Virus record (IMG/VR): IMGVR_UViG_3300044703_000081
Coordinates: 1-61,899 of that record
Origin: a virus
DNA length: 61,899 bases
Direction: 5' to 3' (one strand)
Shown: piece by piece, positions 1 to 61,899 of the stretch
Layout of the letters: each line of letters starts with the position of its first letter
Position numbering within the stretch: the stretch's first letter is position 1
Program-made: the position numbers and the translations under genes
The notes under the pieces: model-generated
The model's database searches: none
Seen by the model: only the letters and a program-made list of their open reading frames with translations
Told to the model about the DNA's origin: nothing

Positions 1-54
1 CAAGCCTATGCGCTCGGAAGCGGCGTGGGGTAACGGAAGCGGCGTGACGTTGCG

Positions 55-741
55 ATGGCGGGCGACATCGACCAGACCACGATCGCGAAGGCCTATGCGC
101 GCTGGGCGCCGATCTACGATCTCGTGTTCGGCGCGGTGTTCGACGCCGGGCGCCAAGCCTCGATCGCGGCGGCCGACCGGATCGGCGGGCGCATCCTCGA
201 CGTCGGCGTCGGCACCGGCATTTCGCTTTCCGACTATTCGCGCGAAAACCGCATCGTCGGCGTCGACTATTCGGAACCGATGCTGCGCAAGGCGCATCAG
301 CGCGTGCGCGACCAACAGCTTGTACATGTGGACGCGCTCGCGGTCATGGACGCGCAGCATCTCGGCTTTCCCGACAGCTATTTCGATGTCGTGGTGGCGC
401 AATACGTTATCACCGCGGTGCCCGACCCGGAGGCGACGCTCGACGAATTCGCACGCGTGACGCGGCCGGGCGGCGAGATCATCCTGGTCAATCACCTCGG
501 CGCGGAGACGGGCCCACGGCGCGTGTTCGAGCAGGGGTTCGCACCGCTGGCGCGCCGGCTCGGCTGGCGGCCTGAATTTGCCTGGGGCCGCATCGCGCAG
601 TGGGCCGAGCGGCACGGCGGCGTGCGGGTGATCGAGCGACGCGCCATGCCGCCGCTGGGGCATTTCTCGCTGATCCGGTTCGAGCGGCTGAAGGGATTTG
701 GTAGCGGGGGCGGGCTCCCGCCGTCAGGAACCGCCGTTTGA
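55..741 (+). CDS. pmtA: PmtA-like phospholipid N-methyltransferase (host gene, 3' end replaced by prophage)
   Basis: This is a class I SAM-dependent methyltransferase that resembles the rhizobial/bradyrhizobial PmtA group, which methylates phosphatidylethanolamine towards phosphatidylcholine at the inner membrane. The SAM-binding glycine motif LDVGVGTG lies near residues 46-55, followed by an acidic strand end (VGVDYSEPML). The ATG at 55 is the first start after an in-frame stop at 31-33. The 14-bp attachment core covers the codons at 700-711, so the last residues (LPPSGTAV) are phage-encoded. Joining 711 to 61800 gives a native end of GFGSGGRI, about 221 instead of 228 residues. The substrate is inferred from family resemblance only. 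The catalytic fold is intact, so the lysogen probably keeps activity. Confidence 0.75.
   Translation: MAGDIDQTTIAKAYARWAPIYDLVFGAVFDAGRQASIAAADRIGGRILDVGVGTGISLSDYSRENRIVGVDYSEPMLRKAHQRVRDQQLVHVDALAVMDAQHLGFPDSYFDVVVAQYVITAVPDPEATLDEFARVTRPGGEIILVNHLGAETGPRRVFEQGFAPLARRLGWRPEFAWGRIAQWAERHGGVRVIERRAMPPLGHFSLIRFERLKGFGSGGGLPPSGTAV
698..711. repeat. attL core (14-bp direct repeat)
   Basis: The sequence TTGGTAGCGGGGGC occurs here and again at 61786-61799, where it forms the 3' end (CCA and acceptor strand) of a tRNA gene. Sequence identity ends on both sides of the repeat. It lies inside the last codons of the pmtA-like gene. Together the two copies bracket 61,088 bp that contain a full set of phage genes, ending with the integrase. 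Confidence 0.85.
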
Positions 742-837
742 CGGGGGTTTCGCCTTCTCGGCATAGGCGCTTCCACCCCCGGGAGCCACAATCCTTAGCG
801 GCTGGACTCCGGGCCCAAGCTGAGGCGCAATCGCGCC

Positions 838-1221
838 ATGGCCCACAGCATCAGTCTGCGCAAACGCCTGGAGACCGAGAAGCGCCGGCGCCGCGAGGAA
901 GCCGAGAAATTCCGCAATACCACCGATGCCATCCGGCAGGACGGCGGCGCGCTGATCGAAGCCTGGAACGCTCGAATCGCCGCCCGAATGCCGATGCTGA
1001 CCTCGCCGCTGATCGGTCCGGCGATCGCGGCCGGCTATCCGTTCCTGCGCGCCTACTGCCCGGGTTGCCAGACCGGGCGCACGGTCGACCTCCGCATCAT
1101 CGACCGGCATCCCTTCGGCGCCGTCACCAGCCTGATCCCGGCGTTGTCCTGCAAGCGCTGTCGGCCGCATGCGCCGTTCGCGAAGATCGCCGGGCTGGCG
1201 CGCATCGAGGACGGCGGCTGA
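838..1221 (+). CDS. Small zinc-ribbon-like protein of unknown function (left-end cargo gene)
   Basis: A 127-residue protein with a charged N-terminal helix (RKRLETEKRRRREEAEKFR) and a C-terminal part carrying two Cys pairs, CPGC and CKRC, spaced as in a zinc ribbon. I do not know its function; similar short proteins are frequent in bradyrhizobial accessory DNA. It is the first gene inside attL and is transcribed towards the late operon. Its ATG is preceded by a short dyad (GGCGC-AATC-GCGCC, 824-837) that would overlap the ribosome-binding region. Its position next to an attachment site fits a cargo gene expressed from the prophage. Confidence 0.6.
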   Translation: MAHSISLRKRLETEKRRRREEAEKFRNTTDAIRQDGGALIEAWNARIAARMPMLTSPLIGPAIAAGYPFLRAYCPGCQTGRTVDLRIIDRHPFGAVTSLIPALSCKRCRPHAPFAKIAGLARIEDGG

Positions 1222-1238
1222 TCCGGCGCGCAGACAAC

Positions 1239-1267
1239 AAAAAAAGCCCCCGGCCGAAGCCGGGGGC
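1239..1267 (-). terminator. Rho-independent terminator of the leftward late operon
   Basis: Read on the minus strand, a 9-bp GC stem (1246-1254 with 1259-1267) closes a TTCG tetraloop and is followed by seven T residues (complement of 1239-1245). It lies about 90 bp beyond the last late gene and also faces the convergent gene at 838-1221. Confidence 0.9.
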
Positions 1268-1356
1268 AAAGTACAGGAGGAAACGCCCAAGGAGGGCACC
1301 ACGCCACCATGGCAGCGGCGTGGTCTCGGACGGCGGCGCGCAGCCGCCGAAACTCA

Positions 1357-1653
1357 TCAGTTGTGCTCGGGGGTCATGTTCTCTTCCGCTTCGGCCAGAT
1401 AGCGGCGGCGTGGGAAGGTCTTGCGTTGCGGCGGCGCATCGCCATCGCGCAACGCATTGCGAAGATGGATCCGCCAGATCTCGTTGCTGAGCTCCTCGAA
1501 GCGGTCATCGTCCTCGCGGTTGTGCAGCGAGATCACCCTGTAGAACAGACGATGTGTCTTCGCAAACTGCTCCCGCACGAACCAAGTCAGCCAGGCGGTA
1601 ATGAGGACGGCACTCACCACGATCGAGACGAGTTGGATCGTCACGTGCTCCAT
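1357..1653 (-). CDS. Small membrane protein at the end of the lysis cluster
   Basis: A 98-residue protein with one clear transmembrane helix (IQLVSIVVSAVLITAWLTWF) near its N-terminus and a basic, charged C-terminal tail. I placed the start at the ATG at 1653, which has a GAGGG-type ribosome-binding site upstream. A longer reading from a GTG near 1716 is possible. It is the last gene of the late operon, after the spanins, and a terminator follows. The topology and place suggest a lysis-associated protein or a holin partner, but nothing in the sequence proves this. Confidence 0.6.
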   Translation of the reverse strand: MEHVTIQLVSIVVSAVLITAWLTWFVREQFAKTHRLFYRVISLHNREDDDRFEELSNEIWRIHLRNALRDGDAPPQRKTFPRRRYLAEAEENMTPEHN

Positions 1654-1685
1654 TTCGGTTTGACCCTCTGCTTCGCGGTTGATCG

Positions 1686-2246
1686 TCAGCAGGAACGTCC
1701 CCAGAAGAAGCACCACCCACTGCGCGGGGCTGGCACCACCACCCGCGGCGGGCCCGATGGCTCCAGCAGGTCGTCATCGTCCGGAGAGGATGCCGGTGCC
1801 GGCGCGGGTACGCTGGCCGGCTCCGCAACGGCGGCAGTGGGATCGTGCGGCGGTGCCGGCGCGGCAGCGACCGGAGCCGCATGCACCGCGCGTTGCACCT
1901 TCGCCTTGACCCGCGCGCCCAGCGACGGCTTCGGCTTCACCACCTTCGAGCTCACGGCCTTGCCGGCGTCGAACTCCGGCGGCCGCGGCTGTGGCGCGGG
2001 CCACCCACAGCCACCGGCGCCGGCGGCGATGTTGCCATCGATCCAGTCCTGGTCGTATTGCTTCTTTCCGAGCACCACATAGGGCGGCGGCTCGAACACG
2101 CGGCATTCACCCCCCTTCACACTTGAGGGTAGATTGGTCCCAGCGCAGCCCGCGAGCGCGGCAGTCATTGAAAGCGCTGCGATACTTCTTAGCCTTCGCA
2201 ACAGCCTTGACGTCTTGCGCAGCAATGTTCGCGATCGCTTTGTCAT
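1686..2246 (-). CDS. Outer-membrane spanin-like lipoprotein (Rz1-type)
   Basis: A 186-residue lipoprotein. A basic leader (MTKRSRTLLRKTSRLLRRL) precedes a hydrophobic stretch ending in the lipobox LAGC, so signal peptidase II should cleave before the Cys for lipidation. The mature part is rich in Pro and Ala, as in Rz1 proteins. The first 47 codons overlap the 3' end of the gene at 2107-2385 in another frame, the classic Rz/Rz1 arrangement. With that inner-membrane partner it should bridge the envelope and fuse the membranes at the last step of lysis. It is longer than most Rz1 proteins. Confidence 0.7.
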   Translation of the reverse strand: MTKRSRTLLRKTSRLLRRLRSIAALSMTAALAGCAGTNLPSSVKGGECRVFEPPPYVVLGKKQYDQDWIDGNIAAGAGGCGWPAPQPRPPEFDAGKAVSSKVVKPKPSLGARVKAKVQRAVHAAPVAAAPAPPHDPTAAVAEPASVPAPAPASSPDDDDLLEPSGPPRVVVPAPRSGWCFFWGRSC

Positions 2247-2385
2247 ACCCATTGCTCCAGATGTGGTGATAGACGATGCCGCCGGCACTCAGCAGCGTCA
2301 CCGCCAGGCTTCCGACGACGATCAGCTTGGTGAGCAGCCCCGCGGTGCCGAACATCGCGAGCCCGCCTCTGAGCAACAGCATCAT
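2107..2385 (-). CDS. Inner-membrane spanin-like protein (Rz-type)
   Basis: A 92-residue protein with an N-terminal transmembrane helix (LLTKLIVVGSLAVTLLSAGG) and a periplasmic tail ending in CRARGLRWDQSTLKC. The start overlaps the stop of the endolysin gene by 4 bases, and the 3' end overlaps the lipoprotein gene in a different frame. Topology, order and overlap match i-spanins; the tail is short for the class and I see no strong coiled coil. It probably pairs with the lipoprotein to disrupt the outer membrane after the endolysin has degraded the peptidoglycan. Confidence 0.65.
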   Translation of the reverse strand: MMLLLRGGLAMFGTAGLLTKLIVVGSLAVTLLSAGGIVYHHIWSNGYDKAIANIAAQDVKAVAKAKKYRSAFNDCRARGLRWDQSTLKCEGG

Positions 2386-3740
2386 TTGCGGGCTCCCGAT
2401 TGCACCTGTGCAGTGATCTGCGCCTTTGCCCTGTGCACCTGCCAGGCGACGGCGCCGAGACCGGCCGCACCGAGCAGGATCCAGAACGACGTCGGCACCG
2501 CGCTGACATAGCCCCACACCGTGCTCACGATGCCGCTGTCGGTGTCGGGCAGATCGTCCTTGTGATCGGTGAAGAAGTCCCAGGCCTGGCTGGCGTAGCC
2601 GCTGATCGCGTTCCAGATCGACGCCATGAACGTGAGAAACGATGCCCACGCCGTCGCCAGGAAGCCGCGGTTGACCGGCTTGATCTCCGGCGCCACCTCC
2701 GCGACGGTTTCCGGATCGGCGCTGGCGCGCGCCGCCGACACCGGGCGCTTGAAGCCTTCGGCCTCGGCCCGCGACAGTTCCGCCTTGATGTCGGCGCGCA
2801 TCGACTGAAACATTTCGAGCGAGGTCGGGCCCGGCAGCGACGTCGGACGATCGTTAAGGAAGCCCCCGATCGCTTCCGCCGTCATGCCGCCCCAATCGCC
2901 CTCGAGTCGGCCGGGGTTGTAATTCATCGCCTTGAGGCGATGCTGCACCGAGAGGATTTCGGGATCGCCCTTGGCCTCGACCTCGGCCGGCAGTGCCGGA
3001 GCCGGCGCTTCGCTATCCGCCGCCGGCGCGGCGGCCGCGTCGTCGTCGTCGTGCGCGATCGCCGCATCCGGGTCCGCGTCGTCGGCGGTCTCCGAGTCGG
3101 ACAGCAAGCCGACCGGCCGCTCCAGCAGCGCGGCCTTCCATTTCGCCAGCCAGGCTTTGCGTTCCGCCAACCCGATCGTGCCGCCGTTCACGCGCCGCGT
3201 GACGAGGCGGACATCGTCGGCGTCGCACGCCGACAGGCAATTGAGCTTCTTGAATTCCGCCGCGGCAATCTCCAAGGCATGGCGCGGATCAAATGCCAAA
3301 TCGGGATTGCCAACCAGGTCGAGCCCGGTGCGCTTCGCCATGTCGGCATAGGATTCGCGGCCGGTGATCTGCAGCAGGCCGCGACCGCGATAGGTGTAGC
3401 CGTCATCGGTCCCGGCCTTGTTGCCCATGCGGCCGTTGTAGACCTTCGACGCCAGCTTCTTCGGGTTGCGCACATAGGCGGCCGCGCTCGCGGCGGTGAA
3501 ACGAGACGGCCATACAGCGGCGATCCGGGCGGCGGTCGTGTAATTCATATTTTCGGCGGTGATCGTCCCGCCGCTGCTTTCGTGGCTGATCTGCGCCATG
3601 AAATGGGCGAGCCGCAGCGGCGTGGTGATGCCGTAGCGCGCGAATATCGCATCTGACGTCTCGATCATCTTGCCGATCAATGGCGCCGGCGCGCGCGGCC
3701 ACAGCCGCCGCAAGTTCGAGGCGAACGACGATTGAGTCAT
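2382..3740 (-). CDS. GH19-type endolysin with peptidoglycan-binding region and C-terminal membrane anchor
   Basis: A 452-residue lysin. The N-terminal part (about residues 1-210) is of the glycoside hydrolase 19 (chitinase-like lysozyme) type: the acid in AQISHESSG is the expected catalytic Glu, and the YRGRGLLQITGR strand is typical. An acidic low-complexity linker (ADDADPDAAIAHDDDD) follows, then a repeat resembling a PG_binding_1 domain (LSVQHRLKAMNYNPGRLEGD). The C-terminus holds hydrophobic stretches, the last one (FWILLGAAGLGAVAW) a likely transmembrane helix followed by basic residues. No N-terminal signal is seen, so export probably needs a holin, and the C-terminal anchor is unusual for a lysin. 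It is co-transcribed with the spanins. Confidence 0.85.
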   Translation of the reverse strand: MTQSSFASNLRRLWPRAPAPLIGKMIETSDAIFARYGITTPLRLAHFMAQISHESSGGTITAENMNYTTAARIAAVWPSRFTAASAAAYVRNPKKLASKVYNGRMGNKAGTDDGYTYRGRGLLQITGRESYADMAKRTGLDLVGNPDLAFDPRHALEIAAAEFKKLNCLSACDADDVRLVTRRVNGGTIGLAERKAWLAKWKAALLERPVGLLSDSETADDADPDAAIAHDDDDAAAAPAADSEAPAPALPAEVEAKGDPEILSVQHRLKAMNYNPGRLEGDWGGMTAEAIGGFLNDRPTSLPGPTSLEMFQSMRADIKAELSRAEAEGFKRPVSAARASADPETVAEVAPEIKPVNRGFLATAWASFLTFMASIWNAISGYASQAWDFFTDHKDDLPDTDSGIVSTVWGYVSAVPTSFWILLGAAGLGAVAWQVHRAKAQITAQVQSGARK

Positions 3741-3781
3741 CGGGCAATTCCTGTTTCAGATCGCGAAGCGAAGCGCGCTGC

Positions 3782-3904
3782 TCACCGCAGCGCGAAATAG
3801 ACGATGATGCCGATCAGGATCAGCCACAGCACCACTCCCGTGATGGCGCCATAGAAAATCCCTCCGAAGCCCATCTTTTCGGAAAGCCTGCTGAAGGTAC
3901 CCAT
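3782..3904 (-). CDS. 40-residue single-span membrane peptide
   Basis: A very short gene with a strong ribosome-binding site (AAAGGAGA) seven bases before its ATG. The peptide has an amphipathic N-terminus (MGTFSRLSEKMGFGG) and one long hydrophobic helix (GVVLWLILIGIIVYFAL). It sits between the endolysin and a multi-span membrane protein in the lysis cluster. The site and topology fit a small holin, antiholin or pinholin-like peptide; the exact role is unknown. Confidence 0.65.
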   Translation of the reverse strand: MGTFSRLSEKMGFGGIFYGAITGVVLWLILIGIIVYFALR

Positions 3905-3922
3905 GGTGTCTCCTTTACGATT

Positions 3923-4240
3923 TCACGCCGGCCCATCCGGGGCGCGACCGAGCAGGCACAACAGCGCTGCGGCGAGGCTCACGATGGCGACTACAGCGCC
4001 GATGGCGCCCGCTTGCTCGGGATCGTGCAGCCCGCCCCATGCCGTGACGACACAGACGACAGCGCCCACAAGAGCGCCGATCGGAAACCAGGAGCCGTCA
4101 CGCTGCCCGTCCGCCAATATCTCGGAACGGCGCCAGAACCCGCCATCACGATCGGTCTTGACGAGCAGCAGCTTCGCGCTCCAGGCGCACACGAACACGA
4201 GGAGCAGCAATGCGATGATGATGGTGGACCTATCGAACAT
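3923..4240 (-). CDS. Holin-like membrane protein
   Basis: A 105-residue protein with three predicted membrane helices: STIIIALLLLVFVCAWSA at the N-terminus, FPIGALVGAVVCVVTAW in the middle and AIGAVVAIVSLAAALLCLL near the C-terminus. It overlaps the upstream secreted-protein gene and precedes the 40-residue membrane peptide and the endolysin. Three helices and this position suggest a class I holin that would release the signal-less endolysin. There is no specific family signature, so the role is inferred. Confidence 0.6.
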   Translation of the reverse strand: MFDRSTIIIALLLLVFVCAWSAKLLLVKTDRDGGFWRRSEILADGQRDGSWFPIGALVGAVVCVVTAWGGLHDPEQAGAIGAVVAIVSLAAALLCLLGRAPDGPA

Positions 4241-4469
4241 GGCCCGCCCCTCGCTCGATCCCGCAATCTTGCTCGATCTTTTCGACCCGCTCTGTCGACA
4301 GCGAGTAATAGACCGCCCACGAGATACGCTCACCGGGCGTCATCTTGCGCAGGGCGTCGCAGTCGATCGTTGTGAGCGGCGGCGGGACCGGGATTTGTCC
4401 GGCCGCAATGGCCGCGCCGGCGTTGAGCCCAACCCAGAACGCCAGCGTCGCAATAACGATCCGCGTCAT
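4230..4469 (-). CDS. Small secreted protein in lysis cluster
   Basis: A 79-residue protein with a signal peptide (MTRIVIATLAFWVGLNAGAA) and a mature part holding two Cys residues (DCDALRKM and EQDCGIE) that could form a disulphide in the periplasm. The ATG overlaps the stop of the NlpC/P60-like gene. I do not recognise the family. Being exported and placed among lysis genes, it may act on or regulate the cell-wall enzyme. Confidence 0.6.
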   Translation of the reverse strand: MTRIVIATLAFWVGLNAGAAIAAGQIPVPPPLTTIDCDALRKMTPGERISWAVYYSLSTERVEKIEQDCGIERGAGHVR

Positions 4470-5104
4470 GGCTGCACGAAGGCGTAGACCCGCCGCCGCG
4501 CATACACCGCTTCCGCCACCCGGCCGTTGTGATTGCCCGACAGGATGATCGGGTTGCCGTTGGCGTCGATGCCGCTGACGATGCCGACATGGCCGCCGCG
4601 GCGGCCACGCGACAGCACCGCATAGGCGCCGATCGCCGGGCCCGACAGCCGCGCACCGTAGGACGCAAACGACGCCGCCATGCGCGAGCCGGTGCCGCGG
4701 GCGCCGACCTGGTACTCGATGAAGTTGGCGAAATCCGCGCACCACAGCCGCCGCGGCAACCCGAGCTGCCGCGCATTCATCCCGAGATACTGCCGCGCCA
4801 CCGCGACCCGGCCGCTGCCGAGCATCGCCAGTGGCCACCCCACCGGAACCGGCCGGGCTTTGCCAGGATGATGCACGCGACCGCGGCGACGATCAGAGTG
4901 AACAGCGCGCCGCGCGCGATGAAGACCCCTCCGCGCGCCGCGCGATTTCACCGCCTTGCGCCGTGGCACGACCGGATCGGCAAGCCAGAACGGCAACGGG
5001 ATCGCGCTCGTCTGTTCCTGCGGCTGCGTAGGCCTGCCGGCGGCAGCGGTGTTCGCGCTCACGATGATGAACGCAGCGGCGATCGCCGCGAGAAATGCGC
5101 GCAT
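4466..5104 (-). CDS. Secreted NlpC/P60-type (TIGR02594-like) cell-wall peptidase
   Basis: A 212-residue protein with an N-terminal signal peptide (MRAFLAAIAAAFIIVSANTA), a basic linker and a C-terminal domain that resembles phage TIGR02594/NlpC-P60 proteins. Cys in LWCADFANFIEY and His in GGHVGIVSGID fit the catalytic Cys and His, followed by a strand with LSGNHNG. It would cut peptide cross-links in peptidoglycan from the periplasm. It lies just after the late-control gene D and ahead of the holin-like and endolysin genes, so the phage seems to encode two different wall-degrading enzymes besides the tape-measure domain. Confidence 0.75.
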   Translation of the reverse strand: MRAFLAAIAAAFIIVSANTAAAGRPTQPQEQTSAIPLPFWLADPVVPRRKAVKSRGARRGLHRARRAVHSDRRRGRVHHPGKARPVPVGWPLAMLGSGRVAVARQYLGMNARQLGLPRRLWCADFANFIEYQVGARGTGSRMAASFASYGARLSGPAIGAYAVLSRGRRGGHVGIVSGIDANGNPIILSGNHNGRVAEAVYARRRVYAFVQP

Positions 5105-5135
5105 GATAACCCCCCGTTTTCAGTGCTGAGAGCCG

Positions 5136-6158
5136 TTATCGGCTGTCGCTGGCGCCCTGCGGCCGCTTCAAGCCGACGTCGCAGACATAGCCGAGCCGTT
5201 TGTCGAAGCGATGCGTGACCTCCTCGATCACGTAGCTGCCGTCGATCCCGGGCCGCGTGCCGGCCACCACCAGCGTGCCCTCGGGCTTGGCGGCGGCATC
5301 GCCGACGATCACCACCGTGCCGGCGCCGGCATTGCGCTCGCTCGCCGCCTTGCCGCCGTCGGCGTTCTGATCGGCCTGGTCCTCATCGGCGGTCTGGTAG
5401 CGCATCGTGCGCTCGGCCTCGGCCGTGGTGCCGTCGATCGCCTTGTTCTTGATCTTCCACTTCGCGGATTTGGGATCGTAGTAGCGCACGCGCACCTTTT
5501 TGAACTGCGGGCGGCCGATGTCCGGCGCGATCGACCAGTCCAGCAGGTTGTCGCCCGCCACCGCCCGCACCGTGCCGAGCGTGAGCCCGCCGGCGGAGAG
5601 CCCGGCATTGCGCTGCACGAACAGCGCGGTATTGCCGGCGATCTTGAAGGTGGCGCCGAGCTCGCGCGCCAGGCGCTGGCCCCAATGCGCGAAGCTCTCG
5701 TTGTCCAGCGACCAGTATTTGCGGGTGACGGACGCAAGCGCGCCTGACACCTGCACGCCCAAGCCCGCGAGCGCGCCGAATTCCCTGGCCGCGTCCCCGA
5801 ACGTCTTGTCATCGAGATGCTTCTCGAAGTTCTGCTTGGCCATCGACTTCGGCCGCGCGCTCTTGCCCTTGATGCAGAGGTCGCGGCCGCCCTGCTTGGA
5901 GCCCTTCGACGTCACCCCGTCGACGAAGCCGGTGAACACCAGGCCGACTTCGCCGTCATGGCCGAGCAGCACGGTGATCGGATCGTCCTTGCGCGGCATC
6001 AGCACCGAGCCGTCCGGATCGGCCAGCGTGATCTCGCAACTGTCGGATTCGACGCCATCGCGATCGCTGACGGAGATCGATTTCAGCAGCGGATTGAGCG
6101 CCGAGGACACGTCGCGCCCCGACACCGTGACGCGGAAAGCCGCCTGCCGGAACGCCAT
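5136..6158 (-). CDS. Tail protein D (P2 gpD-like, late control/baseplate hub)
   Basis: A 340-residue protein of the P2 gpD family, which forms part of the central hub of contractile tails (a VgrG/gp27-like fold). Typical features are the N-terminal DVSSALNPLLKSISVSDRDG strand region, KDDPITVLLGHDG and a C-terminal TGTRPGIDGSY-like stretch (VVAGTRPGIDGSYVIEEVTH). Length fits the family. It follows U and X in the order usual for P2-like tails. Its start is at 6158, directly after the X-like gene. Confidence 0.85.
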   Translation of the reverse strand: MAFRQAAFRVTVSGRDVSSALNPLLKSISVSDRDGVESDSCEITLADPDGSVLMPRKDDPITVLLGHDGEVGLVFTGFVDGVTSKGSKQGGRDLCIKGKSARPKSMAKQNFEKHLDDKTFGDAAREFGALAGLGVQVSGALASVTRKYWSLDNESFAHWGQRLARELGATFKIAGNTALFVQRNAGLSAGGLTLGTVRAVAGDNLLDWSIAPDIGRPQFKKVRVRYYDPKSAKWKIKNKAIDGTTAEAERTMRYQTADEDQADQNADGGKAASERNAGAGTVVIVGDAAAKPEGTLVVAGTRPGIDGSYVIEEVTHRFDKRLGYVCDVGLKRPQGASDSR

Positions 6159-6159
6159 C

Positions 6160-6381
6160 TCAATCCCACAGATTGACCAGCGGCCGCTCGACCAGCGCGC
6201 GCGGCGGGTCGATCGGCAGCGTCAGCCGCAGCCCCACCGGCAGCAGCACATGCGCCGACAGGCCCGGATTGCTGTCGAGCACCCGCTCGACCAGTCCCGG
6301 CATGCGGCGGCGGAAGCGACGCCACACGATCCGCGTCACCGTCAACCCTTCGCTGCCGACCGTGAAGGTTTCGCTGTTCAT
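6160..6381 (-). CDS. Tail protein X (P2 gpX-like)
   Basis: A 73-residue protein matching the size and pattern of the P2 gpX family, which carries a LysM-like motif. The segment LDSNPGLSAHVLLPVGLRLT is characteristic of such proteins. It overlaps the upstream gpU-like gene by 4 bases and is followed after one base by D. The family is needed for tail assembly, but its exact place in the particle is not well defined. Confidence 0.8.
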   Translation of the reverse strand: MNSETFTVGSEGLTVTRIVWRRFRRRMPGLVERVLDSNPGLSAHVLLPVGLRLTLPIDPPRALVERPLVNLWD

Positions 6382-6800
6382 CGCAGCAGCCCGCCGATGA
6401 TGTCGATCAGCGCACCGGCGCCCGGCGCCGTCGCCACCTTCATGTCCAGGCAATAGGTGATTTCGCGGCCGATGCCGGTGAAGCCGAGCGTCTCGCTCTC
6501 CTCCGAGATCTTCTCGAGCGCGACCCAGCCCATCGGCGTGCCATCGCCGCGCATCAGGTGCTGCGGCACGCCCGCGCGCACCATGCTGCGCAGCGCCGCC
6601 AGCTCCGCCAGGCCGCCGAAGTGCTCCGGGAACACGCAGCCCTTCAGGCTGTAGCCGCGCTCGCCTTCGCCCATGTTCTCGTACAGCGGCGGCCCGCCCA
6701 CCACCTCGTGCTCGGCGAACGGATGCCGGGTCTCGGCGCTCACCTTGTCGGTATTCAGCGGCACCAGCTGGAAGACGACAGGACCCAAACAATAAAGCAT
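6378..6800 (-). CDS. Tail protein U (P2 gpU-like)
   Basis: A 140-residue protein of the P2 gpU family, found in contractile-tailed phages immediately after the tape measure. The sequence starts MLYCLGPVVFQLVPLNTDKV and carries PHGFGGLAEL-like text (EHFGGLAELAALRSM) and MGWVALEKISE, as in homologues. It probably takes part in completing the tail end. Its gene abuts the tape-measure gene and overlaps X. Confidence 0.8.
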   Translation of the reverse strand: MLYCLGPVVFQLVPLNTDKVSAETRHPFAEHEVVGGPPLYENMGEGERGYSLKGCVFPEHFGGLAELAALRSMVRAGVPQHLMRGDGTPMGWVALEKISEESETLGFTGIGREITYCLDMKVATAPGAGALIDIIGGLLR

Positions 6801-9800
6801 TTAAACCTCGACCCCGTAATCCGCGAACGCGCCGCGCAGCCCGGATTCTATGCGCTCGTTGAGCTGCGCCGAGACCTGTTGCGCCAGCGCACCGACGTCG
6901 TTGATCCCGTGCATGTGGTTGTTGATGGTGGTCGAGCCGTTCATATGGAAATCGCCGCGGCCACCGCCGCCGGCACCGGCCGGCAGCGTCGGCAGCACCA
7001 CGCCGTCGCTTTCCGGCGAGAAGTATTCCTGGCGGAATTCGTTGACCCGATAGATGTCGCCGGCCGACACGCTGCCGCCTTGCCCGCGCTCGCCCTCCAC
7101 GGGCAGCTTCTCGAACGGCTTCACCCCATGCGACAGGTTGCGCAGCGCTTCGGCCGCGCCGCCGCCGGCACCTGGCTCGCCCGCGCGATCGAGCCAAGGC
7201 TTCTTGCCGCTCCACTCCCAATGACCGAAATCGGGATCGCGCCAGTCGCCGCCCGAGGTCATGCCCCAACGCCGCTCGGCGTCGCGCAGTGCACCGGCAT
7301 TGCTGTTGGCCCAGGTGCGAAAGCCTCGACCGACCACGTTGCGCGCCGCCTGGTTGATGTCGATGGCGTTGCCGAAGGCATGTTGGCTCCATCGCCCGCT
7401 GCCGGCGATGTTGCGATGCGCGTAGGAGCCGACCGAGGTGATCGGCGCGCCCTGCGACTCCAGCTCGTTGAGGAAACCCTGGATCGCCGGGGCGGATTCG
7501 CGATTGACCGTGAGCCGGCGGCCGCCCGCCGTCGACACCGTGACCAGGTTTTGCCCTGGGCCGCCGTACTGCCCGTGCATGAAATTGGCGCGGCCGCGGT
7601 TGGCGGCATTGCGCATCAGGCCGCCGAGCGACGGCAGGGCGGCAGGGCCGCCGGCCGGTGGCAATGAGGCGACGCGCGGGCCGCCGCTGCCACCACCACC
7701 GCTGCTGCTGGCACCACCGCCGCTCGCTGCATCGACAGAAGCCGCCGCGCGCGGAATGCCGCCGAAGCGGCCGCCGCCGCCGCCAAGACCACCAGCACCA
7801 TCGGACGGCGAGTAGCTGGCACGCTGCAATGCGCCATCACCACCGACCCCAGGCGGGATCTGAGGGGCCGCCGTGAAGTTCATCAGCGACTTGAGCCGCC
7901 TGATGAACTGCTCGACGACGCCAAGCGCCTTGTCGCTCTCGACCTGCAACGGTGCGGCAATCTGCGGCGACGGCAGCGGCACGCCGGTAATGGTCTTGAG
8001 TTCTTCGATGCGGGCGTGAATGCGGGACGGCAGGTCGGGCGAGAGCAGATCGAGCGGCAGCGTACCGCCAGGCTTGCTCGGCACCACTTCGAATTTCATC
8101 GCCTCGCGGTTGCGCATGAACGGCGAGGGACTTGGCAACGTCCCCGCGTTGCGAAACGATTGCGACGACTTCCCGAACGTGAAGTCGGTCTGCGGATACT
8201 GGTAGAGCTTCGACGCGAGCGGGCCCTTGCCCTTTTTGGCGTCGTCCTTGGCCTGCTGAATCAACTCCTCGCGCAGGGCTGCGCCAGCGGCGTGCCAGCC
8301 GAGCACGCCAGCGGCACCGCCGAGCACGCTCATCACACCGCCGAGCGTCGTCGCACCGAGAGCTGTCGCCCCTGCCCCGACTGCAGCGGTTGCGCCACCG
8401 GCCACCGCAACGCCGGCCGGGGCGGTGACCTCTCCGAAAACCTTGCTCTCTTTGACCTTGGCGGCGATCCGCGCCAGTGCGTCCGCGACGGTGTTGAGTG
8501 CGGCCGCCGCCCGCTCGCTGTAGGGTTCGAGCGCGTTCTGCACGACGTTGATAAGTTGCTCCATCACGCCATGGGCGGCGATGAAGGGGTCCTTCTCGCG
8601 CAGCCCCTCGGCCACCTCGAGCCCTTTGGTACGGTTCAACATCGCCAGGTCTTTTGCGATCACCTGCTGATTGACCAGCAAGCTCGTGAAGAATTCGGCC
8701 GCGTTGCGGTTGCCGAACATCTTCTGGACGACGCTGACGAACTCCTCCCTTTCCTTCTCGGTCGCGTCGGGACCGATCTTGACGCCCTGCGCAGCCAGCG
8801 CCGGCTGCATCACGTCGCGCGCCCAGAGGAACGGATTGGAGATCAGGAGGTCTTCCTCCTTGATCTTATCGAGATAGCGTTTGCGCCCTTCCCAATGGAC
8901 TTTCTCGGCCAGGCCGAACTTCACCATTTGGTCGACAGAGCGCGGCAGCGAGCGCAAGCCCACCAGCGAGCCGAACGCGGTCGCCTGCATCGTGCCGAAT
9001 TTTGCCGCCCCTTCGTGCTGCATCATCGTCGGTGCGACGGTCGCCAAATACCCCTCGCTGAGACCGTATTTCGACGCCTTCGAGGTCTGCAGATATTGCC
9101 GGAAGTCCTCGCCCTGCAGATCCGGGAACAACTGCTTCGCCTTCAAAAAGGCGTTCACCAGCGTCGTGAATTTGACCGGATCGCCGCCGACGATCGTTTC
9201 GAGACCGAGCACCAGCCGTTCCAGATCATGCCCGGCGTGCTCGCTGCCCTTGCCGAGATTTCCCAGCACCACTTGCGCCTTGACGAGAGTCTCGACGTTC
9301 TCCATCGCATGGTGGAAGTCGCCGAACCGGGCCCTCAACTGGCGAATGTGCTCCATTACGTCGAGCTGCCCCAGCGACGGATACTTCGCTGAGAGTTCGC
9401 GGGCCTTCACCGCCGCAATCGCCTGCTCTTGCGCGGTCATGCCGGCAAGCCACTGTCGCGTCTGTTCCCGCGGCAGTTCGGCGGCGCTCTTGATGCCCCG
9501 CCGCGCCACGTATCCGGCGCCGTAAACGCCGCCGCCGATGCCGGCAACAATGCCGGTATTTTTGACGATGCGCCCCATCGTCCGGCCGACGCCGAGACCT
9601 GAGAGTTCGTGCTTGGTCTTGGACGCCTGCGCGTTGACTGCGGTCAGCGCCGCAATGGTCTCGTTGCGCCAGTGCTGCACGGCATTGGTGCGGAACGCTT
9701 CGTCGAAGGTGCCGGCCTTCAGCTGGCTCTGCAGCCGTTGCCACGATGACCTGACCTGGTCGATGTCGCGCGCACCGAGCTTGAGTCGGCCGAGCATGCG

Positions 9801-10031
9801 ATCGAAGCGTTGGCCCCAGCCTTCCAGCCCGCGCCCTTCGCTGGCGAGCAGGCGGGCATTGTCGGCGGCATGCTTGAGCGCGGTCGCAAGACTGTCGGCG
9901 CCGCGCGCACTCTTGCCGGTTCCGATCGCGGTGCGGTCAACCTCCTTGAGCGAGGCAGCAACCTTTTTCGCTTCGGCCGAGACATTATCGACCAGGCGTA
10001 CGATCAGTTCGCCGATCAGCTTGCGCGCCAT
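6801..10031 (-). CDS. Tail tape-measure protein with C-terminal M15-type peptidase domain
   Basis: A 1076-residue tape measure that should set tail length and be ejected with the DNA. The N-terminal third has long charged helices (LVDNVSAEAKKVAASLKEVD). A central hydrophobic stretch near residues 540-590 is rich in Gly, Ala and Val and fits the membrane-active region. A Gly/Ser/Pro linker follows. Around residues 830-960 there is a D-Ala-D-Ala peptidase M15-like domain: the metal ligands fit QHAFGNAIDIN (HxxGxAxD) and FGHWEW. This domain would open peptidoglycan during entry. It follows the frameshift chaperone genes, as usual for these tails. Confidence 0.88.
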   Translation of the reverse strand: MARKLIGELIVRLVDNVSAEAKKVAASLKEVDRTAIGTGKSARGADSLATALKHAADNARLLASEGRGLEGWGQRFDRMLGRLKLGARDIDQVRSSWQRLQSQLKAGTFDEAFRTNAVQHWRNETIAALTAVNAQASKTKHELSGLGVGRTMGRIVKNTGIVAGIGGGVYGAGYVARRGIKSAAELPREQTRQWLAGMTAQEQAIAAVKARELSAKYPSLGQLDVMEHIRQLRARFGDFHHAMENVETLVKAQVVLGNLGKGSEHAGHDLERLVLGLETIVGGDPVKFTTLVNAFLKAKQLFPDLQGEDFRQYLQTSKASKYGLSEGYLATVAPTMMQHEGAAKFGTMQATAFGSLVGLRSLPRSVDQMVKFGLAEKVHWEGRKRYLDKIKEEDLLISNPFLWARDVMQPALAAQGVKIGPDATEKEREEFVSVVQKMFGNRNAAEFFTSLLVNQQVIAKDLAMLNRTKGLEVAEGLREKDPFIAAHGVMEQLINVVQNALEPYSERAAAALNTVADALARIAAKVKESKVFGEVTAPAGVAVAGGATAAVGAGATALGATTLGGVMSVLGGAAGVLGWHAAGAALREELIQQAKDDAKKGKGPLASKLYQYPQTDFTFGKSSQSFRNAGTLPSPSPFMRNREAMKFEVVPSKPGGTLPLDLLSPDLPSRIHARIEELKTITGVPLPSPQIAAPLQVESDKALGVVEQFIRRLKSLMNFTAAPQIPPGVGGDGALQRASYSPSDGAGGLGGGGGRFGGIPRAAASVDAASGGGASSSGGGGSGGPRVASLPPAGGPAALPSLGGLMRNAANRGRANFMHGQYGGPGQNLVTVSTAGGRRLTVNRESAPAIQGFLNELESQGAPITSVGSYAHRNIAGSGRWSQHAFGNAIDINQAARNVVGRGFRTWANSNAGALRDAERRWGMTSGGDWRDPDFGHWEWSGKKPWLDRAGEPGAGGGAAEALRNLSHGVKPFEKLPVEGERGQGGSVSAGDIYRVNEFRQEYFSPESDGVVLPTLPAGAGGGGRGDFHMNGSTTINNHMHGINDVGALAQQVSAQLNERIESGLRGAFADYGVEV

Positions 10032-10044
10032 GGTCGGTCCTCAG

Positions 10045-10670
10045 TTATCGCCGGAACAGCCGCGCGACCGCATGCGCGGTGTGCATGCCGCCGAGCTTGG
10101 CGCGCTCGCGCTCGATCGCCAGGGCCTCCTCGGCCCAGGCGATCAGTTCGTCATAGGTGAGCGCCATCAGGGAGTCGCGCGACCACCCGAAGGTTGCGGC
10201 GACAATGGCGGCGTAGCCGCGCCAGGCGCCGGGGGCTGCGCGGGTATAGGCTCTTGCGTCGCCCCGGCCGCCGGCGTCGCCAGCTCGAGCAACCTTCGGG
10301 GAAAAAAATCCAACGCCGCCGTCGATATCCGGTCCTGATCGTCGGGATCGAGCGCGTCCATCACCGCGCGTGGCGCGTCGAACATCGGCGGCCACGGATA
10401 ATATTTGCCGTCTGCCTCGATAGTTTGGATCGCTTCGGCCAAGAACGTCTCGAGCTCCGCAATCGTCACGCGGCGGATCGTCACCTCGCTGTAGACCTTG
10501 CCGTCGTATTCCAACGGCCAGTCGAGCGGGATGGTGAGCGAGCGAGGCTTGCCGCCGACAAAGCGTGGCGGCTCCGGCGCGGCCACCACGGCCGCGGCCG
10601 ACTCGACCGCCGGCGTCCCCTCGGGCGGCGTCTCGGGCTTCTCGGGCATCGTCTCGAGCTTCGTCTCCAT
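10045..10670 (-). CDS. Tail assembly chaperone, -1 frameshift product (P2 E+E'-type)
   Basis: This is the long form produced from the gene at 10167-10670 if ribosomes slip back one base on the T7 run at 10302-10308. The shifted frame then runs without a stop to 10045 and adds about 89 residues, including WSRDSLMALTYDELIAWAEE, a pattern typical of the second chaperone domain (gpE' / lambda gpT). It lies between tail tube and tape measure, where such programmed frameshifts occur in P2 and lambda. The product probably guides the tape measure during tail assembly and is absent from mature virions. Confidence 0.82.
10167..10670 (-). CDS. Tail assembly chaperone, short form (P2 gpE-like)
   Basis: A 167-residue protein. 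An acidic, Pro-rich N-terminus precedes the family core, which starts at RSLTIPLDWPLEYDGKVYSE and includes IRRVTIAELETFLAE, the pattern of phage tail assembly chaperone proteins of the E/gp41 group. After the slippery run in codons for DFF the C-terminus is Pro/Ala-rich. The gene sits between tail tube and tape measure. It should be made in excess over the frameshifted form and act with it in tail assembly. Confidence 0.8.
   Translation of the reverse strand: METKLETMPEKPETPPEGTPAVESAAAVVAAPEPPRFVGGKPRSLTIPLDWPLEYDGKVYSEVTIRRVTIAELETFLAEAIQTIEADGKYYPWPPMFDAPRAVMDALDPDDQDRISTAALDFFPRRLLELATPAAGATQEPIPAQPPAPGAATPPLSPQPSGGRATP
10302..10308 (-). promoter_or_regulatory. Slippery heptamer for -1 ribosomal frameshift
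   Basis: On the minus strand the zero frame reads GAT TTT TTT CCC, giving the heptamer T TTT TTT. Both tRNAs can re-pair after slipping by -1. The -1 frame continues to the stop at 10045. P2 uses a nearly identical T-rich heptamer at the same genomic place. Confidence 0.85.
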
Positions 10671-10705
10671 GGCGTACTTCCCCTTGACCGCTTATTGTTG
10701 ACCCC

Positions 10706-11245
10706 TCACGCCAGCCCGAGATTGCGCGCCTCGTCGGCGAACTGGGCGACGCCGTCGACCCGCCAGCCGATCGGGCCGGCGAAATAGTCGAAGTAGTATT
10801 TCTCCGCGCCATTGAGCATCAGCTGGTAGAACACGATCTCGTCGATCGTGTAGTCGTTCGCCAGCCCGTCGTCGCGCTTCCACGAACTGGGCTCGACCTT
10901 CACCATCCGCCCTTGCACCACCGCGACCGCGGCGAAGGTGGCGCCGGTGCGCAGGTCGCGCACGTTGCCGCGCGTTGTGTATTTGCGTCGCGTCGGAGAA
11001 TTCACGCCGAACTTGTTCATCACCTCCGGGTTGAAGCCGCGCAATTTGAAGGTCTGTTCTAGCGGCTCGAACAGCCGCAGCCCGATCTTGACCCCGAACA
11101 CGGCGCCGCCGGCGGCGTGCTCCTTGGTCTTTTCCTGCAACTGCGGCAGCTTCACATCCTCGATGGCGAGATGCTGACTGTTGGTCGGGTCTTCATCCCC
11201 GGCAAAAATGTTCGCCATATCGAGTTCGTAGAGGGTGGCAGCCAT
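10706..11245 (-). CDS. Major tail tube protein (P2 FII-like)
   Basis: A 179-residue protein of the P2 FII tail tube family. Length fits the family. The N-terminal LYELDMANIFAGDED stretch and PEVMNKFGVNSPTRRKYTTR with later YYFDYFAGPIGWRVDG are typical of the tube fold. It would polymerise inside the sheath to form the DNA channel. It follows the sheath gene directly and precedes the chaperones. Confidence 0.88.
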   Translation of the reverse strand: MAATLYELDMANIFAGDEDPTNSQHLAIEDVKLPQLQEKTKEHAAGGAVFGVKIGLRLFEPLEQTFKLRGFNPEVMNKFGVNSPTRRKYTTRGNVRDLRTGATFAAVAVVQGRMVKVEPSSWKRDDGLANDYTIDEIVFYQLMLNGAEKYYFDYFAGPIGWRVDGVAQFADEARNLGLA

Positions 11246-11307
11246 GTCGGCCTCCGGTCAGCGATGAGGGGGGATTGGTGGCGTCGCTTCGCGAGCGACG
11301 GGAACGC

Positions 11308-13164
11308 TCACGCGCCCAGATTGTTGAGCGCCGTCGCGATCGTGCGGGTGAGGTTTTCCAGCGCCTCGCGGTAGCGGCGCGAGGAGATCACGATCTTGCG
11401 CAGCACGGGCGGTTCTTCCGCCTTGAACAGCACCTGCAGGTTGCCCTGGCGCAGTTCTTCCGGCGAGTTCTTGTCAACCTCGAAGCCGACGCGGAAGTCG
11501 ATGATGTCGCCGCGCGCGCGCAGGTCGCCGAGGTGCGACTCCATGGTGTTGAGCACCGCGCGCACCGCCTGCGTGGTGATATTGAAGCGGCCGAGATAGA
11601 ATCGCAGCGTGCGCACCTGACCGAGCTCGATGTAATCGCGGCCGCGCATGACGTGGTAGAACATCCACAGCGGGTCCTCGGCGCAGGTGTCGGTGCCCCA
11701 GAACACGAAGCCGCCCTCGGCGATCGCGTCCTCGACGCCAGATTCCCCGCGCACGATCACGCCGGCGTTGCGGCCGATCAGGTCCTGCGCCTCGACCGCG
11801 CCGTCGGTGAGCGAGAACGCGATCGGGCGCGACGGCCCGACGATGCCGCGCACCGGCTGGTTGGCCCAGGAGTGGAACGGGCGGCCGTCGAATTCGTGAT
11901 CGCGGCGCACGCCGATGCCGGCGATGCGCGGGCTGGACGGTCGCACCACGATCTCGCCGCTCACCGGGTCGAGCACCCTGGAGTCCACCGCCAGCGGAAT
12001 GATGCGGTCGGACTGGATGGTCTCGCGCCAGTCGATCCACGCTTGCCGGCCGGAGGCGGGCCCGTCGGCGATCATCATGGCGCGCAGGCGATCGAGGATG
12101 GTCGGAATCTCCGCCACCACCGGGTTGGCCTCCGCCACCGCGGCGGTGATCGCCACCGTCACGTTGAAGCCGTCGCCGACGACGAAATCGGTCGCGCCGT
12201 CGGCAATGGTGAACTTGATGTGGGCGCCGTTATAGGCAGCGCCGACCGTGGCATTGGCGAGCGCGACCCCGTCCGGATCGACCACCGAGAACACGCCGCC
12301 GTTCGCCGGCACGCTGTCGACCACCGTCACCACGAACTCGTCGCCGGCGGCGAAATCGGTGCCGCCGTCCGCGAGCGTGAAGTTGACGCCGTGGGCGCTG
12401 TTGTAGGCCACGCCGACCACCGCTACGCCGTCGAACGTGCCGTCCGGCCGGTAGACCGCGAACACGCCGCCGTCGGCCTGCGGCGTCGTGCACACCACGC
12501 GCCAGGCGCCGGTGACGGCATCGTTGTCGGAGGTCAGCGCGCCGAGCGTGCCGGTACCGGTATTGCCGCCGGCCTTCGCCGCGCTCGAGGCCGCCTTGGC
12601 GCCGCCGATGCAGCGCACCAGATAGACGCCGGCCTTGCGGCTCGATCCAAACGCCGGATTGGCCAGGTTGAGCACGCCATTGCCGGTATTGCCGCCGGGC
12701 TTCACCGCGCTCGTCACATTGACCACGCCGCCGGTGACCGTGTGCTGGCTGGTATAGCCCGGCACGATGATCAGCCGCGGCGTCACGCCGAGCACGTTGG
12801 GCGCTTCGAGCAATTCCCAGATGCCGGTTTTCGCCGATTCCTCGCCAACCAGGTTGACGATCGTGGCGTCGGCATCCACCCCCTCGGCCACGCGCACGAT
12901 GATGCAGCGCGCGGCGTGCTGCCCGACCGCGAGCTGATCGGTCACCCCGCGCACCGCGTCGGGGATGGTGCCGGTCGCACCGAGCTTGGCCATCAGCACG
13001 CTGTCGTCCGTGGTGCCATAGACCGCGGTGTCGAGCGGAAAGGCGTCCGCGTCGGCGAGCGGCGCCGTGCCGACGATCCCGACCACCGACATTTCAGAGC
13101 CGGCGACGGGCAAGGTCTCGATATCATCGCGTACGTGTTTGATGCCGACGACGACTTCGGTCAT
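11308..13164 (-). CDS. Tail sheath protein (P2 FI-like) with inserted surface domains
   Basis: A 618-residue contractile sheath protein. The N-terminal MTEVVVGIKHVRDDIETLPV and C-terminal blocks (TDTCAEDPLWMFYHVMRGRD, EELRQGNLQVLFKAEEPP) match the P2 FI family, which is usually near 400-500 residues. About residues 155-345 are an insertion built of two related modules (DGGVFAVYRPDGTFDGVAVV ... FTLADGGTDFAAGDEFVVTV, then PANGGVFSVVDPDGVALANA ... FTIADGATDFVVGDGFNVTV). The same module occurs once in the head decoration protein at 25581-26249. The insert probably decorates the outer surface of the sheath. The gene is followed by the tail tube. Confidence 0.88.
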   Translation of the reverse strand: MTEVVVGIKHVRDDIETLPVAGSEMSVVGIVGTAPLADADAFPLDTAVYGTTDDSVLMAKLGATGTIPDAVRGVTDQLAVGQHAARCIIVRVAEGVDADATIVNLVGEESAKTGIWELLEAPNVLGVTPRLIIVPGYTSQHTVTGGVVNVTSAVKPGGNTGNGVLNLANPAFGSSRKAGVYLVRCIGGAKAASSAAKAGGNTGTGTLGALTSDNDAVTGAWRVVCTTPQADGGVFAVYRPDGTFDGVAVVGVAYNSAHGVNFTLADGGTDFAAGDEFVVTVVDSVPANGGVFSVVDPDGVALANATVGAAYNGAHIKFTIADGATDFVVGDGFNVTVAITAAVAEANPVVAEIPTILDRLRAMMIADGPASGRQAWIDWRETIQSDRIIPLAVDSRVLDPVSGEIVVRPSSPRIAGIGVRRDHEFDGRPFHSWANQPVRGIVGPSRPIAFSLTDGAVEAQDLIGRNAGVIVRGESGVEDAIAEGGFVFWGTDTCAEDPLWMFYHVMRGRDYIELGQVRTLRFYLGRFNITTQAVRAVLNTMESHLGDLRARGDIIDFRVGFEVDKNSPEELRQGNLQVLFKAEEPPVLRKIVISSRRYREALENLTRTIATALNNLGA

Positions 13165-13243
13165 GGGTCTCTCCTGTCAAAAATACCAACGCCGCCTTGC
13201 GGGGCGGCGTGCATGGGCGTGGCGGCTGCGGCTTGGGCTATGA

Positions 13244-14563
13244 TCAGAGCAGGGTGCCGGAGAAATACGTGTTGGCCGGGTCTCCATCGATCGACTTGTC
13301 GCCCGCACCACTCATGGAGAAGTACATCTCGAAGTAGTCGGTACCATTGGCTGCGAGGATCGCCACCACCGGCTTGTTGACAACCACGTTGTCAGCAGAA
13401 ACATATTCGGCCGATCGCACCGCGACCACGCCGTTCTTGCGGATGCTTGTGACGATCTGCGCGCCGGCCACGACGCCTTCGAATGGCAGCGCTGCGGCCA
13501 CAAGCAACACAGATCCTGCCGGAGGCGTCCACCGGCCGATTTCGAAATCGTAGTGACCTCCCTCGTCAAACAAGACGTTGAAGAAGTCGACCTTGGTGTC
13601 TTCGCCGGACGTCACTCCGATCTGTGCCACCGTGTTCTTGTTGGCGTGGAAAGACGCTTTGCCAAATCCCAGCGCGGCGCGGGCTGCTGGCAGGTCGTCG
13701 GCAAGGATGAACGTCCGCAACGCGGACACCACCCCGAGATTGCCGAACGCCTGCGCCTGCTGCGTGTCGGTCAGCGCTTGTCCGGCGTCGAAGCGCACCC
13801 GGTTGTCGAGCGCAGCCAGGACGGCGCTCGCAACGTCGTCATTGTTCGAGAGAATATAAGCGATCGTCGCAGCCACGAACCCGCAGCTTGCGATCTGCTC
13901 GGTGTTCGTGCCGAGCATCGCGGTCGGCACCTCCGGCACGCCGGTAAAATGCGGATTATGATTGGGCGCTTTCTGCGCCAGCGCTTCGTCGACCTCGGCG
14001 GTGCTATAGGCGCCGACTTGGGCGGCTGTCGTCTCGTGCGGATTGTCGGTGCGCGTTGCATGCGTGACGTCCGGCTTGGTCGAGACCGTGATCTGCCAGT
14101 CGTCATGTGTGCCGGCACCGTCGGCCAGCACCACATCGACGGTCACAAGTCCGCTCGGGCGATCGTACGAGAGGACGCGGCCGATCAGTTGCGTGGTCGG
14201 GTCGGCGATGCGGCTGATATTGACGTAATCGACAAACACCCAGCCGGCGCGAGTCTCCGCGCTCAGGACGAACTGCTTCTCCCCGGTTTCGACCGCGTTC
14301 GCGCTGGCAGAGCTGGCGGTGAACAGTACCCCGAAGTTTGACAAACGGCTCTGCGCTTCCAGGATCAGCGGCAGGAAGGTGTCGTTGAGGCGCTGCAGCG
14401 CCAGCGACGTCAGTTGAGTGACCGCATCAGCGATCCGTTCACCATCGAGCTCGCGCGCAGCCAGGCGCAGGTCGATATCCTGAAAGCGCTTGTTCCAAAA
14501 ATCGGGGTCGCCGAGATTGTCGTTGCGCTTGACCTTGTAGGCCGGCTCGTAGCGGGAAGGCAT
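13244..14563 (-). CDS. Tail fibre / receptor-binding protein with C1q-like tip
   Basis: A 439-residue protein. The N-terminus (PSRYEPAYKVKRNDNLGDPD) and helical stretch are typical for fibre attachment regions. The middle includes NPHETTAAQVGAYSTAEVD, a common phage fibre repeat motif. The last about 135 residues have alternating short strands and end ANTYFSGTLL, resembling C1q/TNF-like trimeric tips that bind sugars. It probably forms a trimer and contacts the host surface. It lies between two small or structural fibre genes and the sheath. Receptor unknown. Confidence 0.7.
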   Translation of the reverse strand: MPSRYEPAYKVKRNDNLGDPDFWNKRFQDIDLRLAARELDGERIADAVTQLTSLALQRLNDTFLPLILEAQSRLSNFGVLFTASSASANAVETGEKQFVLSAETRAGWVFVDYVNISRIADPTTQLIGRVLSYDRPSGLVTVDVVLADGAGTHDDWQITVSTKPDVTHATRTDNPHETTAAQVGAYSTAEVDEALAQKAPNHNPHFTGVPEVPTAMLGTNTEQIASCGFVAATIAYILSNNDDVASAVLAALDNRVRFDAGQALTDTQQAQAFGNLGVVSALRTFILADDLPAARAALGFGKASFHANKNTVAQIGVTSGEDTKVDFFNVLFDEGGHYDFEIGRWTPPAGSVLLVAAALPFEGVVAGAQIVTSIRKNGVVAVRSAEYVSADNVVVNKPVVAILAANGTDYFEMYFSMSGAGDKSIDGDPANTYFSGTLL

Positions 14564-14567
14564 CGTG

Positions 14568-14774
14568 TCAGGTCTCGACCAGCGCGTAGCTCTCGACGGC
14601 GTCGCCCAAGGTGGCGATCACCTTGCCCTTCACTACGTTGTCCTTCGCCGGCGACAGCACGGTGTCGCCATTCTTGCCGACGCGCACCGCCCGGGTGAGC
14701 GTCACCCGGTAGTTGGCTTCCGGGTCGATGTCGGGCGCTTTCGGCGCCGGAGACGGTGTAGTTGCCTTGGCCAT
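14568..14774 (-). CDS. Small tail-associated protein, unknown
   Basis: A 68-residue protein starting at the ATG at 14774. A Pro/Lys/Thr-rich N-terminus (MAKATTPSPAPKAPDIDPEA) is followed by a short strand-rich domain (NYRVTLTRAVRVGKNGDTVL). I do not recognise the family by function. Similar short proteins occur between fibre genes of rhizobial prophages. Its position suggests a virion or assembly accessory. Confidence 0.6.
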   Translation of the reverse strand: MAKATTPSPAPKAPDIDPEANYRVTLTRAVRVGKNGDTVLSPAKDNVVKGKVIATLGDAVESYALVET

Positions 14775-14811
14775 GGTTACCTCGATGTCTTGCAGGGGGA
14801 CGGCGCGCGGA

Positions 14812-17100
14812 TCACGCGGCGTAATAGGTGCGCTCGGCGACGTGGAAGGTGTTCTGCGCCGAGTTGGTGGCCCCGGTCTGCACGATGCGGAACTGGCTGA
14901 TGTTGCCGCCGGCCAGCAGGAACACGTATTCACGCTCATAGCGCTCGTCCGGCAGGCTGATCAGCGTCGTGGTCGTGGTATCGGGGTTTTCGTTCACCAG
15001 CCCGACGCCGGTCTTGAGCACGCAGGTATGGTCGTGCGGGGTCTCGTCGAAACCCTCGAGCAGGACCTTGATGTGGATCTCGTCGGACGGCGTGGCGAGC
15101 ACGATCGTGGTCGACACGTGCTTGAATGCGAGCTTCGGCCGCGACACGTGCACGCGCGAGCCGGTCAGCGTCAGCGCTGCCTGCATGGTGCCGGTGCCGA
15201 CGAAGCGGGCGCGGAACTGCGCCAGCGGCGGGGCCGCAGCCAGGATGGTGGTGTTGTCCTTGGTCAGCGGCTGCCAGTCGCCAGCGCCGTTCGGGCGCAT
15301 TTCCCAGATCAGTTGCGTCGATTGCGGCACCCACATCGCCGCCAGGATGTCGATGAAGCGAAAGCCGCCGTCGAGGTTGATCGGCGCGAATTCGATCGTC
15401 ACCTGCGCGGCGTTGAAGCGGGCGCCGTAGACTTCCAGCATCAGGTCCTTGGTGAGGTCGCCCTGGAAGTAGCCGCCGTCGGTCGAGTAGAAGAACGTCC
15501 CCTCGAGGAAGCCCTGGCCATCGGCCATGCCGAGCTTGTGGTTGGCGTTCGACACCAGCACCACCGCGTAGCGCGCGCCCTTCTGCAGGAAGGTCGGCGG
15601 GATCACGAACCGGTTCCAGCCGACCACGATATCGGCCTGCGCGATCACCGTCTTCATGATCGTGCGGTCGAGGTTCGGCACACCGTTCGCCACCTCGCAC
15701 AGCGCGACGTGGATATCCTCGTTGGCGCCCTTCTGCGACACATAGAGGCCGAGCTTGGTCGCCCACAGATCGTTCGAGGCCAGGAACGTCTGCGCCACAT
15801 GCGCGCCGGTCAGCGTATGGTCGACTGTCACCGCATAGATGAACGGCTCGTTCCAGGTGTCGAGCCAATACGAATCGTAGCGGATGATCTCGTGCGGCGA
15901 ATTGACCCCATCCCACCATTCCCCGCCGACCACGATCAGATTCCACGCGGCGGAATCATAGAGGCCCTGCACCGGCACCGTCCGCGCACCGTCGGGATTG
16001 GAAATTTGGCCCCAGTTATTCGTGTTCGAACAAACAAAATTCGACCCGCCGTAGCGCAGGCGCGTGCGCGACATGAAGCCCTGTTTCATCTCCACGGTCT
16101 GAAAGCCGTATTGCGCGATGCCGAGATCGGTCGCGAAGACGCCGGTCGCGATGCGGAGCTCGTGCGTGTATTTCGGCAGCAGCACTCCGTTGCTGAGGCT
16201 GGCGTTCGGGTCGTTGGCCGAGAACAGCGAAATCTCGAATTCGTCGGCGTTGGCGTCGGGAAAGCGCGCGCCTTCCTCGACCCGCGCGTCATAGCCCTGC
16301 GCGGCCACGTTGCCGGTGTCGGATAGGCTGGCGTCGAGAAACCAGTCGGCGCCGTAATCCGAGGCCGTGGCCGGGTAGCGCAGGCTGGCCTTGACCTTGG
16401 CGAGGTCCTCGGCGATGCGCTGCAGCCCGCGATTGGTGCCGAGCGCGTTGATGCGGCTCTGCAGCGAGGCGAGATCGGAGGCGAGCGAGGTCAGCCGCGG
16501 CCCGGTCTTGTCCTTGAAATCCTCCAGCAGGTCGGTGCGCAGGTCGAGGTTCTCGGTCGACTCCACCGCGTTGGCGGCAATCATGGTGACCGACACGATC
16601 TGCACGGTGTCGAGCAGCAGCCGCGCGATCTCCACATTGGTGGCCGGAATCGCCGGCGGCTGCGGGTCGGATGATTCCGCGCCCTGAATGAAGGCGACCA
16701 CGGCGTCGCGCGAGCGCACCATGGCGACCGCCTGCGGCTCGGTCTGCCCGGTCTCGACATTGGTGAGGAAGTCGCGCTCCTCGACATCGGTCTCGTTCTC
16801 GACGCCATAGGCCACGATCGACACGATGCGCTTGGAGGCCGCGGGCAGATAGGAGACCACCGACTGGATCACGCTGGTGGCGCGCGCGAACACCGCGCCG
16901 TCCTGGTCGTAAAACCGGCCGGGCGCCACCGTCGCTTCGGTCTGCGCCGACTTGATGACATTGAAGCCGGCGTAACGGCGGGAACGCGTCACCGCATCGG
17001 CGACCACGTGGTCGAGCGCACCGCGGACGAAGCTCTGCAGATCGTTGTGATCGGCCGCCTGCTGCTCCTGATAGTCGCGAAAGATGACCTGCTGTTCCAC
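14812..17100 (-). CDS. Large tail/baseplate-associated structural protein (DUF4815-like)
   Basis: A 762-residue protein. I chose the GTG at 17100 because AGGAG stands about 11 bases upstream and it lies just after the stop of the gpI-like gene. The N-terminal part (FRDYQEQQAADHNDLQSFVR, and VAPGRFYDQDG) resembles phage proteins annotated DUF4815. A coiled-coil-like stretch covers roughly residues 230-270 (LTSLASDLASLQSRINALGT). The rest is beta-rich with many aromatic residues. It likely forms part of the fibre network attached to the baseplate. The exact function is not known. Confidence 0.7.
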   Translation of the reverse strand: MEQQVIFRDYQEQQAADHNDLQSFVRGALDHVVADAVTRSRRYAGFNVIKSAQTEATVAPGRFYDQDGAVFARATSVIQSVVSYLPAASKRIVSIVAYGVENETDVEERDFLTNVETGQTEPQAVAMVRSRDAVVAFIQGAESSDPQPPAIPATNVEIARLLLDTVQIVSVTMIAANAVESTENLDLRTDLLEDFKDKTGPRLTSLASDLASLQSRINALGTNRGLQRIAEDLAKVKASLRYPATASDYGADWFLDASLSDTGNVAAQGYDARVEEGARFPDANADEFEISLFSANDPNASLSNGVLLPKYTHELRIATGVFATDLGIAQYGFQTVEMKQGFMSRTRLRYGGSNFVCSNTNNWGQISNPDGARTVPVQGLYDSAAWNLIVVGGEWWDGVNSPHEIIRYDSYWLDTWNEPFIYAVTVDHTLTGAHVAQTFLASNDLWATKLGLYVSQKGANEDIHVALCEVANGVPNLDRTIMKTVIAQADIVVGWNRFVIPPTFLQKGARYAVVLVSNANHKLGMADGQGFLEGTFFYSTDGGYFQGDLTKDLMLEVYGARFNAAQVTIEFAPINLDGGFRFIDILAAMWVPQSTQLIWEMRPNGAGDWQPLTKDNTTILAAAPPLAQFRARFVGTGTMQAALTLTGSRVHVSRPKLAFKHVSTTIVLATPSDEIHIKVLLEGFDETPHDHTCVLKTGVGLVNENPDTTTTTLISLPDERYEREYVFLLAGGNISQFRIVQTGATNSAQNTFHVAERTYYAA

Positions 17101-17114
17101 CTGGGCGTCTCCTG

Positions 17115-18503
17115 TTACGGCTGGCCGACAGTGAAGCGATCGACATCGGCGAAGAACGGCTTGCCGGCCACGAAGCGATGGGTCGGGCCGGTCTTGAGCA
17201 AAACATGATCGGACAGTCGCTTCGCGGCCTGGATGGCGCGCCGCACGTTGTCGACCCGGCTGCCGTCGTGCGGCAGCCAGAACCGCGCGCGCGGGATCAG
17301 CAGCCCGTCGCCGGCCTGCCAGCGCGAGCGCCGCCCCGGGATCGACGCGTCGACATGCGCGGTGTGACGCGGGAAGCCGTAGCGGCCCGTGCCCATGAAC
17401 TGGCACGCCGGCCGGCGCAGCACGCGGCGGCCGTCATGCACCGCGAAGCGGTCGAAGATGCGGTACTTCGCCGTCGACGGCACGAAGTAGCCGTGCATCG
17501 GGACGTTGTCGAACACCGAGCGCCCGCGCGTACCGGCGACCGTCACCCGCTCCGGCTCGTTGGTGACCGGCTGCAGCGTCGGGCCCGACGGCGAGCGCCA
17601 CGGCAACCGCGCCTGCGGCATGATCGTGACCAGCCGCCGCCAGGCGTCGGATGGAATGTAGAAGTGACCGCCGATCGGGCGATGATCGAACACCTTCTTG
17701 CCTTCGACCGACTTGAAATGCAGACGGTAGTACGAGCCGAAATCGCTCACCCGCACGTCGCTCTCGACGCCGTCGACCAGCCAGCGCGCTCGCCGGTGCA
17801 GCCGCGACAGCGCCGTTGACGGCACCGCGTAGCTGCGCTCGACGAACAGGCCGCGCTGATAGCCGCCGTGGAACGCCTTGGCGGTGCCGAACCGGCCTTC
17901 CTCCTGGACCAGCCACACCCGCAGCTGCGGCAGCGCCGACAGCCAGGCCTCGCGCTGCTCACGCGTGAGCGACGGGCCGGAATAGACCACCATCGGCGGC
18001 CGCAGGATCTGCCGCACCACGCCACCGGCGTAGCGGACATATTCGCGGATGCAGTAGGCGGTGCCTTTCTTCTGGTGCAGTTGCAGCGATCGCGCCGTGA
18101 TCGCGCGCTTGGTCGCCTCCGGCCAGTCGCGAAACCAGACGTCGACCGACATTTCCCAGCCGAGGAACGGCAGGAAGGCCGCCGTCACCGCGAACGGCTG
18201 CCGCACCGTTTCGATCGGCGTCGGGATATCTTGCACCCGCCCGCCCGCGGCCGCGAAGGTCTGCAGCAGCAGCGGCGCGTTCTGCGGCAGTAGATCGTCG
18301 GTGCGCCGATAGGTGTTGACGCGGATGCTGGCGGTATCGGAGCCTGTTTCGCTGACCGCCAGCACGCCGGCGAATGTCAGCGTGCCGGTGCCGGTTGCCC
18401 GATCGGCGCCGGCCTCGTCGACGATGAGCGCGCCGAGCAGGTGATCGCCGCCGAAATAGTCATCACCGAAATAGGCGCCGCCGAAATAACGCAGACCCAG
18501 CAT
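17115..18503 (-). CDS. Tail protein I (P2 gpI-like) with long C-terminal extension
   Basis: A 462-residue protein. Residues about 75-190 hold the phage tail protein I pattern: FLPFLGWEMSVDVWFRDWPE and KKGTAYCIREYVRYAGG are very typical of gpI, a baseplate protein of P2-like phages. The N-terminus (YFGGAYFGDDYFGGDH) is an aromatic/Gly-rich segment, and the long C-terminus beyond the normal length of the family is Arg-rich. Its ATG overlaps the stop of the repeat-containing gene at 18503. The extension may link to the large neighbouring structural protein. Confidence 0.82.
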   Translation of the reverse strand: MLGLRYFGGAYFGDDYFGGDHLLGALIVDEAGADRATGTGTLTFAGVLAVSETGSDTASIRVNTYRRTDDLLPQNAPLLLQTFAAAGGRVQDIPTPIETVRQPFAVTAAFLPFLGWEMSVDVWFRDWPEATKRAITARSLQLHQKKGTAYCIREYVRYAGGVVRQILRPPMVVYSGPSLTREQREAWLSALPQLRVWLVQEEGRFGTAKAFHGGYQRGLFVERSYAVPSTALSRLHRRARWLVDGVESDVRVSDFGSYYRLHFKSVEGKKVFDHRPIGGHFYIPSDAWRRLVTIMPQARLPWRSPSGPTLQPVTNEPERVTVAGTRGRSVFDNVPMHGYFVPSTAKYRIFDRFAVHDGRRVLRRPACQFMGTGRYGFPRHTAHVDASIPGRRSRWQAGDGLLIPRARFWLPHDGSRVDNVRRAIQAAKRLSDHVLLKTGPTHRFVAGKPFFADVDRFTVGQP

Positions 18504-19735
18504 CAGCCAGCGTCCAGCACGACACCCATGCGATTGCCGGAGCCGCTGACATTGGCGACCACCCGGTCCCTGTCATCGGCGATATTGCGGAAGCGCACGA
18601 TGCCGGATTCGAAGCCACTGGCCTTGCCGGCGAGCACCGCCATCGTGATCCGCTCCTGGCCCACGCGGCTGAGACCGGGTTCGACTTCGGCGGCGCCGAC
18701 CGCCGCGGCGATCGCGACCGCGCTCGGAATGTCGCCGACCGCCGCCGGACTGGCCGGCAGGTTGTCGGTCTTGGCCTTGATGGCGGCGAACTGCGTATCG
18801 ACATTGGCCGCCGCCAGGCCGAGCGCGCCGCGCACACCGGCGGCGTCGAGATCGTTGAACCCGGTGATGCCGGTGCCTTTCGCCAGCGCAATGTTGGTGC
18901 CGGCCGTCAGCAGCCGGGTTGCGGACGCCCAGACATCGGCGGCGCTGTGGCTTGAGCGCGAGGACACGGGCGCATCGATACGGCCGAGCTCGGTCGTCAG
19001 CTCGGTCCGCACCTGGCTGCCGATGGCCGCGAGCGTAAGCCCGCTAAGCGACGGATTGACCGACGCGATCTTATTGGTGATGGCGGTCAGCACCTGCTCG
19101 GAATCGGTGTCGTCGATGATCTGCGCTTCGACCTCGTTGGCGATCGCCGTGCGCTCGCCGCCGGTCAAGGTCATGGCCGAGCCGACCGCCGCCGGCGATG
19201 CTGGCAGGTTGTCGGTCTTGGCCTTGATCGCGGCGAACTGCGTATCGGCATTGGCCGCCGCCAGGCCGAGCGCCCCGCGCACCCCGGCGGCGTCGAGATC
19301 GTTGAAGCCGGTGATGCCGGTGCCTTTCGCCAGCGCAATGTTCGTGCCGGCCGTCAGCAGGCGGGTTGCGACCCCCCAGACATCGGCGGCGCTGTGGCTC
19401 GAGCGCGACGTCACCGTGGCGTCGAGGTTGCTGGCGCCGCCGTTCGTCGCACTGACCACTTGGCTTATTTGCTCGCTGTCGTCGCAGGCGGCGGCGGTGC
19501 CGCGCACCACCAGGTCGCCGAGCGTGTTGGTATCGGTCACGTCGAGCGTGACCTTGTACCAGCCGTTCGACACTTCGGTCGCGTTGGTGGCGCCGGCGTT
19601 GGGATCGCCGAAGGCGCCGCCGGCCTTGCTGATCTTGATGGCCACCGTCTTGCCGGTCGCCGCCGACACGTGGTCCGACGACAGGAACAGCTTGAGCATG
19701 ACGACGAAGGAGGTGCTTTGGGCAAGGCGTCGCAT
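18503..19735 (-). CDS. Virion structural protein with internal duplication
   Basis: A 410-residue protein with no family I can name. The N-terminus (VVMLKLFLSSDHVSAATGKT, then ISKAGGAFGDPNAGATNATE) resembles phage structural proteins carrying a domain for small ligand-like modules. Residues about 110-185 and 259-334 are near-identical copies of one unit containing SSHSAADVWGVATRLLTAGT and DNLPASPAAVG. The DNA of the two copies is also nearly identical. It sits between gpI and a beta-solenoid protein, so it is probably a fibre-like or baseplate decoration protein. Confidence 0.65.
   Translation of the reverse strand: MRRLAQSTSFVVMLKLFLSSDHVSAATGKTVAIKISKAGGAFGDPNAGATNATEVSNGWYKVTLDVTDTNTLGDLVVRGTAAACDDSEQISQVVSATNGGASNLDATVTSRSSHSAADVWGVATRLLTAGTNIALAKGTGITGFNDLDAAGVRGALGLAAANADTQFAAIKAKTDNLPASPAAVGSAMTLTGGERTAIANEVEAQIIDDTDSEQVLTAITNKIASVNPSLSGLTLAAIGSQVRTELTTELGRIDAPVSSRSSHSAADVWASATRLLTAGTNIALAKGTGITGFNDLDAAGVRGALGLAAANVDTQFAAIKAKTDNLPASPAAVGDIPSAVAIAAAVGAAEVEPGLSRVGQERITMAVLAGKASGFESGIVRFRNIADDRDRVVANVSGSGNRMGVVLDAG
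18756..18960. repeat. Direct repeat copy 1 (about 205 bp) in structural gene
   Basis: This stretch matches 19203-19407 at an offset of 447 bp with only scattered differences. Both copies lie in the same frame of the structural gene at 18503-19735. Confidence 0.85.
19203..19407. repeat. Direct repeat copy 2 (about 205 bp) in structural gene
   Basis: Second copy of the repeat at 18756-18960. The near-identity at DNA level implies a recent duplication or gene conversion. Confidence 0.85.
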
Positions 19736-19738
19736 GGT

Positions 19739-20578
19739 TCACATCCCCGTTTGCTTGCGAGAGGCGGGATAGCCGGTAGAGCCGCCGCCGGCGGGTGGCG
19801 TGATCGTGATCCCGCTATTGCCGCGAAGATCGAAGCTGTTGGTGGCTGCGAAGGTGGCGCCGCCGGAGAATGTGAGGTCGCGAAGGGCGCACCAGTCGAA
19901 TGTTTGCGTCCCGCTCGCCACCGACAATGTGGCGGCGGTGCCTGGAGCGTTGCTGGTTATAAGAGTCTCGGTGCCGGACGAACCGGCGATATTCAAGGCA
20001 TTTGCCGTGACCGTCGCACCGCCGACTATAGAGACGTTGGAGCCAGCATTGATGATTAAGTTGTTGAAAGCGTAGGCGCCGGTACCAAGGGTAGTCAACG
20101 TACTATTGGAGGCCGCACCTATCGTTAGGTCGTTGTAGGTTAGCGGCCCGGCTTGGAATGTTCGGGCAGCCGACACGCCGGCACTCAACGTGATATTGGC
20201 AGAATTTTTGTTGAACGTCAGGCCGGTAACAACGGTGTGGTTCCAAGCCGAGTTTCCGGTGCCAGTAATCGTCCAAGCGCCATTGCCCATGCTCAGCGTG
20301 CGCGTGGCCGTCCCGGAGTTGCCAAACGTCTGTACCGTGACGTCGTTGTTGTTGACGCTGAAATTCAGGTGTCCGGTGAACGTCGGCATCGCGATCGAGA
20401 CGACATTGACCGTCGTATTGACGGTGACGGTGCCGCCGCCCGAGCTGCCGTCGAACGTCACCGTATCTGCCGAGCCGGGAACAGATTGTCCCCCCGCCCC
20501 GCCTGACGTGGCAGCCCAATGCGTGGTGTCGGAAGCATCCCAGGTTCCCGTCCCACCAACCCAGAAGCGTGAGGCCAT
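19739..20578 (-). CDS. Beta-solenoid-like virion protein
   Basis: A 279-residue protein rich in Gly, Ser, Thr and Asn. It starts MASRFWVGGTGTWDASDTTH, an N-terminus often seen in phage structural proteins, and continues with short repeated strands (NNLIINAGSNVSIVGGATV, ANALNIAGSSGTETLI) like parallel beta-helix or autotransporter passenger proteins. Codon and base use are less GC-rich than in neighbouring genes, which may point to separate acquisition. Likely an exposed fibre or decoration protein of the tail. Confidence 0.65.
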   Translation of the reverse strand: MASRFWVGGTGTWDASDTTHWAATSGGAGGQSVPGSADTVTFDGSSGGGTVTVNTTVNVVSIAMPTFTGHLNFSVNNNDVTVQTFGNSGTATRTLSMGNGAWTITGTGNSAWNHTVVTGLTFNKNSANITLSAGVSAARTFQAGPLTYNDLTIGAASNSTLTTLGTGAYAFNNLIINAGSNVSIVGGATVTANALNIAGSSGTETLITSNAPGTAATLSVASGTQTFDWCALRDLTFSGGATFAATNSFDLRGNSGITITPPAGGGSTGYPASRKQTGM

Positions 20579-20605
20579 GGCGTTGTCCCTCGACTGTTCG
20601 CGCGG

Positions 20606-20980
20606 TCAGGTGGCGTGCCGGAAGGCGGCCGACGTGATGCCCACCGCGGCGTGCTGCTGGATGGCGACCGAATTCATGATGATCGCGGCGCCGGAGCCGT
20701 CGACACCCACCGTCAAGCCCGACACTTTGACGATGCCAATTGCGCTCTTGATGCGCGCGGCCGCCGCCGTGCCGGTGGCGTCGGCATCGGTGTCGGTCTC
20801 CGGCATCGTGAATGTCAGCACGTCGTCGGTCACCGTCCCGCACGGGCTCGCCAGCGGAATCGCCGCCAGCACCGCCGCAAAGCCGGCGTTGCCGATTTCC
20901 AGCACGGCGCCGTTGCCGATGTCGTCCACCACCGCCTGCATGCGGCGGGTCTTGATCGACATCGCGTAGGTCACGGCCAT
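20606..20980 (-). CDS. Tail-associated protein, unknown
   Basis: A 124-residue protein starting MAVTYAMSIKTRRMQAVVDD. Strands such as GNGAVLEIGNAGFAAVLAAI and CGTVTDDVLTFTMPETDTDA suggest a small beta-sandwich. Similar proteins occur between baseplate J and fibre genes of alphaproteobacterial prophages, but no role is established. It is co-oriented with, and 10 bases downstream of, the J gene. Confidence 0.65.
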   Translation of the reverse strand: MAVTYAMSIKTRRMQAVVDDIGNGAVLEIGNAGFAAVLAAIPLASPCGTVTDDVLTFTMPETDTDADATGTAAAARIKSAIGIVKVSGLTVGVDGSGAAIIMNSVAIQQHAAVGITSAAFRHAT

Positions 20981-20990
20981 GCTGGTCTCG

Positions 20991-21875
20991 TCAGATGATG
21001 GTGGTGGTGACGGTCAGCGCGCCGCGCGTTGCGATTTCGGTGTCGCCGCACACGACGTCGGCAACAGGATCGCCCAGGATGACGTTGTCGACGCCCGCCA
21101 CTTTGGCGGCGGCAATCAGTCCGGCGCGAAACACCTCCGAGCCGATGCGGTAGCGCTGCGCCATGTGCGCGCTGATCGCCGTCTCGGACGCGGTCTTGAT
21201 CAGCATCGGATCGGGTCCGCGCGGAATGAACAGTTGCGCCGTCACCGGCACGATCACCACGGCGGCCCGCACCACCGTGACGATGTCGGTCAGCGGCACC
21301 GTGTCCTCGCGCGCGAAGCGCTCGATCACGCGCAGCATGACGGCATCAGACACGTCGGCGCCGCCGGCGCCGGCCAGCACCACCGTCACCCTTCCGTCGG
21401 CGGGCGAGAACGCATGCGCGTCGACGATGTCGAGCGACAGCGTGAGCGCATGGAATTCGTAGGCCCCGCGCGCGCCGGCGGTCGAAAAGGCTTCCGGCGC
21501 GAGCTGGATGCGCTGGCGCAGCCGCGTATCGTCCTCGACGACGCTGCCGGCGGCCATACGCTGCACGCCGTAGAAAGCGCCGAGATGGTCGAGATCGGTG
21601 CCGACCGCATAGGCCAGCAGCACCGCCCGCGCTTTGTCGTTGACCAGCGCCCGCAGCAGGGTCTCGCGGTAGGCCAGCGCCTGCAGCACGATGGCGATCG
21701 GCTCGCTCTCGAGGTCGAGCGTGTCGAGCGCCGGCAGATCCGGACGGCGCGCGCGCAGCACCGCCCACACGTCCTGCACGTAGCTCTTGGCGGCGGCCAG
21801 CACGGCCTCGAAGCTGATGATATCGATCAGCTGCGGCGGCGGCAGCTGCGACAGGTCGATGGCGACAAATCTCAT
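20991..21875 (-). CDS. Baseplate assembly protein J (P2 gpJ-like)
   Basis: A 294-residue protein of the P2 gpJ / T4 gp6-like wedge family. Diagnostic segments are the start FVAIDLSQLPPPQLIDIISF, YRETLLRALVNDKARAVLLA and LDHLGAFYGVQR. It forms the baseplate wedges with W and I. Length agrees with the family. It lies in the usual V-W-J-I order. Confidence 0.9.
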   Translation of the reverse strand: MRFVAIDLSQLPPPQLIDIISFEAVLAAAKSYVQDVWAVLRARRPDLPALDTLDLESEPIAIVLQALAYRETLLRALVNDKARAVLLAYAVGTDLDHLGAFYGVQRMAAGSVVEDDTRLRQRIQLAPEAFSTAGARGAYEFHALTLSLDIVDAHAFSPADGRVTVVLAGAGGADVSDAVMLRVIERFAREDTVPLTDIVTVVRAAVVIVPVTAQLFIPRGPDPMLIKTASETAISAHMAQRYRIGSEVFRAGLIAAAKVAGVDNVILGDPVADVVCGDTEIATRGALTVTTTII

Positions 21876-21896
21876 GGGGACCTATCTACGTGGCCT

Positions 21897-22310
21897 TCAC
21901 GCGGTCGCCCGCAGGCCTTTGTCGCCGTCGATCACCCGCATGCTGCGGCGGCTGTCGACCGTGAAGTCGCCGAGATGCCCGCGCGGCATGTAGTCGCCCT
22001 CGACCTGCACCTCATAGAGGCCGGAGCGGTCGATCCTGGTGCTGTTGATCTTGACGATGCGAAAGCGCGGCTCGGTCGGCAGGCCGTTGACCTGCAGCAC
22101 CGTCAGCGCCGTCACCACCGCATTCCAGAACCGCAGGATGGTCTGCTCATTGGCGAGCTCGCCGAGGAGCGCGAGGCCGGGATAGCCGAACCATTCCCGC
22201 ATCACCCGTTCGCCGATGCCGGTCGTGAGGATGATGCCGATCGACTGCACAACGTGATCGAAGTCGGCGAGCGGCTTGCCAGTCGCCGCATCGGTCCCGA
22301 GCGAGGCCAT
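21897..22310 (-). CDS. Baseplate wedge protein W (gp25-like)
   Basis: A 137-residue protein of the GPW/gp25 family. I start it at the ATG at 22310 (MASLGTDAATGKPLADFDHV), since a longer reading would run through a palindromic repeat in the neighbouring gene. The conserved gp25 pattern appears as DHVVQSIGIILTTGIGERVM followed by REWFGYPGLALL. gp25 proteins are lysozyme-like wedge components that trigger sheath assembly. Confidence 0.88.
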   Translation of the reverse strand: MASLGTDAATGKPLADFDHVVQSIGIILTTGIGERVMREWFGYPGLALLGELANEQTILRFWNAVVTALTVLQVNGLPTEPRFRIVKINSTRIDRSGLYEVQVEGDYMPRGHLGDFTVDSRRSMRVIDGDKGLRATA

Positions 22311-22314
22311 CAAT

Positions 22315-22548
22315 TCACGCGTGCGGAAGTCGGCGGTGTCGTGTCCGCCGCGGCAGCGGCTTCTCCTCTCCCCCTTGTGGGGAGGGGTCGGGGGTGGGGG
22401 CCGCGGAGGGTGGCTCCTTGATCTCGCCGACACGCAGTGGGTGCTCGGCTTCCGCGTCGGTTAACAGGATCTGTACCTGGCCCGGCTTGCGCCTGTAGCC
22501 GGCGACGTAATCGCCGGCCCGGTCCGTGATGTCGTAGAGATTGCGCAT
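22315..22548 (-). CDS. Small tail-region protein with a palindromic-repeat C-terminus
   Basis: A 77-residue protein. The first about 48 residues (MRNLYDITDRAGDYVAGYRR, then ILLTDAEAEHPLRVGEI) look like a conserved short protein seen between baseplate genes. The C-terminal part (PTPDPSPQGGEE) is encoded by an inserted palindromic repeat common in intergenic DNA of alphaproteobacteria. The original protein was probably shorter and the insertion extended it without breaking the operon. Function unknown. Confidence 0.6.
   Translation of the reverse strand: MRNLYDITDRAGDYVAGYRRKPGQVQILLTDAEAEHPLRVGEIKEPPSAAPTPDPSPQGGEEKPLPRRTRHRRLPHA
22363..22401. repeat. REP-like palindromic element inside a gene
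   Basis: The stretch contains the hairpin CTCCCC-CTTGT-GGGGAG (22368-22384) followed by GGGTCGGGGGTGGGGG. Translated on the minus strand it gives TPDPSPQGGEE, the hallmark of a very common dispersed repeat. It lies in the 3' part of the gene at 22315-22548. Confidence 0.75.
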
Positions 22549-22566
22549 ATTTGCCTCGATCGGTGC

Positions 22567-23220
22567 TCAGTCGCCGCCGCCGCCGCCATCACCACCGCCG
22601 CCGGTGGCGGCCTCGATGGCTGCAGCCACGCCGGACGCGGTCGCGTAGACGCTCTCGCCTTCGGTCTTGAGGTGCACGCGCGGCACCGAGCCAGCCTCGC
22701 TGGTCGCCGGGTCGCCCTCTTCCTGGTCTTTGTTGGAAACGCCGATAAACACCTTGCCGCCGCCGCCGACAGCGTTGAAGATTTTCTGCGACACCACGTT
22801 GATCGCGCCGCTCTTGATCTCGACTTCGCTCTCGCCGACCTTGGCCGAGAGCTTGTCGGCCGTGAGCGTGATGCGCACCGACCCGAAGGTCAGCACGTGC
22901 TCGTCTTTGTTCTGGCTCGGCGACGGGTTCTCATCCGACCACGTCATCGGGATGGCCAGCGCTTGTTCCGGCACGCCATCGGGCGCGTAGACGTCCATCT
23001 GCTGCCCGACCGAAGGCACCGAATGCAATTTCAGCGCGCCGGCGATCTGCGCGTACGGAATCCACGGCGACTTCATCGGCTCGTCGTCGGTGCCGCCGAT
23101 GCGCACGCGGATACGGTGCTTCTGCGCGTCGACGTCGGTCACCGCACCGCGCAGCTTGGTGCGCGACATGCGGCGCTCGAGCTCGGCCACCCGCACCACC
23201 AGCTCGTTGAACGCGCTCAT
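22567..23220 (-). CDS. Baseplate assembly protein V (P2 gpV-like spike)
   Basis: A 217-residue protein of the phage baseplate assembly V family, the membrane-piercing spike of P2-type tails. The N-terminal OB-fold region is seen as RGAVTDVDAQKHRIRVRIGG and PWIPYAQIAGALK, and the later strands (VRITLTADKLSAKVGESEVE) fit the spike helix. The C-terminus ends in a Gly/Asp-rich tail (TGGGGDGGGGGD) rather than the usual metal-binding HxH tip. It starts the baseplate gene group. Confidence 0.87.
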   Translation of the reverse strand: MSAFNELVVRVAELERRMSRTKLRGAVTDVDAQKHRIRVRIGGTDDEPMKSPWIPYAQIAGALKLHSVPSVGQQMDVYAPDGVPEQALAIPMTWSDENPSPSQNKDEHVLTFGSVRITLTADKLSAKVGESEVEIKSGAINVVSQKIFNAVGGGGKVFIGVSNKDQEEGDPATSEAGSVPRVHLKTEGESVYATASGVAAAIEAATGGGGDGGGGGD

Positions 23221-24047
23221 GGTCCGGCGGGCGGCACGATGGTGAGATCGGCCGGGTCGATCGTGAGCGCGCCCGCGTCGCCATCCTCGCCGCCGAGCAG
23301 CGCGGCCTCGCCGGTGGCGGTGTCGTCTTGCGGCGCCAGGCCCGATGCGCGGATCGCGTCATCGGACAGCGCCAGCGCCGCCTGCGCCTGCCGCCAGCCC
23401 GGCATGTCGTCGGGCTGCTCGATCATGCCCTTGATCAGGTCGGCGAGCGGGGTCAGTCCCGGTTCCGCCCGCATCGCGGCGTCGAGCCGCAGCCAGTGGT
23501 TTGCCAGCGGCACGCCGAACATCGGCTCCGCCATGATGCGGCAGTCGAGATCGTATTCCACCGCCGGCACCCGCAGCCGCTTTTCCTGGCGCGAGTCTTC
23601 GTACAGGAGTGGCGTCGACGTAATCTTCTCGATGCCCGGCACAAACTCGGCGAACAGCCGCGGCCACGGATTGGCCGGATCGGTCGTGTCGCGCACCAGC
23701 GCGGCGGTGCACTGCCGCCAGGTTAAATCAATCAGCGCCGCGGCGCCGGCCCCGCGCGCTTCGAAAGCGAGCGGCGAAGGCCCGCCGATATCCACCTCGG
23801 CGCGCGGCGGAATGAAGATCTGCACCGTCAGCAGCACGGTGCGCAGGCCTGCGAGCAGGTCGCGGCCTTCGCCTTCGTGGCTGCTGGTGCCGGTGAACAC
23901 CGCGATCAGCGGCAGCGCCGCTGCGCCCTCGGCCAGCACGTCGTCGAGCGGCTCGACCGGCGCATTGAGCACGCGCGACCCGGCGAAGGTCTTTCCGGTC
24001 AGCGCGCGAGTGACGATCAGGCGCAACGCGAAGGCGATCAGGCTCAT
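23217..24047 (-). CDS. Head-tail or tail protein, unknown
   Basis: A 276-residue protein. The start at 24047 overlaps the upstream stop by 4 bases (ATGA). The N-terminal half (SLIAFALRLIVTRALTGKTF, then VLLTVQIFIPPRAEVDIGGP) has the look of tail-completion proteins, and the C-terminus is acidic. I cannot name a family with certainty. Order (capsid, joining protein, this gene, baseplate V) suggests a connector or tail-terminator role. Confidence 0.65.
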   Translation of the reverse strand: MSLIAFALRLIVTRALTGKTFAGSRVLNAPVEPLDDVLAEGAAALPLIAVFTGTSSHEGEGRDLLAGLRTVLLTVQIFIPPRAEVDIGGPSPLAFEARGAGAAALIDLTWRQCTAALVRDTTDPANPWPRLFAEFVPGIEKITSTPLLYEDSRQEKRLRVPAVEYDLDCRIMAEPMFGVPLANHWLRLDAAMRAEPGLTPLADLIKGMIEQPDDMPGWRQAQAALALSDDAIRASGLAPQDDTATGEAALLGGEDGDAGALTIDPADLTIVPPAGP

Positions 24048-24457
24048 GATCCTGCCTTCTCCGGGCTGCAGCGCGCGTTCCAGCGGCTGCCGTCGGAATC
24101 CGCTTCCGCCACCAGATAGCGCGCGCCGTCCAGGAGCCGCACGATGCGGTCGCCCTGGCGCGGCCACAGCGTACGCAGCGGCGGCAGCGTGGCGATGACG
24201 AAGGAAAACTCGACCAACCCGCCAGCGAGCTGCGCGCCTGCGCCGGTGCTGGAGCCGGCGATGTTGGATTGCCGGTGCATCATCGGCGCGATCGGATTGA
24301 GATCGAAGATCGCCACACCATCGTAGGCCGGCCGGTCTGGATCTGCGCCGCCGGCCAGAAACTCGCCCGCCAGCCGCGGCTCGACCGTCACCCGCTCGCC
24401 GTGCTCGGCATTGACCGCCGCCTCCATGCGGGCGAGGCGGGCGGCGAAGCGGCTCAT
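24044..24457 (-). CDS. Head-tail joining protein-like
   Basis: A 137-residue protein beginning MSRFAARLARMEAAVNAEHG. Later segments (NPIAPMMHRQSNIAGSSTGA, PRQGDRIVRLLDGARYLVAE) resemble small head-tail joining proteins placed directly after the capsid gene in lambda-like heads. It overlaps the capsid gene by one base and the next gene by four. A connector role between head and tail is inferred from order and size. Confidence 0.6.
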   Translation of the reverse strand: MSRFAARLARMEAAVNAEHGERVTVEPRLAGEFLAGGADPDRPAYDGVAIFDLNPIAPMMHRQSNIAGSSTGAGAQLAGGLVEFSFVIATLPPLRTLWPRQGDRIVRLLDGARYLVAEADSDGSRWNARCSPEKAGS

Positions 24458-25512
24458 CAGGCTTGACGCTTGGCCTTGAGCAGCACGCGCGGGCGGGTGC
24501 AGATGTTGAGCTCGTTCATCTGCACGTCGAGATTGGTGCCCTTGCCGTTCGGCATGTCGTAGATCTTGCCGTACAGCCTCTTGCCCAGCGTGTTGACGGT
24601 CTCGTTGTAGTCGGCCGGTGCCCAATAGGTGCGGAACAGGCCGGGCACGCCCTCCGGAATGATGTAGGCCTTGTCGCTCTCGACATAGTCGTGCATGTCG
24701 CCCTTCACGTCGCTGACGGTGCCGCGGTAGTTCTCCCAGATGACGTCTGAGAACTCGAAGGCGCCCCAGCTCTTGCCGTCGGCCTCGATATAGCCCTCGC
24801 GCAGGATCTGCGCCTGGGTCCAGCCCTTGTAGGTTTCACGCACCTCTTTGTTGCCGAGCAGGTCGTCAAAGAAGTTGTCGCCGCAGAACCCGCGCAGCTT
24901 GCCGGTGAAGGGAATGCCGTCGAGCTCCCGCCCGATCAGGCGTTTGAGCCCCGCGGACTTCTTGCGCAGCGGGCCGTTGTCGATATTGGCCTGGCCCAGG
25001 TCCATCGCCTGCTCGGCAATCTGCGACACGCCGAAGGTGGTGAACAGGTTGAGTTCCTGGGTGACGCCGTCTTTGTCGGGTGCATAGGTGACGACGCCCT
25101 TGATGGCGCCGATCTGCGAATACTCCGTCGTGGCCGCCATCGACTGCGAATGCTCGCCGGATCGCTCGGCGATCTTGTCCATCACGCTCTCGAGCTCGGT
25201 CTCGGTGCCGAAGGCGCGAACGCCCTGCACTTCGTCGGCGATCACCGCGTCGTTGATCTCGAAATGCGGCACCCGCACGTCGAGCATCGAGCGCTTGCCC
25301 TTGTCCACTGTGGTGCCGGGCGCGCCGCGCGGGGACGGCGGCACCAGGATCAGTTGCGATCCCTTGCGCTCGATCGCCACCGACAGCGAGCGCACCCGCG
25401 TCGCCTGAAAGATGCCGAGCTGCGCGAGGCGGCCGGGCACGAACTTGATCTGGTTGATGGCGTCGGTGAGCGGGACGATCTGGAACGGATCGGCCTTGAA
25501 GATGTCGAGCAT
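24457..25512 (-). CDS. Major capsid protein (lambda gpE family)
   Basis: A 351-residue major capsid protein of the lambda gpE family with an HK97-like fold. Diagnostic text includes DIFKADPFQIVPLTDAINQI at the N-terminus and YIIPEGVPGLFRTYWAPADY near the C-terminus. I start it at the ATG at 25512 because the longer reading upstream has no conserved features. It follows the decoration gene, as D precedes E in lambda, and would assemble on the nested scaffold encoded upstream. Confidence 0.92.
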   Translation of the reverse strand: MLDIFKADPFQIVPLTDAINQIKFVPGRLAQLGIFQATRVRSLSVAIERKGSQLILVPPSPRGAPGTTVDKGKRSMLDVRVPHFEINDAVIADEVQGVRAFGTETELESVMDKIAERSGEHSQSMAATTEYSQIGAIKGVVTYAPDKDGVTQELNLFTTFGVSQIAEQAMDLGQANIDNGPLRKKSAGLKRLIGRELDGIPFTGKLRGFCGDNFFDDLLGNKEVRETYKGWTQAQILREGYIEADGKSWGAFEFSDVIWENYRGTVSDVKGDMHDYVESDKAYIIPEGVPGLFRTYWAPADYNETVNTLGKRLYGKIYDMPNGKGTNLDVQMNELNICTRPRVLLKAKRQA

Positions 25513-25580
25513 GGCAGGGTCCTCTATCGCGGCGTGGCCGCCGCCCCTCAGTGGGGTAGGGTTTGCGGGTTTCGGCGGCG

Positions 25581-26249
25581 TCAGCGGACTTTGATGCCGT
25601 GCTCGCGCAGTTGCAGGATGGCGGCTGCCTTCTGGTCGGCGGTGATGCCGGCCGGCCATCCCAGGCAGTTGCCGTTGAGCACCGCGTCGTCGGTGATGGC
25701 GGCGATCTTGCGGTCGGTATCGGTGGCGGCGAGCGGATAGATCGCCATCGCGGCGGCGTTCTGCACGCCGTTGGTGGCCGTGAGGTCGAGCGGCAGGTAG
25801 CCGCCGACGCCGGCCGGGTTGCCGATCGTCACCGGGATGGTGAACTCGTCGCCGGCGACGAAATCGGTGGCGCCGTCGGCGATCGTGAACTTGACCTGCT
25901 TGTTGTAAGCGACGCCGACCCGGGCATAGCCGTCGACCGTGCCATCCGGACGTGTCACCGCGAATTGCCCGGCATTGGCGCCGTCGGTCACCAGGGTAGC
26001 CTTGTAGCTGCCCTCCTTGACGGTGCCGCTATAGGCCGGGGTCGCCAGCGTGAGAACGCCGTTGCCGGTGCCGACAAAGGTTGCCGGCCCGACCGCCACG
26101 GCATCCGTGTCGGGCTCCAGCAGACCGAGGATCTGGTTGGCATTGACGTCGACCGCGCCGGGAATGGTCACGGCTTCGCGCGAACGATTGCCGTTGGCCT
26201 CGTGGATGATGGCTTCACCCGGGTGCCGGGTCTCGGTGAAAACGGTCAT
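25581..26249 (-). CDS. Head decoration protein (lambda gpD-like) with extra surface domain
   Basis: A 222-residue protein. The N-terminal (TETRHPGEAIIHEANGNRSR, then TIPGAVDVNANQILG) and C-terminal (DDAVLNGNCLGWPAGITADQ) parts match the D family that clamps capsid trimers. Between them, about residues 50-150, is a module with GQFAVTRPDGTVDGYARVGV and FTIADGATDFVAGDEFTIPV, the same module that is duplicated in the tail sheath. It probably protrudes from the capsid. The gene precedes the capsid gene. Confidence 0.85.
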   Translation of the reverse strand: MTVFTETRHPGEAIIHEANGNRSREAVTIPGAVDVNANQILGLLEPDTDAVAVGPATFVGTGNGVLTLATPAYSGTVKEGSYKATLVTDGANAGQFAVTRPDGTVDGYARVGVAYNKQVKFTIADGATDFVAGDEFTIPVTIGNPAGVGGYLPLDLTATNGVQNAAAMAIYPLAATDTDRKIAAITDDAVLNGNCLGWPAGITADQKAAAILQLREHGIKVR

Positions 26250-26326
26250 GGTGGATCTCCGTCAAATGACCGGGTGACCGCGCGTCTCAGGTCTCAGACC
26301 GACGGCGGAAGGGGGAGGTGTGCGCG

Positions 26327-26830
26327 TCAGACGCCCGTGCGTGCCGCCGGATCGCTGACGCGGGCGTTGACCTTGGCGACCGACGAACTCCACGACGCCG
26401 CGCCGGTTTTCGCGGGCGGCGTGTGATTGCCGAGGCCGAGCGCGCCGGCATCTTCTTTGCGCTGCTCATATCCGGCCGCTGCGCTCGCGGCCGGCGAGAC
26501 CTTGAGCGTTGCGATCGCGTCGGCGGCGGACATCTCGGTGTTGAGCGCCAGATGTTGCGCCATCGCCTCGCGGCCCTTGGCCTCCGGCGCGTTGAGAATC
26601 GTCTTGATGCGCGTCGCACCGGCATCCTGCTGGCCTGCGGGCAGTGCCGGCGGAGTCGGAGGAGTCGGCGGAGTAGGCGGCGCGGCGGCCGCGACCGGCG
26701 TCGTCTTGAGCGTCGCGATCGCGTCCTCGGCCGACAGCGTAGTGTTGTTGGCGAGGTGCGCCGCGAGTGACTCACGGCCCTTGGCTTCCGGCGCACCGGT
26801 GATGGCGGCGACGCGTTGTTCGTTGGTCAT
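26327..26830 (-). CDS. Nested scaffold protein (Nu3-like), in-frame internal start
   Basis: An internal ATG at 26830 has a strong ribosome-binding site (GGAGGA, seven bases upstream) and opens the same frame as the protease gene. The predicted 167-residue protein starts MTNEQRVAAITGAPEAKGRE and is Ala-rich and helical with two copies of a 35-residue unit. Lambda makes its Nu3 scaffold from gene C in the same way. Expression is inferred from the ribosome-binding site and gene order. Confidence 0.75.
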   Translation of the reverse strand: MTNEQRVAAITGAPEAKGRESLAAHLANNTTLSAEDAIATLKTTPVAAAAPPTPPTPPTPPALPAGQQDAGATRIKTILNAPEAKGREAMAQHLALNTEMSAADAIATLKVSPAASAAAGYEQRKEDAGALGLGNHTPPAKTGAASWSSSVAKVNARVSDPAARTGV

Positions 26831-27736
26831 GCTGGGTCCTCCAGTGGTGGTGCGCCGGCGGGGCCCTTTGCCCTGCGCCAGCGCGGCGAGAGTTTCGTCG
26901 AGCGTTGCGATGCGATCGGCGAGGCCGGCTTTGATGGCTTCGGCGCCGATGTAGATGCGGGCCTCGGTGGCCTTGGCACCGGCTGCGCCGAGCGCGGGAC
27001 GGCCGAGACCGACGGTCTCGAAGAAGCGCTCGTCGAAGGCCGTCACGATCCGCAGCAATTCCGCATGGATGTCGGGCGTCATCGTCTGCAAGGGATGACC
27101 GTCCGGCTTGTGCTTCTGATTGAACACCAGCGTCGGCTTGATGCCCTTCTGGTTCATCTCGGTCGTGCGATCGAGATGCATTAGGATCGAGCCGATGTGA
27201 CCGACCGACGACGTCGGCGAGATCACGATCTCAGTGCAGGCGCTGGCGAGGCCGTAGCCCGCGCTCATCGCCATGTCGTTGACGAAGGCGATCACCGGCT
27301 TGCGCTGGGCCACGTCGCGGATCTTCGCGGCGGTCCCGAACATGCCGGCGGCCTCCCCGCCCGGTGTGGATAGGTCGAGCACGACCGCCTTGACGTCGGG
27401 ATCCCTGTCGGCATCGCTCATCTGCGCGTCGATGCCCTCATACGACACCAGGCCGGAGCGGGCATCGATCCAGGCACCGCGATTCACCAGCCCGCCGGCG
27501 ACCGTGACGATGCCGACGCCACCCGCGGCGCGGGTAAGCCGGTAACCGCCGTCCGGACGACGTTGTGAGCCGATGAAGCGCGACGCCTCCGGCGACAGGT
27601 CGGCAAGATCGTCAGGCAGCGCCATGTCGACCGCAATGCGCCCGCCAAGCACGGCGAGCAGCACTTCGGCTTTGGCCGGATGCAGCAACAGAGGCACGCC
27701 GATCACGCGATCAGCGAGGCGCGCCAGGATCGTCAT
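26327..27736 (-). CDS. Head maturation protease (S49 family, lambda gpC-like) with C-terminal scaffold part
   Basis: A 469-residue protein. Residues about 60-300 form an S49 (SppA/ClpP-fold) serine protease: STPGGEAAGMFG and the catalytic Ser in NDMAMSAGYGLASAC, followed by ISPTSSVGHIGSI. The C-terminal about 165 residues resemble a scaffold. They contain two related units (APEAKGRESLAAHLANNTTL and APEAKGREAMAQHLALNTEM) joined by a Pro/Thr linker. As in lambda C/Nu3 the scaffold can also be made alone from an internal start. The start ATG at 27736 follows the gpW-like gene. Confidence 0.88.
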   Translation of the reverse strand: MTILARLADRVIGVPLLLHPAKAEVLLAVLGGRIAVDMALPDDLADLSPEASRFIGSQRRPDGGYRLTRAAGGVGIVTVAGGLVNRGAWIDARSGLVSYEGIDAQMSDADRDPDVKAVVLDLSTPGGEAAGMFGTAAKIRDVAQRKPVIAFVNDMAMSAGYGLASACTEIVISPTSSVGHIGSILMHLDRTTEMNQKGIKPTLVFNQKHKPDGHPLQTMTPDIHAELLRIVTAFDERFFETVGLGRPALGAAGAKATEARIYIGAEAIKAGLADRIATLDETLAALAQGKGPRRRTTTGGPSMTNEQRVAAITGAPEAKGRESLAAHLANNTTLSAEDAIATLKTTPVAAAAPPTPPTPPTPPALPAGQQDAGATRIKTILNAPEAKGREAMAQHLALNTEMSAADAIATLKVSPAASAAAGYEQRKEDAGALGLGNHTPPAKTGAASWSSSVAKVNARVSDPAARTGV

Positions 27737-27749
27737 GTTCGATGTTCTT

Positions 27750-28046
27750 TCAACAGCTGCCGACGCCGAAGGGGCCACCCCGATCGCGCCTCGTGCCGGC
27801 GGTGATGGCGAAACGGCGCGGCGTGCCGCTCGGATTGGCGGCCGGGCAGTCGGCCTCGAGCTGCTTGATCAGCGCGCCGAAAGCGGTGAGATCGGTCTTG
27901 CTCCAGGTGGTCTCGCGGTCGCGGAACTTGACCGTCTGCTCGACGCCGCCGGTGAGCAGCGCCATGTAGGCCGGGCGCAGCGCGCGCAGCGCCGCGCACG
28001 GGTCGTAGGTATCGCCGCCGAACAGCGCCTCAAAGTCGATCGGCAT
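27750..28046 (-). CDS. gpW-like head-tail joining protein
   Basis: A 98-residue protein. The segment CAALRALRPAYMALLTGGVE followed by VKFRDRETTWSKTDLTAFGA matches the pattern of gpW-type proteins, which lie between terminase and portal and help stabilise DNA in the head. In this phage it lies after the portal. The ATG at 28046 shares one base with the portal stop; a GTG one codon earlier is also possible. The C-terminal Gly/Arg-rich tail is longer than in lambda gpW. Confidence 0.65.
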   Translation of the reverse strand: MPIDFEALFGGDTYDPCAALRALRPAYMALLTGGVEQTVKFRDRETTWSKTDLTAFGALIKQLEADCPAANPSGTPRRFAITAGTRRDRGGPFGVGSC

Positions 28047-29647
28047 CACGCGGCCTCTTGCGACTTGCGCTGCGGCTCATCCTTCGGATCGCCGCCGTCC
28101 TTGTTGCCGGCGCTCGGCGGCGGCTCCGGGGGATACGGATCCGGCAGCCCGAGCTTGAGCGCATATTTCCGCTCGCGGGCGCGCTGTTCCATGTTGTCGC
28201 GCCAGTTGATGCCGTAGCCGGCATTCATGGTGGCGAGATTGCCGATGCCGATCGCCTTTTTGGTCTCCTCGGCGCGGGCGGTCTTGAGATCGTCGGCCTG
28301 CGGCTTCGCCGGCCCTTGCCAGCTATGCGCGGTCGCGAACTCCTTCTGCACGAAAAACGCCTCGAGCCCGCCCGGAAATTCGATGCGGCCGGTGCCAACC
28401 TCCTCCTCGAGCCAGGTATCGAGGACCGCGTCGCCGAACGGCACCGGCACGTTGGCGCGGCGCTTTTCGGCGATGCCGTATTCCATCTCGATGCCCATGC
28501 GCGAGGCCGAGTAGGAGGAATTGCGGTAATCGCCGGTGGCGCTCTCGTAGGTGACGCCGGCGCAGCGCGCCAGCTCGCGATAGAGCCAGGCCATCAGCGG
28601 GTCGAAAGTCGCGGCCGGATGATTGTTAGTGTGAAACTGCAGCTCGTCGTTCGGAAACAGATGCGCGATGCGGCCATGTTGCGAAAAGTCGATCTTGGCG
28701 CCGTCGTACCAGTCGCCTTTGAGCTCGCCGAACGCTTCGAGCATATTGCCCTTGCCCTGGTCGCGCTCGGTCAGCATACCCTCGAACGCGGTCTGCCCGG
28801 TGAGGTTGCTCTTGATCGAGGCGGCGAAGATGGTCTGCAGCAGCGACGTCGTCACGGTGGCGTCGAACGACTGGTCGATCTGCCGCGTGGTCTTGAGCAC
28901 GGGCGCCAGCGAGGAAATACCGCGCGTGGCGCCGAGCGACGGCTCGAACACATGCACGATATTGCGGCGGCCGTCGGCGTCGGTCGCCTGGATTTCCACG
29001 TCGTCTTTGAAGCCGTAAGGATTGGTGCGCTCGATGAAGTAGGAGACCGGCGCGCTCCAGCCGTCGACCTTGACGCCCTGCACCACGCGCTCGTACGGCA
29101 AATTTTTCTGCGAGAGCCGCGTCGGCGGCAGCATCAGCACCTTGGTCATGCCAGGGACGCCCGGGCGCTTGATCATCGGCAGCGCCGCCAGCACCTCGCC
29201 GAACACCATCCAGGACGCGTAACCGAGCTGCTTCATCTGCCCGAGCGTCATGCGGCCGCCGGCATCGCAGGCGCGCGGGTTGTTAGCCCAGGAATTGAAG
29301 CGGTTCTCGACGTCTTCGCCCCATTCCGTGGCGCGCTCCTCGCTCCAGCCGAGCGCCTTGGCGTCGGGCGCCAGCGACAGCGTGAGCTTCGGCCCGACCA
29401 CGGACGCGACCGAGTGCTCGACAATGCCGGCGATCATGCCGGAATTCTGGATCTGCTCGCCCATCCGCGCGGCAGCCAGCGGCCAGGCGGCGCGCACGTC
29501 TTCCGAGTGCTCGCGCAGCACCGGCCGCCATCCGAACAGGAACGGCGACTTGTCGTTGCGAAAATAGGCCGCGCTCGGCGTCGGCCGACTCTCGAAGCGC
29601 GGCTCGACGCGGGTGCGCGGGACAAGAGGGACGCTAGTTGTTGCCAT
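28046..29647 (-). CDS. Portal protein (lambda gpB-like)
   Basis: A 533-residue portal of the lambda gpB family, forming the twelve-fold DNA gate. Diagnostic stretches are NSGMIAGIVEHSVASVVGPK, GWSAPVSYFIERTNPYGFKD and GVTYESATGDYRNSSYSASR, all typical for the family. Length fits. The start at 29647 overlaps the end of the large terminase gene by 14 bases. The C-terminus is charged and Pro-rich. Confidence 0.92.
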   Translation of the reverse strand: MATTSVPLVPRTRVEPRFESRPTPSAAYFRNDKSPFLFGWRPVLREHSEDVRAAWPLAAARMGEQIQNSGMIAGIVEHSVASVVGPKLTLSLAPDAKALGWSEERATEWGEDVENRFNSWANNPRACDAGGRMTLGQMKQLGYASWMVFGEVLAALPMIKRPGVPGMTKVLMLPPTRLSQKNLPYERVVQGVKVDGWSAPVSYFIERTNPYGFKDDVEIQATDADGRRNIVHVFEPSLGATRGISSLAPVLKTTRQIDQSFDATVTTSLLQTIFAASIKSNLTGQTAFEGMLTERDQGKGNMLEAFGELKGDWYDGAKIDFSQHGRIAHLFPNDELQFHTNNHPAATFDPLMAWLYRELARCAGVTYESATGDYRNSSYSASRMGIEMEYGIAEKRRANVPVPFGDAVLDTWLEEEVGTGRIEFPGGLEAFFVQKEFATAHSWQGPAKPQADDLKTARAEETKKAIGIGNLATMNAGYGINWRDNMEQRARERKYALKLGLPDPYPPEPPPSAGNKDGGDPKDEPQRKSQEAA

Positions 29648-31469
29648 GCAGCCGCCCGACGATCTTTTTCAAGTTGCCCTTCGGCGGATCGAAGCCGGCG
29701 GTGAGCTCGGCCTCGCGGCGGTCATTGTCGAAGCGGCAGATGTGGCGCACGGCGCGGGCATAAACCGACGCGTCGAGCGCTTCCGCCTGCCGGCCGGGGA
29801 TGCGATGCCATTCCACCTTCGGGCGACCACGCAAGACCACGAGCACGCGCCGCTCTGAGGTGAATTGCACGAACCATTCGTTGTCGAGCGTCTCCGAGAA
29901 GCGGATCGCGCCCAATTGCCCACGCTCGATCGATAGAAGCGTGAGGATGTCCTGCTTTCCCTGGTCGGTGCCGACGATGTAGACGGTGGCATCGGCATAT
30001 TTCTTGCGCTTGGCCTTCGAGCGTTCGATCGTCGGCCGCGGACCGCCGGCGCCCTTGATGGCGACGATGCGGCGCGCCGCGCGCGGACCGCAGAAATCGT
30101 AGACCTGCTGGGTGCGGTTGCCGTCACCGCTGTCGACCGCGGCGGCCTCAATGCCGATGCGGTTGCCGAGAGGATGCTTCCACGTCGTCGACAGGAAGGC
30201 GTCGAGCTCGGCCCAGGTCGTCTCCAGGTTGGTGGGGCCGCGAATGATGTGGTGACCGAGCACGAAGTTCTCGGTGCGCGACCAGCCCCACAGCGTGCAT
30301 TCGAAACGATCCGGCTGCACGTCGCAACCGACGGTGATGTAGAGCACGTCGGGCGGGATGTCCTCGCGCCACCGCGACTTCTCTTCGTCCCAGGCAACGC
30401 CGAACTTTTCCGCTCGCGCCATCAGCGCGTGCTCGTCGACATGCTCGAGCGCCGACGACCACGGCAGCGCCAGCACGGTGTTGTAGAAGACCTTCAGATA
30501 GGCGGTGCCGGCGCGCTGCGCTTCCAGATACTCTTGCGCCAGGATGCCCCACGTTGCCTTCGGCTGCAGCGAGATCAGCGTCGGGAAGCGGAAGCCCGCG
30601 TGTCCTTTCACTTCCGGCTTGGTGATGCGGAACGATCCGGCCTCGATCATCGCCGGCTTGTGACGCTCCTCAATCGGCTCCTTGCAGTGCGGACAGCGGC
30701 AGACAGCCAGCTCCGGCTTGCCGTCCGGCCATTCGATGTGCTGCCACTGCGGCTCGAAGAACACGCCGCAGAGCGGGCACGGCCACTCGAAGACGCGCTG
30801 GTCGCTCTCGTTGTAGCGCCGCACGATGATCGAGACGACGTCCTCGGTCGGCGACGATCCGAACACGCCTTTGCGGTCGGCGTAGCTGTCGGTGCGCTTG
30901 ATGCCGAGCTTGATGGGGTCACCCTCGCGGGTGAGCTCCATGGCGTCGACCTCGTCGCCGTAGATCTTCTTGGCCGTGTGGCGGCGCAGGTTGCGCGGTG
31001 AGCGCGCGGCCAGCACTTTCAGCGATCCGCCGCTCGGGAGGTAGCGTTGCGTCAGCGTGTTGCGGGAATCGTAGCGGCCGCCTGGCATCAGCCCGCGCAG
31101 CGCCGGCACTTCGTCGAAGGCCGGATCGATTTCGTCGACCACGAGCCCGCGGGCGTCGTCGTCGGTCGGCATCAGCACGATGACCGCGCACGGGTCGTTC
31201 ACCATGTCGGCGCCGACCGCGGCGCAAACCATGGTGGTGAAGCCGATGCGGGTGCCCTTGACGACGTCAACGAATTCGATGGTCGGGTCGCCGATGGCGT
31301 CGAGGATCTCCCGCTGCGGCTTCCAGGGCCGATAGCGTCCCGGCTGCGCCGAAGAATCCGGCAGCCGCCATTCCTTTGCTGCCCAAGCCGAATACGACAG
31401 CACCGGCGGCGGCCGCAGTGCCTTAGCGACGTCGCGGAAGATCTCGCCCAGAATTAAATTGGCTGACAC
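29634..31469 (-). CDS. Terminase large subunit (lambda gpA family)
   Basis: A 611-residue packaging motor and endonuclease of the lambda gpA (GpA) family. Seen are the start YSAWAAKEWRLPDSSAQPGR, the ATPase P-loop region VVKGTRIGFTTM, KKIYGDEVDAM as the acidic (Walker B-like) site, a zinc-like Cys cluster (CPLCGVFF and CRCPHCKE) and the nuclease acids in ITVGCDVQPDR. The GTG at 31469 is chosen because it opens the conserved N-terminus. The gpA family implies cos-type packaging, but I could not locate the cos site. Confidence 0.92.
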   Translation of the reverse strand: MSANLILGEIFRDVAKALRPPPVLSYSAWAAKEWRLPDSSAQPGRYRPWKPQREILDAIGDPTIEFVDVVKGTRIGFTTMVCAAVGADMVNDPCAVIVLMPTDDDARGLVVDEIDPAFDEVPALRGLMPGGRYDSRNTLTQRYLPSGGSLKVLAARSPRNLRRHTAKKIYGDEVDAMELTREGDPIKLGIKRTDSYADRKGVFGSSPTEDVVSIIVRRYNESDQRVFEWPCPLCGVFFEPQWQHIEWPDGKPELAVCRCPHCKEPIEERHKPAMIEAGSFRITKPEVKGHAGFRFPTLISLQPKATWGILAQEYLEAQRAGTAYLKVFYNTVLALPWSSALEHVDEHALMARAEKFGVAWDEEKSRWREDIPPDVLYITVGCDVQPDRFECTLWGWSRTENFVLGHHIIRGPTNLETTWAELDAFLSTTWKHPLGNRIGIEAAAVDSGDGNRTQQVYDFCGPRAARRIVAIKGAGGPRPTIERSKAKRKKYADATVYIVGTDQGKQDILTLLSIERGQLGAIRFSETLDNEWFVQFTSERRVLVVLRGRPKVEWHRIPGRQAEALDASVYARAVRHICRFDNDRREAELTAGFDPPKGNLKKIVGRLHGNN

Positions 31470-31579
31470 GGCGGTGTCAGTTTGGAGTGAATCCTGGTGC
31501 CGTCAGGAGCGTACCACTCGGTCCAGTGCTGCCACGCCTCGTGCCGCGTCACCTTCATCAGCTTGCAGTCCCAACACAC
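31454..31579 (-). CDS. Very small CxxC protein upstream of terminase
   Basis: A 41-residue reading frame from a GTG at 31579, with CWDCKLMKVTRHEAWQHWTE and a C-terminal TPPC. Short proteins with this CxxC and LMKVTRHE pattern recur in rhizobial phages, which is why I keep it. The frame extends upstream into the tRNA gene without any good start codon, so the true N-terminus is unsure. It overlaps the terminase start by 16 bases. Possibly a zinc-binding accessory. Confidence 0.5.
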   Translation of the reverse strand: MCWDCKLMKVTRHEAWQHWTEWYAPDGTRIHSKLTPPCQPI

Positions 31580-31650
31580 GCGCTCGGTCGTGTGCTCATC
31601 GACCGGATGGCGATCCGACCACGCGTGTTGCTTGCGCTTCTCGATCGAGC

Positions 31651-31727
31651 TGGTTGCGGGAGCCGGATTTGAACCGGCGACCTCAAGGTTATGAGCCATG
31701 CGCGCTACCGGACTGCGCCATCCCGCG
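31651..31727 (-). tRNA. Phage-encoded initiator-like tRNA-Met(CAU)
   Basis: A full 77-nt cloverleaf on the minus strand with encoded CCA. The acceptor stem is CGCGGGA against TCCCGCA, giving the C1-A72 mismatch that marks bacterial initiator tRNAs. The anticodon loop is CTCATAA (anticodon CAU). The anticodon stem CATGG/CCTTG keeps two of the three initiator G-C pairs and has a T-T mismatch at 29-41. The D stem GCGC/GCGC has C11-G24, which is elongator-like. It lies between the terminase genes in the late operon. Confidence 0.85.
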
Positions 31728-32183
31728 TGAACACTCCGACGCCGCGACTGCAAAACTCTCGGAGGGGGCTGGGACCGAGAGCCGAGCAATCGCGACGCCG
31801 AACTGAATGGAAACCGCGCCGCGGGCATCGCGGCGCCGTCTCGATAGAGGCAAAGCCCTGGCCTCCATCAGCGCACCCCCGTCGGCAAGCCGATGGGTGC
31901 ATGGAAAAATCCGAGTGAGACTGGACCGCTCGCTTCCCACCCCGGCTTGGCTGTGGCGGCGTGGTACAATGGAGATTATTTCACTCTCCCACGCCGACGG
32001 CGCTAGCACAGCCTCACGGGCCAAAGCCTCGTCCGTCCGCTCACTCGAAACTTGCGCGGGTCGATGACCTTGAACGGATAAACGAACTGGGCTCGCGCCC
32101 AGCGGACAGCCCCGCAGGTCATCTTTCTGAACACCGAGCCCAACTAACGCGCGCTGCCCGATGAAAAGGCGGCGGCCCATGAA
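31728..32183. other. 456-bp gap without a convincing gene; two strong hairpins
   Basis: No reading frame here has protein-like composition or a good start. Two strong inverted repeats stand out. One is GCACCC-CCG-TCGGC-AA-GCCGA-T-GGGTGC at 31873-31900. The other has arms CGGCGTGG (31957-31964) and CCACGCCG (31989-31996) with an inner GAGA/TCTC helix. The stretch is inside the late transcript between small terminase and the tRNA. It could hold structured RNA, a cos-related site or host-derived DNA. Confidence 0.5.
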
Positions 32184-32885
32184 TTAAGATTCCGACAACT
32201 CCGACGGCAACACCGCGCCAGGCACCGCGCCGCCTTCGATCTCGGCGGCGGCATCCTCCAGCCGCTCGCGCACGATGGCGCCGATCGTCACCGTGTCGTG
32301 GGCGGTGAGATGCGGCACCGCGGCGCGGATTTTCGACGGCAGCGACAGGAACGACGTGCGCACGATGGTGGCAAACCGGGTCCAGCCCTCGCGCACGACC
32401 TCGCGCGGGATGTTCTTGCGATCGCGATCGGCCTTGCGGTCGATCAATTCCTGCTGCTTGAGCTGCTCGGTCTTGGCGCGCTCGTCGGCGAGCGAGAGCC
32501 CTTCCGACGTCCGGCCCGCCGCCATCCGGCGCAGGTGATCCATGTAGGCGCGCAGCGACGCCAGCACCGCGAAGCCTTTGCCGCCCTTGTCGTCGGCCCG
32601 CACTAGGATCCCGCGCTCGGCGAGATCGCGCACGAAGCGCGGCGTGATGTTGAACAGCGACGCCAGTTCGGCGCCGCTCGCCGTCTCCGGCAGCGATTCC
32701 ACCAGCCCGACGCGGGCGGCGGACGCGGGCGGCCCCGAAGGCACCGCCCGCTTCCCCTTCCGCTCGCCCACCGAGGGTTTATGAGCTTTTGGCGACTTCG
32801 CCGGTTGTCGTTTCGTTCGTTGGGGCTTTTTGGAGCGCGCTTTTTTTGCTGGCTTGCGCGACGTCCGTTTAGAACCCGAAAGCAT
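32184..32885 (-). CDS. Terminase small subunit (lambda Nu1-like)
   Basis: A 233-residue DNA-recognition subunit. A strongly basic N-terminal tail (RKPAKKARSKKPQRTKRQPA) precedes a winged-helix-like region (ASLFNITPRFVRDLAERGIL) and a charged helix (LADERAKTEQLKQQELIDRK), the layout of Nu1-type small terminases. It would bind the cos site and load the large subunit. The basic tail is longer than in lambda. It overlaps the 3' end of the gpZ-like gene by 17 bases. Confidence 0.82.
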   Translation of the reverse strand: MLSGSKRTSRKPAKKARSKKPQRTKRQPAKSPKAHKPSVGERKGKRAVPSGPPASAARVGLVESLPETASGAELASLFNITPRFVRDLAERGILVRADDKGGKGFAVLASLRAYMDHLRRMAAGRTSEGLSLADERAKTEQLKQQELIDRKADRDRKNIPREVVREGWTRFATIVRTSFLSLPSKIRAAVPHLTAHDTVTIGAIVRERLEDAAAEIEGGAVPGAVLPSELSES

Positions 32886-33420
32886 GGAGCATGTTGCTCA
32901 CGACGCGGCGCTCGAGGTCGCGCTCGGCGAAGGCCTCGCGCGCCTTCAAGTTGGGCATGTCGCGGCGCATCAGCTCGCTCGGCAGCACCGGACCCCACAA
33001 CATCTGCAACGGTCCGCGCTGCGAGCCGCGGCGGCGGTAGATGCGGCCGCCATAGGCCGCGATCGTGAAGGCGCCGCGATAGGTCTGACCGCGCCAATCG
33101 CCGGCGCGGGCGCCGAGCATGCCGCGTGACCAGGCGCGGTAGGTGAATTCGCCGAGCGGGATCGCCTGATCGGTGAACACCACCGCGGCGTCCATCGCGC
33201 CGGCCGGCGAGGCGAGGCGCACTTTCGAAATGCGCGCCACCCGGCTCGCTGGAATCTTCGTCCCCGCGGCGACGGTGGCGACGGAATCTTTTTCCTGCAC
33301 GCGGATGTGTTCGTTCAAGCCGCGCGCGGCGGCCAGCCGCATCGCCGGAGAATCCAGGCGCTGCACGAAAGTGCCGATTCCCGCCGCCCGGTTCACCGCG
33401 ATCTGGATCTTCACGCCCAT
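32869..33420 (-). CDS. Minor tail protein Z-like (gpZ)
   Basis: A 183-residue protein that resembles prophage minor tail protein Z. Segments such as AMRLAAARGLNEHIRVQEKD and VARISKVRLASPAGAMDAAV fit the family, whose members are needed for joining or for DNA connection at the head-tail interface. It is the first gene of the leftward late operon, upstream of the terminase genes, which is an unusual place for Z. The ATG at 33420 faces the main divergent control region. Confidence 0.7.
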   Translation of the reverse strand: MGVKIQIAVNRAAGIGTFVQRLDSPAMRLAAARGLNEHIRVQEKDSVATVAAGTKIPASRVARISKVRLASPAGAMDAAVVFTDQAIPLGEFTYRAWSRGMLGARAGDWRGQTYRGAFTIAAYGGRIYRRRGSQRGPLQMLWGPVLPSELMRRDMPNLKAREAFAERDLERRVVSNMLHAFGF

Positions 33421-34033
33421 CGACGCGTCCTTGCTCGCGCTTCGAGTACGAATTTGCCTCGCAGCGCGATTTTTCCCGATTTTTGGCGGAGGTACCCCCT
33501 AAGAGACCCTGCCAGCGACCGATATCCCGCGCGGCGGCGGCCTCGCAGGCCTGTGGGGGCGGATACGGTCCCTACGATTTCATGGGCAGCTGCTCGCGGG
33601 CTCGCGCGCGCCAGGTGCACGAGCTCGCGCTCGAGCACTCGACTGCACGCCGCCGGCGCGCAAGGTGTTGCGTCACATGACACGCACCTCGTGGCTGCAG
33701 GACTCAAGCGTCCGCCAGGGCGGCGATAGGTCGGGCAGGTTAGATTGGAATGCGCGTAGGGAAGGGGGAAAGTGCTCACCCTGTCAAACCGCCGTTGGGG
33801 GGACAACAGGCGTTTGACAAATAGAGAATGCCATGCCCCGCACCGCGACTCGCATAGCATAAGCACGCCGCAACGCGCGTCCTAACACCCAACAAAAGAA
33901 TGATATTGCACGCTTTTCCTCACTTTGTTGGTGCATGCAGACGCGTCCTGTGCTAGACAATTCTCAGGAGCGAAGCGCGCTCCACAGCCGCGATTGCGCG
34001 GTATTCCGGGATCACCGGGTAGGAGACGACAAG
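33421..34033. promoter_or_regulatory. 613-bp divergent control region between late operon and rightward block
   Basis: No convincing gene lies here. Reading frames have Arg/Pro-rich, shadow-like composition. The region must hold the start of the leftward late transcript and of the rightward transcript for 34034-38640. Noted elements are a TGTCAAAC/GTTTGACA dyad (33782-33819), a GGAGCG/CGCTCC hairpin (33967-33983), a CCGCGATTGCGCGG hairpin (33988-34001) and a less GC-rich stretch around 33890-33960. I cannot assign -10 boxes with confidence. The cos site might also be here. Confidence 0.55.
33782..33819. promoter_or_regulatory. Inverted repeat with two outward-pointing TTGACA boxes
   Basis: TGTCAAAC (33782-33789) and GTTTGACA (33812-33819) form an 8-bp dyad with a 22-bp spacer. 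Each arm contains TTGACA in outward direction, as for divergent -35 boxes or an operator pair. Good -10 boxes are not visible at the proper distance, so this may be an activator or repressor site instead. Confidence 0.4.
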
Positions 34034-34285
34034 ATGACAATCACCCAAGCCAGAACCACGACACTTCCGGTCTGCATGATCGAGCTGCGCAGCGTCTATG
34101 GCGAATGGAAAGTCTACCCCATTGGCTATGAGGCAAAGCAGTTTGCCGAGATTGCCGGGACCACGACGCTAACGCCTCGCGTGCTGCGCTCAATCGAGCG
34201 CCTGGGTTATCGACTCATGATCGAGAGCGGCGGTTCCGGCAAAGGCCAAGCCGTGCTCGATGCCATGCTCAAGTCAATTCATTGA
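34034..34285 (+). CDS. Small protein of unknown function, first of rightward block
   Basis: An 83-residue protein. I start it at the ATG at 34034, which follows a good ribosome-binding site (TAGGAGA). The sequence MTITQARTTTLPVCMIELRS is followed by GEWKVYPIGYEAKQFAEIAG and a helical C-terminus (TPRVLRSIERLGYRLMIES). I do not recognise the family. It is preceded by two hairpins (33967-33983 and 33988-34001) and its stop codon begins the first three-hairpin leader of the next gene. Confidence 0.65.
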   Translation: MTITQARTTTLPVCMIELRSVYGEWKVYPIGYEAKQFAEIAGTTTLTPRVLRSIERLGYRLMIESGGSGKGQAVLDAMLKSIH

Positions 34286-34380
34286 CGTTGCGGCCGGTGG
34301 CCGGCGCAGCCCGGCCACTCCCGGAACGCCAGTGTTCCCGTCGCCCGCGATCGTGCGGGGACGTTTTGGAGGTCTCAGTC
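34283..34380 (+). promoter_or_regulatory. Three-hairpin leader, copy 1
   Basis: Starting at the stop codon (TGACGTTGCGGCCGG), the leader has hairpin 1 (GTGGCCGG at 34297-34304 with CCGGCCAC at 34311-34318), hairpin 2 (GGAAC 34323-34327 with GTTCC 34334-34338), hairpin 3 (CCCGCGATCGTGCGGG, 34344-34359) and then GGAGG before the ATG at 34381. The whole arrangement is repeated at 34906-35002. Confidence 0.65.
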
Positions 34381-34908
34381 ATGGGTACAAGGTCCGATAT
34401 CATCGTGCAGCTGGGGAACGGCACGTGGAAGCGAATCTACTGCCATTGGGATGGCTATCTGGCGCACAACGGCCGCATCCTGTTCGATCACTACACGTCG
34501 CAAAAACAGGCGGAGCAGCTGGTCGCGCCCGGCGACATGTCATCGCTGGAAAAGGACTGCAGCAAGCCGAAGGGCCACAGCTTCGACAAGCGGGTCAAGG
34601 GCTATTGCGTCTACTACGGCCGCGACCGCGGCGAAAAGGACGTGGCCGGCACCACCGGCGACACCCTGCAGGCGGTGTGGCCGGAGGATAGCGGCACCGA
34701 ATTCACCTACGTTTGGAAGGATGGCAAGTGGTGGGTCGGTGATCCGGATGAAGGCACGCAGACCTTGATCGACTTGGGCGATGCTCTCACCGGCAAGCGC
34801 ACCTTGCAGCCGGCCGTGAAATGCTTCGGCGTCAGCACCGTCATCGGCAAGCACGCCGCCCATGACCCGGCCAAGCCCGATCATCACACCTGGACCAGCT
34901 ATTTGTGA
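34381..34908 (+). CDS. Conserved phage/plasmid hypothetical protein (MGTRSDIIVQ family)
   Basis: A 175-residue soluble protein. The start MGTRSDIIVQLGNGTWKRIY and the segments HWDGYLAHNGRILFDHYTS and VKGYCVYYGRDRGEKDVAGT characterise a family I have seen widely on mobile elements, always without assigned function. The start at 34381 is set by GGAGG in the leader. Trp- and Tyr-rich strands with GKWWVGDPDEG near the end suggest a small beta-rich binding domain. It is translated behind the first three-hairpin leader. Confidence 0.72.
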   Translation: MGTRSDIIVQLGNGTWKRIYCHWDGYLAHNGRILFDHYTSQKQAEQLVAPGDMSSLEKDCSKPKGHSFDKRVKGYCVYYGRDRGEKDVAGTTGDTLQAVWPEDSGTEFTYVWKDGKWWVGDPDEGTQTLIDLGDALTGKRTLQPAVKCFGVSTVIGKHAAHDPAKPDHHTWTSYL

Positions 34909-35002
34909 CGTTGCGGCCGGGCGGTGCGCCGCGGCGCACCGCCTCCCGGAACGCCACCGTTCCCGCCCCGCGATCGTGCGGGGCGATCAGGAGGAAAGAG
35001 GG
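34906..35002 (+). promoter_or_regulatory. Three-hairpin leader, copy 2
   Basis: The leader again begins at the stop codon with TGACGTTGCGGCCGG. Hairpin 1 has 10-bp arms (34920-34929 and 34934-34943), different in sequence from copy 1 but with intact pairing. Hairpin 2 is GGAAC (34948-34952) with GTTCC (34959-34963). Hairpin 3 is CCCCGCGATCGTGCGGGG (34966-34983). CAGGAGG follows before the ATG at 35003. Confidence 0.65.
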
Positions 35003-35482
35003 ATGAATACATTCACCGACCGCGAGCTCGGCACCGTGCTCGCCGCGCTGCGCACTTGGCAGCGGCATCACGCCAGACAGATGTTCACCAGCGACACCCG
35101 GCTGCCAGAAGATGACATCGCGACCGTCGGCCGCACCCTGCATCCGCTCACCGTCGAGGAAATCGACGCCCTGTGCGAGCGGCTCAACACGCCGAGCACC
35201 GCCCCGGTGATCGCCATCGCCCTCGACGGCGGCGTGGTGCAATCGGTGGTGAGCGACGATCCCCGCCTGCAGGGCATCGACGTGCTGGTGATCGACTATG
35301 ACGCCGAAGGCGCCACCGAACTCTACCAAGTGCGACAGACCGGCGCCGGCCATGCAGCCGACGACAAGGCCTACGCCGCGCTCTCCGATCACGCCATCGG
35401 CGCGGCCGACGGCATTGCGCTCGCCGAGACCTGGGAACAGTTCTGCAAGCACGGTCCGCTTCCCGTGGCGGAGGGCGCGTGA
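35003..35482 (+). CDS. Hypothetical protein of rightward block
   Basis: A 159-residue protein starting MNTFTDRELGTVLAALRTWQ. The N-terminal part (residues 1-55) is helical and followed by VIAIALDGGVVQSVVSDDPR and GIDVLVIDYDAEGATELYQV, strands common in proteins of the same mobile-element context. The C-terminus repeats short helices. I do not recognise a function. It is preceded by the second three-hairpin leader and followed after one base by the next gene, so the two are likely translated together. Confidence 0.68.
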   Translation: MNTFTDRELGTVLAALRTWQRHHARQMFTSDTRLPEDDIATVGRTLHPLTVEEIDALCERLNTPSTAPVIAIALDGGVVQSVVSDDPRLQGIDVLVIDYDAEGATELYQVRQTGAGHAADDKAYAALSDHAIGAADGIALAETWEQFCKHGPLPVAEGA

Positions 35483-35483
35483 C

Positions 35484-36074
35484 ATGCACAACGACAATGA
35501 GCCGCTCTACAGCCCCGGCAATGCCGGAAAGCTTGGCGCACCTTGGGTCATCGTGCGCGACGATGACGAAGCGATCGAGGTGTTCGACTGCCGCCGGGAA
35601 ATCGTCTGGCTGGAAGATTGGTCAAACCTGCCGGCCGATGAATACACCGAGGCCGAAATCGTCCAGGCCAAGGCGGAAGGCCGCGCCCGCATCGCCGCTA
35701 TCGTCGCGGCGATCAACGGCGCCGCCGAACGCCCGGCCGGCTTCGAAGCCTTCAAGGCCGGCCAGCCGGCACGGGCGATCTTCCGCGCCTTGGGCTTGAG
35801 CGAATATCTGGAAGCCGCCACCAGCTGGCGCGTGCTGCGCATGCTGATCGTGCAGTTCAACGATTGCGACAAGGGCAACTTCGTGGCGTTGGCGCGCCGT
35901 TACGACGGCGTCTGCAGCTCCGGCGAGCGCGTGCTGTTGCATGCCATCTGCTACGTCACCGACTTCGCCTGGCTCGCCGACGAGCTCGGCGGCAAGCGCG
36001 TCTGGCAGAACATGCACCGCGCCAGCGGCGAGTGGCGGCAGGCCGTTGTCGCCTGCATCGCGGCGGAGGTGTGA
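35484..36074 (+). CDS. Hypothetical protein of rightward block
   Basis: A 196-residue acidic protein starting MHNDNEPLYSPGNAGKLGAP. It contains EAIEVFDCRREIVWLEDWSN at the N-terminus and a long helical C-terminal part (AIFRALGLSEYLEAATSWRV, LLHAICYVTDFAWLADELGG). No family or catalytic motif is evident to me. One base separates it from the previous stop and one from the next start, showing tight coupling. Confidence 0.66.
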   Translation: MHNDNEPLYSPGNAGKLGAPWVIVRDDDEAIEVFDCRREIVWLEDWSNLPADEYTEAEIVQAKAEGRARIAAIVAAINGAAERPAGFEAFKAGQPARAIFRALGLSEYLEAATSWRVLRMLIVQFNDCDKGNFVALARRYDGVCSSGERVLLHAICYVTDFAWLADELGGKRVWQNMHRASGEWRQAVVACIAAEV

Positions 36075-36075
36075 C

Positions 36076-36645
36076 ATGGACAATACTCACCCGCGCGCCA
36101 TCGTCGCCCAATTCCACAAGGATTCAGGCGGTCGGCTGACGATGTTTTCACTGACGGTCATTGAGCACGGCACCGAGCGCGATGGACGCGAATACCTCTG
36201 TCGAAAGACTTACGACGTCGATCACTCACGGGCGTATGGCTATCTGTTCCATCAAAGCGGTGGTGGAGGTTCGCTCCCCGTCAATGTGCAGGGAATCTAC
36301 TTCGCCAGCGGCGATGTCGAGATCGAGGAAAAGCCGACCCAGCTCGTAGACGCGCGCGACAAGCCGCCGTGGCGGGGAAAAAAGACCCGCGCGATCCGCA
36401 AGCGCAACCGGACGCGCCGCCTGCCCAGGCTCCCCAAAGCCTGGACTCTTGAGCCCGGCTGGGACTTGCTGGACTGGATGCACCACAACGCGATTGAGCA
36501 GCGCGCCGTTTGGTGCTCGACGTGTCGCGACCGGTTTCCCGAAGATAGCCTGTGCGAGCATTGCTGGTGGTGCAACGTGAACGGCTGGTATTCGACCCCA
36601 GCCGAACGCTGCGAGTGCAAGGACCGCGAGGAGTGCTACGGATGA
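36076..36645 (+). CDS. Zinc-ribbon-like hypothetical protein
   Basis: A 189-residue protein. The N-terminal half is beta-rich (GRLTMFSLTVIEHGTERDGR), a basic linker follows (KKTRAIRKRNRTRRLPRLPK) and the C-terminus has eight Cys residues in pairs (WCSTCRDRF, CEHCWWC, CECKDREEC), fitting one or two zinc sites. Basic linker plus Cys cluster suggest nucleic-acid or protein binding. The function is not known. Its stop overlaps the start of the next gene. Confidence 0.66.
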   Translation: MDNTHPRAIVAQFHKDSGGRLTMFSLTVIEHGTERDGREYLCRKTYDVDHSRAYGYLFHQSGGGGSLPVNVQGIYFASGDVEIEEKPTQLVDARDKPPWRGKKTRAIRKRNRTRRLPRLPKAWTLEPGWDLLDWMHHNAIEQRAVWCSTCRDRFPEDSLCEHCWWCNVNGWYSTPAERCECKDREECYG

Positions 36646-37229
36646 CCGCCGCCCTTGACACCAAGCCGCTCCCGCGGGACGACGGGGTCATGCCGACCCC
36701 GTCCGACCTGCGCGCGCTCCGCACCCTCCTCGGCTACAGCCGCGACGAGATGGCGCGCCTGCTCGACGCCGGCGGCCGCGACGGCCGCCCGCTCACCGGC
36801 GAGGACATCCGCAAGCTCGAGCGCGCCCGCACCTGGTTCGTCAGCGCCACCCATGTGGAGACGCTGGAGATCATGCTGGCGCGCGTCAACATCGCGCTCG
36901 ACGAAGCCCTGCAGGGCGAGCCACCGAAGTTCCTCATCGCCTTCCCGAACGACGGCGCTTTCCGCGACTATGCGCCGGCGATGGCCGAATGGATGCACTA
37001 CAACTCCGCGCACCTGATGTTCACCGCCCGCCTGCTCGACGGATGGATGGTCGACGGCCACCGCCCCGAGGTGATGGAGCTCGTGCCGGCGTCCTACGCG
37101 CAATTCCGCAACGACCGCAACGCGCCCGACAATGACGCCACCCGGCTCGCCTGGGCCGCGGACTACCGCACCCTGATCAAGCAGCGCTCCGGCCTGCTGC
37201 GGCCGGAGCGGGAGAACGACGACGCATAA
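36642..37229 (+). CDS. Helix-turn-helix protein (Xre-like) of rightward block
   Basis: A 195-residue protein. Residues about 18-60 (PSDLRALRTLLGYSRDEMAR and LTGEDIRKLERARTWF) look like an Xre-type helix-turn-helix. The C-terminal about 130 residues (NDGAFRDYAPAMAEWMHYNS, LVPASYAQFRNDRNAPDNDA) have no known domain to me. It may regulate the block or act as an adaptor for the HerA-like ATPase that follows. The start overlaps the preceding stop (ATGA). Confidence 0.65.
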   Translation: MTAALDTKPLPRDDGVMPTPSDLRALRTLLGYSRDEMARLLDAGGRDGRPLTGEDIRKLERARTWFVSATHVETLEIMLARVNIALDEALQGEPPKFLIAFPNDGAFRDYAPAMAEWMHYNSAHLMFTARLLDGWMVDGHRPEVMELVPASYAQFRNDRNAPDNDATRLAWAADYRTLIKQRSGLLRPERENDDA

Positions 37230-37236
37230 TCACACG

Positions 37237-37252
37237 GCCGCGATCGCGCGGC
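37237..37252 (+). promoter_or_regulatory. GCCGCGATCGCGCGGC hairpin before the HerA-like gene
   Basis: A 6-bp stem with an ATCG-containing loop is placed 17 bases before the ATG at 37270 and just upstream of AGGAGG. The same core hairpin precedes the genes at 34034, 34381 and 35003 and the minus-strand gene starting at 55788. Confidence 0.55.
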
Positions 37253-37269
37253 GTGAACAGGAGGAACAC

Positions 37270-38640
37270 ATGACCACCATCCCGCTCGGCACCACCGCCG
37301 CCGGCGAAGCCATTGCGCTGCCGCTGCGCCTCGCCAACCGCCACGGCCTGATCACCGGCGCCACCGGCACCGGCAAGACGGTCACCTTGCAGCGCCTGGC
37401 GGAAGGCTTCTCCGCCGCCGGCGTGCCGGTGTTCATGGCCGACATCAAGGGCGACCTCACCGGCTTGGCCACCTCCTTCCCCGTCCGCTTCTTCGACCTG
37501 TTCGGCGAGCAAGGCCTGCCCATGCGCACCTCGGTGCACGAAATGGGCCCGCTGCTGCTGGCGCGCATGCTCGAATTGAACGACACGCAAGAGGGCATCC
37601 TCAATATCGCCTTCCGCTGGTCGCCGCACGGCGTCACCGTGCCGCTGCGCGACCTGCACGACCTGCGCGCGCGGCTCTCGGCCATGCTCGATTACCTCCC
37701 CGAGATCCGTGCCGCGTATGGCAACGTCGCCGCCGCACCCATCGCGGTGATCCAGCGCGCGCTGCTGGTGCTCGACACCCAGGGCGGCGACCGCCTGTTC
37801 GGCGAGCCCGCCTTCGACATAGCCGACCTGCTCACCACCACCACCGGCGAGCCGCGCCAGCGCGTCCGCGACGGATCGCGCGTAAACGGCCTCGGCACCA
37901 TCAACCTGCTCGCCGCCGACCGCCTGCTGGAGACGCCGCGGCTCTACGCCACCTTCCTGCTGTGGCTGCTCACCGCGCTGTTCGACCACCTGCCCGAGGC
38001 CGGCGACGCCGACAAGCCCAGGCTGGTGTTCTTCTTCGACGAAGCGCACCTGCTGTTCGCCGACGCGCCCAAGCGGCTCCTGGAGACCATCGAGCGCACC
38101 GTGCGCCTGATCCGCAGCAAAGGCGTCGGCGTCTATTTCGTGACGCAAAGCCCGCGCGACGTGCCCGACAGTGTGCAGGCGCAATTGTCCCACCGCATCC
38201 AGCACGCGCTGCGGGTCTACACCGCGCGCGACCGCCGCATGCTCAAGGCGGTGGCCGACGGCTTCCGCCCGCCCGCGCACCTCGCCGACGCGCCGAAGAA
38301 AGCCGCCGCCTGGATCGAAGCCGAGGTCACCACGCTCTCCACCGGCGAAGCCTTGGTCTCATTGCTGACCACCGAGACCGGCGCGCCCATGCCGGTCGTG
38401 AAGGTCAACGTAACCCGCCCGGTATCGCAGATCGGCCCAATCGCCGACGCCGCCCGTGCCGCCATCATCGCCGCCGATGCGCTGGCCGGCAAATACACCC
38501 CCGCGCTCGATCGCCCGGCGCAGTTCCGCGCCTTCTGCAAGCGCTTGGTCACCACCGGCGAATTGCCGTCCGCCGTCGTCGCCGAGGCCTTCGCACCGCC
38601 ACCGGCCGCGGCATCGTGGCTGGCGCGGCTGTTCGGGTGA
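37270..38640 (+). CDS. HerA/YjgR-like (DUF853) hexameric ATPase
   Basis: A 456-residue P-loop ATPase of the HerA-FtsK superfamily, closest in layout to the YjgR/DUF853 group. Walker A is GATGTGKT at residues 30-37. DIKGDLTGL follows and is highly typical of DUF853 proteins. Walker B is LVFFFDEAHLLF near residue 258, then RSKGVGVYFVTQSPRDVPDS and the arginine-bearing QLSHRIQHALRVYTARDRR. HerA-type ATPases translocate DNA or act with nucleases and in phage defence. No NurA or other nuclease is directly next to it. The role here is unknown. Confidence 0.82.
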   Translation: MTTIPLGTTAAGEAIALPLRLANRHGLITGATGTGKTVTLQRLAEGFSAAGVPVFMADIKGDLTGLATSFPVRFFDLFGEQGLPMRTSVHEMGPLLLARMLELNDTQEGILNIAFRWSPHGVTVPLRDLHDLRARLSAMLDYLPEIRAAYGNVAAAPIAVIQRALLVLDTQGGDRLFGEPAFDIADLLTTTTGEPRQRVRDGSRVNGLGTINLLAADRLLETPRLYATFLLWLLTALFDHLPEAGDADKPRLVFFFDEAHLLFADAPKRLLETIERTVRLIRSKGVGVYFVTQSPRDVPDSVQAQLSHRIQHALRVYTARDRRMLKAVADGFRPPAHLADAPKKAAAWIEAEVTTLSTGEALVSLLTTETGAPMPVVKVNVTRPVSQIGPIADAARAAIIAADALAGKYTPALDRPAQFRAFCKRLVTTGELPSAVVAEAFAPPPAAASWLARLFG

Positions 38641-38666
38641 AGGTATGCGTGTCACACGTATACCTT
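38640..38666. terminator. Convergent hairpin terminator between HerA-like gene and early operon
   Basis: A 12-bp stem (38640-38651 with 38655-38666, one G-T pair) closes a TCA loop between two converging genes. It overlaps the stop codon of the HerA-like gene. Flanking T or A runs are short, so termination efficiency is uncertain, but it should work in both directions. Confidence 0.7.
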
Positions 38667-38669
38667 TCA

Positions 38670-38927
38670 TCAGTCCCCATCGGCGCGAAGTCGGCGGCAT
38701 GCGCGCCTGATCTCGCTGGCATCGTCGTTGTCGCCGTAGTCGCAATCGCCGCACGCCGTGCAGGTGTTGACCGGAACCGAGCACGCGCCGGCCTTGCACC
38801 CACAGTTGGCACCGCCCAGGCTCTCCCACCGATGCCCGACCTCGGCGCAGGTCGCCGCCGCCGCGGCCCTCTCCAGTCGCGCGACCTCTGCTTTGGCGGA
38901 CTCAAGTTGTTCTGCGAGCTTCATCAT
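38670..38927 (-). CDS. Small Cys-rich protein, last gene of early operon
   Basis: An 85-residue protein: an N-terminal coiled-coil-like helix (KLAEQLESAKAEVARLERAA) followed by a Cys-rich region (CGCKAGACSVPVNTCTACGD) likely to bind zinc. Function unknown. It overlaps the previous gene by 26 bases and ends right at the convergent terminator. Confidence 0.62.
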   Translation of the reverse strand: MMKLAEQLESAKAEVARLERAAAAATCAEVGHRWESLGGANCGCKAGACSVPVNTCTACGDCDYGDNDDASEIRRACRRLRADGD

Positions 38928-39108
38928 CCGCGTTCTTCCGTTTCAATTCGGCATTGTGCGCAGCGATCGCCGCCTTCACCGCCGGCCCGTGACTGACCTT
39001 GGCCTCCGCCATCGCGGCGATCACGCACCAGTTGATTCCCATGTCGGCGATGATCGAAGCGGCCAGCTCTTTGCCGAGCACGCGCTCGCACGCTTCCCGG
39101 ATGTTCAT
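38902..39108 (-). CDS. Small hypothetical protein
   Basis: A 68-residue helical protein starting MNIREACERVLGKELAASII. Chosen start ATG at 39108 overlaps the previous stop (ATGA). No domain recognised. It is part of the chain of small overlapping early genes. Confidence 0.6.
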   Translation of the reverse strand: MNIREACERVLGKELAASIIADMGINWCVIAAMAEAKVSHGPAVKAAIAAHNAELKRKNADDEARRTT

Positions 39109-39359
39109 CGCTTCCCCACTGTGTCGAGCGTGCCGTCGTCGACCACCGCCAGCACCCGCTCGGCCAGTTGCTCCATCGACCGGCCCCACACGTCGCCGGC
39201 GCCGCACACGTTCACGCTCACCGTGGCGTCGGTGTACGAGATCAGCACGCATCCGCGCAGCCCCATGCCCCGCGCCAGCCGCGTAAGCTCGCGCGCCAGC
39301 CGATCGGTGCGCGGGTCGACGGCGAGCAGGGCGGGGCGGACGTCAATCGTACTTGCCAC
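39105..39359 (-). CDS. Small hypothetical protein (GTG start)
   Basis: An 84-residue protein read from the GTG at 39359 (ASTIDVRPALLAVDPRTDRL), since no ATG gives the conserved part. Strands such as GLRGCVLISYTDATVSVNVC and a C-terminal helix (SMEQLAERVLAVVDDG) suggest a small alpha/beta fold. Function unknown. It overlaps both neighbours. Confidence 0.58.
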   Translation of the reverse strand: MASTIDVRPALLAVDPRTDRLARELTRLARGMGLRGCVLISYTDATVSVNVCGAGDVWGRSMEQLAERVLAVVDDGTLDTVGKR

Positions 39360-39927
39360 CGGCGGTCCCCTCTTGCGCAAGCCGCCACGCGATCGGGGAA
39401 ACGGTGCCGTACCACTTCCCCTTGTCGGTCCAGAACGCCCAGGCTTCACCACCGCCCTTGGTGCGCTCGCCGCGATACTGCGCCGTGACCACGTGCCCGT
39501 TAGCGAACCTGATGTCGACGCGTGGCCCAGGCACGAGATGGTATTTGCCGGCGTCGTCGCGGAAGTCGGCCCACGGATACTCGCTCATCGGCCGCCACGG
39601 CCGTTCCTCTTGCCAGCCGTCGAAATAATCGTTCATCACCAATCGGGCGGCATTCAGATCAGCCTGGCGCTGCTGGATCGCTTCCGCCTCGGTCTCCTCG
39701 CCGATCACGAACGTCGACAAGTCCTCCACACTGCAGGCGCGCAACCGCGCCAGCCCGGCCTCCGCCGGCGCCAGCAGTGGTTCCCACGCGTCCGGTACAC
39801 GGAAGGTTTCAAAGTCGATCGGCTCACCGGGATACACCGTGCCTATCAGGTGACCACCGTTGTCCTGCTCAATCGCGACGAAGGCGGCGTGCAGGTTGGG
39901 GAAAGACTTTCCAGTGACCTCAATCAT
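39343..39927 (-). CDS. Hypothetical early protein
   Basis: A 194-residue protein with start at the ATG at 39927 overlapping the upstream stop. The sequence MIEVTGKSFPNLHAAFVAIE and LSTFVIGEETEAEAIQQRQA is followed by strands rich in Trp and Tyr (RPWRPMSEYPWADFRDDAGK, WAFWTDKGKWYGTVSPIAWR). No function assigned. The pattern is reminiscent of SH3-like small phage proteins but I cannot be sure. Confidence 0.62.
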   Translation of the reverse strand: MIEVTGKSFPNLHAAFVAIEQDNGGHLIGTVYPGEPIDFETFRVPDAWEPLLAPAEAGLARLRACSVEDLSTFVIGEETEAEAIQQRQADLNAARLVMNDYFDGWQEERPWRPMSEYPWADFRDDAGKYHLVPGPRVDIRFANGHVVTAQYRGERTKGGGEAWAFWTDKGKWYGTVSPIAWRLAQEGTAGGKYD

Positions 39928-40133
39928 TTCATTGCTCCCTGCTTGGCCTCGCACCGCTTGCAGTGCTTGAACGTGCCGGCCTCGAGCAGCATGCCGACGC
40001 GCGCCGGCGACGCGCCGCACAGCGGATAGGCCACGCCCGCTTCCGCGCGTGTGAAGTAGTGCGCCTTGCCGAAGTTGAAGGTCAGCACCGCCCAGCCCTG
40101 GCGGAATTTCACCGGCTTGGGACCCGACATCAT
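39924..40133 (-). CDS. Small Cys-containing protein
   Basis: A 69-residue protein starting MMSGPKPVKFRQGWAVLTFN, with a possible zinc knuckle (YPLCGASPAR and HCKRCEAKQG). Two tandem ATG codons are possible starts. Overlaps both neighbours. Function unknown. Confidence 0.6.
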   Translation of the reverse strand: MMSGPKPVKFRQGWAVLTFNFGKAHYFTRAEAGVAYPLCGASPARVGMLLEAGTFKHCKRCEAKQGAMK

Positions 40134-40363
40134 GGCTGCCCCCTCGCATCCCGAGCCCGGTGCAGTTCCCGCGCCAGCGCGCGTATCCGATCGCTGTCGG
40201 AGCCGTTGAAACACGCGCATAGGAACCGGGCCCCGGCGGCCCGCCAGGCCGCCTCGCGCTGCGCCGGCGTCGCCTCGACCACCCGCAGCCGCGACAGCAT
40301 CACCACCGAGGCGCTCGCCGCCGTGTGCTGCCACCGTTGCGCCGCCAGCGCCGTCCCGCTCAT
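40130..40363 (-). CDS. Small hypothetical protein
   Basis: A 77-residue basic helical protein starting MSGTALAAQRWQHTAASASV. The chosen ATG at 40363 overlaps the upstream stop. No family recognised. The C-terminal SDSDRIRALARELHRARDAR helix is strongly charged. Confidence 0.58.
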   Translation of the reverse strand: MSGTALAAQRWQHTAASASVVMLSRLRVVEATPAQREAAWRAAGARFLCACFNGSDSDRIRALARELHRARDARGQP

Positions 40364-40710
40364 TGCAGGGCGTCCGTCAGCCCCACCGCGCGTTCCGCCG
40401 CCGCCACCACAGCGTCGACGATGCCGACGAGATCGCCGGCCTTGGCGTCCAACTCCTCCCACGGCACCATCATTTCGCAGTAGCTGCCTTGCGCCGCGAG
40501 CTCACCCGGCGTCAGCACGACGAAGGCCGCGCGAATCAAGAGGCCGGGACTCTCGTACTCCATCGTGGTGACGCCCAACCGGCGCTGCGGCGTGCCGCCC
40601 CACTGCGTCATGAAACGCACGTGCAGACCACGGCCGCTCGTGTCGCCGTGCCGCCGTTGATGCTCGCGCCCCCGTTCGATCGCCGCTTGTAGTGCAAGAC
40701 CGACATTCAT
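40360..40710 (-). CDS. Hypothetical early protein
   Basis: A 116-residue protein starting MNVGLALQAAIERGREHQRR. The middle (LHVRFMTQWGGTPQRRLGVT, LLIRAAFVVLTPGELAAQGS) is strand-rich. No known domain. Overlaps of 4 bases on both sides indicate translational coupling within the early operon. Confidence 0.6.
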   Translation of the reverse strand: MNVGLALQAAIERGREHQRRHGDTSGRGLHVRFMTQWGGTPQRRLGVTTMEYESPGLLIRAAFVVLTPGELAAQGSYCEMMVPWEELDAKAGDLVGIVDAVVAAAERAVGLTDALQ

Positions 40711-40898
40711 TGCAGCCTCCCGCAGTTGGCGAGCCATTGTTGCAGCGTCCCCGCGAACGCCTTGAACGGCACCACGTCGGTGCGATGCTTGAAGCAATGC
40801 CAGCACACCACCGGCCCCGCCTGCTTCGGCCCGCCGCAGCCGAGACAGACCAGCGCCTCGCGCACGGTCTCCTCGAAGGCGTCGACAGGGGGGCTCAT
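40707..40898 (-). CDS. Small zinc-ribbon-like protein
   Basis: A 63-residue protein with CLGCGGPKQAGPVVCWHCFK, a C-x2-C ... C-x2-C zinc ribbon pattern, between two helices. Function unknown; possibly a nucleic-acid binding accessory protein of the early region. Confidence 0.62.
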   Translation of the reverse strand: MSPPVDAFEETVREALVCLGCGGPKQAGPVVCWHCFKHRTDVVPFKAFAGTLQQWLANCGRLQ

Positions 40899-41153
40899 CT
40901 ACAGATTCCACAGCCGGGGATCGTCCGGCGTCTTCGGCTTGAGGTTCGTGCAGAACGATTTGAATATCTCGCTGTAGGTGCCGACGTGGCAGTCGCAGAC
41001 GCGCCAACCTTGTGCGCGTGCACGCGGCGGCACCCGGCAGGCGAACAGGCAGCCCGCGATCGGCACCAGCGTCCAGCGCGCCACCGCCGCCATGCGCTTG
41101 AATTCCTCCAGCGTCATGAAGTAGCGGTAGCGGTATTGGTAGGACGGTCTCAC
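40899..41153 (-). CDS. Small hypothetical protein coupled to C5 methyltransferase
   Basis: An 84-residue protein. I prefer the GTG at 41153 because it overlaps the methyltransferase stop as GTGA, which fits the coupling pattern; the ATG at 41117 is an alternative. It contains several Cys residues (GCLFACRVPPRAR, CDCHVG) that may bind metal. No family recognised. Confidence 0.58.
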   Translation of the reverse strand: MRPSYQYRYRYFMTLEEFKRMAAVARWTLVPIAGCLFACRVPPRARAQGWRVCDCHVGTYSEIFKSFCTNLKPKTPDDPRLWNL

Positions 41154-43225
41154 TCCGCCGCCTCCAGCACGAAGTCCGGCGGCGCGTCGCGCTCGAGCAC
41201 GCGCGGCGCGAAGTTGGCCTTGACCAGCGCGCTCACCACCGGCGGCGACACCGAGTTGCCGACCATGCGGCCCTGCTCGTCGCCCGAGATCGTGCGCTGC
41301 ACCACCGTGCCGTTCTTGAGCCGCTTCGGCACCGTCAGGCTGATGATGTAATCCGGCTTGAAGCCCTGCGCGTTGAAGCGCTCGCGCGGGGTGAGCATCC
41401 GCATGCCGATGTCGACGATCTGATATTCGACGCCGTGCACCGTGACGATGCCGACGCGGTCCTTTGCCGTGACGGTATGCAGCGGGTCGCGCGCGTCCTG
41501 CCACTGCCCGCCGGTGCCGTAGTATTTGACCAGGAAGGCGCGCACCTCGGCGAGGTGCCGGCCCTGCGCGGTGATGCTGGCCACCGGCGCCGCAATGTCG
41601 CCGCCGCGCCGCTCGGTGCCTTTCAGGTTCACCATCCCGACCGACACCACCGCCTGCGTGCAGCCCTTGCTGACGATGGTCGACACCGGCTCGGTCGCGT
41701 CGTGGCCGATCATGTCGGTGTTGTGCTGCGCCAGGAAGGCAGAGACCACCGCGGCCTTGCCGCCGCCGCCCGGCGTAATCGTCCCCACCGGATCGTCACA
41801 CGTCGACCCGACGGACGCGCCGAACTGCCGCGACAGATGCGCCGCCACCACCGCGTGGCGCGGATCGCAGGTGATGGTGCGCAGCGGTTCCTCGGCGCTC
41901 GCCGAGCGATCGGTGCCGCCCTGGCCTTCGCCATAGAAAGCCGACAGATGCGCCGCCACCAAACAATCGTCCGCTTTCGCCGTCATCGTCCGCTCGGGTG
42001 CATCCGCAGGACGCGCCGCGCTCTGACCCGCGCGACCACCGCAACCGACCAGCACCGGCACCACCAGCGAGGCCTCATTGCCGCTCGGCACCACCACCGG
42101 CATCGGCTCCTCCACCGAGCGCGTGCGCGGCTCCTGTGCCGGCGCGGTGTCGGTCGCCGGCCGCTCGCCATAGCGCTGCACCAGGAACGGCGTCACGATC
42201 CCGAGCGGCGAGTAACCGCCCGGATGCGTCTCCGAATGCGCCGCCGTGATGGTATGCAGCGGCTCGTCGGCAGCGTGCCCGACGCAACCGTTGTTGAACT
42301 TGGTCACGAACGGCGTCACCACCGCATGCTCGCCGCGATGCGCGGTCGTCTGCGTCCGCAGCGGCTCGTCGATGCCGTTGACCCGGAAGTCACCACCGTG
42401 CGTGATCGGCACGATGAACGGCTGCGCGGCGTTGATGACATAGCGGAACACACCCTTGGCGATGCGCTCCATGGTCTTCGGCTTGAGCGGGCGCTGCACG
42501 CGGATGCGCGACGCCGCCCACAGCGCCTTCACCTCCGCCGGCGTCAGGAAGATCGACGGGCACGGCAGCGACCAGTCGATGATCTCCGCCGCCGCGCGCC
42601 AGGGTTTCAGCGTGCCGGACTTCACCGCCTCGGACTTCGGGTCGCCATGCGTCGGCGCCGGCCATACGATCGGCTCGCCGTCGCGCCGCGCGATCAGGAA
42701 CAGCCGCTTGCGGATCGTCGGCGCGCCGTAGTCGCACGCCCGCAGCTCGCGCCACTGCACGCGATAGCCGAGCTTCTTGAACTCACCCACCCATTTGCGG
42801 AACGTGTCGCCCTTGCGGTCGGGACAGGGCCGGCCGTCGGCGGCGAGCGGCCCCCAGGTCGCAAACTCCTCGACGTTCTCCAGGATGATCACCCGCGGCG
42901 AGACCTGCCGCGCCCACCGCACCACCACCCAGGCGAGATCGCGGATGCGCTTCTCGACCGGCTTGCCGCCCTTGGCCTTGGAGAAGTGCTTGCAGTCGGG
43001 CGAGGTCCACAACAATCCCACCGGCCGGCCGCCGCACACTTCGAGCGGGTCGACCTTCCAGATGTTGTGCGGCAGGTGCAGCGTGTTCGGATGGTTGGCG
43101 GCGTGCATGGCGAGCGCCGCGGCGTCGTGGTTGATGGCGATGTCCGGCGAGCGCCCGAGCGCCAGCTCGATGCCGAGCGAGGCGCCGCCACCACCGGCGA
43201 AGCTGTCGACAATGATTTCTCTCAT
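41150..43225 (-). CDS. DNA cytosine-C5 methyltransferase with repeat-rich insert
   Basis: A 691-residue C5 DNA methyltransferase that would methylate cytosines in phage DNA against restriction. Motif I is DSFAGGGGASLGIELALG near the N-terminus; the catalytic region reads WTSPDCKHFSKAKGG, with the Cys preceded by Asp instead of the usual Pro-Cys; motif VI is ILENVEEF; the C-terminal motif X is GRMVGNSVSPPV. Between the catalytic halves, about residues 300-600, seven to eight degenerate repeats of roughly 40 residues recur (for example EPLRTITCDPRHAVVAAHLS). It overlaps the DUF3297 gene and the small gene downstream. Confidence 0.9.
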   Translation of the reverse strand: MREIIVDSFAGGGGASLGIELALGRSPDIAINHDAAALAMHAANHPNTLHLPHNIWKVDPLEVCGGRPVGLLWTSPDCKHFSKAKGGKPVEKRIRDLAWVVVRWARQVSPRVIILENVEEFATWGPLAADGRPCPDRKGDTFRKWVGEFKKLGYRVQWRELRACDYGAPTIRKRLFLIARRDGEPIVWPAPTHGDPKSEAVKSGTLKPWRAAAEIIDWSLPCPSIFLTPAEVKALWAASRIRVQRPLKPKTMERIAKGVFRYVINAAQPFIVPITHGGDFRVNGIDEPLRTQTTAHRGEHAVVTPFVTKFNNGCVGHAADEPLHTITAAHSETHPGGYSPLGIVTPFLVQRYGERPATDTAPAQEPRTRSVEEPMPVVVPSGNEASLVVPVLVGCGGRAGQSAARPADAPERTMTAKADDCLVAAHLSAFYGEGQGGTDRSASAEEPLRTITCDPRHAVVAAHLSRQFGASVGSTCDDPVGTITPGGGGKAAVVSAFLAQHNTDMIGHDATEPVSTIVSKGCTQAVVSVGMVNLKGTERRGGDIAAPVASITAQGRHLAEVRAFLVKYYGTGGQWQDARDPLHTVTAKDRVGIVTVHGVEYQIVDIGMRMLTPRERFNAQGFKPDYIISLTVPKRLKNGTVVQRTISGDEQGRMVGNSVSPPVVSALVKANFAPRVLERDAPPDFVLEAAE

Positions 43226-43467
43226 GACACCTTTCCCCCACTCGCTCGAAAGTACGGCTTGACCGAGCCATTGAGCTTGACCGTCAGCCGTTTGCCGAAC
43301 CGATCCTTCGCCGTGCCAGCGATCACGCGAATCCATCCCTCGCTGACGCAATACTCAGCAACGTTGTTCTTCTCGACGCCGTTGAATCGAATGCCGACGC
43401 CGCGCGATAAAACATCGGCGTCGTGATACTGGCTTGCGGGATCGATCGAGAGACGGTCGGGCATCAT
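43222..43467 (-). CDS. DUF3297-family protein
   Basis: An 81-residue protein matching the DUF3297 family: DRLSIDPASQYHDADVLSRG, VGIRFNGVEKNNVAEYCVSE and GWIRV followed by a phosphate-like basic stretch are almost invariant in that family. Function unknown; chromosomal relatives are widespread in proteobacteria. The start is the first of two ATG codons (43467). It lies just before the C5 methyltransferase with a 4-base overlap. Confidence 0.82.
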   Translation of the reverse strand: MMPDRLSIDPASQYHDADVLSRGVGIRFNGVEKNNVAEYCVSEGWIRVIAGTAKDRFGKRLTVKLNGSVKPYFRASGGKVS

Positions 43468-44183
43468 TTCACCCGCTCCCCCGCCGCGTTCAACCCGTCC
43501 GCGATCGCCTGCAGCGCCGCCATGCGCTTCCTGCGAAAGGTCGAGTATTTCCAGCCGTGCTTGCGGCACAGCCGCTTCATGTCGTCGGCGCCGTCGCCGC
43601 GGCCGCGCGCCTTCACCAGCACCCACACCTGCAGCATGCGCGCGAGCTCCTCGCGGCCGGCGAGGAAGCGCGCCGGCCAGGCCATGGTCTCGTAGGCGTG
43701 CGAGATCTCCGCCGCCCGCGGCGGCACCGGCCGGCGCGCGAACGCCCATTTGGTCTGGTCGCGGCCGGCCTCGATCGACTGCACGTCGCGCAGCGCCTCC
43801 GCCCATTCGTTCACCGTCATGCTCCGCCGCGGCGCGGTGTTGTTGCGGGTATTGATCGCCGGCCACGGCGAGCGCGTCCCGGCCGGGCCCTTGGCCACCG
43901 GCAGCCGGTCGATCACCCGCACCATCTCGATCAGGCAGGCCGCCACCTCCGCCGCGTCGATCCGGTGCGGCGACGCCAACGGCGCCGGCGCGTCCTCGGC
44001 CGGCTGCTCGCGCGCTGGCCGCCGCGGCGTGCGGAAGTGCCGCGCGCGCGGATTGTCCTTGGCCGGCGGCTGGTAGATGTCCTCGACCACCGCATCCGGC
44101 GGCAACGACAGCCGCGTCCTGCCCGCATGCACCATCGCAAAATCCCCCATCACCGCGTTGCCCATTGAGGTGTGCATCGTCAT
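43464..44183 (-). CDS. Early protein with C-terminal helix-turn-helix-like region (DUF6362-like)
   Basis: A 239-residue protein. The N-terminal 100 residues are Pro/Arg-rich and look disordered. The second half (SMTVNEWAEALRDVQSIEAG, ARMLQVWVLVKARGRGDGAD and CRKHGWKYSTFRRKRMAALQ) resembles phage proteins annotated DUF6362, probably DNA-binding. Overlaps both neighbours by 4 bases. It may be a regulator of the early or late genes. Confidence 0.62.
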   Translation of the reverse strand: MTMHTSMGNAVMGDFAMVHAGRTRLSLPPDAVVEDIYQPPAKDNPRARHFRTPRRPAREQPAEDAPAPLASPHRIDAAEVAACLIEMVRVIDRLPVAKGPAGTRSPWPAINTRNNTAPRRSMTVNEWAEALRDVQSIEAGRDQTKWAFARRPVPPRAAEISHAYETMAWPARFLAGREELARMLQVWVLVKARGRGDGADDMKRLCRKHGWKYSTFRRKRMAALQAIADGLNAAGERVK

Positions 44184-44503
44184 CGCCCCTTGTCGTCGAG
44201 CAGCCCCTCGATCGAGATTTCCCGCGCCACCGTCGCGAGGATGCGGCGGCACAGCCCGGCGAGATCGAGCCCGCGCGCCACCGCGTGCGGCAACAGCCGC
44301 TTCTGATCGGGGCCTTCGACCGGCACCGGCACCACGCGGGTGCCGAACGGCTTGGGATCGAGCCGGATGTTGTAGAGCCGCAGCGCCTCGGTGATGGCCT
44401 CCGGCGAGCGCGCACCCACCGCACTGGCGATCTCGCTCGCCGAATTGCCGCGCCCGGCGAGGAATGCCGCCTGCACCAGCGGATCGATGCGGATCTCGCT
44501 CAT
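44180..44503 (-). CDS. Small helix-turn-helix-like protein (GcrA-like pattern)
   Basis: A 107-residue protein. The segment LAGRGNSASEIASAVGARSPEAITEALRLYN (about residues 15-45) has the spacing of a helix-turn-helix of the type seen in small phage regulators and GcrA-like proteins. The C-terminal half (ARGLDLAGLCRRILATVARE) is helical. The overlap with the initiator gene upstream suggests coupled expression. Role inferred as regulatory. Confidence 0.6.
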   Translation of the reverse strand: MSEIRIDPLVQAAFLAGRGNSASEIASAVGARSPEAITEALRLYNIRLDPKPFGTRVVPVPVEGPDQKRLLPHAVARGLDLAGLCRRILATVAREISIEGLLDDKGR

Positions 44504-45777
44504 GCGCCGTCCCCATCGGTTTGCCCGGAGAGTTGCGCCTCGGCCTTGTTCAGCGGCCATTCGCGCGGATAGCGCCGGCCCTTGGTGCGGCGCTGGGTCT
44601 CGAAGGTCTTTCCGCTGCCGTCGGTATGCGTGACTGTGCCGTCGAGCATGATCAGCTCGGGCTCCGGCCAGCGCCCGCACCAGTCGTGCACGCGCTTCGA
44701 CCAGGCGAACCAGTGCGGCGTCTCGGGCTCGGCGATCGGCCACGTCGCCGTCGGCACGTCGGCGTACGCCGCATAGCCGAGCCCGCACGGCGGGACCTCC
44801 GCCGGGAAGGTGCCGCCGCGGCCTTCCGGCAGAAACTGCACCACCGGCGTCGGCACGCCGACCATCGCGCAGTACACCCACCACGCTTTCCACGCCGCGC
44901 TGTCCTCGGCGGCGAACCGCTTCGGTTTCGGGATCAGCTTCTTGGCGTCGGGGAACTCCTCGAAGCCGCGCCGCTCGAGCCATTTGTGCGCGTCGACCGG
45001 CCGGCGCTTGAGCGCCTCCAGCCGCTTGCCGTAGTCGATGGCGGCGAAGCGCGCCCATTGCCGATCGGGCTCGGCCAGTGCAGCGAACACCTCGGCCGCG
45101 CGCTCGCGGTCCATCACCTCGTGACCGGGGAAGTTCGACCAGAGCGCGATGAACGTCTCGCTCCTGGATGCGTTCGCTTGCTCGCTTACTCGATCGCCAG
45201 AATCCTGTTCGCGCACACCCCCCAAGGGGGGTAGGGGGGATTCTTTCTTAGACTCTGTAAGAATCGGGTGACTATTAGTCGCCCCTCCCGCGTCAGCCAG
45301 TCGCCCCCCGGGTGACTGATAGTCGCCCCCGAGGGGTGACTGTGTGTCGCCCCCCGCCGCCGGCAGGGGGTGACTATTAGTCGCCCCCCCGGGCGACTGT
45401 GTGTCGCCCGTGACATTGCCGGCGCTTTGGTCGCCTTTGCCGTCCAGCCGCGCGCCCGCCGCCGCCGCGGTCGCGTCGCTGCCGTCCTCGGAAATTTCCA
45501 GGTAGATCGGGTCGACCGGCGCACATATGCGATAGGTGCATGGCTTCATGCCGCCGTTGACGTTGGCCACCTTGACCAACACGGCGGCGGTTTCCAGCGC
45601 GCGCAGCTCGCGCTGCACCTGCCGCCGCGAGATGCCGATCTTCTCCGCCAGCCGCGGCACCGAGATGGTGATCTCGTGGGTTTTCGAATCCGCCGCGAAC
45701 GCCATGTCCCAGGCGATCGCGCGCGACAGGTCGTGCACCTTGCTGCGGTAAACCCATTTGCAGGCCTCGAAGCTCAT
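44500..45777 (-). CDS. Replication initiator (lambda O / plasmid Rep-like) with in-gene iterons
   Basis: A 425-residue protein. The N-terminal winged helix (KVHDLSRAIAWDMAFAADSK, then RLAEKIGISRRQVQRELRAL) is typical of phage and plasmid replication initiators. Residues about 122-170 are low complexity (GDTQSPGGATNSHP) and are encoded by iterons. A C-terminal domain (residues 210-420) includes RSETFIALWSNFPGHEVMDR and AHKWLERRGFEEFPDAKKLI, a pattern seen in initiator C-termini. It should bind its own iterons and recruit the host helicase loader or DnaB. I see no phage DnaB gene in the window. Confidence 0.78.
   Translation of the reverse strand: MSFEACKWVYRSKVHDLSRAIAWDMAFAADSKTHEITISVPRLAEKIGISRRQVQRELRALETAAVLVKVANVNGGMKPCTYRICAPVDPIYLEISEDGSDATAAAAGARLDGKGDQSAGNVTGDTQSPGGATNSHPLPAAGGDTQSPLGGDYQSPGGRLADAGGATNSHPILTESKKESPLPPLGGVREQDSGDRVSEQANASRSETFIALWSNFPGHEVMDRERAAEVFAALAEPDRQWARFAAIDYGKRLEALKRRPVDAHKWLERRGFEEFPDAKKLIPKPKRFAAEDSAAWKAWWVYCAMVGVPTPVVQFLPEGRGGTFPAEVPPCGLGYAAYADVPTATWPIAEPETPHWFAWSKRVHDWCGRWPEPELIMLDGTVTHTDGSGKTFETQRRTKGRRYPREWPLNKAEAQLSGQTDGDGA
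45266..45410. repeat. Five iterons inside the initiator gene (candidate phage origin)
   Basis: Five 20-bp repeats, each a near-palindrome: GGGTGACTATTAGTCGCCCC at 45266-45285 and 45368-45387, a GATAGT variant at 45310-45329, and GTGTGT variants at 45334-45353 and 45391-45410. A half site AGTCGCCCC lies at 45299-45307. The repeats are read in two different frames of the gene (ATNSHP and GDTQSP), so it is the DNA that is conserved. Lambda and many plasmids keep their origin inside the initiator gene in this way. Confidence 0.8.
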
Positions 45778-48437
45778 GAGGCCTCCGCGTCGTCGACCAC
45801 CGCGGGTGCATCGTCCGCCTCGTCCGCGGCCAGGAGATCGAATAGCGTCGGCACCGCGACGCCGCGCTCGGCCGCCTCGCAGTTGCGCACGCCGTCGGCG
45901 AAATAGTCGGCGTTAAGCTCGCAGCCGACGCCGCGGCGGCCGAGCTTCACCGCCACATAGGGCACCGTCATCAGTCCGCCGAACGGATCGAACACGCTCT
46001 CGCCCGGCATCGAGTGCAGGCGGATGGCGCGCTCGGCGATGTCGAGCGGCAGCGGGCACAGATGCGCGGCCCGGTTCTGCAGCCGCTGCTCCAGATTGAG
46101 CGTCCGCATGCGCGCGATCGACCACACGTCGGGATGCTCGACATGCGCCGGGATCACCGCGAATTCCGGTTTCAGCTTGCCGCGCGCGTCGAGCGCCTCG
46201 CCCACCGCGACGTGGTGCGCATAGTCGTAGGGCTGCGTCAGGCACTGCTCGCGCCAGGCCCGCCACACGCCGCGCACCGGCAGCAGCGCGAACTCCGCCG
46301 GCGTCAGCAATCGGTTGCCGTTCGATCGCTGCAGGCCGGCGGCGTCGATCTGCCAGGCCGCGCGCGAATAGGCGAGCCGGGAATCGTCGGCCGCCGCTTC
46401 CTCATCCGTGCGCGGATCGGTGACGCGCCAGCATTTCTCGTCCTTGTCCCATTCCTTTTTCAGCTTCACCACCGGCACGTCGGCATAGCCGCGCCCGCGG
46501 TCGGTCTGCGGCTTCCGAAACAGGTGCAGGTATTCGATCAGGCCGGCGCCCATGCGGCTGCCGTCCTTGCACTGCTCGGTCCAGCCGAGCCGGTTGGTCT
46601 GCGCGTTCTCGCGCACGACGTCGGTCGGAATGAGCTTGGTTCCGAGATAGGCGAAGCCGTGCTGCTGGAAATGGAACAGCACGCGCGCCCCGAACGGCGA
46701 CACCGTCTGGAAGCCGAGCCCGGAGCGCGCGCCTTCGACGATGCGGTCCTTACAGTGGATGGCGGCGACCCGTCCGGGCGCCAGCACCCGCAGCAGTTCC
46801 GGCGTCAGGAAATCCATCTGCTGGAAGAAATGCGCGTCGTCGTCGGTATGGCCGAAGTCGTTGTAGCTCGGCGTGTAGCGGTACTGCATCGCGAACGGCA
46901 GCGAGGAGACGATGAGGTCGACGCTGTCGCTCTCCATCGCCCGGGTCTCGTCGACGCAGTCGTTGTTGGCGAGATGCCAGCGCTCGCCGCTGGCCTCGCG
47001 CCGCGTGATGCCGATCGACTGCTTGAGCGTGGCGCCGAGCGAGAGCCGGGCGAGACCGAACTCCCGCAGCATGGCCGCCATCCGCGCCGACTGCTCCTCG
47101 TAGCGCCGCCATTTGGCTTCCAGGATGCGCCGGGTCGCGCGTTCCGCCTCGGTATAGATCAGGTCGATCCGCACGCGCGGCTGTTCGCCGGCGAATTTAT
47201 GGAATCTCTGTCCGTAGCGCTGCAGCCGGTGAATGGCCTGGATGAAGTCCTTGAACTTGAAGCCGATGCCGAGAAAGATCGCCCACCACGCGTAGGCCTG
47301 ATAGTTGCCGCCCGAGCCGATCATCACCGGCTTGCCGGCGAGCTCCTGGATGCGGCCGTCGGCGAAGCCGATCAGCGATTGCTCGCGTTCTTCCAGATCC
47401 TGCGCGCCGTAGACGGTGACGGCCGAAGGCACCGCCTTCTCGATCGCGCGCCGTTCGTCCTCCAGGTCGTGCCAGATCAGCCGGTGCGCGTCCGGCTGCT
47501 CGGCCCGCAGCGCCAGCAGCTTCTCGATCCGCGCCGGGATCGACGCGCGCTTCTCGGTCGCGGCTTCGCTGACGCCGATCGCCGCCGAGTTGATCAGCCG
47601 GTACTGGCCGTTCGGCTCGGCGCCGGCGCGGCGATGATCGGTCGCCACCTCGTGCCAGCGGATATCGAGCGCCGGCAGCAGGTAGCCGTCGTCGGAGAAC
47701 GACGGGTCGATGTCCGACGGCACCTGGATGAACAGCGCCCATGACGCCACCCACCGCCAGAACTCCTCCTCCTTGTGCGGATGGATGGTGAGCTTGTCGG
47801 CGTGCTCGGAATCGCGCTTGAAGAAGCGCGTGCGCGCCTGCCCGATATCCATGATGTCGAGATAGGAGGCATAGGCCAGGAGCTCGGTGTAGTCGTTGGG
47901 ATCGGGCGTCGCCGTCGCGACGAAGCGGTACTTCACCTGCTTGACGTTGCGCACGAAGGCCCAGAACGTCTTGGTCGAGAGGTTGCGCAGGATGTCGCCT
48001 TCGTCGAACGACGTGGCGGTGAAGCGGCGCGGGTCGATCTTGCCTTCGCGGATCGACTCGACATTGGTCAGGTTGATCGCGCCGGCATCGAGCTCGCGGT
48101 CCTCGCGCATGAAGTTGAGCCGCACGCCGTAGCGTCCGGTGAAGAATTCGCGGGCGTCGTTGAAGAACGACAGCCGCGCCCCGAGCGGCAGCGTGATCAG
48201 CGTCGGCCCGCCGGTATGGGCCGCAAAGAGCCGCATCAATTCGAGATGCGCCGTGGTCTTTTGCGTGCCGAAGCGCGAGAACAAAGCCCGCCGCCCGCCG
48301 GCCGCCATCCACTGCACCGCCACCTGGATGTGCGGTTTCAGCACCGGGTTGATGTCGGCCGGATCGACCTCGAATCCCGCCGGCGCCGCCAGCTTGATCT
48401 TGGCCTCGAGGAATTCCCGGTAGGCGGGCGCGTTCAT
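45774..48437 (-). CDS. Helicase-DNA methyltransferase fusion
   Basis: An 887-residue fusion protein. Residues about 30-430 look like a SNF2/DEAD-type helicase: a degenerate P-loop (SRFGTQKTTAHLELM), RFTATSFDEGDILRNL as the DExx site, RFVATATPDPNDYTE as motif III and FIQAIHRLQRYGQRFHKF as motif VI. Residues about 470-860 are a beta-class N6-adenine or N4-cytosine methyltransferase: catalytic LIVSSLPFAMQYRY (normally D/S-PP-Y/F) precedes the SAM site SVFDPFGGLMTVPYVA. The N-terminal domain may translocate or load the methyltransferase. It lies directly upstream of the initiator gene with an overlap. Confidence 0.8.
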   Translation of the reverse strand: MNAPAYREFLEAKIKLAAPAGFEVDPADINPVLKPHIQVAVQWMAAGGRRALFSRFGTQKTTAHLELMRLFAAHTGGPTLITLPLGARLSFFNDAREFFTGRYGVRLNFMREDRELDAGAINLTNVESIREGKIDPRRFTATSFDEGDILRNLSTKTFWAFVRNVKQVKYRFVATATPDPNDYTELLAYASYLDIMDIGQARTRFFKRDSEHADKLTIHPHKEEEFWRWVASWALFIQVPSDIDPSFSDDGYLLPALDIRWHEVATDHRRAGAEPNGQYRLINSAAIGVSEAATEKRASIPARIEKLLALRAEQPDAHRLIWHDLEDERRAIEKAVPSAVTVYGAQDLEEREQSLIGFADGRIQELAGKPVMIGSGGNYQAYAWWAIFLGIGFKFKDFIQAIHRLQRYGQRFHKFAGEQPRVRIDLIYTEAERATRRILEAKWRRYEEQSARMAAMLREFGLARLSLGATLKQSIGITRREASGERWHLANNDCVDETRAMESDSVDLIVSSLPFAMQYRYTPSYNDFGHTDDDAHFFQQMDFLTPELLRVLAPGRVAAIHCKDRIVEGARSGLGFQTVSPFGARVLFHFQQHGFAYLGTKLIPTDVVRENAQTNRLGWTEQCKDGSRMGAGLIEYLHLFRKPQTDRGRGYADVPVVKLKKEWDKDEKCWRVTDPRTDEEAAADDSRLAYSRAAWQIDAAGLQRSNGNRLLTPAEFALLPVRGVWRAWREQCLTQPYDYAHHVAVGEALDARGKLKPEFAVIPAHVEHPDVWSIARMRTLNLEQRLQNRAAHLCPLPLDIAERAIRLHSMPGESVFDPFGGLMTVPYVAVKLGRRGVGCELNADYFADGVRNCEAAERGVAVPTLFDLLAADEADDAPAVVDDAEAS

Positions 48438-48751
48438 GGCAACGGCTCGTCTTCATTGTTGCCGGCCCAGCACACCACCCACTGCTCGGCCATGCGGCCG
48501 AACACCACGAAGCAATAACCCTTGCGGTTCGGCTCCACCGTCGACTCGAACGCGGCGTCCTTATCGGCCGGAAATGTTTTGACCAACGGCGCCTGCGGTC
48601 CTCTGCCGCGAGCGTAGACGCTGATGAACCGACAGCCGCGGGATTGCGCTTCGGCCGCTCCGAGCCGGGCAAAATCCTGCATGCGTTGCGCCTGCGGGAA
48701 GCTGGCGATGAACGTCGCATCGAGCGGTGCGAATTGCGGCTGCGCGTTCAT
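48434..48751 (-). CDS. Small hypothetical protein between methyltransferases
   Basis: A 105-residue protein starting MNAQPQFAPLDATFIASFPQ. It contains RGCRFISVYARGRGPQAPLV and GYCFVVFGRMAEQWVVCWAG, suggesting a compact alpha/beta fold. No family recognised. It overlaps both neighbouring methyltransferase genes, so it may be an accessory factor to them. Confidence 0.6.
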   Translation of the reverse strand: MNAQPQFAPLDATFIASFPQAQRMQDFARLGAAEAQSRGCRFISVYARGRGPQAPLVKTFPADKDAAFESTVEPNRKGYCFVVFGRMAEQWVVCWAGNNEDEPLP

Positions 48752-50517
48752 GGCTTGCGCCTCAAGAACGCGGGAATGTCGGTGTCATCCACCACCGGCG
48801 GCAGCGTGTTGAGCGCCGCCGCGTCGATCTCGACGCCGTCAATCACCAGCGGATGCGGCAGGTCATCGCCACCGCACGAAGGGGTATTCATTCCGGATAC
48901 CCCTTCACCACCGGGCGGCGCCGCCGGCTCATCGACCACCACGCCGTCGGCATCGTGCGCGAGCCGATCGGCGTCAGTCGGCAGCGCGAACGGCAGCTCG
49001 TCGCTCCAGGTCACCCAGCCCGGCCGCTCGCGGCGCGCGAACAGTTCGAGATAAGGCCCGCTCACAAGCCGCTCGATGCGGTCGTGGATGTCGGGCTTGC
49101 GCGAGTGCTCCATCACCGGCGCGATCACCAGCTGCCGCACGTCGGCATTGAGCCGCGTCGGCGCGCCGCGCGTCGCCAGCCAGCAGGCTTCCGGGTTGGC
49201 GCGCGTCCAGTAGCCCGGCCCCATGAAGAAACTGGTCTCCAGGTCGCCGACGTCGATCTCACCGGAGGCGTTGAGCTTGATCCAGGTGAACGCCGTGGTC
49301 TTTTGGGTGAAGCCGAAGGCCTTGAGCACCTCGAGCGCGAGCTCCACGCCCCAATCGACCATCCACATCAGCAGCGTGGTGTCGGCATCGCACAGCGCCG
49401 CGATCGGCAGCGCCTTGATGGCGTCGAGCGTCATGGTGCGGTAGTGCATCGAAGCCGAGCGGTCCTCGCCGGCCGGCGAGCGGGTGAGGAACTTCCACGG
49501 CGGATCGGCCAAGATGGTCCTGGCCTTGAAGCCCGAGGCGGCGAGCGCGTGCAGATCGTCGACGGTGCCGCCCTTGAAGGACTGCGGCAGCACCACGCGC
49601 GCCCGCTTGGCCTCGACCCGGGCGGCACGGATTTGTTTCACCTCTTGCAGAAGCGGCCGCTGCGCCTTGGCGATGAGGCGGTCCTGCTGCTTGGCCGGCA
49701 GGTCGGCGATCACCGCGGCCGTCGCCGCCGCCACGTCGCCGCGGATCACCGCGGCCTTGAGCGCCGGCGATCCCTTCTCCTCCACCGTGTCGGCATATTG
49801 CTGCAGCCGTCGGCTGACCTGTGCCGCCGCCGCCTTCTGCTCCTGGGAGGGTGCGCAATTTTGCGCACCCTCACCACCGGCCCCACCGGCCATGGTGTGC
49901 TGGTTGATGCCCACCGCCAGCTTGCCGCGGGCCGCGGCGTACATCGCCCGCTGGCTCGGGGTGAGCTGCCGCCGCTCGTAATTCATCGAATGCACGAAGG
50001 CGAAGGCCGCCGCCTCGTCGCCGGAAAAATCGGTGAACGGCACCACCGCGCCGGTGACGTCGGCGGCGCGCAGCCGGTTGCGGCCGTCGAGCGTGCGTCC
50101 CTCGAACAGCACCACCGGCATGTTGATGCCGTTGGCCTTGATATCGGCGCAGAACTCGTCGAACGCCGCGCCTTCCAAGAGCGGCAGCAACTCGGCGAAC
50201 GGATGCGGCAACAGCATGCCGGCCTCGCCGTTGGCCAATTCGATCAGCACGTCGCCGTGGCACGGCCGCCCCACCGAGCAGCCGCAGCCGAGATCGCGAT
50301 AGCGCAGCCGGAACAGGTTGGCGCGGATGAAGTCGCCCTTACGGCTGTCGCGGTTGCGGATCATGTCGCGGTAGAGCGCGAGGTTTTCTTCCGGCGAGCC
50401 CTTGTCGTAGGGATTGTCCCAGTTGGTGCCGGCGCCGGCCCACACCAGCGACACGCCGGGCGGCTGGCTGTTGGCCTGCCCGCGCGTGCACTGGATGCGT
50501 TGCGGGGTCAGCGTCAT
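48748..50517 (-). CDS. DUF4326-ParB-MT-A70 adenine methyltransferase fusion
   Basis: A 589-residue three-part protein. Residues 1-105 are a DUF4326 domain (NWDNPYDKGSPEENLALYRD; LGCGCSVGRPCHGDVLIELA). Residues about 105-200 are ParB/sulfiredoxin-like (INMPVVLFEGRTLDGRNRLR; FVHSMNYERRQLTPSQRAMY). A helical linker follows. Residues about 330-510 are an MT-A70 adenine methyltransferase with the catalytic DPPW in ARTILADPPWKF and late FMGPGYWTRANPEACWLATR. ParB domains bind CTP or DNA, and MT-A70 enzymes make N6-methyladenine. The likely role is protection of phage DNA. Start ATG at 50517 fits the DUF4326 N-terminus. Confidence 0.85.
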   Translation of the reverse strand: MTLTPQRIQCTRGQANSQPPGVSLVWAGAGTNWDNPYDKGSPEENLALYRDMIRNRDSRKGDFIRANLFRLRYRDLGCGCSVGRPCHGDVLIELANGEAGMLLPHPFAELLPLLEGAAFDEFCADIKANGINMPVVLFEGRTLDGRNRLRAADVTGAVVPFTDFSGDEAAAFAFVHSMNYERRQLTPSQRAMYAAARGKLAVGINQHTMAGGAGGEGAQNCAPSQEQKAAAAQVSRRLQQYADTVEEKGSPALKAAVIRGDVAAATAAVIADLPAKQQDRLIAKAQRPLLQEVKQIRAARVEAKRARVVLPQSFKGGTVDDLHALAASGFKARTILADPPWKFLTRSPAGEDRSASMHYRTMTLDAIKALPIAALCDADTTLLMWMVDWGVELALEVLKAFGFTQKTTAFTWIKLNASGEIDVGDLETSFFMGPGYWTRANPEACWLATRGAPTRLNADVRQLVIAPVMEHSRKPDIHDRIERLVSGPYLELFARRERPGWVTWSDELPFALPTDADRLAHDADGVVVDEPAAPPGGEGVSGMNTPSCGGDDLPHPLVIDGVEIDAAALNTLPPVVDDTDIPAFLRRKP

Positions 50518-50702
50518 TGCGGACGGCCCCGTTGCAACGCTGGAGTCACGCCACTGCCGCCGCACGCGGGGCATTGCTCGGGACCCAAGACTTCCGTCAC
50601 TGATCCGGTGACAACCTCTCCCGGAACGATCGGGTCGATCGCGATGAGGCACTGACGAATGAACCCATTGCCGTGACAGCGCTCGCAGGTCTTGAGCGTC
50701 AT
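50514..50702 (-). CDS. Small DnaJ-like zinc-finger protein
   Basis: A 62-residue protein with two CxxCxGxG-type motifs (CERCHGNGFI and CPACGGSGV), the pattern of the DnaJ zinc-finger domain. Such tiny proteins are frequent in phage early regions; function unknown. The start ATG at 50702 overlaps the previous stop. Confidence 0.68.
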   Translation of the reverse strand: MTLKTCERCHGNGFIRQCLIAIDPIVPGEVVTGSVTEVLGPEQCPACGGSGVTPALQRGRPQ

Positions 50703-51073
50703 GCCGCCTTCCGCGTCGCGACGTTCGCCGTCTTCCAATCCGGGAATGGAATTTCCGCCATGCGGTCCCACCACCGCCGACGCCAGCGGCGAAAACCTTG
50801 CACCGCATGCGGCAAGGTCACGGCGACCGCGTCACCGCCGCGCACGATCCGCCAGTCATAGGGATCGCCTTCGACCGCGAGCACCGGCGCGTAGCCGCGC
50901 AGCCGTTCGTGCGCCACGATGTAGAGCCGCTCGCCCGGCTCGATCGACGGCCGCGCCTTCGATTGGAAACCGAAGTCCCAATGCTGCCCGGACCACGGCT
51001 CGCCGGCGGCGTCGCCCTCGGCGATCCACTCCGGCCAGAACCATTTCGGCACGGTGACGACGAGATCGGTCAT
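50699..51073 (-). CDS. Hypothetical early protein (ASCH/EVE-like pattern possible)
   Basis: A 124-residue protein starting MTDLVVTVPKWFWPEWIAEG. SGQHWDFGFQSKARPSIEPG, ERLYIVAHERLRGYAPVLAV and YDWRIVRGGDAVAVTLPHAV recall the beta-barrel of PUA/ASCH/EVE-like domains, which bind modified bases or RNA. The match is only by eye. Overlaps both neighbours by 4 bases. Confidence 0.62.
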   Translation of the reverse strand: MTDLVVTVPKWFWPEWIAEGDAAGEPWSGQHWDFGFQSKARPSIEPGERLYIVAHERLRGYAPVLAVEGDPYDWRIVRGGDAVAVTLPHAVQGFRRWRRRWWDRMAEIPFPDWKTANVATRKAA

Positions 51074-51264
51074 TGCTGCCCTCGCGCCGACAATTCCTCG
51101 AACTTTCGATACTCGTCGCTGTCGAGCCGCAGCTTGGTGAAGAACGCGCGCTCGAAATCCGGCGGACACTTTCCCCTCGCCATGATCTCGAACACGCGCC
51201 GCAGGTGCTTCGGCGCCCACTTGGCCGCACCACCGCAGTCCTCGCAGATGAATTTCACCGTCAC
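51070..51264 (-). CDS. Small zinc-containing protein (GTG start)
   Basis: A 64-residue protein from the GTG at 51264, which overlaps the upstream stop as GTGA. It holds one CEDCGG pair and a helical, charged C-terminus (FFTKLRLDSDEYRKFEELSA). Function unknown. Confidence 0.58.
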   Translation of the reverse strand: MTVKFICEDCGGAAKWAPKHLRRVFEIMARGKCPPDFERAFFTKLRLDSDEYRKFEELSARGQQ

Positions 51265-51722
51265 GGCCGCCACCCCATGATGGTCTCGATGCGCGGCAGC
51301 CACATCGTCAGCGTGCCGTGAAAGCCGCCGTCGCGGTTCGGCTTGAACCATCCCAGCAACTGGTCGAAGTCGACAAAGCCGTCGGCGCGCGCGAAGTCGT
51401 CGAGTTGCCGCGGATGCCAGAGCCGCAACTCACCGTCGATCGTGCGCGTCTCGCGCGGCCACGCCGCCATCACCGAGCAGAGCGGCCCGCCGTGATAGCG
51501 CTCGTTGCGCTTGTCCTGGATCGAGATGCACGCCGCCACCGTGCAGAACGGGTCGGGCTCGACCAGCTTGCGCGCGCCCGGCCGCCGCAGGCCTTCATAG
51601 AGCTGCAGCAGGTCGTCTGTTTCGGGATCGCGCCCATCCTTGCGGTAGGCGCGGATGGTCTGCGTCTTGACCAGGTTGCGCACCTTGGGCGCCATCACCG
51701 GCGAGAAACCGAGCAGCGTCAT
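51261..51722 (-). CDS. ASCH-like domain protein
   Basis: A 153-residue protein. TLLGFSPVMAPKVRNLVKTQ, TIRAYRKDGRDPETDDLLQL and YEGLRRPGARKL are the typical opening of ASCH-type proteins (PUA-like fold, RNA or nucleotide binding). The C-terminal part (LDDFARADGFVDFDQLLGWF) fits the same family, where the Asp/Phe region closes the fold. Role in the phage unknown. Confidence 0.7.
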   Translation of the reverse strand: MTLLGFSPVMAPKVRNLVKTQTIRAYRKDGRDPETDDLLQLYEGLRRPGARKLVEPDPFCTVAACISIQDKRNERYHGGPLCSVMAAWPRETRTIDGELRLWHPRQLDDFARADGFVDFDQLLGWFKPNRDGGFHGTLTMWLPRIETIMGWRP

Positions 51723-52021
51723 CGCGGCACCTCCGGCACCTTGACGGGCTCGAGCCCGGCGAGGTCGGCGATCTGGCGAACGAAGTCCTCGCGGTCGAAA
51801 TCGTCGGCGAAGTAGAGGATCAGCGGCCGCGACGCCGCCAGCCCCGGCACCCGCCGGCCGGCATCGGCACCACCGGCGACCGCCGCTTCGAACCCGGCGC
51901 GCTCTCCCTCCGCGATCGCTGTGTTGACGGCCTCGACCAGCAGCGCGTACTTGTTCGCCACTTCATCATTTTTGTTGGTGATGAAGTCGCGCACGATCTT
52001 TGCGCCCTTGCTCGCGCTCAT
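51719..52021 (-). CDS. Small hypothetical early protein
   Basis: A 100-residue protein starting MSASKGAKIVRDFITNKNDE. The N-terminal helix is followed by an Ala/Gly-rich middle and PLILYFADDFDREDFVRQIA. No family recognised. Overlaps both neighbours. Confidence 0.6.
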   Translation of the reverse strand: MSASKGAKIVRDFITNKNDEVANKYALLVEAVNTAIAEGERAGFEAAVAGGADAGRRVPGLAASRPLILYFADDFDREDFVRQIADLAGLEPVKVPEVPR

Positions 52022-53121
52022 GACCGCACCACCGGGAAGCCGTCGTGCACGACGCCGTCGAGCATTGCGCGCCCGGCTTTTTTCTTTTTGATGCGCACCA
52101 CGTATTGACCGCCGACGTAATCGTGCACGTGCGTCCAGCTTTCCTGCGGCACCTGATCCGGCGGCGCCCACGCGCCCCACTGCTTGAAGAAGAACGGAAT
52201 GCCCGCGTCGGCACATTGATCGCGCAGCGTGCGCGGCAGATCAGGGTGCATGATCCTGGCGCGCGGGCCGCTCTCACCACCGGCGATCACGCCATCGAGG
52301 CCCGGCAGATACTTCTCCGCCGGATTGGCGTGGTCAGGATCATCATGCCATCGCGTGCCGCGCAGGGAGTCGAAGAAGTAGTGACCGTTGCAGTGGTTAG
52401 TGAGATCAATCGGCTCCAGCAGCGGCTCGGCCGACACGATGCGCAGCGTCGCCTTGGTGCGCAGCAGGATCGGAACGAACTCGTCCGCTTCCGGCTGGTC
52501 GGAAACCGAGGTGCCTTCGATCACGTTCGGCAGCGGCCACGCCGTCAGGGTGTTCCGGTACAGCCGCTCGCCTGGCTGGCCATGATCAGCCCCTTGCACG
52601 TAACCGCGCGTATCGGCCCTTTGCAGGGTCATCGCGCCGATGATTGAGACGCCTTCGTTCGCGATCCGCTTCGGCGTCTCCGGATCGTCGAGATATTGCC
52701 GCCGCCGCGCCGGCCGCTTGCTCAAGTTGATGTAGATGTGCTGCGGCGTCAGCGCCATCACCGCATAGAGCTGGTCGACGAAGTTGCGCGGCCACCAATC
52801 GCCGAACGCGTCGCTCATCGATTCCACGAAGATCCGAGTCGGCTTCCGGCGCTTGAGCGGCGCCAACAGCTTGTCGCGGTCGATGACGAACCGGTAGTCC
52901 TTGCGGTGCCCGGGCTTGAACGGCAGCCCGCCGAGCCGCGCATTGGTGCGGTCGGCGTAGCACCACCGGCAGGCCTCGTTGACGTGCTCGCAGTGATGCG
53001 CCGAGACCGTGACGCGCGCGCCCTTGCGGACGATCTCGCGCTCCGCCCGCAGCGCGTTCCATGACAGCCCGGCGCTGCCGTCGGCGCCGCGCACCCACTC
53101 GATCGAGGTCGAGGTTGCCAT
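52018..53121 (-). CDS. DUF5131 (phage Gp37/Gp68) family protein
   Basis: A 367-residue protein of the Gp37/Gp68 family (DUF5131). Typical are TSIEWVRGADGSAGLSWNAL, CEHVNEACRWCYADRTNARL, RIFVESMSDAFGDWW and LDGVIAGGESGPRARIMHPD. The C-x6-C-x2-C cluster near the start resembles an iron-sulphur site as in radical SAM proteins; I infer that only from spacing. The function of the family is not settled. The gene is well conserved in phages and probably works on nucleic acid or nucleotides. Confidence 0.82.
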   Translation of the reverse strand: MATSTSIEWVRGADGSAGLSWNALRAEREIVRKGARVTVSAHHCEHVNEACRWCYADRTNARLGGLPFKPGHRKDYRFVIDRDKLLAPLKRRKPTRIFVESMSDAFGDWWPRNFVDQLYAVMALTPQHIYINLSKRPARRRQYLDDPETPKRIANEGVSIIGAMTLQRADTRGYVQGADHGQPGERLYRNTLTAWPLPNVIEGTSVSDQPEADEFVPILLRTKATLRIVSAEPLLEPIDLTNHCNGHYFFDSLRGTRWHDDPDHANPAEKYLPGLDGVIAGGESGPRARIMHPDLPRTLRDQCADAGIPFFFKQWGAWAPPDQVPQESWTHVHDYVGGQYVVRIKKKKAGRAMLDGVVHDGFPVVRS

Positions 53122-53309
53122 CAGCGTTCCTCCCGCAGGCCGAGCGCGCGCACCGCCGCCGCGTTGACGAACTGGTGCGGCTTCACTTCGATCATCAGCG
53201 CGTCGTCGGTGCTGCGGATGTAGCGGCCGCCCGCGAGCCACGGGCCATGCAGGTCCCATGTCTCGCCGTCAGTGGTGTGCATCACGTCGACCGGCTGCTG
53301 GTGCGCCAT
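53121..53309 (-). CDS. Small hypothetical protein
   Basis: A 62-residue protein starting MAHQQPVDVMHTTDGETWDL. Strands followed by MIEVKPHQFVNAAAVRALGL suggest a small barrel. Overlaps the downstream DUF5131 gene by one base and the HD-domain gene upstream by one base. Function unknown. Confidence 0.58.
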   Translation of the reverse strand: MAHQQPVDVMHTTDGETWDLHGPWLAGGRYIRSTDDALMIEVKPHQFVNAAAVRALGLREER

Positions 53310-53959
53310 CACAGCCCGCCTTTCAGTGCGCGCACCGCCGGCGAGCGGCAGGCCGGCAGCCACCACTCGCAGGCGCCGCGGAACATATTTTCAGCGGCCT
53401 CGATCGAGCGCGGCACGATCGCGTCCGCCATCGGCGCGCCCTCCTCGTCATCGACCGACCACCGCAGCGAACTCGGCCGCATCAGGTCGCGCTTCTCGGT
53501 TTTGAGCAGCACGCGGTCGGCGTGCTTGATGGCGCGCTGGATCTCCAACGGCACCGGATACGGCAGTCCGGCGGCTTCGTGGATCGCGGCATCGATGCGC
53601 CGGCGCTGGATCGACAGGCTCGCGCCCACCGCTTGCGCGACGTCGATGCCGAATTCCTGCTCGGCGATTCTTTCCAACGCCAGCCGCTTCGGCGTGATGT
53701 CATCGCCGAGCGCAAATTCGTGGCCGTCGTGGATCAGCGCGTAGCCGGGCGCCAGCGGACCGAGCGCGCGGGCTTCCTTCTCCACCACCATGCCGACATA
53801 CACCGAGTGATCGGCCACGACGTAGAAGAGGTCCGGCGCCGCGTTGAAGCGCGGAATGCGCGCCAGGTGCCAGGCCAGATCGGCGAAGTCGACATCCTCG
53901 GCGCGCGGATATTCGAGGTCGAAGATTTTGCCGGAATGCGTTTGGAACCAGGTCGTCAT
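53309..53959 (-). CDS. HD-domain phosphohydrolase-like protein
   Basis: A 216-residue protein of the phage HD (YfbR-like) type. The start TTWFQTHSGKIFDLEYPRAE and ADLAWHLARIPRFNAAP are very typical. The metal-binding residues fit VVADHSVYVGMVV and LIHDGHEFALGDDITP (HD pair). Relatives dephosphorylate nucleoside monophosphates, so it could change nucleotide pools for phage replication. The C-terminal helices complete the fold. It starts the overlapping chain of early genes. Confidence 0.78.
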   Translation of the reverse strand: MTTWFQTHSGKIFDLEYPRAEDVDFADLAWHLARIPRFNAAPDLFYVVADHSVYVGMVVEKEARALGPLAPGYALIHDGHEFALGDDITPKRLALERIAEQEFGIDVAQAVGASLSIQRRRIDAAIHEAAGLPYPVPLEIQRAIKHADRVLLKTEKRDLMRPSSLRWSVDDEEGAPMADAIVPRSIEAAENMFRGACEWWLPACRSPAVRALKGGL

Positions 53960-54015
53960 GCGGCCTCGACGGCGGAACGGAGAGAGAGGAACAGACGAAA
54001 CGCGCGCGCCGGCGC

Positions 54016-54264
54016 TTACTTGGCCGCGGCGACCGTCGTCGGCTTGCTCTTCCGCTTCACCCGCACCCGCCGCACCCGCTTCTGCGCCGCCACCACCGCG
54101 GCCTCGCCGAATTGCTGCCGGCTATGGCTGCCTTCGGGATTGATCCACTCGATCTGGTACAGGTTCTCGTGTTGGCTGTGCTCGGCGCGGCCGGTGATGG
54201 TGCCGCTCACGCTGAGTCCCGGCACGGTGACGGTAGCGCCGCGGGCGAAGGCATATTTCTTCAT
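54016..54264 (-). CDS. Small basic early protein
   Basis: An 82-residue protein from the ATG at 54264. A short beta domain (KYAFARGATVTVPGLSVSGT, NLYQIEWINPEGSHSRQQFG) is followed by a strongly basic tail (KRVRRVRVKRKSKP), suggesting nucleic-acid binding. Function unknown. It is the second gene of the leftward early operon after the Cro-like gene. Confidence 0.6.
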   Translation of the reverse strand: MKKYAFARGATVTVPGLSVSGTITGRAEHSQHENLYQIEWINPEGSHSRQQFGEAAVVAAQKRVRRVRVKRKSKPTTVAAAK

Positions 54265-54331
54265 GGGGTTGCCTCGTGGGTTTCTTGTTGACGATGACGC
54301 GACGCAACCGACAGGACAGACCACCGCCGCC

Positions 54332-54610
54332 TCATGACGCACTACCGGCAACGGCGGATGCGGCATCGGCGCTGCCACCGCGCCGCGGTGCAGTGAGGGT
54401 CAGCAGCTCGAAGGTGATGCCGGCAAAGCCGCGGCGCGCGGCATGCGAGACCACCGCCGGGCGGTAGTCGTCGCCGATCGAATTGCGCCGGCGCATCTGT
54501 TTGGCCGCGTCGTAGGAAACACCGATGTCCTGGGCGAAATCGGACAGTGTCGCCCACCGGTCGATGACGTCGCGATGGCTGAGGAGGGGCTTGGCCGGCG
54601 AATCATTCAT
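54332..54610 (-). CDS. Cro-like DNA-binding protein
   Basis: A 92-residue protein. LSHRDVIDRWATLSDFAQDI followed by GVSYDAAKQMRRRNSIGDDY is a good match to the short Cro/YdaS-type helix-turn-helix. It is divergent from the S24-type repressor with an 83-bp gap between starts and would be the first gene of the leftward early operon. I see no ribosome-binding site before the ATG at 54610, so the message may be leaderless. It likely binds the palindromes described here to favour lytic growth. Confidence 0.72.
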   Translation of the reverse strand: MNDSPAKPLLSHRDVIDRWATLSDFAQDIGVSYDAAKQMRRRNSIGDDYRPAVVSHAARRGFAGITFELLTLTAPRRGGSADAASAVAGSAS

Positions 54611-54618
54611 GCTATGAT
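54591..54618 (+). promoter_or_regulatory. Candidate repressor promoter with extended -10
   Basis: TTGGCC (54591-54596) and TATGAT (54613-54618) have a 16-bp spacing, with TG placed one base before the -10. Transcription would start near 54625, inside the palindrome at 54620-54634, so the repressor would control its own promoter. Confidence 0.5.
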
Positions 54619-54619
54619 C

Positions 54620-54634
54620 GGTACATTATGTACC
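54620..54634. promoter_or_regulatory. Operator palindrome GGTACATTATGTACC
   Basis: An exact 15-bp palindrome (GGTACA-TTA-TGTACC) in the gap between the Cro-like gene and the repressor. The minus strand also reads CATAAT here, a close -10 match for the leftward early promoter. The same form recurs at 55347-55361. Confidence 0.75.
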
Positions 54635-54662
54635 AGTCAACCGCAACCGTGCCGGGACTACT

Positions 54663-54683
54663 TGTACCCAGGCTGGCGGTACA
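54663..54683. promoter_or_regulatory. Secondary operator-like dyad TGTACC-N9-GGTACA
   Basis: The same half-sites as in the main palindrome, inverted and spaced by nine bases, lie just before the repressor start at 54694. It could be a weaker repressor site in the leader. Confidence 0.5.
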
Positions 54684-54693
54684 GATCGTCCCT

Positions 54694-55290
54694 ATGGACG
54701 ATTTTGTGGACCGATTGTCGTGGCTGTTTCGCGACGAAAAATTCGCCAGCAAGCGCGCGGCCGCCGACGCCTACGGCATCGGCTACGAAACCTATAAGAA
54801 GGTCGCCGGCGGACGCGAGGCGCGCGGGCTCACCAAGGAGCACGCCGAGAAGATCGCGCGCTACCACCGCGTCTCGGCCGGCTGGCTGATGTTCGGCGAA
54901 GGCACGCCGGAAGGCGAGTTCTCGGTGCCGCTACGCGGCTATATCGGCGCCGGCCAGGAGATGATTCCGTTCGACGATGCCGATGATGGCCGCCGCACTG
55001 ACGCGCTGCTCGCCGGGCCCGAGGTGAGCGCGTTCGAGGTGCGCGGCGATTCCATGTTCCCGGTCGCGCGCGACAAGGACATCGCCTTCTTCGGCCCGCC
55101 GCGCCGCGACGTGCGCCGCATGGTCGGGCAGGAATGCGCGGTGCTGCTCGAAGATGGCCGCCGGTTCTTCAAGGTGCTGGAAGCCGGCGAGCACTCAGGC
55201 ATCTATGATCTGCACTCCTACAACGCCGAGCCGATCCGCGGCGTCGAAGTGCACGAGGCCGGCCGGTTCTTGGGCGTGCGGCGGCGATAG
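54694..55290 (+). CDS. S24-type phage repressor (CI/LexA-like)
   Basis: A 198-residue repressor. I prefer the ATG at 54694 since the helix-turn-helix follows directly (DRLSWLFRDEKFASKRAAAD, YGIGYETYKKVAGGREARG). A LexA/UmuD-type S24 domain follows: the likely cleavage site Ala-Gly in YIGAGQEM near residue 86, catalytic Ser in FEVRGDSMFPV near residue 119 and Lys in GRRFFKVLE near residue 159. It should keep the prophage silent and be inactivated by RecA-stimulated self-cleavage. Palindromic operators lie on both sides of the gene. Confidence 0.9.
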   Translation: MDDFVDRLSWLFRDEKFASKRAAADAYGIGYETYKKVAGGREARGLTKEHAEKIARYHRVSAGWLMFGEGTPEGEFSVPLRGYIGAGQEMIPFDDADDGRRTDALLAGPEVSAFEVRGDSMFPVARDKDIAFFGPPRRDVRRMVGQECAVLLEDGRRFFKVLEAGEHSGIYDLHSYNAEPIRGVEVHEAGRFLGVRRR

Positions 55291-55302
55291 CCGGCCCAAA
55301 AA

Positions 55303-55325
55303 GTACCGGTTTTCCACTCCGGTAC
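55303..55325. promoter_or_regulatory. Dyad GTACCGG-N9-CCGGTAC after the repressor gene
   Basis: Inverted 7-bp arms at 55303-55309 and 55319-55325 contain the operator half-site GTACC. They lie 13 bases after the repressor stop and could act as a terminator stem or as a further binding site. Confidence 0.45.
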
Positions 55326-55346
55326 AAAATGTCCTTGCAGGCGTTA

Positions 55347-55361
55347 GGTACATATTGTACC
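55347..55361. promoter_or_regulatory. Operator palindrome GGTACATATTGTACC
   Basis: A second exact 15-bp palindrome of the form GGTACANNNTGTACC, 57 bases after the repressor stop and before the genes of the right arm. A weaker site GGTACAAAATGTCC is at 55321-55334. Confidence 0.7.
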
Positions 55362-55395
55362 TCTAGCCTCGATGATTCCAGGTGTCGCCCCCGTT

Positions 55396-55788
55396 TCAGC
55401 GGCCGCCACCCGGCCTCAACAGGCTGGGTATCTGGTCGCCCTTTTGCCCGAAGGCCTCCTCGGCCCGGGCACACGTTCGTGCACGCGCTGCCGGCGTATC
55501 CAGCGGCATCATCGACAGGAACGCGGACTGAGTGCCGACGAGCATTTGCAACATCGTTGCAATCTGCTCGGCATCGTAGCGGTGCGACGGCCCGAGCTTC
55601 GCTTCGATGAATTTGCGCGCGGCGAGCGGATCGACCATGCGGTCACAGATGCCGGCCCACGCATAAGCTGCGGCCACCTGCGCCATCGCTGGCCGCACGC
55701 CCGGACGGTCGAGCCAATCGTCCGCCGATCGAACTGCGTCGCCAACGAGCAGCAGACCGCAAGTCATAACCACCGCGGCGACTTTCAT
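55396..55788 (-). CDS. Secreted protein of unknown function
   Basis: A 130-residue protein starting at the ATG at 55788 behind GGGAAGG. It has a signal peptide (MKVAAVVMTCGLLLVGDAVR). The mature part is helical (AQVAAAYAWAGICDRMVDPL, ARKFIEAKLGPSHRYDAEQI) with two Cys residues. It is the only leftward gene in the right arm and lies next to operator-like sites, so it may be expressed from the prophage as a lysogenic conversion gene. Function not known. Confidence 0.62.
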   Translation of the reverse strand: MKVAAVVMTCGLLLVGDAVRSADDWLDRPGVRPAMAQVAAAYAWAGICDRMVDPLAARKFIEAKLGPSHRYDAEQIATMLQMLVGTQSAFLSMMPLDTPAARARTCARAEEAFGQKGDQIPSLLRPGGGR

Positions 55789-55811
55789 CCTTCCCTCCCT
55801 TGCCCCCACCG

Positions 55812-55825
55812 CCGCGATCGCGCGG
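55812..55825. promoter_or_regulatory. CCGCGATCGCGCGG hairpin before the secreted protein gene
   Basis: The same stem-loop as upstream of several genes in the rightward block, here 24 bases before the start at 55788. A variant CCGCGATGGCGCGG occurs at 55840-55853. Confidence 0.45.
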
Positions 55826-55946
55826 GCGGACGCGTTGGCCGCGATGGCGCGGTGTTAACGCGTGGACCGGGGCTCGCGGCGGCGGACGCGGGATGCCCAT
55901 CCTCTGCGTCCGCCGCAACCTTAGCACGAATCCACGGCGGGCGGCG

Positions 55947-56135
55947 ATGAAGCGCCGCGCCGACGACACCATCGTGCGTGCCGCGCTCGCCCGCGGACCA
56001 CTCGTACGCGACGGCCGACACTGGCGCTTTCAGCGCCGCCTCTTCAACGGCGCCACCGTCAATGAGGTCATCGCCGCCGGCGATGCGGTGAAGCGCGATC
56101 GCGACACCGTGGTCGCCCGCGAGGCACGCCCATGA
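55947..56135 (+). CDS. Small basic protein
   Basis: A 62-residue Arg-rich protein starting MKRRADDTIVRAALARGPLV, with RDGRHWRFQRRLFNGATVNE. It could bind nucleic acid; no family recognised. It opens a chain of overlapping small genes leading to the membrane peptides. Confidence 0.55.
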   Translation: MKRRADDTIVRAALARGPLVRDGRHWRFQRRLFNGATVNEVIAAGDAVKRDRDTVVAREARP

Positions 56136-56209
56136 CGGTCGCCGTGCTCGAGCTTGCCGCCGCCGTGCTGGTCATCGCCGCCATCGTATTCGCGGGGTCG
56201 CTGCTGTGA
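56132..56209 (+). CDS. 25-residue membrane peptide
   Basis: A tiny gene overlapping the upstream stop (ATGA). The product is almost one hydrophobic helix (LAAAVLVIAAIVFAGSLL). It is the first of three such peptides in a row, each starting inside the stop codon of the one before. Confidence 0.5.
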   Translation: MTVAVLELAAAVLVIAAIVFAGSLL

Positions 56210-56301
56210 TCCGGCTGATGCTGCTGATCCTCGCCGCCGAGCTGGTCGGCGGCCTCATGGTCTTGGTCCTCCTCGCTGTGTTCGCGGGGTATCGGCTGTG
56301 A
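56206..56301 (+). CDS. 31-residue membrane peptide (GTG start)
   Basis: Reading begins at the GTG that overlaps the previous stop (GTGA). The peptide has a single hydrophobic helix (LMLLILAAELVGGLMVLVLL) and a short basic end (GYRL). No ribosome-binding site of its own is obvious, so translation would be by reinitiation. Confidence 0.48.
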   Translation: MIRLMLLILAAELVGGLMVLVLLAVFAGYRL

Positions 56302-56423
56302 GCGCGAGCACCACCGAGCGCACCGACCTGTTCTGGGTTTCGTTCTGGCTCGTCCTGCTGATCGCCGCCGGCACCGCGCTCAATGCGCGCGCCATCGCCG
56401 AGATCGCCCGCCGGTTTTTCTAG
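56298..56423 (+). CDS. 41-residue membrane peptide (GTG start)
   Basis: It starts at a GTG overlapping the previous stop (GTGA). A polar N-terminus (SASTTERTD) precedes a membrane helix (LFWVSFWLVLLIAAGTAL) and a basic end (IARRFF). With the two preceding peptides it forms a micro-operon of small membrane proteins of unknown role. Confidence 0.5.
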   Translation: MSASTTERTDLFWVSFWLVLLIAAGTALNARAIAEIARRFF

Positions 56424-56468
56424 TTTCGTTGCGTCGCGTCATCGCCAACATTTCGGAGACGTCACGCC

Positions 56469-56846
56469 ATGCCAGATGAATCCCTGGGCGGCAATGCCAA
56501 GGAAGAGCTTAAGTCGATCGTCGAGCGCATCGAGCGGCTGCTCGAGGAGCGCACCGCGATCGACGACGATATCAAGGCCGTGAAGCAGGAAGCGCGCGGC
56601 AGCGGCTTCTCGGTCTCCGCCATCCAGGCGATCATCCAGGAGCGCAAGCAGGACGCCGAGGAAGTGAAAATCTTCGAGGCGGTCAAGGACACCTACCGCC
56701 ACGCGCTCGGCATGCTCGCCGATCTTCCGCTCGGCCGCGCGTCGATCGAGGCCGAGGCGCGCCGCACCCGGCGCGAGAAGGAAACCAAGCGCAGGAAGCG
56801 CGGCGACGGCGCACCATCGAGCGAGGGCGATGCCGCGGACAAATGA
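56469..56846 (+). CDS. GapR-like nucleoid protein (DUF2312)
   Basis: A 125-residue protein. Residues about 8-85 (LKSIVERIERLLEERTAIDD, DIKAVKQEARGSGFSVSAIQ, AIIQERKQDAEEVKIFEAVK) match the DUF2312/GapR family of alphaproteobacteria, which clamps overtwisted DNA ahead of replication forks. A basic C-terminal tail (RRTRREKETKRRKRG) extends beyond the usual 80-90 residues. The gene is the first of an operon with a nuclease-like gene and an SNF2-like helicase. A phage copy could support rolling or theta replication or displace the host protein. Confidence 0.85.
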   Translation: MPDESLGGNAKEELKSIVERIERLLEERTAIDDDIKAVKQEARGSGFSVSAIQAIIQERKQDAEEVKIFEAVKDTYRHALGMLADLPLGRASIEAEARRTRREKETKRRKRGDGAPSSEGDAADK

Positions 56847-57193
56847 TCGAGCTGATCAAGATCCGCGAGAGCCTCGCGCGCCGGCGCTTGCCGCTGTCGA
56901 ACGAGCAGGCGCTGCAATGGGCGATCGCGGGGGCGTTCGACCAGGACGGCATCGCCTATCTGCGCGAGCACCGGCTGTCGGCGGCCGATGTGGTGGATTT
57001 CTTCTGCTGCGGCATCGTCGTCGAGGTCAAGATCAAGGGCAGCAAGATCGCCATCTATCGCCAGTGCGAGCGCTATTGCAGGCACGAGGAGGTCGCGGGC
57101 CTGGTGCTCGCCACCAATCTGGCGATGACGCTGCCGCCGCTGATCGCCGGCAAGCCCGCGCGCATTGCCGATCTGAGCCGCGCCTGGCTATGA
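56843..57193 (+). CDS. Nuclease-like protein (PD-(D/E)xK / VRR-NUC-like)
   Basis: A 116-residue protein. AADVVDFFCCGIVVEVKIKG gives the D ... ExK pattern of PD-(D/E)xK nucleases, preceded by the helical LSNEQALQWAIAGAFDQDGI. KIAIYRQCERYCRHEEVAGL fits the continuation of this fold. It lies between GapR and the helicase with 4-base overlaps, a setting usual for VRR-NUC type phage enzymes that process branched DNA. Active-site assignment is by eye. Confidence 0.7.
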   Translation: MIELIKIRESLARRRLPLSNEQALQWAIAGAFDQDGIAYLREHRLSAADVVDFFCCGIVVEVKIKGSKIAIYRQCERYCRHEEVAGLVLATNLAMTLPPLIAGKPARIADLSRAWL

Positions 57194-58866
57194 AGAAAAC
57201 CTTCGGCACGCTCGCGCTGCGCCCCACCGGTCGGTCCTGGGTGCTCACCGGCGTGCCGGTGCACGTGGCGCTGCGGCTGAAAGCCACCTTCCCGCGCCTG
57301 CCCAAGCATCAGCCGGAGCCGTTCGTGTTCGCCGACAGTCTGGAGGCGCGCGCCGACCTCGACTGGTTCCTGCGCCGCTATCCGATGGCGATGAGCGAGG
57401 CCGACCGCGCCGCGCTGCGCCGCGGCCGCATGGACTTCGAGATCCGCCGCGACGCCATCGAGCGCATCCTGCTGCCGGACTGGAAGCCCACCGCGCCGGC
57501 CGCGCTCAAGAACGGCTACAATTTCTGGAGCTACCAGGCGCAGGCGATCGAGATCGCGCAGCGGCTCGGCCGCCTGATCCTGGTCGATCCCGCGAGTGCG
57601 GGAAAAACGCTCACCACCATCGGCGCGGTGATGAAGCCGGAGTTCCTGCCGGCGGCGATCGTGGTCGAGCCGCATCTGCGGACGCAATGGCGCGACAAGG
57701 GCGTCAAGAAGTTCACCGATCTCGACGTCCATATCATCCGCGGCACCGAGCCCTACACGCTACCCAAGCACGACATCGCGCTGTTCTCCTATTCCAACAT
57801 TTCCGGCTGGGTTGACGTCGCCGACAAAGGCTACTGGCGCTCCTTCGGCGCCGACGAATGCCAGGCCTTCCGCACCGGCATGGGGCCCAATCCCGAGCAC
57901 CCGATCAAGAAATACGTCGCCGCCAAGGTGTTCGCGCAGCACGCCGCGCTCACCATCGGCGTCACCGCCTCGCTGATCTACAATTACGGCAGCGAAACCT
58001 ATCCGATCGTCGACCTGTTCGCGCCCGGCGCGCTCGGCAGCGAGCAGGACTTCAAGCGCGAATGGTGCACCGGCAAGCTGGTCAGCGAGCCGGACGCGCT
58101 CGGCACCTATCTGCGCGAGGCGCAGGTGCTGTTGTCGCGCACCGAGGAGCAGAACGGCCGCGCGCTGCCGAAAGCCAATAGCATCCCGATCGAGGTGCCG
58201 TTCGACACCGACGTCGAAGCCGATCACCTGGCGCTGGCGCGCTCGCTCTCCATGCGCGTGCTGTCCGGCACCTTCGGCGACAGCGGCGAAGCGGCGCGCG
58301 AGCTCGACCGCCTGGCCTCGCGCATCACCGGCATCGCCAAGGCGCGCCATGTGGCCGCTTACGTCCGCATGCTGGTGGAAGGCGGCGAGCCGGTGCTGCT
58401 CGCCGGCTGGCACCGCGACGTCTACGACATCTGGCTGCGCGAGCTCTCCTCGCTCGAGCCGGTGATGTACACCGGCTCGGAGACCGTCAGCCGCAAGGAC
58501 CGCAGCAAGGAGGATTTCATCAAGGGCCGCACCGGCCTGATGATCATCTCCCTGCGCTCCGGCGCCGGCCTCGACGGCCTCGAGGAGCGCTGCAACACGC
58601 TGGTGTGCGGCGAGCTCGACTGGTCGCCCGGCGTGCACAATCAATTGATCTGGCGCCTGCGGCGCGCCGCGCAGCAGCGCTGGCCGGTCAACGCCGTGTT
58701 CTGCCACGCCGCCGGCGGCAGCGATCCCCTGAAAATGTCGGTGCTCGGCCTCAAGGGCGACCAGGCCCGCGGCATCGAGCGCCCCGGCGCCGCGGTCGAG
58801 AACGTGGTCAGCAACCCCGACCGCCTCAAGGATCTGGCGCGCATGTATCTGGAGCGGACACGATGA
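57190..58866 (+). CDS. SNF2-like helicase with altered ATPase motifs
   Basis: A 558-residue helicase of superfamily 2. The Q-motif region is NFWSYQAQAIEIAQRLGR (about residues 111-128). Walker A reads VDPASAGKTLTTIGA near residue 135, in place of the common DxMGLGKT. Motif II is FGADECQAF near residue 222 (normally DEAH). Motif VI is HNQLIWRLRRAAQQ near residue 485. A start at the ATG at 57190 overlaps the nuclease gene. It probably remodels DNA together with the adjacent nuclease in phage recombination or replication. Confidence 0.82.
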   Translation: MKKTFGTLALRPTGRSWVLTGVPVHVALRLKATFPRLPKHQPEPFVFADSLEARADLDWFLRRYPMAMSEADRAALRRGRMDFEIRRDAIERILLPDWKPTAPAALKNGYNFWSYQAQAIEIAQRLGRLILVDPASAGKTLTTIGAVMKPEFLPAAIVVEPHLRTQWRDKGVKKFTDLDVHIIRGTEPYTLPKHDIALFSYSNISGWVDVADKGYWRSFGADECQAFRTGMGPNPEHPIKKYVAAKVFAQHAALTIGVTASLIYNYGSETYPIVDLFAPGALGSEQDFKREWCTGKLVSEPDALGTYLREAQVLLSRTEEQNGRALPKANSIPIEVPFDTDVEADHLALARSLSMRVLSGTFGDSGEAARELDRLASRITGIAKARHVAAYVRMLVEGGEPVLLAGWHRDVYDIWLRELSSLEPVMYTGSETVSRKDRSKEDFIKGRTGLMIISLRSGAGLDGLEERCNTLVCGELDWSPGVHNQLIWRLRRAAQQRWPVNAVFCHAAGGSDPLKMSVLGLKGDQARGIERPGAAVENVVSNPDRLKDLARMYLERTR

Positions 58867-59051
58867 AGTTCAGCGAGCAAGATCGTCTCGCCGTCGCACT
58901 CGCTGACGAGGTCGCGCGCGGCGACATGCGCCGCATCATGGGCCTGCGCTATGCCGCGCTCGCCGAGCACGGCCGCTTGCTGCGCGAGACCTGGCCGGAC
59001 CTTTTTCCACCAACCACCACTGACCAGACCACCGCGGAGTCGACGCGATGA
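58863..59051 (+). CDS. Small hypothetical protein
   Basis: A 62-residue protein starting MKFSEQDRLAVALADEVARG, mostly helical and charged. It overlaps the helicase stop by 4 bases. Function unknown. Confidence 0.58.
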   Translation: MKFSEQDRLAVALADEVARGDMRRIMGLRYAALAEHGRLLRETWPDLFPPTTTDQTTAESTR

Positions 59052-59230
59052 CGGCGAACGTGCGCACCCATCCGTGGATCGAGACCGCGCGGCTCGCGAT
59101 CGTCCACGTGCGCCGGCTCGGCTGGCGCGGCGGCATCATCCTGCACGGCAGGCATCTCATTTTACCCGGCCTCACCAGTGCTCAACGCCAGCCGCAACCG
59201 GCCGACAACGACAACGGAGCAGACCGATGA
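59048..59230 (+). CDS. Small hypothetical protein
   Basis: A 60-residue basic protein starting MTANVRTHPWIETARLAIVH. No domain seen. It overlaps both the gene before (ATGA) and the zinc-finger gene after. Confidence 0.52.
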   Translation: MTANVRTHPWIETARLAIVHVRRLGWRGGIILHGRHLILPGLTSAQRQPQPADNDNGADR

Positions 59231-59388
59231 CCGCCACCGACACCAGAGCCGACGATCTCACGCCCAAGCACATCGACCAGCGCCGGCACCGCTGCCTGCT
59301 GTGCGAGAAGCCGTTCTACCGGCGCGCATCGCTGCAGCACCACATGGAGGTCATGCACCGCGGCGACCCGGGCGAGAATCTGTCGTGA
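59227..59388 (+). CDS. C2H2 zinc-finger miniprotein
   Basis: A 53-residue protein with one perfect classical zinc finger. CLLCEKPFYRRASLQHHMEV followed by MH obeys C-x2-C-x3-F-x5-L-x2-H-x4-H. The basic residues just before the first His would contact DNA. Such a TFIIIA-like finger is uncommon in bacterial phages; alphaproteobacteria have the related but differently spaced Ros/MucR finger. A transcription or anti-repressor role is possible. The start overlaps the previous stop, and the stop overlaps the next GTG. Confidence 0.7.
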   Translation: MTATDTRADDLTPKHIDQRRHRCLLCEKPFYRRASLQHHMEVMHRGDPGENLS

Positions 59389-59840
59389 CCACCGCGGCGC
59401 CCACCGCCTCGCAAATCTTCGCCGCCGCGCTCCAGCGCGAGATCGAGACGTTCAAAGGTCTCGATCAGCACGCCTTCATGCAAGCGCTCGTCGACATCGT
59501 CACGGTCCCGGAGTGCGACCCCGATCCGGACCGGCTGATGGTCGCCCATCTGTCCGACCGCGCCGCCGAGGGTTCATTGCGCGCCGTCGCCGCGCTCCTG
59601 GTGATGTCATGGTCGATGCCGCAGCTGGAGCAGCGCGCCCACGATGCGACCAAAGCCGCGGCAGAGCGATCGCCAGACGTCATTGAAGCGGCGACGCTCG
59701 ACGTCCTGACGCAGATGTTTGAGGAGATTGCCGAAGAGGAGGTCGCCGCCGGCCGCATGCTGCGCACGGTCGATCCGGACACCGGACACAACCTCTATGC
59801 GCCCGCGCCGCGCAAGCGGTCGAAAAAGGCGCGGAAATGA
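59385..59840 (+). CDS. Hypothetical protein (GTG start)
   Basis: A 151-residue helical protein starting at GTG 59385 (TTAAPTASQIFAAALQREIE). It ends with a strongly basic tail (RKRSKKARK). The central part (HLSDRAAEGSLRAVAALLVM) has no family I know. It is translationally coupled to both neighbours and lies between the zinc finger and the integrase genes. Confidence 0.6.
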   Translation: MTTAAPTASQIFAAALQREIETFKGLDQHAFMQALVDIVTVPECDPDPDRLMVAHLSDRAAEGSLRAVAALLVMSWSMPQLEQRAHDATKAAAERSPDVIEAATLDVLTQMFEEIAEEEVAAGRMLRTVDPDTGHNLYAPAPRKRSKKARK

Positions 59841-59989
59841 CCAAGCGCGTCCCGCCGCCCGCCACCACCGACCTGCCACCACTCGATCCGGCTGTGATCA
59901 GACTCGTCGACGTGCTTGCGCGGCAACTGGCAAAAGAGGACCATGAGCGGGAAAAACAGCAGGACGGCGAGCTGGAGCCCCTTCAATGA
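59837..59989 (+). CDS. Small integrase-associated protein
   Basis: A 50-residue protein (TTDLPPLDPAVIRLVDVLAR, QLAKEDHEREKQQDG) with a single charged helix. Overlaps of 4 bases on both sides. Small genes of this kind often precede serine integrase genes in alphaproteobacterial phages; a link to excision control is only a guess. Confidence 0.55.
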   Translation: MTKRVPPPATTDLPPLDPAVIRLVDVLARQLAKEDHEREKQQDGELEPLQ

Positions 59990-60240
59990 GATTCCGTGAA
60001 CACCGGGGCAAACTTGCTGGCTCCATCACCACAACAGTTGAATTCCATACGCGTGAAGAACTAGCCCGATACCTTGTTACCAAATTCGATTGGCTGGAAC
60101 GCTCGAACGCTACGATTTCTGCATATCCATATAGCGGCGACGATGATCCGATTGGATGGCGCGACGTTCATATTGTCATCGCAGAAGGGCACGGTGTCTT
60201 GGGTTACATGGAGGGGCCGATGCCCCCGAAGTTTCCATAA
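59986..60240 (+). CDS. Small hypothetical protein before integrase
   Basis: An 84-residue protein starting MRFREHRGKLAGSITTTVEF, with strands and a helix (EELARYLVTKFDWLERS). Base composition is visibly less GC-rich than the neighbours, suggesting recent transfer. It ends directly at the integrase start. It might be an excision or directionality factor, unproven. Confidence 0.6.
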   Translation: MRFREHRGKLAGSITTTVEFHTREELARYLVTKFDWLERSNATISAYPYSGDDDPIGWRDVHIVIAEGHGVLGYMEGPMPPKFP

Positions 60241-61830
60241 ATGACCCGCTGCGCCATCTACGGCCGCTTCTCCGACGACAAGCAGAACGAGCGATCGGCG
60301 CGCGACCAGATCGCGCTGTGCCGCCACTATGCCGCCCGTCACGGCTGGCAGGTGATCGAGACCTTTGCCGACGAAGGCGTGTCGGGCGCCTCCATCCACG
60401 GCCGCCTCGAATACGAGCGCATGCTCGGCGCCGCCGTCGCCGGCCGCTTCGACGTCATCCTGGCGGAAGATCTCGATCGGCTCTCGCGCAACCAGGGCGA
60501 CATCGCCAAGCTCTACGAGCAATTGAGCTACGCCGACGTCGAGGTGCACACGCTCGCCGACGGCCTGGTGAACGAAATGCACATCGGCATGAAGGGCACG
60601 ATGAGCGCGCTCTTTCTCAAGGGCCTCCGGCTCAAGACCTGGCGCGGCAATTCGGCCAAGGTGCGCGACGGCCTCGCCGGCGGCGGGCTGACCTACGGCT
60701 ATGCGCCCGGCGCGGCCAAGGGCGAGCGCATCATCGTCGAGCACCAGGCCGCCGTCGTGCTGCGCATCTTCGAGGAATACGACGCCGGCCGCTCGCCGCG
60801 CGCGATCGCCGCCGGGCTCAACGCCGACGGCATCAAGCCGCCGCGCGGCTGTGACTGGATCGCCTCCGCGATCAACGGCAACCCCAAGCGCGGCTCCGGC
60901 ATCATCCACAACACGCTCTATGACGGCCGCCTGATCTGGAACCGGGTCGCCATGCGCAAGGACCCGCGCACCGGCAAGCGGGTGTCCCGCCCCAATCCGG
61001 CAAGCGACTGGATCGAGGTCGCCGTGCCGGCGCTGCGCATCGTGCCGGCGGATCTGTTCGCGCGCGTGCAGGCGAAGAACGCCGCCCGCGCCAAGCTGCG
61101 CCCCGAGCGATCGCGCCGCCCGCGCCATCTGCTGGCCGGGCTGCTGCGCTGCGGCTGCTGCGGCGCCGCGATGGCCATCAACAACGGCGGCCACGACAGC
61201 CGCCGCATCTATTGCGGGCGTCGCAAGGAAGGCGGCCGCTGCCCCAACGGCCATACCTACAAGCTCGCGCCGATCGAGCAGCGGGTGATCGTGGCGCTCA
61301 AGGCGCAGCTCACCGACCCGCGCGCGATCGAGCGCGCGCTCACCACCTACCGGGCCGAGCGCAAGCGCCTGGCGCAGGAATCCGAGGGCAAGCGCGCGAC
61401 CCTCGAGCGCAGCCTCGCGCAGGCCAAGCGCGCCATCGACCGCATCGTCGACGCCATCGCCGACGGCTCGCTGTCGAGCCCCGAGGCGGCAGTCAGGCTG
61501 CCGGACTTGCGGCGCCAGCGCGAGGGCGCCGAGAGCGAGCTCGCCCGCCTGACACCGCCGTCCAAAGTGGTGGCACTGCACCCGACCGCGGTCAGCCGCT
61601 ACCTCGCGGCCGTCGAGACGCTGTCGGTCACGCTGGCCGCACGGATCCTCGATACAGACGGGGAAGCCGCCGCCGCCTTGCGCGAGCTGGTGGAGAGCGT
61701 GGTCGTTCACCCGGGAGAGGGCGCGCCGGCGGTCAATGTCACCGGCCGACTGGCGATGCTCACCGGCGCAAGGCTGTTTCCAACGTTGGTAGCGGGGGCC
61801 GGATTTGAACCGGCGACCTCCGGATTATGA
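60241..61830 (+). CDS. Large serine integrase
   Basis: A 529-residue serine recombinase. The catalytic Ser is S11 in CAIYGRFSDDKQ, with Arg residues in DLDRLSRNQ. Then come the recombinase domain (YGYAPGAAKGERIIVEHQAA; SPRAIAAGLNADGIKPPRG), a zinc-binding part (LRCGCCGAAMAINNGG ... YCGRRKEGGRCPNG) and a coiled coil (about residues 370-440). It integrates and, with a directionality factor, excises the phage. The 3' end runs through attR into the tRNA. In the free circle the end would instead use the left-arm sequence (AGSRRQEPPFDGGFAFSA), giving about 537 residues. Confidence 0.93.
   Translation: MTRCAIYGRFSDDKQNERSARDQIALCRHYAARHGWQVIETFADEGVSGASIHGRLEYERMLGAAVAGRFDVILAEDLDRLSRNQGDIAKLYEQLSYADVEVHTLADGLVNEMHIGMKGTMSALFLKGLRLKTWRGNSAKVRDGLAGGGLTYGYAPGAAKGERIIVEHQAAVVLRIFEEYDAGRSPRAIAAGLNADGIKPPRGCDWIASAINGNPKRGSGIIHNTLYDGRLIWNRVAMRKDPRTGKRVSRPNPASDWIEVAVPALRIVPADLFARVQAKNAARAKLRPERSRRPRHLLAGLLRCGCCGAAMAINNGGHDSRRIYCGRRKEGGRCPNGHTYKLAPIEQRVIVALKAQLTDPRAIERALTTYRAERKRLAQESEGKRATLERSLAQAKRAIDRIVDAIADGSLSSPEAAVRLPDLRRQREGAESELARLTPPSKVVALHPTAVSRYLAAVETLSVTLAARILDTDGEAAAALRELVESVVVHPGEGAPAVNVTGRLAMLTGARLFPTLVAGAGFEPATSGL
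61786..61799. repeat. attR core (14-bp direct repeat)
   Basis: Second copy of TTGGTAGCGGGGGC. It covers the CCA end, discriminator and 3' acceptor strand of the tRNA-Met gene on the minus strand, and the last codons of the integrase gene on the plus strand. Confidence 0.85.
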
Positions 61831-61863
61831 TTCCGCTGCTCTAACCAACTGAGCTACCCCGCC
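61787..61863 (-). tRNA. tRNA-Met(CAU), elongator type (host, integration target)
   Basis: A 77-nt cloverleaf with encoded CCA. The acceptor arm GGCGGGG pairs with CCCCGCT (G1-T72 wobble), the D arm is GCTC/GAGC, the anticodon loop ATCATAA gives CAU, and the T arm is GCCGG/CCGGC. Position 27-43 is a G-G mismatch. The 3' end faces the prophage and lies in the attachment core, so integration leaves the tRNA sequence intact. Confidence 0.9.
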
Positions 61864-61899
61864 ATCAGTAAAATCAATGCTTTAGGGAAGTAGATCGTT

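What the first reader, a model, noticed from the sequence alone, without database searches (positions are those of the whole stretch)
34283..35002. Duplicated three-hairpin leader with covarying first stem
Two leaders (34283-34380 and 34906-35002) share the order: stop codon plus CGTTGCGGCCGG, hairpin 1, GGAAC/GTTCC hairpin, CCCGC/GCGGG hairpin, ribosome-binding site. Hairpin 1 differs almost fully in sequence (GTGGCCGG/CCGGCCAC against GCGGTGCGC/GCGCACCGC), yet both pair perfectly. Such compensatory change is strong evidence for a selected RNA structure. I know no described RNA family with this form.
Basis: partly seen in the sequence, partly recalled or inferred. Interest (0 to 1): 0.8.

Follow-up and report, generated by a model that had tools for sequence, protein, structure and literature searches.

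The report
Phage start-codon hairpins with shared loop
In this phage and several others, many early genes carry, just before the ribosome-binding site, a small RNA hairpin whose loop sequence is conserved while its stem changes freely but stays paired; this looks like an undescribed translation-start signal, and the reported duplicated leader is an elaborate form of it.

Summary
The two leaders exist as described, and the RNA-structure reading holds with evidence well beyond two copies. The same three-part leader occurs three more times in a related phage (L111). Over the five copies hairpin 1 pairs in 45 of 45 cells, with 7 of 9 pairs changed on both sides. Hairpin 2 is weak: lost in one copy and outcompeted by another fold in window leader 2.

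The wider discovery is hairpin 3: a covarying 3-8 bp stem closing C-[RAYYGY]-G, the loop about 23 nt before the start codon. It precedes about 45 genes of unrelated families in ten related phages or prophages, and occurs in an unrelated podovirus group. Without requiring pairing, 21/24 start-associated cores are paired against 9/35 elsewhere (Fisher 3e-6). A model built from seven contigs finds same-strand arrays in phages not used to build it. No Rfam family matches; no paper was found.

Most likely mechanism (inferred): a loop-read signal controlling translation initiation of early cistrons, placed like the start-associated sequences of cluster K mycobacteriophages but not a member of them. 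What reads the loop, and whether it activates or represses, is unknown.

The parts
33987..34002 (+). Hairpin 3 type, GCCGC-GATTGC-GCGGT, in the leader of gene A (first gene of the early operon)
34034..34285 (+). Gene A, 83 aa, no family match
34283..34380 (+). Leader 1 (stop codon of A to start of B)
34296..34319 (+). Leader 1 hairpin 1, GGTGGCCGG-CGCAGC-CCGGCCACT
34323..34338 (+). Leader 1 hairpin 2, GGAACG-CCAG-TGTTCC
34344..34359 (+). Leader 1 hairpin 3, CCCGC-GATCGT-GCGGG (conserved loop)
34368..34372 (+). Shine-Dalgarno sequence GGAGG of gene B
   Evidence: sequence
34381..34908 (+). Gene B, 175 aa, phrog_23089/phrog_1987, function unknown
34906..35002 (+). Leader 2 (stop codon of B to start of C)
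34919..34944 (+). Leader 2 hairpin 1, GGGCGGTGCGC-CGCG-GCGCACCGCCT
34948..34963 (+). Leader 2 potential hairpin 2, GGAACG-CCAC-CGTTCC; the alternative pairing of CGTTGCGG (34909-34916) with CCGGAACG is favoured
34964..34985 (+). Leader 2 hairpin 3, CGCCCCGC-GATCGT-GCGGGGCG
34989..34994 (+). Shine-Dalgarno sequence AGGAGG of gene C
   Evidence: sequence
35003..35482 (+). Gene C, 159 aa; relatives in L111 (two, both behind hairpin 3) and L117 (behind hairpin 3)
37237..37252 (+). Hairpin 3 type, GCCGC-GATCGC-GCGGC, in the short leader of gene G
37270..38640 (+). Gene G, HerA-like ATPase (PF05872), used to find the related phages

Best explanation
Hairpin 3 is a start-associated RNA hairpin: a freely varying but paired stem presents an almost fixed loop, C-[A/G]-A-Y-Y-G-Y-G, a few nucleotides before the Shine-Dalgarno sequence and about 23 nt before the start codon, at many cistrons of one early region in each phage. 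Shown here: recurrence, fixed strand and position, conserved loop, stem covariation, presence in two unrelated phage types. Inferred: it acts in the mRNA at translation initiation, and its loop is read in trans, more likely by a host component (an RNA-binding protein, or the 30S subunit near the mRNA exit site) than by a phage protein, so that the early cistrons are controlled together. Hairpin 1 is inferred to be a generic hairpin that insulates cistrons or protects the message in longer spacers. The reported leaders are hairpin 3 with this upstream part, copied within this phage lineage.
For: Counting all hexaloops in 383 spacers of 24 contigs gave GATTGT 7, AATTGT 5, GATCCT 4, GATCGT 3, AATCGT 2, all 0 in 886 coding stretches. 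Pairing-agnostic test: 21 of 24 cores before SD and start are paired, 9 of 35 elsewhere in the same contigs, 44 of 205 in other loci. Loop end to start codon: median 23 nt, nearly all 16-29. In whole phage contigs hits lie on one strand only, 15 in 324 kb against 7 in the 3.7 Mb genome of L106. Model R1 found same-strand arrays in L106, L214 and L230, none used to build it. An unrelated podovirus group has it before several genes. Downstream genes are unrelated in family. Hairpin 1 covaries in five leaders and accompanies most longer spacers.
Against: No expression or binding data. Some site lists required pairing, so the counts lean towards the structure. The gene caller was home-made. Phage-specific loop variants (GATCCT four times in L111, AATCGA in L106) would also fit a phage-coded reader. 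Several HerA-bearing relatives lack the motif.
Confidence: 0.5

Rival explanations
1. Translational operator of a phage-encoded RNA-binding protein: the protein binds the loop and represses or activates all early cistrons together, as MS2 coat protein or Mu Com do for single genes.
For: Conserved loop with variable stem, early operon, and loop variants that differ between phages (GATCCT in L111, AATCGA in L106).
Against: Several loop versions coexist within one phage (L111: GATCCT, GATTGT, GATCGT), the same loop occurs in unrelated phage types, and no early protein was shared by all motif-bearing phages and absent from the others.
Confidence: 0.22
2. mRNA processing or stability element: a host or phage RNase cuts at or is blocked by these hairpins, shaping the early mRNA.
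For: Hairpins lie between cistrons, often paired with a second strong hairpin after the stop codon.
Against: Does not by itself explain a fixed distance to the SD and start codon or hairpin 3 in very short spacers.
Confidence: 0.17
3. Generic GC-rich intercistronic hairpins without a specific reader; the loop likeness is common descent.
For: Hairpin 1 fits this well: no shared sequence, simply paired.
Against: For hairpin 3 the loop is kept while the stem turns over, also at orthologous starts (HerA: window GCCGC/GCGGC, L214 CTCC/GGAG; beta clamp: L111 CCCGC/GCGGG, L117 GCC/GGC) and in unrelated phages.
Confidence: 0.07
4. DNA operator: inverted repeats bound as double-stranded DNA by a phage repressor.
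For: Inverted repeats in front of early genes; gene F looks by eye like an XRE-type HTH protein, though Pfam gives no match.
Against: The conserved part is the asymmetric centre in one orientation, while the arms vary with pairing kept; most sites are internal to operons.
Confidence: 0.03

Closest known systems
Start-associated sequences (SAS/ESAS) of cluster K mycobacteriophages (PMC3203893, PMC12699233)
   Same: Short repeated element just upstream of many start codons, in one orientation, at genes of different families; ESAS adds an inverted repeat upstream; function unproven.
   Different: SAS is a fixed 13-bp sequence GGGATAGGAGCCC and the ESAS repeat arms have a consensus sequence; here only the loop is conserved, the stem covaries, and the SAS sequence is absent from the window.
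Translational operators of phages: MS2 coat hairpin (general knowledge), Mu Com on mom mRNA (PMC6483171)
   Same: A small RNA structure near a start site recognised by sequence and shape; [quoted passage not shown]
   Different: Those control one or two genes; MS2's overlaps the start region. Here there are 3-7 copies per phage, placed upstream of the SD, and no binding protein is known.
Lambda nut/boxB and HK022 put antitermination RNA (general knowledge)
   Same: Small early-operon RNA hairpins, boxB with a short stem and a specific loop.
   Different: Those are transcription elements near operon starts, not one per cistron at a fixed distance from the SD.
S6:S18 leader of rpsF (PMC4647458)
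   Same: RNA structure upstream of a start codon that controls translation; in one genus of the host order a CCGC-AATNGT-GCGG hairpin lies just downstream of that leader.
   Different: The conserved rpsF leader itself has no RAYYGY loop hairpin and most Rhizobiales rpsF leaders lack it.

Membership tests
SAS/ESAS (cluster K mycobacteriophages) | 13-bp sequence GGGATAGGAGCCC, up to 2 mismatches, upstream of starts | tested here: not met
   0 matches in the window
SAS/ESAS (cluster K mycobacteriophages) | Repeated element immediately upstream of many start codons in one orientation | tested here: met
SAS/ESAS (cluster K mycobacteriophages) | Imperfect 17-bp inverted repeat with consensus arm sequence and variable spacer | tested here: not met
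   arms vary freely and are 3-8 bp; the centre is conserved
Any Rfam 15 family | Covariance match at the gathering score | tested here: not met
   window and L111, L113, L114: only tRNAs and an unrelated suhB/mmgR match
Intrinsic transcription terminator | GC-rich hairpin followed by a run of T | tested here: not met
   no plus-strand terminator-like site in 33700-37300
Translational operator of an RNA-binding protein | Specific binding by a regulator that changes translation | not testable with these tools
   needs binding and reporter experiments
Lambda boxB / nut antitermination site | boxA plus boxB bound by an N-like protein, near the start of the operon | not tested
   boxA was not searched for; placement at every untranslated gap argues against it
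S6:S18 rpsF leader | Conserved rpsF leader structure with the S6:S18-like site | tested here: not met
   Rfam scan of the window finds none; Rhizobiales rpsF leaders have a different conserved sequence

The most novel reading that the evidence does not exclude
A hairpin with a fixed loop is a general translation-start signal for early genes of phages of alphaproteobacteria, read by a host translation factor or the ribosome itself, and a host ribosomal-protein gene (rpsF) uses the same signal in one genus of the host order.
Probability: 0.2. Interest if true: 0.85.

Novelty: new variant of a known kind. Interest (0 to 1): 0.62.

Why it matters
Start-associated repeats in phages have been known since 2011 without a mechanism. 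A form with a conserved loop, covarying stems, a working search model and independent finds in other prophages gives a concrete RNA to test: what reads the loop, and whether it raises or lowers early-gene translation. It also offers a marker for annotating gene starts in these phages.

Tried and rejected
(1) Exact hairpin 2 pattern in IMG/VR: 32 stretches, apparently chance apart from a contig 100% identical to the window. (2) Relatives of gene B or gene C proteins found directly: they lack the leader, so it does not travel with those genes. (3) DNA similarity to named phages and plasmids: none. (4) First hexaloop count at every SD-like start, not only called genes: noisy, GATTGT only just first. 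(5) Rhizobium phage RHph_X2_30 and Rhodobacter phage RcZahn, which carry HerA relatives: no motif in the stretches read. (6) Model scan of 115 genomes of the class: scattered weak hits, so not a general host feature. (7) Mimicry of the S6:S18 leader: rejected, the rpsF hairpin is genus-specific and lies outside the conserved leader. (8) One early protein marking all motif-bearing phages: none. (9) The backwards-pattern control is not a fair null (it is also 0 where chance hits occur), so hit density against the L106 genome is used instead. (10) Literature: nothing found in eight searches of open full text.

Full report
Observation. The window is an IMG/VR virus record with a lambda-type terminase and portal on the minus strand and a plus-strand early operon starting near 34 kb. 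Leaders 34283-34383 and 34906-35005 are there as described, 79% identical over 78 nt. Hairpin 1 differs in sequence and is paired in both. In leader 2 the computed fold does not form hairpin 2; the conserved flank CGTTGCGG pairs instead with CCGGAACG and lengthens hairpin 1. Hairpin 3 also stands before genes A and G, so all four untranslated gaps of this operon carry it; genes D, E and F follow without gaps.

Beyond two copies. Exact patterns, direct relatives of genes B and C, and named phages did not help. Relatives of the HerA-like gene G did. Contig L111 (62% identical in gene G) has three more full leaders: GACGTTGCG, hairpin 1 (two sites share one stem, the third has another), GGAACGCC, hairpin 3, SD, ATG. 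On the five aligned leaders hairpin 1 is paired in 45 of 45 cells and 7 of its 9 pairs have changes on both sides; the covariation score of the whole structure is 0.42 against 0.18 in shuffles and at most 0.09 when slid. Hairpin 2 hardly varies and is broken in the third L111 copy, where the alternative pairing remains.

The wider motif. Spacers of other relatives showed short hairpins just 5' of the SD with a shared loop. To avoid choosing the loop by eye, all hexaloops in 383 spacers of 24 contigs were counted: GATTGT 7, AATTGT 5, GATCCT 4, GATCGT 3, AATCGT 2, all 0 in 886 coding stretches. Over 41 listed sites the closing C-G pair and the loop's second base A are invariant, giving C-[AG]-A-[TC]-[TC]-[GC]-[TC]-G. 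Four more sites in L106 use AATCGA or AATAGA. Stems differ: GGGC/GCCC, CCGC/GCGG, GCCC/GGGC, CCTC/GAGG, GGGAC/GTCCC, GGCTC/GAGCC, CTCC/GGAG, GTC/GAC, GCC/GGC. Orthologous starts have different but paired stems: HerA, window GCCGC/GCGGC against L214 CTCC/GGAG; beta clamp, L111 CCCGC/GCGGG against L117 GCC/GGC.

Controls. Because site lists partly required pairing (so the covariation counts are biased upwards), a test without that requirement was made: the core CRATYGTG followed by SD and start has at least two flanking pairs in 21 of 24 cases; elsewhere in the same contigs 9 of 35, in other loci 44 of 205 (Fisher 3.4e-6, and 2.5e-10 for all others together). Of the three exceptions two are L111 sites with a bulged stem (CCCCGCGATTGTGCTGGGG) and one is on the other strand. 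In five further contigs 12 of 12 such cores are paired; that set is partly biased, since three of the contigs were fetched by a pattern that fixes one paired site each, and one by the model. In whole contigs of five phages a pattern without stem gave 15 hits in 324 kb, one strand per phage, against 7 in the 3.7 Mb genome of L106. For one stem, the right loop in IMG/VR gave ten sites, nine followed by an SD-like sequence and an ATG at the usual distance; the reversed loop gave five sites, none so placed.

Independent finds. Model R1, built from 26 phage sites, found three early-strand sites in L106, weakly (15-18 bits) but without any L106 site in the model. In two genomes of the same order it found arrays of five same-strand sites before called genes: L214, fetched because it carries a phage-type HerA gene, and L230, fetched because of model hits and then seen to carry terminase (53% identity) and HerA relatives. 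A podovirus group with a head-tail connector (PF12236), without detectable relatives of the tested early proteins in the stretches held, carries it before several genes. A scan of 115 genomes spread over the class gave only scattered weak hits, so the motif belongs to particular phages rather than to bacterial genes in general.

Anatomy. Spacers come in two forms: short, where the hairpin 3 loop begins 8-24 nt after the stop codon, and longer ones, usually with a strong hairpin of free sequence in between. So hairpin 1 is a generic companion and hairpin 3 the specific signal. L063 (GGAC-GCTA-GTCC) and L113 (GGTC-GCTA-GACC) show a small middle hairpin with a common loop, possibly the counterpart of hairpin 2; seen, not tested.

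Mechanism. Fixed strand, fixed distance to the SD (loop end to start codon, median 23 nt), conserved loop and covarying stem point to an RNA acting at translation initiation. The genes served are unrelated (beta clamp, DUF932, N6 methylase, DUF3560, PAPS reductase, HerA), so it looks like a shared signal rather than autoregulation of one product. One loop in unrelated phages, and several loop versions in one phage, favour a host-side reader; phage-specific variants favour a phage protein. Neither is shown, nor the sign of the effect.

Known relatives. SAS/ESAS of cluster K mycobacteriophages (PMC3203893; PMC12699233) are closest in placement, their function also unproven. The SAS sequence is absent here and the conserved parts differ: it may work like an SAS, but is not one. 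No Rfam family fits, and no paper was found in the open library searched.

Verdict. A real, apparently undescribed start-associated hairpin family in phages; the reported leader is its most elaborate form. Structure and position are well supported; function is inferred.

Noticed in passing
L266-L295 (rpsF loci of one genus of the order); e.g. L229:8240-8278: In about 28 of 30 species of one genus the rpsF (ribosomal protein S6) leader has, just before the SD, a hairpin CCGC-AATNGT-GCGG like hairpin 3, with some compensatory stem change; other Rhizobiales lack it. Common function or coincidence is open.
   Followed up: partly
L115 near 2067, 2291, 2814 and 3907: A HerA-bearing relative without the hairpin has a linear repeat AACTGTGAGG before several starts, resembling a stemless version of the CAACTGTG core.
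   Followed up: no
window 34909-34954 and the L111 leaders: The conserved CGTTGCGG flank can pair with CCGGAACG, excluding hairpin 2; a two-state leader is possible.
   Followed up: partly
window 1231-1304 (-): Match to the rhizobial sRNA family suhB/mmgR (RF00519, 47 bits) in a virus contig.
   Followed up: no
window 55805-55855: Two more CCGCGATSGCGCGG inverted repeats in a gap between divergent genes, without an SD and start at the usual distance.
   Followed up: partly
window 41150-43225, 45774-48437, 48748-50517 (all -): Three different DNA methyltransferase genes (C5, N6/N4 and MT-A70 type) in one phage contig, plus DUF5131 at 52018-53121.
   Followed up: no
window 54600-54694: Operator-like palindrome GGTACATAATGTACC between a minus-strand gene and a gene with a peptidase S24 (repressor-like) domain.
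   Followed up: no
window 56469-56846 (+): GapR-like DNA-binding protein (PF10073) encoded in the phage.
   Followed up: no
window 31654-31727 (-) and 61790-61863 (-): Two tRNA genes; the second lies at the contig end and could mark an attachment site.
   Followed up: no
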